Below are positions 1 through 27,010 of a stretch of DNA of 27,010 bases, piece by piece. The DNA is from a virus: IMG/VR virus record IMGVR_UViG_3300028299_000108, positions 1-27,010 of that record, one strand, 5' to 3'. Both the position numbers and the translations under genes were made by a program. Each line of letters opens with the position of its first letter. Within the stretch, counting starts at the first letter, position 1. A model generated the notes under the pieces. That model saw only the letters and a program-made list of their open reading frames with translations. It was not told the origin of the DNA and searched no databases.

Positions 1-129
1 ATGATAACTTCAGTATTATGGTATAGGTTTATTCGTAAGCATATAGTAACCCCAGCTCTGGAATTAGCGAAAACGGCTAAAGAGTCTATGGGGTTAGTTA
101 AGCAGTGTATAAAGATGTTTAAGAAGTAA
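1..129 (+). CDS. Short ORF at left edge, unknown, possibly truncated
   Basis: An open frame begins with ATG at the first base and ends with TAA at 127-129, giving 42 residues rich in Lys and hydrophobic residues (MITSVLWYRF at the N-terminus, CIKMFKK at the end). Because the window starts here, the ATG may be internal and the true gene longer. It precedes the packaging genes in the same direction. No family is recognised; a short amphipathic or membrane-associated peptide is possible but not shown. Confidence 0.35.
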   Translation: MITSVLWYRFIRKHIVTPALELAKTAKESMGLVKQCIKMFKK

Positions 130-148
130 CCAACTAAACAGGAGTAAT

Positions 149-232
149 ATGAAAAAACTAATCGCTGATGAAATGGGTATATACTCATTCGCAATCTATG
201 AACTAAACGGAGTCTGGTACTTGGCGAGCTAA
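149..232 (+). CDS. 27-residue small ORF upstream of terminase
   Basis: ATG at 149 is preceded by a good Shine-Dalgarno (AGGAG at 140-144, four bases before the start) and ends at TAA 230-232. The peptide starts MKKLIADEMG and ends VWYLAS. It sits six bases before the terminase start and fills the only gap there. I do not recognise it. The support is the ribosome site and the tight fit between neighbours, not homology. Confidence 0.4.
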   Translation: MKKLIADEMGIYSFAIYELNGVWYLAS

Positions 233-238
233 AACTAT

Positions 239-1678
239 ATGGAAGAAGAAAAACTCCAACGGCTAAAAGAAGTTCTTTCAAACAACCTCTATAAGTTCGT
301 AGGTTACTTCCTAACCGATTACCTATCCTATTCCGTTCCTGAGTTTCATAAAGAAATCTACAGCATCCTGCCCGTAACCAAAAGATTAGTCCTTGCCGCA
401 CCCAGAGGTTTCGCAAAGAGTTCAATCAGTTCAATCTTTTATCCCTTATGGGCAACGTTATTCCAGAAGCAGAAGGACATCTGCATAGTCTCTGCAACCG
501 AAGGATTAGCCGTAGAGATGCTGCGAGCCATTAAACGTGAACTGGAATCCAATAGAAGAATCTTAAGCTTCTTCGGAGACCTGAAATCCGACAAATGGTC
601 TGAAAGCCACATAATCACAACCACAGGAGTAAACATACGTGCCAGAGGAGCAGGTGGTCAGATACGGGGATTTAGACCAAGCTTGGTTATATTGGACGAT
701 ATTGAAACAGATGAAGGGGTTATATCTGAGGAACAGCGTAAGAAGCTCAAAGACTGGGTATTTAAGGCGTGCCTTAACACTCTTCTTCCTGACGGTCAAT
801 TTATTGTTGTTGGAACAATTCTTCATCCCCTTAGTTTACTTTCTGATTTGCTTCAAATTAAAAACAACTGGGATAAACTTAAGTTCCAAGCCTACAAAGG
901 CGAGCAGATTGAAGGCAACGAGATTTGGAAAGCACTCTGGTCTCACGAAAGATTACAACAGAGAAAAACTGAAATAGGGTCGACTCGATTCTCTTCAGAA
1001 TACCTGAATAATCCTCTTCTTGATGAAAGCTCACCCATAAAAGAGGAAAACATTCGTTACTGGGAAGAACTCCCAAAGCAATATTCAGCCGTCATCGCAG
1101 TCGACCCAGCATATTCAGACGAAACAACATCAGATTACAAGGTAGCCGTGTTAGTATTCTGCGACCAGAACGCAAACCGCTACCTAATTCACTATATAAG
1201 GACTCACGAACCAATCGGCGAGTTCCAAGATGCGATTATCAACCTATTCGTCCAGTATCGTAATGTTATTACCGCTGTGGGTATCCCAAACTCAGGTGTA
1301 GAGAAAGCATTCTTCGATTCCTTTATGAAGAAATGCGAGGCAAGACAGATATATCCACCAGTAATAGAGCTAAAGAACTCATTCACCGCTGCTGGAACAT
1401 CAAGTTCATTCCGAAACAAGAAAGCAAGGGTAACCGCTTCACTACAACCACTATTTGAGCAGGGTAAATACTACATACACGCAAACCATATTGAAGCAAG
1501 AGAAGAGTTATTAACCATTGGTTCAAGTAGATGGGACGATTTGGTAGATGCACTTTCCTACTCTGAACAATTAGTTCAAATACCTTACTTCCAGCAAACA
1601 GAGGAAGCAGAAAACAAGAAATACTATTTTGAAGGGGAAAACCCTACAAAGAAAGAGGACTTCGCATATGGCTTATAA
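239..1678 (+). CDS. terL: Terminase large subunit (packaging ATPase/nuclease)
   Basis: This is the motor that translocates phage DNA into the prohead through the portal and cuts the concatemer. In its 479 residues the ATPase half carries a Walker A-like P-loop (APRGFAKSS, about 54-62), Walker B with catalytic acid (LVILDDIE, 149-156) and a coupling-type motif (VGTILHP, 191-197). The C-terminal RNase H-like nuclease shows AVDPAYSD (first acid D289) and the terminal acidic pair region RWDDLVDALSY (431-441). The length is normal for the family. The gene overlaps the portal gene by 11 bases. No small terminase gene is visible; it may lie upstream of the window. The Walker A form is degenerate, as is common in phage terminases. 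Confidence 0.96.
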   Translation: MEEEKLQRLKEVLSNNLYKFVGYFLTDYLSYSVPEFHKEIYSILPVTKRLVLAAPRGFAKSSISSIFYPLWATLFQKQKDICIVSATEGLAVEMLRAIKRELESNRRILSFFGDLKSDKWSESHIITTTGVNIRARGAGGQIRGFRPSLVILDDIETDEGVISEEQRKKLKDWVFKACLNTLLPDGQFIVVGTILHPLSLLSDLLQIKNNWDKLKFQAYKGEQIEGNEIWKALWSHERLQQRKTEIGSTRFSSEYLNNPLLDESSPIKEENIRYWEELPKQYSAVIAVDPAYSDETTSDYKVAVLVFCDQNANRYLIHYIRTHEPIGEFQDAIINLFVQYRNVITAVGIPNSGVEKAFFDSFMKKCEARQIYPPVIELKNSFTAAGTSSSFRNKKARVTASLQPLFEQGKYYIHANHIEAREELLTIGSSRWDDLVDALSYSEQLVQIPYFQQTEEAENKKYYFEGENPTKKEDFAYGL

Positions 1679-3812
1679 GAAGAAAGAAACACCGAAGTAT
1701 CCTCAACCAGATGAGTGCTATCAGTATATAGACAAAAAGGTTGAAGATGCTATAACGAAAACAACCGCTTGGGAGCAATCTCAAGCCAAGTGGCATAAAC
1801 TGCGTATGAGGATTAAAAAGTCCAAGACTTCTCCCTTTATAGGCTGTTCTAATATCCGTATGCCCACCGCAGAGATTAAGATTAGAAAACTCAAAGCGGC
1901 ACTCGTTAATACCGTTATAGGCATAAGACCTGTGGTTCAAGCCATACCTTCCCCATCTGGCAATATGAACGTAGCCAGAAAGATAGAGAAGTTCCTTGAC
2001 CACCTTATTATGAATGTAATGAACCTTACCAACAAGACGATTATCGCAATAGACCAGGAACTTGAAAAAGGTTTCTACCTATTAAAGCCTTATTGGCGAT
2101 TAGAGATTACCAACAGAATAGAGGAACTTTCCTTAGATGACATTTCTGTAGAAGAAGCGAGTATGCTGTATAACCCAGATACCCCGATAGACGCTATTAA
2201 ACAGGATATCGCACAAAGACTTGAAGTTGATATGTCCGACTGGGTTGCCGAGGATAACCAGAAGGAAGTTGACAGGGTGGTTGAGGAAATCCTTAAAGGC
2301 AAGGAAAAGGTAGAGTTTAGATTAAAAGATGTTTTATACAACGCACCTGATGTTTCTCTTGTTTCCCCAGAAAGATGCTTTGTTCCGTCAGATTCACCGC
2401 TTAATCCGCAAGAATGTGAGTTTGTATGCCACGAGTTCTTTCTCCCTTGGTTCAAGGTAAAGATTAACACAGAAGAGAAATCTTGGAATAAGGACTCGGT
2501 AGAGGCGATTGAATACTGGAAGGGCAGGGATAAAGATAAGGTTAAAGACGCTTCGAGAGATGAAACCGATGTAGAGAGAATTAAGTCTTTAAGAGAGGGT
2601 ATTGACAGGATTAACTCCGCTTCCGAGCAAGTAAGGATTTGGGAATGGTATGGGTGGTATGATATCAACGATGACGGTGTGCCAGAGAAATGCGTTATAA
2701 CCACCGCCCCAGACTTTGGGGTTACCTTAAGAAAGATTACGCTTCCGTTTAGTAACGGCAAGTTTCCGTTCGTTAAGCTATGCTATGAGATTACTGACGA
2801 TAGATGGTTTTCCCATAGAGGTATTCCTGAACTTATCGAAGATATAATCAAAGAAATAGATGTTCAGCATATGCAGAAGATAGACTCGCAGACCATACGC
2901 AACGCACCTATGTTTGTGTACAGGGCGGGTTTAGTAAATCCGAATACCGTTAAGTTTATTCCAGGTCAGGGTGTTCCAGTACAGGGAATGAATAGGTTAG
3001 ATGATACACTTACGGTATTAAATAGCAACAACCCGAATGTAGAGTTTTCCTATGAGCGAGAACAGATGTTACTTGAAACAAAGGTTGAGGAGTTAATTGG
3101 GCAGGTTGATTTTACTCTCCAGTCAATGATTAACAAGCGTCAGCCGAGAACTCTCGGTGAAGTCCAGATGCAACAGCAGAATATGCAGATGGTATTCTCA
3201 CTTGACTCCACAATAAATGTAAACGCTTTCTCCGAACTATTCTCAATGATATGGGAGTTGTGGTGTGATAATGGTGATGATGAGTATGAGTTTGCTTATT
3301 TCGGTAAAGATGGCTGGGAAAAGATAAAGTTATCACGTGAAGAGATACAGGGTAAATACACGATAGTGGTTCGTGGTAATGACCAGAACACTAATTCGCA
3401 GGTTCGTATGCAGAAAGCACAGCAAGTTATGATGGCTTCCGCTAATGAAATGGCAATTCAAATGGGCGTAATTAAACCACATCACTTGGCAGAGGCATAT
3501 GACCTGTTCTATAAGGAATTAGATATACCAGAACATCAGAGGTTACACGAAGCACCAGAACAGTTATTCAAAGAGATGCAGGCGAAGCAACAGCAACCAC
3601 CACCGCCAGAGGTAAGGATAAACGCAAAAGACCTTACTGACGCAGAGATGGCAGATGTCCTTAAAAAGAAGGGTATCCAACCAGATGCTCAAGGCAGGGG
3701 TATGAAAGCTATGGCTGACAATAAAGAGAAGAATGTTGATTCACTCTCTAAGGTAGCCAGTATGATAGGGGATTTACAGGAACCAGAACCTAAAGAACCT
3801 AAGGGGGCATAA
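1668..3812 (+). CDS. Portal protein
   Basis: The portal is the dodecameric ring at one capsid vertex through which DNA enters and leaves. I chose ATG 1668 (714 residues), preceded by AGAGGA; an in-frame TTG at 1629 would add 13 residues but has a poorer case. Supporting features are the position directly after terL, the large P22-type size, an early segment with EKGFYLLKPYW, a DINDDGVPE acidic loop often seen in these large portals, a Gln-rich helical region (GEVQMQQQN) and a Gln/Pro-rich C-terminal tail (KQQQPPPPEV). The stop shares a base with the next start (TAATG), which implies translational coupling. The call rests on gene order plus family resemblance rather than one diagnostic motif. 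Confidence 0.9.
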   Translation: MAYKKKETPKYPQPDECYQYIDKKVEDAITKTTAWEQSQAKWHKLRMRIKKSKTSPFIGCSNIRMPTAEIKIRKLKAALVNTVIGIRPVVQAIPSPSGNMNVARKIEKFLDHLIMNVMNLTNKTIIAIDQELEKGFYLLKPYWRLEITNRIEELSLDDISVEEASMLYNPDTPIDAIKQDIAQRLEVDMSDWVAEDNQKEVDRVVEEILKGKEKVEFRLKDVLYNAPDVSLVSPERCFVPSDSPLNPQECEFVCHEFFLPWFKVKINTEEKSWNKDSVEAIEYWKGRDKDKVKDASRDETDVERIKSLREGIDRINSASEQVRIWEWYGWYDINDDGVPEKCVITTAPDFGVTLRKITLPFSNGKFPFVKLCYEITDDRWFSHRGIPELIEDIIKEIDVQHMQKIDSQTIRNAPMFVYRAGLVNPNTVKFIPGQGVPVQGMNRLDDTLTVLNSNNPNVEFSYEREQMLLETKVEELIGQVDFTLQSMINKRQPRTLGEVQMQQQNMQMVFSLDSTINVNAFSELFSMIWELWCDNGDDEYEFAYFGKDGWEKIKLSREEIQGKYTIVVRGNDQNTNSQVRMQKAQQVMMASANEMAIQMGVIKPHHLAEAYDLFYKELDIPEHQRLHEAPEQLFKEMQAKQQQPPPPEVRINAKDLTDAEMADVLKKKGIQPDAQGRGMKAMADNKEKNVDSLSKVASMIGDLQEPEPKEPKGA

Positions 3813-4147
3813 TGATTAAAGAGTCAATTCAGGAACTACACGATAGGGTGCACAGGAATACAACGATAGTTAATGGATTAGAGAAGAATGATGCGTTTAA
3901 ACTCTTGGTAGATGACTTCAAGGCTACTGCTAAAAGGTTGGACGATAGCTGGCAGTGGATACAGGAAGAAAAGGTTCTTCAGCAGGCACAGATAACAAAG
4001 ATGGCTACTCTTTCGATAATCAACGCCATTGATAATTACAAGTATGATATAAAGGTAGCAAAGGAAAGATTGGTCGCCTTAGAGAATCAGGATGAGATTC
4101 AAATAGCCGACTTTGATAATGAAGGAGTTGATAATGAGTCAAGTTGA
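3812..4147 (+). CDS. Hypothetical helical protein after portal
   Basis: The product is 111 residues, mostly helical and charged, with likely coiled-coil segments (RLDDSWQWIQEEKVLQQAQ; VAKERLVALENQ) and an acidic C-terminus. It starts at the TAATG junction with the portal, with AAGGGGG upstream, and its end overlaps the SleB-like gene by 14 bases. I do not recognise a family. Its place between portal and scaffold suggests a head-assembly or virion accessory role; this is inferred from context only. Confidence 0.75.
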   Translation: MIKESIQELHDRVHRNTTIVNGLEKNDAFKLLVDDFKATAKRLDDSWQWIQEEKVLQQAQITKMATLSIINAIDNYKYDIKVAKERLVALENQDEIQIADFDNEGVDNESS

Positions 4148-4649
4148 TACTTTCGCTAATTTATTGTTTTCTGAAACCAAAGATTCTAAAGACGCTACTG
4201 GTATTGCCAATGTAGTTCTTAACAGAATGAAACGCCCTGAGAGATTCGGTGAATCATTTGAAGATGTTATTTATGCCCCAAAGCAATTTTCTGGTGTTAA
4301 TACCCCAGAATGGAATAAGGCAGCCAATAAGAAGTTTACGGAAAAAGAAGCAGAGATTTATAAGGATATGTTGCGTATAGCGAATATGGCTTTAAAGGGG
4401 AATTTAGAGGACACTACGGGTGGTGCTGACCATTATGTCAACCTATCCATAGCCCAACCTAAGTTCTCTAAGGTTTATTCTAAAACAGGCAAGATAGGCG
4501 AACATACCTATTACAGCGAGAAACCCGTAAAGCAGACTAAAGCAGATAAGGCTTCATTCAGCGATACATTCTCAGAAGCAAGGAAAGCAGGGAAGAAAGA
4601 GTTCACTTGGAAGGGAAACAGATATAATACAAAACAAGCAGGTGAATGA
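4134..4649 (+). CDS. SleB-type cell wall hydrolase (Hydrolase_2-like)
   Basis: This is predicted to cleave peptidoglycan glycan strands in the manner of SleB lytic transglycosylases. ATG 4134 follows AGGAG with six-base spacing (171 residues). The N-terminal LLFSETKDSKDATG places the likely catalytic Glu at residue 14, followed by the family-like IANVVLNRM. TGGADHYVN (95-103), PKFSKV and IGEHTYYSE (121-129) match the conserved C-terminal half. After the domain comes a tail (about 141-166) with the spacing F-x3-F-x2-AR-x2-G-x4-F-x-W-x-G-x2-Y-x-T, which I know from other phage virion proteins. There is no signal peptide. Lying between portal and scaffold, it is more likely a virion-associated entry hydrolase than the holin-dependent endolysin, although an endolysin role cannot be excluded. 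Confidence 0.85.
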   Translation: MSQVDTFANLLFSETKDSKDATGIANVVLNRMKRPERFGESFEDVIYAPKQFSGVNTPEWNKAANKKFTEKEAEIYKDMLRIANMALKGNLEDTTGGADHYVNLSIAQPKFSKVYSKTGKIGEHTYYSEKPVKQTKADKASFSDTFSEARKAGKKEFTWKGNRYNTKQAGE

Positions 4650-4909
4650 TGAAGAAGAAGTTTAAAAGAATAGAAGATACTCATATGCGTGACGCAGGTG
4701 AGATTGACTTTGAAAAGAAGATTATCAGGGTTAATCCACGCAAGAGAGAGATAGTTAATACTATAGTCCACGAGGAACTACACAAGAAATACCCAAAGAA
4801 AACAGAAAAGTGGATTAAGAAAAAAGCCAAAGAAAAAGAAAGCAAGTTGTCTATATCCCAGACAATCAAACTGCTTAAAAAATATAAAAGAACCAAAACC
4901 GCAAGATAG
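4646..4909 (+). CDS. HExxH mini-protein, putative zinc metallopeptidase-like
   Basis: The product is 87 residues, with a start at 4646 (ATGATG, so 4649 is also possible) overlapping the previous stop as ATGA and AGGTGA upstream. Residues 42-46 read HEELH, preceded by IVNTIV and followed by KKYP. That is the zinc-binding helix pattern of small metallopeptidases, with a beta-strand-like segment (IDFEKKIIRVN) before it, as in ImmA/SprT-like folds. A downstream Glu in a Lys/Glu-rich helix (about 57-67) could be the third ligand. The rest is very basic. Enzymatic activity is unproven; it may only bind metal. The location before the scaffold gene makes a role in head maturation conceivable. Confidence 0.75.
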   Translation: MMKKKFKRIEDTHMRDAGEIDFEKKIIRVNPRKREIVNTIVHEELHKKYPKKTEKWIKKKAKEKESKLSISQTIKLLKKYKRTKTAR

Positions 4910-4934
4910 GGCGTTATCTATCAAAGGGAGGAAT

Positions 4935-5807
4935 ATGTTAGAAAAAGAAAAGGATGTAGTGGAAACTGATGAGTCATCCGCACCAGAAACAGGTGTCGAA
5001 GAACAGGTAGAGGACACTACCGCTGTTACGCCTGAACAGGAAACAACGGAAACACAGCCTACCCCAGAGCAGGGTCAAGCTCCTATAGAAGCTGTGGACG
5101 AGATGGGCGTTCCTTATAAGAACCGTGCCGCCGAATGGCAACGCAAGTTCCAAGAAGTGGCTAATGAGGACACCATAGAAAGAGCTGTAAACAAAGCGTT
5201 ACAGCAACACCAAACACAAGCACCGAAGGAGAATGAATACACCATTAGTGAACTGGAAAAGTTTGCTATGGATAATCCTGAACACAGACCTTGGGTAGAA
5301 GAACAGAAAGCTTCGATTATACAGAAGTCTGTAGCGAAGATTACTGACGACAGGATACAGGCGGTTGAAGTAAAGCAAAGAGAGAACTATGTCCGACAAC
5401 AGTCGGAACAATGGGTGAATAATCATCCACGAGTTCAGGAATGCTTTACAGCAGACCCGCTTGGCAGAAAGATTTGGAACAATGCCCACCCACTAACACA
5501 GTTAATCGGGGGCTATATGCGTGAAGCAGACCTTTCTAAAAGACCTGACGCTTTAGTAATCGCTACAAAACTCGCATTGGCGGATTATATGGACGCACAG
5601 AACACTACAAATCAAAAGCAAGTTAAAACCCTGAAACAAACGCTTAAAAAAACTCAAAAGGCGACTTTGATAGAGGGGGGAACTTCCCAACAAGATGTAG
5701 TTAAGTCCAAGTCAAAGTATAATAAAGCTATGGAAGTTTTTCGAGCCACTGGTAGTAAGGAATCTCTCCAGGATGTGTTGAAAGCTAAATTAGGAATAGA
5801 GGAATAA
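4935..5807 (+). CDS. Scaffold protein
   Basis: The product is 290 residues and starts after a strong site (AGGGAGGAAT-ATG). The first 55 residues or so are Glu/Thr/Pro/Gln-rich and disordered. Then comes GVPYKNRAAEWQRKF, a pattern common in phage scaffolds, followed by long charged helices and a basic KQTLKKTQK region. It lies immediately before the capsid gene, the canonical scaffold position, and ends one base before the capsid ATG. It would template prohead assembly and then leave or be degraded. There is no protease domain within it. Composition and position carry the call. Confidence 0.85.
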   Translation: MLEKEKDVVETDESSAPETGVEEQVEDTTAVTPEQETTETQPTPEQGQAPIEAVDEMGVPYKNRAAEWQRKFQEVANEDTIERAVNKALQQHQTQAPKENEYTISELEKFAMDNPEHRPWVEEQKASIIQKSVAKITDDRIQAVEVKQRENYVRQQSEQWVNNHPRVQECFTADPLGRKIWNNAHPLTQLIGGYMREADLSKRPDALVIATKLALADYMDAQNTTNQKQVKTLKQTLKKTQKATLIEGGTSQQDVVKSKSKYNKAMEVFRATGSKESLQDVLKAKLGIEE

Positions 5808-5808
5808 A

Positions 5809-6696
5809 ATGGCAGTAAAAGCATATAGTTATGATGATGTCGCTATAAGAGAAGATTTGTTAGAGGAAATAAAAAATCTTTCTCCTAGAGAGACACAGCT
5901 GATGTCAGGTCTCGGAACTTCCGCCGCAAAAGGCGTAATGCACGAATATCTGATTAAGGCACTCGGTGCTGTAAAGACTAACGCCTATGTTGAAGGTGCA
6001 GACGCATCTTATGATGTTCAGAACTCCACACGTTTGTTCAACTATACCCAGATATTCTTGGAAGGTTGGCAGATTACGGATACTGATATCGCAGCAAACA
6101 GGGCTGGCGGCGACCGCAAGGCAGAGGAAATTGGCGATTCATTAGCAGAACTGAAGAACGATATAGAGTATGCTCTTATGAGAGGAACTCTTGTAACGGG
6201 CTCTGGTTCAGCGGTTAGAAGTCTTAGGGGCTTAAAAGCGTCTCTATCACTTATCACCAATGCTTCTGGTGCGTCAATGCCTGAGTCAACATTCAACGAT
6301 TATCTTCAGATGGTATGGGACAATGGTAACACAGAAGTTAATGCCATATATTGCCCTATATACGTTAAGAGGAAAATTGCTGGATTTACAGGTGCAGCAA
6401 CGGACAAGAACATAAACGTAGAAGATAAGAGACTTGTGAACTCAGTAGATGTTTACGCATCTGATGCGGCTTCATTCGTTAAACTTTTCAAACACAGATA
6501 TGTAACAGTAGCAGGTGATACAAACTACGACATCGTTGGTATCGATGAGAACTATGCTAAAATAGCATACCTTATCAAACCACACGCTGAAGAAGTTTCA
6601 AGAACTGGTCTGGCACAAAAAGGATTTGTTACTGGCGAACTTACATTGGAAGTTTTACATCCTAATGCAGGTTTCTTAGTAAACAACATCTCTTAA
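5809..6696 (+). CDS. Major capsid protein (SU10/DUF5309-like)
   Basis: This is the shell subunit. The 295-residue protein has the N-terminal pattern of the SU10/DUF5309 capsid family: IREDLLEEIKNLSPRET, then GLGTSAAKG and HEYLIKAL, a YVEGADASYD loop, FLEGWQITDTDIAANRAG, ELKNDIEYALMRGT, and a C-terminal EVLHPNAGF. It starts after AGAGGA with scaffold-to-capsid spacing of one base. It is probably the most highly expressed gene here, and the hairpin directly downstream fits a need to limit read-through. The HK97 fold is expected from the family, not seen directly. Confidence 0.92.
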   Translation: MAVKAYSYDDVAIREDLLEEIKNLSPRETQLMSGLGTSAAKGVMHEYLIKALGAVKTNAYVEGADASYDVQNSTRLFNYTQIFLEGWQITDTDIAANRAGGDRKAEEIGDSLAELKNDIEYALMRGTLVTGSGSAVRSLRGLKASLSLITNASGASMPESTFNDYLQMVWDNGNTEVNAIYCPIYVKRKIAGFTGAATDKNINVEDKRLVNSVDVYASDAASFVKLFKHRYVTVAGDTNYDIVGIDENYAKIAYLIKPHAEEVSRTGLAQKGFVTGELTLEVLHPNAGFLVNNIS

Positions 6697-6703
6697 AGGC
6701 TTC

Positions 6704-6734
6704 GGGGGCGAGCCTAAATCGTCCCCACAATTTT
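6704..6734 (+). terminator. Putative terminator/attenuator hairpin after capsid gene
   Basis: GGGGGCGA (6704-6711) can pair over eight positions, with one G-U, with TCGTCCCC (6719-6726) across a seven-base loop, followed after four bases by TTTT (6731-6734). A second, mutually exclusive stem AGGCT (6697-6701)/AGCCT (6711-6715) overlaps it. The U-tract is short and offset, so partial termination is more likely than a full stop, especially as late genes continue on the same strand with no obvious promoter. It is the only convincing hairpin between genes in the window. Confidence 0.45.
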
Positions 6735-7133
6735 ATGATAATCAAAACTCGGAACAAAATGGATGCCATAAAAGCATTCATCAACCTTTGGATAAAAGAC
6801 CCTACTTGGTATTGTAATAACTGTGGTAGTAAGTATGGGGAGAAACCAAAACCACCATTTAGTTGTTGTGAAGAACCGCAGGTGGGAAGAAACATAGACC
6901 ACACCAAAGGCATTATAAGTCAGAATAAGGTTATCAGGGATACAAGGGCTAATGATTTCGGTTCAAACAAAGCCAAAGATATAAGGTGGGGGGTATCGCT
7001 TCCGCCAGTTCTTTTAAGCGATTTAGAGAAATACTTTAAAACTTATTATAACGAGAAGCTCTTTGAAAACAGGGAAGAAATGCACAAGTTCGCAAAGGCG
7101 TTTCCAGTCTTTGCAACCTGTAAACGGATATAG
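6735..7133 (+). CDS. Zinc-ribbon-like hypothetical protein
   Basis: The product is up to 132 residues. The ATG at 6735 touches the hairpin's T-run and lacks a ribosome site; an in-frame ATG at 6759 (MDAIKAF) is about as likely and gives 124 residues. Residues 25-30 (WYCNNC) and 43-45 (SCC) form a compact Cys cluster of zinc-ribbon type (C27, C30, C44, C45), followed by charged helices (LLSDLEKYFKTYYNEKLF). It sits between capsid gene and cargo island. I do not recognise a named family; an accessory structural or nucleic-acid-binding role is possible. Confidence 0.7.
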   Translation: MIIKTRNKMDAIKAFINLWIKDPTWYCNNCGSKYGEKPKPPFSCCEEPQVGRNIDHTKGIISQNKVIRDTRANDFGSNKAKDIRWGVSLPPVLLSDLEKYFKTYYNEKLFENREEMHKFAKAFPVFATCKRI

Positions 7134-7141
7134 GGGGGTAA

Positions 7142-9976
7142 ATGAAGTTATCTTTAGCGGTGATTGTAAAAGACGAAGCGGAACAAGTTAAAAGAATAAT
7201 CAATGATTATGGTAAGTATTTTGATGAATTAGTCTTTGCTATTGATGACGAAGAAACATTTAAGCAGTTTACCTCTGATGATAAGATTAAGTTCTTTAAA
7301 TATGATTGGTGTAGGGATTTCTCCCATAAAAGAAACTTTCTCGCAAGCAAGGTTACTGGGGATTTTTATGTGAGGATAGACACAGATGATGCCATACTAA
7401 ATCCTGAAAGGGTCTATCCGTTAGCCGAGTACTTGAACAACCATAACTATTCCCTCGCTATGTGTCATTACATCTACTCTAAAGACCAAGACGGAAACCC
7501 CAATGCTGTCCAGCATAGGGAAACCATAATAAAGAATTCCTCTAATATCTACTGGAACAAAAAGATACACGAATGTATCCTGCCAAGAAACCTCACTGGG
7601 TATAAGGTTCATATAGATGAAACACTCAAAATAGACCATATGATAGATTTTGAACACGCACAAAAGTCTATAGTGAGGAACTTAGAATATTTGATAGAAG
7701 AATATAACAGGGATAAAGATAAGACCGACCCAAGAACAATAGCGTATCTCGGCAGGACATTTTTCACCCTAAAGGATTTTGATAAGGCTATATACTTTCT
7801 ACAGAAACACATAGAGGGTTCGGGTTGGGATGATGACCGATATACCTCTTGGTGTTATCTGGCAGAGATATTCAGCCATAAGAAGGACTTTAATCAAGCC
7901 ATAGCGTGTGCTAATGAGGCTCTCTCAGAAAGACCCTCTTACCCAGATGCTTACTTTAAGCTACACGACATTTACTTCCAAATGGGTTCTTGGGAAAAAT
8001 CAATCTCTTGGGGCGAGACTGCCTATACCAAGGAAAAGCCAAGGTCTATGATGGTGTTAGACCCGTCATCTTGGACTTGGAGACCTGCGTTGTCAATGGC
8101 TTATGGCTATATGCAGATGGGCGAGGTAGAGAAGGCGTTTAAGTTCTTCTCATACGGAAAGAAGTTAGCACCGACAGTAAAGTGGGTTAAAGACCACGAT
8201 AAATGGTTTAATGAAGCACTTGATACAAAGAGGTTTTCGGAACAGTTCTACGCTGTATATAAGTTCCTTAAAGATAAATACCCCGATAATTTAAAGGCAT
8301 TAACCGATGCCATACCAGATGAAATTGACACACCAGTTCTGGTTGGTCTTAAAAGGGTTCACTCAAAGATAAAGATTTGGAGTGATAACGAGATTGCTTT
8401 AATTTGTCCTTCATCAGCAGAGCCTTGGTCGCCAGAGTCAATAGAAACTGGTATAGGTGGTTCTGAAGAAGCTGTTATAAGGATTTCCGAACAGTTCGCA
8501 AAGATTGGTTACAAGGTTACGGTATTTAATGACTGCTCTAAAGAGGGTGTCTTCTCTGGCGTTGAGTATAAGAACTGGAAACGGTTCAATGTAAAAGACA
8601 AGTTTAATATCCTTATTTCTTGGAGAGCCAACATATTCAATTATGGGGCTATGGCGAAAAATAGGATTATCTGGTTTCACGACTCCATACCAGCGGACTT
8701 CTTTAGTGAAGATGAACTTAAACTGGTAGATAAGATAGTAGTTCTTTCTCAATACCACAAGACTTTACTCCCCAAGATAGTTCCAGAGGAAAAGATTTAT
8801 GTTTCCAGTAATGGTATTGTTCCAGAGGACTTTCTGAATATAAGCGAAACAAGAAATCCTCACAGGCTTTGTTGGGCAAGTTCTTATGATAGGGGATTAG
8901 AGACTATCCTAAATAACTGGGGAACGATTAGAAAGCAAGTCCCTGACGCAGAGATACATTGTTTCTATGGGTGGAACACTTACGATATACTGGTATCTGA
9001 AGGTCAGCGTAAGGGCAACTTCAAACCCAATATGTTAGAACTGATGTCCCAAGAGGGCGTGTTTGAACACGGCAGGATAGGTCATAAGGAATTACTCAAG
9101 GAATATGCTAAATCAGGTGTATGGGCTTATCCTTGTAACTATAAAGGGGAAATACAATGTATCGCCCTTACAAAGGCGGTGGCAAGTGGTTGTATAGCCG
9201 TAACCAATGACTTCGCTGTGTTGCCAGAGAGAAATCCCTATGTTATCACTACGAATGATAACTTTATCACTAAAGTAATAGATGTTCTAAAAAATGGTTC
9301 AAGTGTTCCATTAAACAGAACAAACTATATTCAAGACAACTCTTGGGAAAAGATAGCAAAGGAATGGGATAAGGACTTGTTTCAGAAAGTATTACCTGTT
9401 GACCTTGTTGACAGGATAGTATGGATGAGGTTAGCAGTTCCCAAAGATAAGTCAGTAGTTGATATAGGTTGTAATGAGGGTCATTTGTTTGCCGACAGAG
9501 ATAGACACAACGTAACAAGTGTTGACATAGATGATTATGACATACCTAACTTCATAAGGGCTAATGCCGAAGAACTACCCATAGAGGATAACAAGTTTGA
9601 TATGGCTGTATTAGGAGAAGTGTTAGAGCATTGTCCTAATCCAGTTAAGGCGATTAAGGAAGCCAAAAGAGTTGCCAAGACGGTTGTGATAACAGTCCCT
9701 TGGGAACAAAGATGGACTTCTGACCTTGACCCACTTGTTCCTATAGAGAATAAACTCCTAAAGGAAAACAAGTCAAGGCTTGAACTGGCTAAACACGGAA
9801 ACCCTAAAGCCAAAGACTTCTATCAGGATGATAACTTTGAACATTTATATCACATAAGATTTTATACTCCAGAGACATTGGAGATAGATATTGTAGAAGC
9901 AGGATTTGAGAAATATCAGATAACTGAAATAAGACGGGATAACTTTGTATGGTTAGGAGCAATTTGTTACGAATAG
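7142..9976 (+). CDS. Multidomain glycosyltransferase: GT2 + TPR + GT-B + methyltransferase
   Basis: The product is 944 residues in four modules. Residues 1-180 are a GT2-like GT-A domain (LSLAVIVKDEAEQ at the start, metal-site-like RIDTDDA at 78-84). Residues 196-345 are TPR-like helical repeats (AYLGRTFFTLKDFDKAI; AEIFSHKKDFNQAI; LHDIYFQMGSWEKSI). Residues 415-750 are a GT-B glycosyltransferase with the donor-side loop GIGGSE (437-442), ASSYDRGLE and the late GEIQCIALTKAVASG segment (669-683). Residues 752-944 are a class I SAM methyltransferase with VDIGCNEG (773-780), VDID (794-797) and LGEVLEHCPNP (824-833). It would transfer two sugars and methylate the product, perhaps capping the chain. 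There is no membrane segment. The start follows a G-rich site (AGGGGGG-TAA-ATG). Substrates are unknown. Confidence 0.9.
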   Translation: MKLSLAVIVKDEAEQVKRIINDYGKYFDELVFAIDDEETFKQFTSDDKIKFFKYDWCRDFSHKRNFLASKVTGDFYVRIDTDDAILNPERVYPLAEYLNNHNYSLAMCHYIYSKDQDGNPNAVQHRETIIKNSSNIYWNKKIHECILPRNLTGYKVHIDETLKIDHMIDFEHAQKSIVRNLEYLIEEYNRDKDKTDPRTIAYLGRTFFTLKDFDKAIYFLQKHIEGSGWDDDRYTSWCYLAEIFSHKKDFNQAIACANEALSERPSYPDAYFKLHDIYFQMGSWEKSISWGETAYTKEKPRSMMVLDPSSWTWRPALSMAYGYMQMGEVEKAFKFFSYGKKLAPTVKWVKDHDKWFNEALDTKRFSEQFYAVYKFLKDKYPDNLKALTDAIPDEIDTPVLVGLKRVHSKIKIWSDNEIALICPSSAEPWSPESIETGIGGSEEAVIRISEQFAKIGYKVTVFNDCSKEGVFSGVEYKNWKRFNVKDKFNILISWRANIFNYGAMAKNRIIWFHDSIPADFFSEDELKLVDKIVVLSQYHKTLLPKIVPEEKIYVSSNGIVPEDFLNISETRNPHRLCWASSYDRGLETILNNWGTIRKQVPDAEIHCFYGWNTYDILVSEGQRKGNFKPNMLELMSQEGVFEHGRIGHKELLKEYAKSGVWAYPCNYKGEIQCIALTKAVASGCIAVTNDFAVLPERNPYVITTNDNFITKVIDVLKNGSSVPLNRTNYIQDNSWEKIAKEWDKDLFQKVLPVDLVDRIVWMRLAVPKDKSVVDIGCNEGHLFADRDRHNVTSVDIDDYDIPNFIRANAEELPIEDNKFDMAVLGEVLEHCPNPVKAIKEAKRVAKTVVITVPWEQRWTSDLDPLVPIENKLLKENKSRLELAKHGNPKAKDFYQDDNFEHLYHIRFYTPETLEIDIVEAGFEKYQITEIRRDNFVWLGAICYE

Positions 9977-10602
9977 GTGCGTTAATACGCTCATATGGAT
10001 TAACTGACTACCTTACAGGGGTTTTGAATAATTACTCTTGGGTTGAAAAGATAGTAGTTATGAACTATCGCTTTAGGGGCGTAAAGGAAAGACCAGATGA
10101 CACGGTTAGTAAGATAGTTCCATTTCGGAACATACTGGTAAAGAGTGGCGAAGACGCACACCAACACGAAGTATTTAATGATGGACTTAAAGAGTTTGAT
10201 GGCTTTGATTATGTGTTTATCTCCGATGCAGATGAGTTTATAAGTCGTGAAGACCAAGATAACCTTATTAAAGGCGTGGCTGGATTTGATGCGGGGACTT
10301 GTAAGATAATAGATTACGCAAGGGATTACAGCCACCGATTTCCAGAGAGAACCCATAAGGCTATTGTGATAGTTAAGCCGAGTGTCAGGTTTTATGATGT
10401 CAGGTGTTTCGCTGGGAACATAAGAAGTTTTGAGTTTATGCATATGCACCATTTAGGTTATGTGTTTAATTTCGATGACCTTAACTGGAAACTTGACTGG
10501 GAAAGGCATTGTGAGGGTGATAGTATAAAGACCTTATTAGGTAAAGCACCCATACCTTGCGAGATGCCAGAAGAGATTAAAACATTACTACCGACAAGAT
10601 GA
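9949..10602 (+). CDS. GT-A-like glycosyltransferase, paralog A
   Basis: The product is up to 217 residues. The N-terminus LLRIGALIRSYGL leads into KIVVMNYRFRG, then ISDADEF (91-97), where the DAD is the likely metal/nucleotide-sugar site, and HHLGYVF (167-173) near the end. Together these indicate a GT2-like transferase without an N-terminal membrane anchor. It is clearly homologous to the gene at 15655-16395: 24 of the first 38 aligned residues are identical. ATG 9949 overlaps the preceding gene by 28 bases. TTG 9964 has a better Shine-Dalgarno and lines up with the paralog's start to within one codon, so 212 residues may be the real length. The acceptor is unknown. Confidence 0.82.
   Translation: MVRSNLLRIGALIRSYGLTDYLTGVLNNYSWVEKIVVMNYRFRGVKERPDDTVSKIVPFRNILVKSGEDAHQHEVFNDGLKEFDGFDYVFISDADEFISREDQDNLIKGVAGFDAGTCKIIDYARDYSHRFPERTHKAIVIVKPSVRFYDVRCFAGNIRSFEFMHMHHLGYVFNFDDLNWKLDWERHCEGDSIKTLLGKAPIPCEMPEEIKTLLPTR
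9955..9959 (+). promoter_or_regulatory. Shine-Dalgarno favouring a TTG start at 9964
   Basis: AGGAG lies four bases before TTG 9964, inside the coding sequence of the preceding gene. The upstream ATG at 9949 has only a weak GGGA at a long distance. Alignment with the paralog, whose product starts MRVGALIKSY, also places the start at this TTG. Confidence 0.5.
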
Positions 10603-11426
10603 TAAAGATACCAGAGTCTTATAATTACGTGTCAGCTTTCATAACATTTGCCTGTAATCTTAAATGTGATTATTGTATAAACAAATACAACGGCTTGTAT
10701 AAATATGAACAAATGTCTGTAGATGATTGGATTAAGGGGCTTAATCGTATCAAGACAAGAAGCGATTTGCCTATTACCATTACTGGCGGTGAACCTACTG
10801 TGTTCAAAGGGTTCTATGATATGATTGACGATATCGGTGGGCGTATTCATATGGACTTACTGACCAATGGTAAGTTTGACCTAAAAGAGTTTATACACAG
10901 AATAAAGCGTTACCAGTTTGACAGGAACGCCAAGTATGCTTCAATAAGATTTTCATATCATGATGGCTACACCAATTTGTTTCAGCTGTTAAGAACTGTA
11001 TTCATACTAAAAAACAGAGGTTATTCAGTAGGTATCTGGGCAGTAGATAAAGGTAAGTTTAAGAATAAAGTTATTCAAGCAATAGCCAAGTTACTGGGTA
11101 TAGACTTTCGCTTAAAAGAGTTCCTTGACAATAAGCACGGACACTATAAATACCCCGAGGGGTTAGATGGTAAGCCCAAGAAGTGCCTGTGTAAACCATC
11201 TGAGATGCTTATAGCACCAGACGGCAGATTATTCCGATGTCATTACGAACTATATCACGGGATAAACTCCTACGGACATATACTGGATAAAGAGGTTAAT
11301 CTACCAATAGATTATATACCTTGTGAAAACTTTGGGCATTGCTCGCCCTGTGATTTAAAATTGAAGCATAATAGATACCAAACCTATGGTCATTGTAGCG
11401 TAGAGATAAAGGAGCTTAATGGATAA
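10599..11426 (+). CDS. Radical SAM enzyme 1
   Basis: The 275-residue protein carries the CX3CX2C [4Fe-4S] cluster motif CNLKCDYC at 19-26, directly after a first strand, and the SAM-binding GGEPT at 63-67, so a radical SAM TIM-barrel is clear. The C-terminal third is Cys-rich (KKCLCKPSEM, LFRCHYE, CENFGHCSPCDLK, GHCS), consistent with a SPASM/twitch-like auxiliary cluster domain. It starts at an ATGA overlap with the preceding gene and overlaps the next by eight bases. The substrate is unknown. In this setting a sugar, nucleotide sugar or a peptide are all possible; no RiPP precursor is seen nearby. Confidence 0.9.
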   Translation: MIKIPESYNYVSAFITFACNLKCDYCINKYNGLYKYEQMSVDDWIKGLNRIKTRSDLPITITGGEPTVFKGFYDMIDDIGGRIHMDLLTNGKFDLKEFIHRIKRYQFDRNAKYASIRFSYHDGYTNLFQLLRTVFILKNRGYSVGIWAVDKGKFKNKVIQAIAKLLGIDFRLKEFLDNKHGHYKYPEGLDGKPKKCLCKPSEMLIAPDGRLFRCHYELYHGINSYGHILDKEVNLPIDYIPCENFGHCSPCDLKLKHNRYQTYGHCSVEIKELNG

Positions 11427-12486
11427 GTATAGGTATGATGGTCATAAGTTACTTTACCATATGGACAGGGTTTACGAGCATTACAGAGACGGTAAAAGGA
11501 TTGCACCTATACACATAGATATAGGGGCTACAAGTGCCTGTAACTCAAACTGTATCTATTGTTACGCAAGACACCAAAAGAAGTCTGGGGAGATTTTAAA
11601 TAGAGATGTTTTTATTAACTTATTATCTCAAGCCCCCGAAGTAGGCATAAAATCAATAGCTATAATAGGTGATGGAGAACCTACATTAAATCCAGCACTC
11701 TATGACGCTGTAAGGGCAGGCAGGGAGAACGGTTTAGATATAAGCGTTGGCACTAATGGTATATTCCTTGATACAGCTAAATTAACAAACTTGTTAAGTA
11801 ACTGCGTATGGATTAGATTTAATCTTTCGGCAGGGACAAGAGATGGATATAAGTTCGTTCACGGCTTTGATAACTGGGAAGTAGTTTCAGAGAACATAAG
11901 AGAAGCTGTCAGGATTAAAAAAGAAAAGGGTTTTAAATGCACCATAGGATTACAAATGGTGTTAGTCCCGCAATGTTTAAATGAGGTAATACCAGAGGCA
12001 GAGTTCGCCATAGACGCAGGGGTAGACTATCTTGTGGTGAAGCAGTATTCAGACCCTATATGTAATGATATGGTTCAGGTTGATAGGGGTTGGTATATAA
12101 GCAATGATACAACTTTAATACTTCAACGAGCCGAAAAGCTGTCAACAAGTGATACTGAGATTATAATTAAATGGGGGTTAATGCGGTTCCACGATAACAA
12201 ACCCTACAAACATTGTGTAGATGTTCCTCTTCTGATAGAGGGTTCAGGAACTGGTAAACTATATCCCTGCGGGTATCACTTTAGAAATGATGAGTATTGC
12301 CTTGGCGATTTGAATAAGAACTCCATTAAAGAGATTATAGAGAGTGACCATTACTGGAACTTGATAGAAAGACTTAGGAATGATTTTGTAGTAGGTAAAG
12401 ATTGTCACGGTGCTTGTAGGCATGATATGACCAATTGCTTTATTTGGGATTACCTACAGCCATTAGAACACGAGAACTTTATATGA
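11419..12486 (+). CDS. Radical SAM/SPASM-like enzyme 2
   Basis: In this 355-residue protein the radical SAM motif is CNSNCIYC (C41, C45, C48), followed by GDGEPTLNP (84-92) in the SAM-binding position and SVGTNGIFL (109-117). The C-terminal region has C266, C284 (LYPCGYH), C294, C329 and C333 (DCHGAC) and C340, typical spacing for SPASM auxiliary clusters. The start ATG 11419 follows AAAGGAG and lies inside the end of radical SAM 1, so the two are probably co-translated. The sequence is distinct from its neighbour, so this is not a recent tandem duplication. The chemistry and substrate cannot be read from sequence. Confidence 0.9.
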   Translation: MDKYRYDGHKLLYHMDRVYEHYRDGKRIAPIHIDIGATSACNSNCIYCYARHQKKSGEILNRDVFINLLSQAPEVGIKSIAIIGDGEPTLNPALYDAVRAGRENGLDISVGTNGIFLDTAKLTNLLSNCVWIRFNLSAGTRDGYKFVHGFDNWEVVSENIREAVRIKKEKGFKCTIGLQMVLVPQCLNEVIPEAEFAIDAGVDYLVVKQYSDPICNDMVQVDRGWYISNDTTLILQRAEKLSTSDTEIIIKWGLMRFHDNKPYKHCVDVPLLIEGSGTGKLYPCGYHFRNDEYCLGDLNKNSIKEIIESDHYWNLIERLRNDFVVGKDCHGACRHDMTNCFIWDYLQPLEHENFI

Positions 12487-12884
12487 GACCGCCCTTTACC
12501 TATACCATGGGAGAGATGATAGACAAGCTATCTATCATATCAAAGAAAGACCAGTTCAATCTTCAGGGTGCAAGGCAAGAACTTGACACTATGATGAAGT
12601 GGCTTAATGACCTTGGGATAGATGCTTACTTAATACTTTCAATCATAAGGATTACCGAAGCCAATATGTCTATATGGAACTTGGAACACGAGTTAAGAAA
12701 CGCAAAAGAGGGTGATATACCATTAGACGAGGTTGGTAGGATAGCTATTAAGGTCAGGGAACACAATAAGGGTAGGGTTAGATATATGAACGAACTTGAC
12801 TCTCTGTGCGGTGCGGAACATATTACAGAGAAGGTTAAACACTTATCGGAAGATATATATGAGAAATTCTATAGAAGAACTTAG
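12483..12884 (+). CDS. DUF4254/DUF6165-like small protein
   Basis: I chose ATG 12483 (133 residues, MRPPFTYTMG), which overlaps the previous stop as ATGA; an upstream non-ATG start in the same frame looks less natural. TMGEMIDKLSIISKK near the start, a middle NMSIWNLEHELR and later IAIKVREHNKGRV resemble small helical proteins of the DUF4254/DUF6165 type, which turn up in LPS and glycan clusters. The fold should be a helical bundle. The biochemical role is not known to me; the family match is from memory and moderate. Confidence 0.65.
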   Translation: MRPPFTYTMGEMIDKLSIISKKDQFNLQGARQELDTMMKWLNDLGIDAYLILSIIRITEANMSIWNLEHELRNAKEGDIPLDEVGRIAIKVREHNKGRVRYMNELDSLCGAEHITEKVKHLSEDIYEKFYRRT

Positions 12885-13539
12885 AAATGAGGTAATGCGT
12901 GTGGCTTGTAAGAATAAAAAAGGTCATATCGCACCCTCTTTGTCGTGTTTAGATATATTAGATGTTCTTTCTTATGACTTTAAAGGTCGTATAATCCTTT
13001 CTAAAGGGCACGGATGTTATGGTTTATATGCTATCTGGGCTGAGAAAGGGCTAATACCGAAAAAGAAATGGGAAAACTTCGAGTTTAAAGGGTGCTTAGA
13101 GGGCTTTGGAACGCTGGGTCATGGGTTACCTATAGCTGTAGGAATAGCTTTTGGGAATAAATTACAGGGTAAAGACGAGCATATATGGTGTGTAGTCGGT
13201 GATGGTGAAATGCAAGAGGGGTCAATGTGGGAAGCCCTGTCGTTTATGTATCATCACGACCTTGATAATATCACAGTTATAGTAGACCATAATAGATTAC
13301 AAGCTATGGACTTTATAGATAATGTTCTATGTCAAAACCTATACTTGAGATTAAGCGGTTGGGGATTTAAGGTTTACTCAATAGATGGACACGACCACCA
13401 CCAGTTAATAGACGCATTTAGTTTAAAGCCCCAGATAATCATAGCCGAGACCTTAAAGGGTAAGGGTTTTAAATGTATGGAAAACAAACCGAAATTTCAC
13501 TTTAGAGTGCCAGATGGTAAACAGAGAAACGATACTTAA
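12859..13539 (+). CDS. Transketolase-like, N-terminal (TPP-binding) subunit
   Basis: This subunit binds thiamine diphosphate and Mg. From ATG 12859 (226 residues; GGAAG six bases upstream, 26-base overlap with the previous gene) it shows the transketolase series: GHIAPSLSCLDIL (H23), ILSKGHG (H51), GTLGHGLP (85-92), the TPP/Mg motif GDGEMQEG (114-121; D115) with its partner DHN (N145), and the C-terminal KGKGFKCMENK. Split transketolases use a separate partner, which is the next gene. It is shorter than usual bacterial N-subunits but has all the core motifs. It would catalyse transfer of a two-carbon ketol unit or a related acyloin reaction; the actual substrates are unknown. Confidence 0.9.
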   Translation: MRNSIEELRNEVMRVACKNKKGHIAPSLSCLDILDVLSYDFKGRIILSKGHGCYGLYAIWAEKGLIPKKKWENFEFKGCLEGFGTLGHGLPIAVGIAFGNKLQGKDEHIWCVVGDGEMQEGSMWEALSFMYHHDLDNITVIVDHNRLQAMDFIDNVLCQNLYLRLSGWGFKVYSIDGHDHHQLIDAFSLKPQIIIAETLKGKGFKCMENKPKFHFRVPDGKQRNDT

Positions 13540-13966
13540 CGAGTTGATACCACACTTTGCCGACCCAAAGTTTTACTTATTGATTTGCGATATGGGTTTT
13601 GGAAAAGTTAATGGGTTGAAAAAGAAATACCCTAACAGAGTTATAAACTGTGGGATAGCAGAACAGGCAACGGTTGGTATAGCTTCTGGTATGGCAGAGT
13701 CAGGATTAAAACCGATAATCTATTCAATAGCCACATTCTTGGTGTTCAGGGCTTTAGAGCAGATTAAGAACGATATAGTTGACAGGAAGATGAACGTCAA
13801 ACTAATAGGTAACGGCTCTGGTGACTTCTTTAAGGATATGGGTAATTGCCATTGGTGTAAAGAAAATGATATCGGATTGATGAATTTAATACGTATGCCG
13901 ATATATAATGGTAAAGAGTTTAATGAGTGGATTAACTCAAGATATGCGGGGTATATGAGGGTATGA
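13514..13966 (+). CDS. Transketolase-like, pyrimidine-domain subunit (short)
   Basis: This 150-residue partner carries the pyrimidine-binding domain: NRVINCGIAEQ holds the catalytic Glu (E50) that activates the TPP aminopyrimidine, followed by GIASGMAESG and IYSIATFLVFRALEQ, then GNCHWCKENDIGL and IRMPIY. The usual C-terminal transketolase domain (about 120 residues) is absent, because the frame ends soon after the pyrimidine domain. It overlaps the N-subunit gene by 26 bases and the following methyltransferase as ATGA. Either the enzyme works without the third domain or it is degenerate. The intact motifs argue for function. Confidence 0.85.
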   Translation: MVNRETILNELIPHFADPKFYLLICDMGFGKVNGLKKKYPNRVINCGIAEQATVGIASGMAESGLKPIIYSIATFLVFRALEQIKNDIVDRKMNVKLIGNGSGDFFKDMGNCHWCKENDIGLMNLIRMPIYNGKEFNEWINSRYAGYMRV

Positions 13967-14601
13967 TAAAAAACTTTATAACTAAAATACACACTTCTAC
14001 AAAGCGTGATTTTGAAGGTCGTATGCTTGATAGCAAAGTAGAGTGTATGAGAGTGGCTCGTAAGTTTGATGTTAACTTCTTTGATGGTGATAGGCGGTTT
14101 GGTTATGGTGGGTATGTTTATGATGGCAGGTGGATACCAGTAGCAAAGAAGCTGATTAAAACATATAAGATAGGCAGTGATAGTCGTGTATTAGATATTG
14201 GATGTGGTAAAGGTTTCTTGGCAAAGGATATACAGGATTTATCTGGTTGCCGTGTAGATGGTTGCGATATTTCAAAGTATGCTTTGGATGAGTGCTTATT
14301 AGAAAAAGGGTTTATATTTAACGCAGGGGTTGATGAGTTAAGAGATAGTTATGATTTAATAATATCCCTAAACACACTCCATAACTTACTATTGCCAAAC
14401 CTTAAACAGGCAATACAGGAAATAAACACACATTCTAAGAAAGCGTATATAGTAGTTGAAAGCTATCGCAACGAGCAGGAACTTTATAATCTTCAATGCT
14501 GGGGATTAACTTGCGAACAGTTTTTAAGACCAGAGGAATGGGAGTTCCTACTTAAAGAATGGGGATATAAAGGCGATTACGAGTTTATCTTCTTCTCCTA
14601 A
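13963..14601 (+). CDS. Class I SAM-dependent methyltransferase
   Basis: The product is 212 residues. Motif I is VLDIGCGKG (76-84), motif II region GCDISKYA (100-107), and the post-strand LIISLNTLHNL completes the Rossmann methyltransferase core. The N-terminal FGYGGYVYDGRW (46-57) is a distinctive block that I recall from methyltransferases in transketolase-containing sugar clusters. That would make the methyltransferase and the split transketolase one functional unit. It starts at an ATGA overlap. The acceptor (sugar hydroxyl, amine or carbon) is unknown. Confidence 0.88.
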   Translation: MIKNFITKIHTSTKRDFEGRMLDSKVECMRVARKFDVNFFDGDRRFGYGGYVYDGRWIPVAKKLIKTYKIGSDSRVLDIGCGKGFLAKDIQDLSGCRVDGCDISKYALDECLLEKGFIFNAGVDELRDSYDLIISLNTLHNLLLPNLKQAIQEINTHSKKAYIVVESYRNEQELYNLQCWGLTCEQFLRPEEWEFLLKEWGYKGDYEFIFFS

Positions 14602-14605
14602 GATA

Positions 14606-15037
14606 TTGATAACGGGTGCTAATGGATACATTGGAAAGTTCCTTTGCGGATACTTATCTAATACCATACCTCTTATGGGTGATATTCTTAACATACCTGA
14701 ATGTGATGTAATAGTTCATTGTGCTGGCAGGAAACCTAAAGAGGGCGTTACATTAGATGATTTTATCAGGGATAATGTAATAACCAATTTAGAGTTTGCT
14801 GAACTCGCTAAGGGGATACCGATAATTTACTTATCAAGCAAGGCGGTGTTTAAACAGACACCCTATGGTGTTACAAAGTTGCTTGGAGAGTTTATACTTA
14901 ATGACCGCTATAAAAAGAATATCAATTTAAGGCTTCCACGTATTGTTGATAAAGACCCTAAAGATGAGGAAATGACCCTTAAACAGGTTGGAGAGTTGAT
15001 TGAGAAAACTATTGACGGTTTGTCCTTCAAGGATTAG
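14606..15037 (+). CDS. Minimal SDR (NAD(P)-dependent epimerase/reductase-like)
   Basis: The product is 143 residues, about half the usual length for an extended SDR. It has the dinucleotide-binding TGANGYIG (3-10), CDVIVHCAG (33-41), catalytic-region Ser in YLSSKAVF (S77/S78), Y87 and K91 in YGVTK, and a late RLPRIV. It probably reduces, oxidises or epimerises a nucleotide sugar. There is no ATG: the family start would be M-KILITG, but the codon there is CCT (14597), so TTG 14606, four bases after the previous stop, is the best start, presumably by re-initiation. The substrate-binding C-terminal part is greatly reduced. Confidence 0.78.
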   Translation: MITGANGYIGKFLCGYLSNTIPLMGDILNIPECDVIVHCAGRKPKEGVTLDDFIRDNVITNLEFAELAKGIPIIYLSSKAVFKQTPYGVTKLLGEFILNDRYKKNINLRLPRIVDKDPKDEEMTLKQVGELIEKTIDGLSFKD

Positions 15038-15677
15038 ACCAGAACGTATCCAAGAAATGTTGGCTTCTTATGATAATACCAAAAGTTCTTGGAACGATAT
15101 TGTTGTTTACGTGGCTGATGACGACCCAAGATTAGAAGATTATAAAAAGACTTTAGTTGGAAGAAACCTGATAATAGGGAAACGCAGAACTTACGTAGAA
15201 GTAAACAATTATATAATGTGCGAGGCATATCCTGATTACCCTTATTATTCGGAGATAAATGATGACCACATATATCACACACCTGAATGGGATAGAATAC
15301 TAATAGACGAAATAGACAGGCGTGGTGGTTGGGGATTTGCTTGTGGTAATACGGGTGGTCTTCCAAGCGGTATGGTTACTTCGGCAAACATCATCAAATC
15401 ATTAGGTTTCTATATCACGCCATTGTTAAAGCAGGCATACTCAGATGATTTCCATAAGGAGCTGGGAGAGGCGTGTGGAATGTTTTATAGGGTTTCAAAT
15501 GTCAACATAGAACACAAGCACTATGTATTCAATAAGGCAAAGGCTGACGAGAATTACCTACACGTAACGGGCAAGGAACATATGGAAGAAAGCCTTGAAA
15601 AGTTTAATTTTTGGAAAACGAATTATAAGCAAGAGGAAGTTAAAAGGATTTTAGATGCGTGTAGGGGCGTTAATTAA
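15000..15677 (+). CDS. GT-A-like glycosyltransferase
   Basis: The product is 225 residues from TTG 15000, supported by GGAG at 14990-14993 with six-base spacing; the start lies 38 bases inside the SDR gene. The N-terminal TVCPSRIRPERIQEML and VYVADDDPRL (D40-D42) match the nucleotide-binding half of GT-A enzymes, and YSEINDDHIY (83-92) supplies a DXD-like metal site, followed by TPEWD. No membrane helix is seen. It is not closely similar to the two paralogous transferases. Donor and acceptor are unknown. Confidence 0.8.
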   Translation: MRKLLTVCPSRIRPERIQEMLASYDNTKSSWNDIVVYVADDDPRLEDYKKTLVGRNLIIGKRRTYVEVNNYIMCEAYPDYPYYSEINDDHIYHTPEWDRILIDEIDRRGGWGFACGNTGGLPSGMVTSANIIKSLGFYITPLLKQAYSDDFHKELGEACGMFYRVSNVNIEHKHYVFNKAKADENYLHVTGKEHMEESLEKFNFWKTNYKQEEVKRILDACRGVN

Positions 15678-16395
15678 GTCTTACCATTCAACACAGTTTT
15701 TACCACTCGTTTTAAAACAGTATGAGTGGGTTGATAAGATTGTTGTTATGAACTATAGGTTCAAAACTGTTGAACCAACTACCGATGATACTATTGAAAT
15801 TTGTAAAAAGTTCGGTCATCCTAATTTGAGTGTTTATAGTGGAGATGATTTAGAACAACACGATATACTTAATGTCGGTCTTGATTTGTTAAAGGGTTGT
15901 GATTTGGTCTGGATAGGTGACGCTGATGAAATAATACTCCCAGAAGACCAGAACATAATTATGAACCGTATGGCTGACAGGAGACCATTACACGGATTAG
16001 CACAATACGCAACTTGTAAAATGGTGGATTACAATGGAGACCTTTATCACGCATCACCACAGCGACCTTATGATGTTATGGTTATGGCTGTTCCCTCTGC
16101 TGTAAGATTTTCAAAAATAAGGATGATTGAAAAGAATATACACGAAGCAAAAATGAGTTACGCAACAGTTCATCACTTAGGTTTATGTTTAGACCCAAAC
16201 GTTATAGATTGGAAAGCTGGGTGGGAGTATAAGGAAGAGGGACACAGTAAAGAGAAACTATTAAGTGATTGGGCTGTTAGAAGAGAGGTAGTTCCACCAG
16301 TTGGATTAGTGGAATATATAAATAGTTATACTCTTATCAAGAAAAGCACTTGGGGCTATAGAATAGAGAAGGTTCCATATAAGGAGAATGTATGA
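15655..16395 (+). CDS. GT-A-like glycosyltransferase, paralog B
   Basis: The 246-residue protein is a homolog of the 9949-10602 product. Shared blocks are GALIKSY, KIVVMNYRFK (28-37), IGDADEI (87-93) and VHHLGL (172-177). It is longer at the C-terminus (about 30 residues, VEYINSYTLIKK onward). It overlaps the preceding gene by 23 bases, and its own stop is joined to the tail adaptor start as ATGA, so translation of the island flows straight into tail genes. It may act on a later sugar of the same chain as paralog A. Confidence 0.85.
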   Translation: MRVGALIKSYHSTQFLPLVLKQYEWVDKIVVMNYRFKTVEPTTDDTIEICKKFGHPNLSVYSGDDLEQHDILNVGLDLLKGCDLVWIGDADEIILPEDQNIIMNRMADRRPLHGLAQYATCKMVDYNGDLYHASPQRPYDVMVMAVPSAVRFSKIRMIEKNIHEAKMSYATVHHLGLCLDPNVIDWKAGWEYKEEGHSKEKLLSDWAVRREVVPPVGLVEYINSYTLIKKSTWGYRIEKVPYKENV

Positions 16396-17303
16396 ATAAG
16401 TCGTTTTCAGTAATAAAAACAAATATCGGTGCTGAGGTAATTGATACCTCATCTGCTTTCGCCACCATAATAGGCAGGTTTGTAAACAGACGGTATTTCC
16501 AGATACTCAGGTCTATAAACTGGAGAAACATAAACGATGCCTATACGTTTGATACTGTGGTAGGGACTCAGAGATATGTGTTGCCAGATGATTTCGGCAA
16601 AGAGATTAGTTGTACGGATACTACCAACTCTGGTGAGCTGTCCAAGTTTCAGATTGATGAACTATATAGCACATACAAAACGATAACTGGCACAGGCAGT
16701 ATAGAGAGATACGCTATCGTAGACAGCCCAGTTCAGGCACAGCCATCAGCGGCATCTACGCTGTCAATCGTATCATCTTCTGCAAGCGATACATCGCAGA
16801 CCATTTTAATAAGGGGTATATCATCTGGGGTTGAGGTGTATGAGTCAGTAACTCTTACTGGAATTTCGGCTGCAACATCAGCAAACTCCTATACAAGAAT
16901 AAAAGGTATTTCAAAGAGTGGTGCAACGGCAGGTTATGTAACTATCACTTCAAATTCGGCTGCGGTAACAAACGCTGTCATACCATTAGAGACTTTAGAG
17001 ACAAGATATAAGATACTTATAATCCATTACGTTCCGACATCTGTTTCTACAATAGCACTACCTTATATCGTAAACCCTCTTCCGTTATCACAGGACTACG
17101 ACTACCCAGTAATTGACATAGCGGACTTAATAGAGATAGGTGCTATCGCTGATTGTTTAAGGTACAAACGCCAATTCTCTAAAGCTAACGTGTATGAAGT
17201 GAACTATACACATCAATTAAATGATTATATATTTGATAAAGAAAATCAACCCAACGAGGTAATACAGTTCTCGCCTCAAGGATACTCAAGGGATACAGTA
17301 TAA
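16392..17303 (+). CDS. Head-tail adaptor/connector protein
   Basis: The product is 303 residues. Helical N-terminal FVNRRYFQILRSINW (30-44) followed by YTFDTVVGTQRYVLPDDF (51-68) is the pattern of gatekeeper or tail-tubular-A-like adaptors that sit under the portal. Residues 117-195 form a Ser/Thr/Ala-rich, beta-strand-like insert (SSSASDTSQTILIRG; ESVTLTG). The adaptor signature resumes after this with helices near 245-280. The next gene begins at the TAATG stop/start junction. The function call rests on the N-terminal pattern and gene order. Confidence 0.75.
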   Translation: MNKSFSVIKTNIGAEVIDTSSAFATIIGRFVNRRYFQILRSINWRNINDAYTFDTVVGTQRYVLPDDFGKEISCTDTTNSGELSKFQIDELYSTYKTITGTGSIERYAIVDSPVQAQPSAASTLSIVSSSASDTSQTILIRGISSGVEVYESVTLTGISAATSANSYTRIKGISKSGATAGYVTITSNSAAVTNAVIPLETLETRYKILIIHYVPTSVSTIALPYIVNPLPLSQDYDYPVIDIADLIEIGAIADCLRYKRQFSKANVYEVNYTHQLNDYIFDKENQPNEVIQFSPQGYSRDTV

Positions 17304-18898
17304 TGAAAAGAACTATCTATAATTTATCTTCTATAGGTGTAAACGATGACCAGAGATTGTCTGGAACAAGAAAAGACTTTACTGGTGGTATCAATACTCG
17401 TATGCACCCATCAAGAATAAGCGAGACCCAAGCAGAAGAGCTTACTAATGTAGATATATCAATAGCGGGTCAGCTTGATAAAAGGAACGGTTCTGTTCAG
17501 GTAGGCGAGGCTGTGGGGACTGACCCTATTATACAGCTTCACGATTATTTTAGACAGGGATACAACGACCAGTTAATCGCTTTTGAAGATACATCAGTAT
17601 GGGCAAGCGAGGGCGAAGAAGATTTTGTAGAGATAGAGGACGCATTAACTGCCTCTACTGACATAGGTATTATAAACGCAAAGATGTCTGGTGTTGTGCC
17701 TGACGATGTTATGATAGTCCAGAATGACCAAGATAACGCACATATGTTTCATAAAGACTCGGCAGGAGATTGGACTATAACAGATTTAGGAGATACCGCA
17801 GGAACGGGTAGTGACTCTCCACCGAAGTCAACAGTTATGGCTTGGTATGGAAATAGGGTTTGGGTTCTTAAAGATGACTTACTTTATTTCTCTGACGCCT
17901 ACGACTCTGACTATTCAACAGCATTTGACACGGTTACCAATTCATTTAGAATACCAGTAGGTGATGAGAGGTTTTTAGCACCCACAAGAGACTTGGGTAT
18001 TATCGTGGGTGGTAGGCAAGCTATATGGGCGATAGCCCCATCTGCTACACCTGTTGCTACAGATAGACCGCAACCAATCCTTACCGATAGGGGCGTAGTT
18101 AGCAAGAACGCCTACGCACTTATAGGGGATGATATTTATTTCTTCTCTCAAGATGGATTAAGGGCGTTAAAGAGAACCGTTCAGGATAAAGTTCAATTAG
18201 GTGCAGACTACCCTATATCATATCTGTTAAAAAGCGAGTTTGATAATATAAGTTGGGCTTATATAGACAGGGTGTCAATGGAGTATTTTGATAACAAACT
18301 ATTCATATCTGTCCCTACAAGTTCTACCACATTTGATACTTGGGTTTATAGCCCAGCGTCTAACTCGTTTTCAAAGCTTACTGAATGGTCTCCAAGATGT
18401 ATGACTACCCATAAGATTTCTGGGGCAGATAGATTTTACTATGGTTCTTATGCTACTGGTAAAGTCTTTAGGGGTTGGTATGGATACACAGATGAGGGAA
18501 CTACTATAACTAACGGTAGTGGATTTACTATGACACTTGTCGGTAGAGAAGAAGACTTCGGTCAGCCGTTGGTTCACAAGTGCGGTGGAGAGTTAGAAGT
18601 AGAATGTCTTGTAGCTGGCGGTGATTACAAGTTTACGGTTTCAGTAGCGTTAGATGGACAAGCTTTTAATGAGTTGGGAACCATAGATTTATCTTCCGCT
18701 ACAGCACCAGTTCTTCCGATTGAACTTCCATTTACTCTGGCTGATACCTATGTCATAAGAAAGAAGTTTCATTTAGAGAGTCTTGGTAGGTGGAAGACTA
18801 TACAAATTAAAGTAGTAAATGATGACACCAATACAGAGGGTATAAGATTATATGGTTATAGTATCGTTACGTTTATTGACGAATATGAGTCCGAGTGA
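17303..18898 (+). CDS. Beta-propeller tail (nozzle-like) protein
   Basis: The product is 531 residues. The N-terminal DFTGGINTRMHPSRI (25-39) with ELTNVDISIAGQLDKRNGS is the opening seen in many podovirus tail-tubular-B/nozzle proteins. A series of blade-like strands follows (WYGNRVWVLKDDLLYFSD; ALIGDDIYFFSQDGLRAL; YFDNKLFISVP; TWVYSPASNSFSKL). The C-terminal region (from about 410) looks like a beta-sandwich. It would form the distal tail tube under the adaptor. It starts at TAATG with the adaptor gene. Confidence 0.82.
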   Translation: MKRTIYNLSSIGVNDDQRLSGTRKDFTGGINTRMHPSRISETQAEELTNVDISIAGQLDKRNGSVQVGEAVGTDPIIQLHDYFRQGYNDQLIAFEDTSVWASEGEEDFVEIEDALTASTDIGIINAKMSGVVPDDVMIVQNDQDNAHMFHKDSAGDWTITDLGDTAGTGSDSPPKSTVMAWYGNRVWVLKDDLLYFSDAYDSDYSTAFDTVTNSFRIPVGDERFLAPTRDLGIIVGGRQAIWAIAPSATPVATDRPQPILTDRGVVSKNAYALIGDDIYFFSQDGLRALKRTVQDKVQLGADYPISYLLKSEFDNISWAYIDRVSMEYFDNKLFISVPTSSTTFDTWVYSPASNSFSKLTEWSPRCMTTHKISGADRFYYGSYATGKVFRGWYGYTDEGTTITNGSGFTMTLVGREEDFGQPLVHKCGGELEVECLVAGGDYKFTVSVALDGQAFNELGTIDLSSATAPVLPIELPFTLADTYVIRKKFHLESLGRWKTIQIKVVNDDTNTEGIRLYGYSIVTFIDEYESE

Positions 18899-18916
18899 GA
18901 ACGAATAGGAGAACCT

Positions 18917-19162
18917 ATGTTTGAAAGAATAGAGAAATTAGAACCAGTATTTAAAGAGATGCACGGTATTAAACCGCAGATTTTCCGTGATAGGATTTCT
19001 TATAATGAGTATTCAATAAAACTATCTTTTAACGGAAAAGAAGCTATTATTACAGAACTAATGGAACGGGGATTAACTAAAAAAGTAACTATGAACAACC
19101 AAGACTTTAAGACATTCTATGATGCTGAAAACGAGGCTGTTAAATTATTAAGGAGTGAATAA
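18917..19162 (+). CDS. Small hypothetical protein
   Basis: The product is 81 residues, with AGGAG five bases before ATG 18917, and its stop overlaps the next start as TAATG. Charged alpha/beta composition (MFERIEKLEP; YSIKLSFNGKEAIITELMERG; MNNQDFKTFYDAENEAV). I do not recognise a family. It lies between the nozzle-like gene and the fiber genes, so an accessory tail role is possible. Confidence 0.7.
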   Translation: MFERIEKLEPVFKEMHGIKPQIFRDRISYNEYSIKLSFNGKEAIITELMERGLTKKVTMNNQDFKTFYDAENEAVKLLRSE

Positions 19163-19842
19163 TGGCAACACTTACACGTGGATACTCATTTGGTGCTACT
19201 GAACAGGTAACCAACGCTAAGCTACACTCGTTAATTGAGGATGGAGCTGTAACTGATATTAATACGGAAGACCTCAAGGAGACATCTATAGTTGACGATA
19301 ATATAGCTTCTTGTAGTGGTGCGAAGTTTATATCTTTAGCTTCTACTCCATCTGGAGCAGGAGTAATACCTAAAGCTAACTTAACAAGTGTGGCACAAAA
19401 AGGTGCGAATAGTGATATTACATCTTTAACTGGATTAACTACGCTTCTATCAAGGGCACAGGGTGGATTAGCTTCAAGCGTAGCTAATAATGCGGCAAAT
19501 GGGGTAGTATTTTTAGATGCAAATTCTAAAATATCAGCTCCTCAACTTGGTGCTCGGGTAGATAAAACAGCTTCTTATGGGGCACAACAAGCGGCAACAG
19601 ATGGATTTGTTACTGCATATACTACTTATGACTGTAGAAGTGTTGGAATAAGCGGTTATACTGATAGTAATGCTACCCCAACCACTAGAGTAGCCAGTAA
19701 TATTTTTAATAGTGAGGGGTCAACAGTAGGTGTGGGCATAGCATTTATAATGTTTCCTGTAAGAAAGGGCGATTATTGGAAAGTTGAGCTTAACTATGAT
19801 GCAACTATAGGTAAGGTATATTGGATACCATTAGGAAGTTAA
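19162..19842 (+). CDS. Tail fiber-like protein 1 (shared N-terminal anchor)
   Basis: The product is 226 residues. The first 33 (MATLTRGYSFGATEQVTN, then KLHSLIEDGAVT) form a virion-anchor-like module repeated in the next gene. After it come Ala/Gly/Ser-rich low-complexity strands (SLTGLTTLLSRAQGGLA; NAANGVVFLDANSKI, a fiber-shaft-like sentence) and a compact beta-rich C-terminus ending YWIPLGS, which is the likely host-contact tip. The short length suggests a small fiber or one that trimerises on a larger tail protein. The receptor is unknown. Confidence 0.75.
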   Translation: MATLTRGYSFGATEQVTNAKLHSLIEDGAVTDINTEDLKETSIVDDNIASCSGAKFISLASTPSGAGVIPKANLTSVAQKGANSDITSLTGLTTLLSRAQGGLASSVANNAANGVVFLDANSKISAPQLGARVDKTASYGAQQAATDGFVTAYTTYDCRSVGISGYTDSNATPTTRVASNIFNSEGSTVGVGIAFIMFPVRKGDYWKVELNYDATIGKVYWIPLGS

Positions 19843-19859
19843 AATAAAGGATTAAATAA

Positions 19860-20453
19860 ATGGCTACAATTTCAAAAGGATATTCGTTCGGTCAAACCGA
19901 ACTTGTAACAAATACAAAACTTCATAGTTTAGTAGATGATGGGGCTGTAACAGCGATAGTAAACGCTGATATAGGTGCTTCTGCCGCTATAGTGGGTAGT
20001 AAACTAAACTTAGCGGCAGCAGGAGCCATTGGTGGGACTACTCCAGCAGCAGGTGCTTTTACTACATTAACGGCTACTGGCGATATTTATACTAACGCTT
20101 GGACTGACTACTCTGCTACCTCTACGGTTGTGGGGTGGAGTGATTTTACCGCAAAAATTATTTATACCAAAAAAATAGGTAAGGTAGTTTTTGTTAAGTT
20201 TATCTTAAGTGGAACAAGTAATGCAACAGGAATTAGTTTTACTCTTCCTTATGCCTGCGAAGCTGTTGCAGGAAATGTATCCGTTCCTATGGGTTATGGA
20301 ATAGATAATACTGAAGCTTTAACAACTCCTGGAAGATTAAGCATTGTAGCAAATACGGCAACCGTGAATTGCTATAAAGATATGGCAGGTGCTGCGTGGA
20401 CAAACTCAGGAAATAAATATGTTGGCGGGTCTTTTTGGTACGAATCAGCATAA
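19860..20453 (+). CDS. Tail fiber-like protein 2 (paralogous anchor, different tip)
   Basis: The product is 197 residues. Its N-terminal module (MATISKGYSFGQTELVTN, then KLHSLVDDGAVT) is identical to fiber 1 at 24 of 33 positions, but the remainder is unrelated by eye. TPAAGAFTTLTATGD (about 61-75) is a shaft-like motif common in phage fibers, followed by a beta-rich tip ending GGSFWYESA. AAAGGA lies nine bases before the start. Two fibers with the same anchor but different tips fit alternative receptor binding. Confidence 0.78.
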   Translation: MATISKGYSFGQTELVTNTKLHSLVDDGAVTAIVNADIGASAAIVGSKLNLAAAGAIGGTTPAAGAFTTLTATGDIYTNAWTDYSATSTVVGWSDFTAKIIYTKKIGKVVFVKFILSGTSNATGISFTLPYACEAVAGNVSVPMGYGIDNTEALTTPGRLSIVANTATVNCYKDMAGAAWTNSGNKYVGGSFWYESA

Positions 20454-20462
20454 GGAGATAAT

Positions 20463-20717
20463 ATGAAATACTATAAAATGAATAAAGGCGTAGGATTAGA
20501 TGACGAAGTAGAATATATCCAAAGAGATGAGGACAAAGCCCTTATCCCCTGTAACGAAGCCAACGCAGACTACTTAACTTATCTTGCCGACACCGAGAAA
20601 GTAGTTGAGGACTTTAACTACGAAGCAGAGGAAGCAAGGCAATTGACAGTAAAGCCAGAACCAAATCCAACCCTTGAAGAAAGAGTAAAGGTGTTAGAGG
20701 ATAGACTTGCTAAATAA
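20463..20717 (+). CDS. Small tail-fiber-associated protein
   Basis: The product is 84 residues from ATG 20463 with a strong AAGGAG. The segment YIQRDEDKALIPCNEANADYLTYLA resembles (in parts: VxRxxDxAxIPxDxxNxDYxxYL) small proteins encoded next to phage fiber genes, some of which help fiber assembly; the C-terminus is a short coiled coil (TLEERVKVLEDRLAK). It follows the two fiber genes directly. Assembly role inferred from position and this motif. Confidence 0.65.
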   Translation: MKYYKMNKGVGLDDEVEYIQRDEDKALIPCNEANADYLTYLADTEKVVEDFNYEAEEARQLTVKPEPNPTLEERVKVLEDRLAK

Positions 20718-21171
20718 AGAAGAAATCTTAACAGGCGTAGCACACTCACTCCCTTGGATTTACTTTCAAGGTTGGTGGGGAATACTCTCGGCTATTCTCT
20801 CTGGTTCCTTATGGGCTATCGGCGGAGCCGATGATACCTCTAAGAACTGGCGTAGGATTGGTTGCCCTTTAGTTATCTGCTTACCGATACTATTAAGGAC
20901 TTGGTGGGCGATACCTATTGGATTGCTCTTACACCTTACATTAAGGTTGGGCTACGGCATACCCGATTTAACTGATGATGGTTCTATACTGGGCAGGTTC
21001 TGGTATAATATTGTCCCAAATGAAAGAATGGCTACTGTGGGAGTAAGGACTACAATCGCAGTATTAAGTGCGTTATGTTTCTTACCGCTTGCTTGGATTT
21101 CATTCATTCCCTATTTAATAGGAGGTTTGTTATTAATAGTTTTAATCCCGATAATAGTGGACAGGACATAG
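20707..21171 (+). CDS. Multi-pass membrane protein, holin-like candidate
   Basis: The product is 154 residues from TTG 20707 (AGAGGA five bases upstream, 11-base overlap with the previous gene). Hydrophobic spans lie at about 14-39, 52-80 (with a charged break), 112-130 and 133-151. Trp/Leu-rich segments (GWWGILSAILSGSLWAIGG; WWAIPIGLLLHL) indicate three or four membrane helices. Its size and place among late genes suit a holin or other inner-membrane lysis/entry protein, but no defined holin family is recognised. Confidence 0.65.
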   Translation: MLNKEEILTGVAHSLPWIYFQGWWGILSAILSGSLWAIGGADDTSKNWRRIGCPLVICLPILLRTWWAIPIGLLLHLTLRLGYGIPDLTDDGSILGRFWYNIVPNERMATVGVRTTIAVLSALCFLPLAWISFIPYLIGGLLLIVLIPIIVDRT

Positions 21172-21506
21172 TCAATTTCGTAATAGACAATGGAGACGGA
21201 CACTATGACGGTAGAAGTGTAGAAGAACTTTATGACTTTATAAAAAAGCACAAAGAATATGGGACAATGCTTACGCTTAGAGACCCTAAAGGTATCGTAG
21301 CGGTGGCAAGATGGAACTGGATAAATGATAATACTGTATACATATTAGATTGTGTTGTCAGACCAGATTATCGTAGTAGGCAGACAATAAGATATTTAAT
21401 AGACTTGGGGTTTAAGAATAACCCAAGGGCAGAATATTTTAAATTCATGAGAGGGTCTAAGTACCCTAATAGAAAACAACAGCTTTACAAAGTAAGGAGA
21501 AGATAA
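21075..21506 (+). CDS. GNAT-like acetyltransferase-fold protein
   Basis: The product is up to 143 residues. The core strands GTMLTLRDPKGIVAVARW, then TVYILDCVVRPDYRSRQT and IRYLIDLGF, follow the GNAT order, with RPDYRSRQT standing in the acetyl-CoA loop, though without the usual Gly residues. It ends with a basic KQQLYKVRRR. ATG 21075 would overlap the membrane protein by 97 bases and has no ribosome site; a perfect AGGAGG at 21120 points instead to a start near 21132 (ATT). The GNAT domain begins after that point either way. The substrate is unknown, and the altered acetyl-CoA loop leaves activity uncertain. Confidence 0.65.
   Translation: MFLTACLDFIHSLFNRRFVINSFNPDNSGQDIVNFVIDNGDGHYDGRSVEELYDFIKKHKEYGTMLTLRDPKGIVAVARWNWINDNTVYILDCVVRPDYRSRQTIRYLIDLGFKNNPRAEYFKFMRGSKYPNRKQQLYKVRRR
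21120..21125 (+). promoter_or_regulatory. Strong Shine-Dalgarno with no standard start codon
   Basis: AGGAGG, the best ribosome site in the vicinity, is followed six bases later by ATT (21132) in the GNAT-like frame. TTG at 21128 would only restart the last residues of the membrane protein. It may promote a rare ATT start, or be a coincidence of Gly-Gly coding in the overlapping gene. Confidence 0.35.
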
Positions 21507-21507
21507 T

Positions 21508-22230
21508 ATGGGCGGCGGCGATACAACGGTTCAAACACCTACACCCCCTGCGGCTCCAACAACCCAAGAATCTATAGACGCTTGGATAGAGAGTATGCCA
21601 CAGGTATACGAAACTCAAATGCAGTATGCCCCTATGCAGGCACAGCAGCAGGTGGAACTTGCTCAACAGTATGCACAACCTATGGGTCAGGCTATGTTAT
21701 CAGCCCAAAGAGCTATGTATCCTGAAGAGTATAAGCTATCAGATTTAGCTTCTCAACAGGCATTAGAGGGTATGCAGGGGCAACTTCCTGATTGGCAGAA
21801 ACAACAGTATCAAAGTGATTTAAGGGCTAACCTTGGGACAAGTGCAGGTTCTCCTATGGGTGCTGATTATATGTCAAGGGGTATGATGCAACAGCAACAG
21901 GAATACCAGAACTACTACAGGAACTTAGGTCTTTCTATTGCAGGCAAACAACCTATAGCTGGGGCTCAACAGCCACAGACAACTGATTATATGAGTGGAT
22001 ACACTCCACAAGGCGTTATGAGTTCTATGCAACAGGGTTATGGAAATTATGCTGGTCTTTATGGGTCTATGTATGGTGCTAACGCACAAATGGCAATGCA
22101 ACCAAGTCCGTTTGGACAGATAATGGGTGGTCTTGCAGGTGGTCTCGGAACTGGTATAGGGACTGGTATGGGGTATAAGATGATGTCAAGCCAACGCTAC
22201 AAAACCAACATAAGACCTTGGAAGCAGTAA
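21508..22230 (+). CDS. Virion protein with N-terminal part of an S74 chaperone domain
   Basis: The product is 240 residues, start supported by AGGAG. The N-terminus MGGGDTTVQTP leads into a Gln/Met/Tyr-rich body (AQQQVELAQQYAQP; RGMMQQQQEYQNYYRN), then a glycine-rich hydrophobic stretch (GGLAGGLGTGIGTGMG, about 207-222) that could insert in a membrane. It ends SSQRYKTNIRPWKQ. S227 and K232 fit the S-x2-R-x-K self-cleavage dyad of endosialidase-type (peptidase S74) intramolecular chaperones, but the rest of that domain is encoded in the -1 frame (22218-22439). An internal or tail-tip protein is likely. Confidence 0.8.
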   Translation: MGGGDTTVQTPTPPAAPTTQESIDAWIESMPQVYETQMQYAPMQAQQQVELAQQYAQPMGQAMLSAQRAMYPEEYKLSDLASQQALEGMQGQLPDWQKQQYQSDLRANLGTSAGSPMGADYMSRGMMQQQQEYQNYYRNLGLSIAGKQPIAGAQQPQTTDYMSGYTPQGVMSSMQQGYGNYAGLYGSMYGANAQMAMQPSPFGQIMGGLAGGLGTGIGTGMGYKMMSSQRYKTNIRPWKQ

Positions 22231-22439
22231 ATATAATAAAACAGCTACAAGCTGTCAGGTTTGATTGGAAAGACACGGGTAAAGCTGATATAAGTCTTAT
22301 TGCCGAAGAAGTGGCAAAGATTATACCTGAGGCTGTGTATTATAATGATAGAGGACAAATAGAGGGGCTAAGAATAGTTCCAATTATGGCAATAATGATT
22401 GAAGCAATAAAGGAATTAAGTGAGGTGAAAGATGAGTAA
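22218..22439 (+). CDS. C-terminal part of the S74 chaperone domain, -1 frame
   Basis: The product is 73 residues from TTG 22218, with no ribosome site. The text LEAVNIIKQLQAVRFDWK, ISLIAEEVAKIIPEAV, then IVPIMAIMIEAIKEL is the remaining two thirds of an S74 domain and continues the preceding frame's KTNIR almost without a break. Adding one C in the CC at 22216-22217 would restore a single protein of about 310 residues (KTNIRPLEAVN). It is best read as the 3' part of one frameshifted gene. It overlaps the next gene by eight bases. Confidence 0.75.
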   Translation: MEAVNIIKQLQAVRFDWKDTGKADISLIAEEVAKIIPEAVYYNDRGQIEGLRIVPIMAIMIEAIKELSEVKDE

Positions 22440-23196
22440 TTTTTGGGGAGGATTTGCTAAAGGGTTTGAGAAAAGCTACGACACAAGCTCTATATCTAAG
22501 GGTATGATTAAGGGTGCTGAGGCTAAAAAAGAAAGGGCTGGATTTGAGGAATGGAAACAAACAGACCGAGGTAAGGAGATTTTAAATGAACTCAAATTAA
22601 CTCCAGAGGTTGACTATGATAAATTTGTTAATACTACTAAGTTTGAAGGCGTTGCAGATACCATATCTTCACGAGAATTTGAATTGGATAAGAAAAGAAG
22701 AACCCAAAGGAAAGATGAGTTAATAGATTACGCTATGGGTATAATAGAAAGACCATCGGAATCTGTTATGGGTCAGTTTTCTACAGGTATTGGTGGTATA
22801 AATCCACAGGGTCAGCGAGAGATGCTTCCTTATGTTCCTAAAGCTGGTAATATGCAACAATCAAGGCAAGCATTTGAACAAGCAAAAATAGGTCAGGTTA
22901 TGGGTGTTCAGGGCATGCAATCTACTTGGGCACAATCACAGAAGAGAGCATCAGTATTAAGCAGTATAGAAAGTGGTAAAATAATTTTATCTGGAGAGTT
23001 TGGAATAAAAGAAGAACTACCGATAAAAACCCGTGAGGATGTCTTAGTAGCTATTCAACGTAGTGGTTTTAATCCAGAGGACTCATATTGGGCTGGAGTA
23101 CTTAAGAAATACCCAAGTAGCGGTGCTAAAACAGGGGTTGTCGGTGGTGCTAAAACACAAGATGTAGACTCTAATATTTACGATATGAACTTTTAG
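22432..23196 (+). CDS. Putative internal virion/ejection protein
   Basis: The product is 254 residues; AGGTGA precedes ATG 22432. Mostly helical and Gln/Lys/Glu-rich (MSNFWGGFAKGFEKSYD; GMIKGAEAKKERAGFEEW; QSRQAFEQAKIGQVMGVQG), with a Gly-rich tail. It resembles in composition the internal proteins that short-tailed phages eject ahead of DNA, and it lies just before a still larger candidate of that kind. I cannot assign a family. Role inferred from composition and position. Confidence 0.65.
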   Translation: MSNFWGGFAKGFEKSYDTSSISKGMIKGAEAKKERAGFEEWKQTDRGKEILNELKLTPEVDYDKFVNTTKFEGVADTISSREFELDKKRRTQRKDELIDYAMGIIERPSESVMGQFSTGIGGINPQGQREMLPYVPKAGNMQQSRQAFEQAKIGQVMGVQGMQSTWAQSQKRASVLSSIESGKIILSGEFGIKEELPIKTREDVLVAIQRSGFNPEDSYWAGVLKKYPSSGAKTGVVGGAKTQDVDSNIYDMNF

Positions 23197-23203
23197 GTGA
23201 ATA

Positions 23204-25714
23204 ATGGCTAAATGGCGAGATATAATAGACTCAAGCGAATACCAAGAACTTCACCCTATACAAAAGGGTCTCAAGAAGCGTAAGTTCTGGGACGATACTA
23301 TATTAAATAGTGACACATACAAAGAGCTGTCTAAAGAAAAAAAGCTTACTGTTAAGAATGATTTTTTTGTGCAAAGAGAATCAGAGGGTCTTACAACAGG
23401 TCAAATAGTAAAAGCTGCCTTTGAGAAACCAGAAGCTAATACAGCTATTATTGCAGGGTTAAAGGGTTGGGATAAGGGTGTAGAGTGGTTGGCTAAAAAA
23501 ATAGAACCCAATCAAGAAGAACTTGCTGGTAAAAAGGGAATAGGTCTTACTGTTCCATTTGCAAGACAAATGGTTGCAGAGGCTACTCGTTTTTATAAAC
23601 CTGAACATGTTTTAACCGCACCAATTATCGCAAAGGTGGTTGGTAAAATAGCATCTCCAGTAAGTAAAGCTATTTGGAACAAAGTACCAAAGAAGGTTCA
23701 GCAGATTTTAACAAAAGAACTTACTGTTGGTAGGGGTACTCCAGAAGCGTATCAGGCTTTGGCAGAAAAAGCTACATTGGCAAGGGCTGCGGGTGGTAGA
23801 GAAGCTGTTGGTGTATCTCAGGTGTTATCTAAAGAACCTTTTACTGGCAGAACATTAACTGGTAAAGAACAGCGTATTGTAGGTAGAATTTTTAGGGGTG
23901 AGGCAGAAACTATTAGACAACTACCAAAATATCAAGAATACTCAGCTATTGCTAATCAGGGTAGACAAGTAATGGATAAGTGGTCTAAGGAACTTGTAAA
24001 GTCTGGGATACCAAAACAAGCAGCAGAAGAAGCCATAGATGCTAATATGGGTAAGTATATGGCAAGAATGTATGAAAGTAAACTTACTCAGGGTGGCAAC
24101 TTTTTTACTAAGAAAAATATTAGATTAAGGTTAGACGGTTTAAAGCGTAGGCAGGAATTATCTGCTGAAGTATTAAGGAAGATGGGTGAGATTAAAGAGC
24201 CTGCACTACCTACTGCTATAAGAGTAAAACAACTATCAGAAACAGTAACTAATGCAAAATTATTTAAAAATGTAGCGGTTAATTCAGAGTGGGTTTCTGA
24301 CGCAAACATTACTGGCAAGATGATAAAAATGGCTGATTCACCATCTATGGGTGCTTTACGCAATAAGTGGGTTATACCAGAAATAGGTCAGGATGTTAAT
24401 GCTATTGTTGGTGCTAAAGAAGTTGCATTTGCAGGTTACAAAAAAGCATTAAGTGCTTGGAAATACGGTAAGGTTGTATTAAATCCAGCTACTCACGTTA
24501 GAAATATGATGTCTAATTCTATGCTTTTAGATTTAAGTGGAGTTAATCATATAAAACAATTACAGCTTATGCCAGGAGTTATGAAGGATTACCTCGCTAA
24601 AGGTAAAAACTATAGGTTAGCCCTTGAGCACGGGGCAATCGGTGGGGAATTTGTAGGTAGTGAGGTTTCTAAGATACGAGACACTTACTTAAAGGGACAG
24701 GGCGGTAATATAAATAGGTGGCTTAATGTATTAAAAACACCATTTAAACAGGCTGGAACAGTTTATCAGGCAGAAGAACAGATTGCCAAAATGGTTAAGT
24801 TTACCGATATGATGCAACGTGGAGCTACACCAGAGATGGCTGCTAAAGAAGCACAGAAATGGTTGTTTGATTATAGTAAAGTACCAAAGATTATAGAGGG
24901 TGCAAAGCAACTTGCTCCGTTTATTACCTTTACATATAAATCAATACCAAGATTAGCAGAGGCTATTACTACAAATCCTATGAGGGTATATAAATATTAT
25001 GCTCTATTTAAGGGTTGGAATAAAGCAGCCGAGAAAACACTTGGTATGAGTGAAGCAGAGTTTAAAAAGGAACAAAAATCATTACCCCCTTGGTATTTCC
25101 AATCATTGGGTGGTATGCCTATGACACTTATAATGCCTTGGAAAGATAAGAATGGTGATACGCAATGGTATAACCTTGAATACACTCTTCCTATAGGTAT
25201 GGCTCCAGAGATTATGAAAGAAGGATTAGTAAAAGGTTTTGTTTCTAATCCACTCATTACAATAATAGGTGAACTAAAGTCTAACAAAGACTTTAAGGGT
25301 TCTGATATAGTTCCTGTTGGTGCAACCAAAACAGAAAGAACACAAAAAATAGTAGAATATATTTATCGCCAACTTGCTCCATCACTTGCACCAGCTATAC
25401 CAGCGGTTACTAAGGGCGGCTATTCGTTTGAGAAGATAGTAGATGCACTAATGAAACGACCCGACTATGCTGATAGGGTAAGAGAGTTACCAGTAACATT
25501 ATTAGATGCTTTAGCTGGTATAAAAATAACCCCATTAGATGTTAAGGAATCTAAAAAGTTTAAAGTTAGCAAACTAACTAAAGATATAAGAAACTTACAA
25601 AATCAAATGTTTAAAGTTCAGTCTCATAAGGGTGTTTCTGATGAAGAAAAGTTAAAAAATAGATTAGATATAAGAGGAAAGATAGAAAATATTATCAAGG
25701 AATATAGAAAATAG
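23204..25714 (+). CDS. Large internal virion/ejection protein
   Basis: The product is 836 residues, the second longest in the window. The start is ATG 23204 with AGGTGA. It is helical and basic, with an N-terminal SSEYQELHPIQKGLKKRKF, a central WKYGKVVLNPATHVRNMMSN (419-438) that I recall from large phage internal proteins, an LPPWYFQSLGGMPMTL block, and a C-terminal coiled coil. No lysozyme, protease or nuclease motif is visible. It probably extends or forms the DNA-ejection channel. The family assignment is tentative. Confidence 0.7.
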   Translation: MAKWRDIIDSSEYQELHPIQKGLKKRKFWDDTILNSDTYKELSKEKKLTVKNDFFVQRESEGLTTGQIVKAAFEKPEANTAIIAGLKGWDKGVEWLAKKIEPNQEELAGKKGIGLTVPFARQMVAEATRFYKPEHVLTAPIIAKVVGKIASPVSKAIWNKVPKKVQQILTKELTVGRGTPEAYQALAEKATLARAAGGREAVGVSQVLSKEPFTGRTLTGKEQRIVGRIFRGEAETIRQLPKYQEYSAIANQGRQVMDKWSKELVKSGIPKQAAEEAIDANMGKYMARMYESKLTQGGNFFTKKNIRLRLDGLKRRQELSAEVLRKMGEIKEPALPTAIRVKQLSETVTNAKLFKNVAVNSEWVSDANITGKMIKMADSPSMGALRNKWVIPEIGQDVNAIVGAKEVAFAGYKKALSAWKYGKVVLNPATHVRNMMSNSMLLDLSGVNHIKQLQLMPGVMKDYLAKGKNYRLALEHGAIGGEFVGSEVSKIRDTYLKGQGGNINRWLNVLKTPFKQAGTVYQAEEQIAKMVKFTDMMQRGATPEMAAKEAQKWLFDYSKVPKIIEGAKQLAPFITFTYKSIPRLAEAITTNPMRVYKYYALFKGWNKAAEKTLGMSEAEFKKEQKSLPPWYFQSLGGMPMTLIMPWKDKNGDTQWYNLEYTLPIGMAPEIMKEGLVKGFVSNPLITIIGELKSNKDFKGSDIVPVGATKTERTQKIVEYIYRQLAPSLAPAIPAVTKGGYSFEKIVDALMKRPDYADRVRELPVTLLDALAGIKITPLDVKESKKFKVSKLTKDIRNLQNQMFKVQSHKGVSDEEKLKNRLDIRGKIENIIKEYRK

Positions 25715-25721
25715 GAGACTT

Positions 25722-26081
25722 ATGCCATTAGCAAAATCAGCAGAACAAGTTAGCGAGCAACAGCCAGTAATAGAACATCCTCAAGCCGACATACCGCTAA
25801 CCACCGAGACCATACCGATAGATGTGTTTTACTTCTTTGACGCCACACCGCTTATGTCTCCGCTGGAGAAGGAGAGGCTCGTTGATATATATGAGTTTGC
25901 TAAGTCGGGTTGTAAAGAAATAACTATTGGTAATGTTATGCAAGCCATATCAGAAATAGACCAGAAACTTGGGTTAGCTGGTAATGAAAGAAGAATAGAC
26001 CGAATATGGAATTATATAAGGCTTAAAAAGAAAGCTGATGATTTAACTAAACGCTATCAATCACTGGAGAGACCAAAATGA
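25722..26081 (+). CDS. Hypothetical protein
   Basis: The product is 119 residues; AGGAG four bases before ATG 25722. The N-terminal 30 residues are Gln/Glu/Pro-rich and disordered, then a helical region (PLEKERLVDIYEFAK; NVMQAISEIDQKLG; ERRIDRIWNYIRLKKKADDL). The stop is joined to the next start as ATGA. No family is recognised. A small structural protein after the ejection proteins is likely. Confidence 0.7.
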   Translation: MPLAKSAEQVSEQQPVIEHPQADIPLTTETIPIDVFYFFDATPLMSPLEKERLVDIYEFAKSGCKEITIGNVMQAISEIDQKLGLAGNERRIDRIWNYIRLKKKADDLTKRYQSLERPK

Positions 26082-26377
26082 ATTTAGGAACGAGTGAAAA
26101 GTTTTCTGGGGCGGTTCAACCCTCCAGTATAGAGCAGGCGAACTTTGAGCAGGATTTGTGGGCTTCAAGAATAACCGAGATACCCTCTAATATGACTAAA
26201 CGCTTTGAGTGGAGTGGTGGGAATTGCATTTATTCAGGTGCTGCCCCAAGAAGTTTAGCAGAAGGAACAGATGGTTGGTTGTTACAGAAGTTTACCTATG
26301 ACGGCTCAAATCAATGCACTAAAATAGAAATTGCCTATGGAAACTGGACTGAAAGAACCACAGAAAGTTATGGATAA
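26078..26377 (+). CDS. Small hypothetical virion protein
   Basis: The product is 99 residues; ATGA start overlap with the preceding gene, and a TAATG junction with the next. Beta-strand-like, aromatic composition (TKRFEWSGGNCIYSG; GWLLQKFTYDGSNQCTKIEIAYGNW). I do not recognise it. The coupling to the tail gene that follows suggests an accessory tail or baseplate protein. Confidence 0.7.
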   Translation: MNLGTSEKFSGAVQPSSIEQANFEQDLWASRITEIPSNMTKRFEWSGGNCIYSGAAPRSLAEGTDGWLLQKFTYDGSNQCTKIEIAYGNWTERTTESYG

Positions 26378-27010
26378 TGGGAAATCTATTTAAAATAAAT
26401 CCTCTGGGAAAACCATTCGATATGGTGGCTGATATAGATGAAACTATTACACATTCATCTTTATCTGATATGCCAGATGTTGCTGGCACTAATTCTGATC
26501 ATGATGCTAGATATTTGCAAGACGCTCCTTCTGACGGATTGTTATATGGTCGTAGGAATGGTGCTTGGGAAACCCTGACACTACTTCCGCCTGTTGAAGA
26601 AGAATGGGATATTACAGAGGGCTTACCTCCTGACCCTGAAGTAGGCGATAGGTATATATCTGATGGCACAGATGAAGGATTAGGTTGGTATGATGGCTAT
26701 ATTTATGAGTGGGATGGTGAAGAATGGTATGAAACTATTCCACTTGAAGGGTTTATGGTATGGCTTATCTTTGAAATGGTATTTTGGGTTTTCTTTTCTG
26801 GTGGCTGGATGGAGATGGGGTCAGGAACTTATGTCCCCTACACAGGTGCTAACGCTAATGTAGACTTAGGGAGTTATGACCTCACCACCACAGGCACTAT
26901 TACAGCAAACACATTTTTAGCTGATAGTGGATATGGATTGCGAACAGGTGTAGATGGAACAGACGGAGTTTTGTCATTGGTAACTGGAAGTGATTTAGGC
27001 GTAGGTGGAA
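26377..27010 (+). CDS. Tail fiber-like protein, 3' end beyond the window
   Basis: At least 211 residues; the frame is still open at the edge. ARYLQDAPSDGLLYGRRNGAWETL (in parts) is a common phage fiber link motif. Residues 80-145 (DRYISDGTDEGLGWYDG, EEWYETIPLEGF, ending SGGW) resemble the DUF2793-type tail module, and YVPYTGANANVDLG with LTTTGTITANTF resembles fiber shaft repeats. It begins at TAATG after the small protein. It is probably the major fiber or tail spike. Confidence 0.75.
   Translation, partial: MGNLFKINPLGKPFDMVADIDETITHSSLSDMPDVAGTNSDHDARYLQDAPSDGLLYGRRNGAWETLTLLPPVEEEWDITEGLPPDPEVGDRYISDGTDEGLGWYDGYIYEWDGEEWYETIPLEGFMVWLIFEMVFWVFFSGGWMEMGSGTYVPYTGANANVDLGSYDLTTTGTITANTFLADSGYGLRTGVDGTDGVLSLVTGSDLGVGG

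Follow-up and report, generated by a model that had tools for sequence, protein, structure and literature searches.

In mycobacteriophages, capsid and tail-tube proteins bear glycans made by the phage (PMC12619734, PMC12363180), and Che8, Corndog and Myrna encode glycosyltransferases that have been proposed or shown to glycosylate capsid or tail proteins (PMC12363180, PMC12619734). The Che8 glycosyltransferases gp108-110 map to the right end of the genome rather than to the virion operon, in a stretch where neither a radical SAM nor a TPP enzyme is annotated. The host recognition cluster of pelagimyophages and the LPS genes of cyanophages form a hypervariable glycosyltransferase region that adjoins the tail-fibre genes of these T4-like phages and has been read as modifying the host O-chain, with radical-SAM cassettes added in one pair of phages (PMC7029224). 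The gtr-type serotype-converting (O-antigen) module employs a bactoprenol glycosyltransferase and a membrane flippase. Of the enzymes that act on proteins or peptides, GmaR, the Listeria flagellin O-GlcNAc transferase, attaches GlcNAc to flagellin and consists of a glycosyltransferase domain followed by TPR repeats (PMC9638930); the peptide S-glycosyltransferases SunS and ThuS likewise have a GT2 domain followed by TPR-like helices.

The locus described here shares phage-encoded glycosyltransferases with the mycobacteriophages and a variable glycosyltransferase content with the pelagimyophage and cyanophage region, but it differs from the latter in lying between the capsid and tail-adaptor genes and in having a constant first gene, GT0. 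The bactoprenol glycosyltransferase and flippase of the gtr-type module are absent. GT0 has the domain order of GmaR, SunS and ThuS, but unlike them it has an additional GT-B domain and often a methyltransferase domain, and it has no antirepressor domain.

An eleven-gene island in the virion operon

The window, the whole stretch of DNA analysed, is a 27 kb (27,010 nt) virus fragment, IMG/VR record IMGVR_UViG_3300028299_000108. Its gene order is TerL (phrog_38), portal (phrog_1216), two small genes flanking a cell-wall hydrolase, a scaffold-like protein, capsid (phrog_1328), g8, the island, tail adaptor (phrog_6013) and more tail-region genes, the flanking virion genes being identified by these phrog matches. 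A sequence-only reading had placed eleven co-directional genes with near-continuous overlaps at 7142-16395, between capsid and adaptor, the last joined to the adaptor by ATGA; the open reading frames, all on the + strand, and their junctions agreed exactly. An 8 bp gap precedes GT0, the junctions among the eleven genes are -28, -4, -8, -4, -26, -26, -4, +4, -38 and -23 bp, and the last gene, GTc, overlaps the adaptor by 4 bp (ATGA coupling). From GT0 through to the adaptor, genes therefore overlap at 10 of 11 junctions, the remaining one being the 4 bp gap. The features are given below, where L002 and L205 are related phage contigs treated later.

5809..6696, + strand: major capsid protein, left anchor of the slot (phrog_1328, E 3e-55; upstream of GT0 in 32 of 32 contigs)
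6704..6726, + strand: hairpin right after the capsid stop
6735..7133, + strand: g8, conserved 132 aa protein between capsid and GT0 (precedes GT0 in 32 of 32 contigs)
7142..9976, + strand: GT0, proposed protein-glycosylating enzyme with GT2 (~1-180), TPR (~190-380), GT-B (~410-750) and methyltransferase (~765-925) regions (Pfam, GmaR match, model)
9949..10602, + strand: GTa, putative glycosyltransferase (DADE motif), paralogue of GTc, without a direct family match
10599..11426, + strand: rSAM1, radical SAM protein (PF04055, E 1e-10; L002 counterpart 62% identical)
11419..12486, + strand: rSAM2, radical SAM/SPASM protein (PF04055, E 1e-15; SPASM, E 9e-6; bacterial relatives 37-46%)
12483..12884, + strand: DUF4254-like all-helical protein, function unassigned, accompanying radical SAM genes (87-89% identical to L002; left unnamed in the sequence-only reading)
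12859..13539, + strand: TKN, N-terminal (TPP-binding) half of a transketolase (split-chain transketolase 6yak, E 9e-33; SKGHG and GDG...N motifs)
13514..13966, + strand: TKC, pyrimidine-binding half of a transketolase (PF02779, E 7e-9; 6yaj, E 6e-12; GIAEQ glutamate present)
13963..14601, + strand: class I methyltransferase (Pfam/family match)
14606..15037, + strand: short epimerase-type SDR, only the Rossmann part with YxxxK, TTG start uncertain (PF01370, E 3e-7; phrog_540)
15000..15677, + strand: GTb, glycosyltransferase (phrog_14945, E 2e-29)
15655..16395, + strand: GTc, putative glycosyltransferase (L205 homologue matches Glyco_tranf_2_4, E 1e-3)
16392..17303, + strand: tail adaptor, right anchor of the slot (phrog_6013; after the cassette in all 17 genomes or contigs reaching that far)

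The enzyme families proposed from the letters (glycosyltransferases, two radical SAM enzymes, a split transketolase, two methyltransferase domains and an SDR) were recovered for most genes. Weaker points are TKC, which matches its family but is without a C-terminal domain, and GTa (9949-10602) and GTc (15655-16395), which gave no glycosyltransferase match of their own in family searches. The glycosyltransferase call for these two comes from a DxDE motif together with weak matches of their relatives to glycosyltransferase family 2 models, and profile comparison with GT0 gave no support for it. Sigma-70-like promoters inside the island were not in excess over shuffled sequence.

The arrangement is not due to chance. 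It was found that L002, an independent phage from a different metagenome, has the whole eleven-gene order between the same virion genes, with both borders present and about 48-89% protein identity, and that between the window and L002 the second codon position is the most conserved and the third the least in all 11 island genes, as under purifying selection. Fourfold sites are near saturation in most of these genes (0.37-0.68). Glycan-building enzymes inside a virion operon are thus a property of this phage lineage, as the L002 order and the scan with GT0 indicate. A chimeric assembly with joins at about 7140 and 16395 was rejected because L040, at 95% nucleotide identity to the window, runs unbroken over 483-7835 and across the left border; in addition, L002 contains both borders, and 9.7 kb from the left part of the L002 contig is repeated at 99.98% in L052, from yet another metagenome. 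L002 also has a LicD domain at the N terminus of its class I methyltransferase gene and a cytidylyltransferase fused to GTc, both absent from the window; these may cooperate, one making a nucleotide-activated group that the other would transfer.

A fixed slot with changing content

Relatives were gathered by a scan with GT0, which returned 32 contigs, and in every one of them the capsid gene and g8 directly precede GT0. No family match for g8 was obtained. The adaptor is reached after the slot in 16 contigs (including the window; L049 and L050 are near copies) and in MW202743, a complete circular genome of 42,585 bp deposited as Podoviridae in which the slot is present. Across these, the stretch from GT0 to the adaptor ranges from -46 bp to 7.7 kb and encodes differing enzymes: GT0 is alone in L200 (-46 bp), 1-3 genes occupy about 0.65-2 kb in L211, L219, L049, L205 and L206, and the stretch is 6-7.7 kb in the window, L002, L046, L047, L199 and MW202743. 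The sequence-only account of the island was thus confirmed and exceeded: the slot is fixed and its content is variable. A fixed slot between capsid and tail genes, within which sets of sugar enzymes are exchanged, is a broader finding than the island alone, and its combination of a constant transferase with radical SAM/TPP cassettes is unusual.

The kinds of cassette are none, two glycosyltransferases, a GDP-mannose-dehydratase/aminotransferase/LicD set, a second radical-SAM plus TPP-enzyme set, and the set of the window. Nearly all identifiable cassette genes are of glycan type, and GT0 is always first. The cassette of L046 and L047 contains genes for GT10-like and GT2 glycosyltransferases, a GDP-mannose dehydratase, a cupin, a DegT aminotransferase, a cytidylyltransferase and LicD, and that of L042 includes a sulfotransferase. 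L199 has radical SAM, DUF4254-like, B12-radical SAM and aminotransferase genes and an E1-alpha/beta TPP pair, which, judged by these family assignments, is a second and different radical SAM plus TPP cassette in the same slot. A hydrophobic protein of 69-72 aa in the dehydratase cassette (L046 14195-14413, L047 14135-14344), with no Pfam match, was the sole apparent membrane protein noticed in a cassette.

On the portal tree, the dehydratase/GT10 cassette requires at least 3 changes on well-supported branches, and the window clade (L040, L041) is apart from L052, which represents the L002 phage and whose neighbours L054, L212 and L223 bear other cassettes. Therefore, the cassettes appear to have moved between backbones or to have been lost many times. 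Near relatives retain their cassette: L219 and L211 differ by one gene, and the L205 and L206 cassettes, which at first impression seemed unrelated, consist of homologous genes. The locus is not universal in the lineage, since L045 keeps the capsid-g8 pair with GT0 not adjacent. After g8, L045 (7395-9421) has relatives of the late genes of the window (25722 onward), so that it is either rearranged or slotless. A second circular podovirus genome, MW202801, has radical SAM, glycosyltransferase, PhyH, methyltransferase and NodB genes after the capsid and a small gene, and no GT0 match was seen in it. The phage lineage is uncultured and probably short-tailed; a search for a host by portal matches, in ten genomes with rSAM2 relatives and 384 genomes of the Omnitrophota phylum, gave weak partial hits only.

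The hairpin after the capsid gene recurs at the same place, with differing sequence, in 10 of 12 relatives (z of about -2.8 to -5.6, with one at -1.7, against shuffles), and is absent or weak in L002 and L044. It is perhaps an attenuator or a stabiliser of the mRNA end. A terminator is located after gene 10 of T7, and by analogy the hairpin may lower the expression of the enzymes relative to the capsid.

The radical SAM and TPP-enzyme module

Both rSAM1 and rSAM2 contain the CxxxCxxC motif and match PF04055 above the cut-off. TKN and TKC retain the TPP-binding GDG...N motif and the catalytic glutamate, as in the Carboxydothermus split-chain transketolase (6yaj/6yak), which is also a two-gene enzyme. 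In contrast to that enzyme, TKC stops at 150 aa, compared with 341 in the solved split enzyme, and lacks the third domain, its match being to the pyrimidine domain alone. For the DUF4254-like protein, 7 of 12 members match DUF4254, at scores below threshold, and a fold search gave no significant match. Recent transfer as the source of its 87-89% identity to L002 was rejected, as fourfold sites in this gene are as saturated as elsewhere.

The sequence-only reading had not recognised radical SAM and TPP chemistry in a phage structural operon as a described system. No paper on a radical SAM plus transketolase set in a phage virion operon was found in the literature searched, which was mostly without subscription journals. 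The enzymes themselves are not tied to virion genes: they are linked to them in L002 and in the slot lineage, whereas in two other phages (L029, L030) the radical SAM, DUF4254-like and transketolase set lies among non-structural genes, and in a third (L008) radical SAM and DUF4254-like genes accompany a TPP-enzyme-like gene away from the virion genes. Among INPHARED phages there was no match to rSAM1 or to the DUF4254-like protein.

Bacterial clusters pair related enzymes. Relatives of rSAM2 (37-46%) lie near a TPP enzyme pair, a cytidylyltransferase and an SDR in Methylomonas, Aquitalea, Magnetococcales and Omnitrophota, and one Omnitrophota cluster (L167) has relatives of rSAM1, TKN, TKC and rSAM2 inside 6 kb. 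These clusters differ from the island in being chromosomal, in an N-terminal extension of rSAM2 (in those read), in having several TPP pairs of E1 type rather than transketolase type, and in their isomerase and kinase genes. From these relatives, and from the other phages that carry it outside the virion genes, we conclude on sequence comparison that the module is not a phage invention. The clusters of methanotrophs and other bacteria (L120-L178), with two radical SAM genes, a TPP pair, an isomerase, a kinase/cytidylyltransferase and an SDR, look like an uncharacterised sugar pathway. In the window, the two radical SAM proteins, the shortened split transketolase and the DUF4254-like protein that accompanies them form an uncharacterised enzyme set that may yield a new sugar.

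Proposed function and features of the flanks

In sequence, residues 1-146 of GT0 resemble the GmaR glycosyltransferase domain (E 1.5e-11), and the best fold matches of a model of residues 1-410 (pLDDT 88.8) are SunS and ThuS (E 4e-17, TM 0.59; TM 0.70 on target for a truncated SunS). The DxDD motif is invariant in 7 sequences, and Pfam and the model agree on a GT2 domain with DxD followed by TPR, the GmaR/SunS type of architecture. GT0 therefore resembles enzymes that glycosylate proteins or peptides, as predicted from the GmaR match and the SunS/ThuS fold. TPR-GT2 proteins are widespread in viruses, with acceptors mostly untested, so that this resemblance is class evidence for a protein acceptor rather than proof. 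No homology was detected between GT0 and the Che8 virion glycosyltransferases (best E 0.1).

No membrane segment was found in any of the 11 island proteins, and a family search of them gave no bactoprenol glycosyltransferase, flippase or polymerase. The acceptor is therefore most likely cytoplasmic, for example a virion protein, and together with the resemblance of GT0 to protein and peptide transferases this leads us to favour, with moderate confidence, an island that glycosylates a virion protein of the same operon, its transferase constant and its tailoring cassette exchangeable. The first candidates for the acceptor would be g8 and the capsid because their position is constant. GT0 would be expressed late, along with the virion genes; its GT2 and TPR part would bind the virion protein and attach the first sugar, after which the GT-B and methyltransferase domains would extend and cap the glycan. 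The cassette of the window would make and add a rare sugar: TKN and TKC, as one TPP enzyme, would make or move a carbon-carbon bond, rSAM1 and rSAM2 would rearrange, deoxygenate or epimerise the sugar, the SDR would act on it as a reductase or epimerase, methylation would fall to the methyltransferase, and GTa, GTb and GTc would add the finished product. A cassette swap would alter the particle surface with capsid and tail unchanged. We infer the protein acceptor from fold and sequence class, and likewise infer which virion protein it is, the sugar, the order of steps, the benefit and the radical-SAM/TPP chemistry.

Glycosylation of a virion protein is supported by the position of GT0, the variety of cassettes, purifying selection, the ATGA coupling to the adaptor and the mycobacteriophage precedent. 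Against it stand a lineage known from sequence, L045, the wide occurrence of TPR-GT2 proteins, the lack of Che8 homology and the membrane-type glycosyltransferases that accompany the radical SAM/transketolase module in other phages. A stronger form is that this is a dedicated system for diversifying a particle glycan, with a GmaR/SunS-like transferase coupled to the capsid gene and a swappable cassette, here an undescribed radical SAM plus transketolase-type TPP sugar route; this we put forward tentatively, as a possibility with less than even chances.

The unusual glycan of the sequence-only reading had been assigned to either the particle or the host surface, and the evidence from GT0 and the missing lipid-carrier steps leans to the particle. 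That the island instead alters the surface glycan of the infected host (LPS, capsule or S-layer glycan) late in infection, through host lipid carriers and export, and so blocks superinfection or frees progeny, we consider unlikely. The variable regions of pelagimyophages and cyanophages are interpreted in this way, including the pair that differs by radical-SAM cassettes (PMC7029224), and in bacteria, relatives of rSAM2 and of the TPP enzyme belong to what look like clusters for nucleotide sugars or surface glycans, alongside isomerase, kinase/cytidylyltransferase and SDR genes. By inspection, some other phages with the radical SAM/transketolase module also bear apparent membrane-type glycosyltransferases, pointing to a role at the surface in those phages. 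The window island, however, encodes none of the membrane or lipid-carrier functions listed above, GT0 is like protein and peptide transferases, and the position in the virion operon is retained even where GT0 is alone (L200).

A modification of phage DNA, or of a secreted peptide or other small molecule (such as a glycocin-like product or a signalling glycan), is less probable still. Glycosylation of phage DNA is known, SunS and ThuS act on small peptides, and peptide maturation is frequent among radical SAM/SPASM proteins; but no precursor-peptide gene, exporter or base-modifying enzyme was seen in the island, and the N terminus of GT0 also matches a flagellin-glycosylating enzyme by sequence. 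Least probable is that mobile genes of host origin insert in the slot at large, without a common function, and that glycan genes have collected there through chance of ancestry, since the varying content, its scatter on the portal tree and an island GC slightly below that of the flanks would fit it, but the near-uniform glycan type of the identifiable genes, the constant first place of GT0, the purifying selection and the tight gene overlaps would not.

If virion glycosylation is correct, these phages would change their outer chemistry through exchange of one cassette with the particle proteins constant, as bacteria swap O-antigen clusters, and the slot would be a compact model for particle glycosylation in water and sediment, where antibodies do not act.

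Three features of the flanks were also observed. The adaptor (16392-17303) has an extra Ser/Thr-rich stretch of about 90 residues, which is also present in L047, L205 and L206, absent from L002 and L049, and independent of cassette type; it could be a glycan acceptor or a binding domain. A gene of an endolysin family (cell-wall hydrolase-like; 4146-4649) sits between portal and scaffold, not in a lysis module. At 21508-22439, a C-terminal chaperone-like stretch, which by eye resembles the S74 endosialidase chaperone, is spread over the overlapping frames g28 and g29; the same split recurs at the same position in L220, so that instead of an error it may reflect a frameshift or a genuine split.
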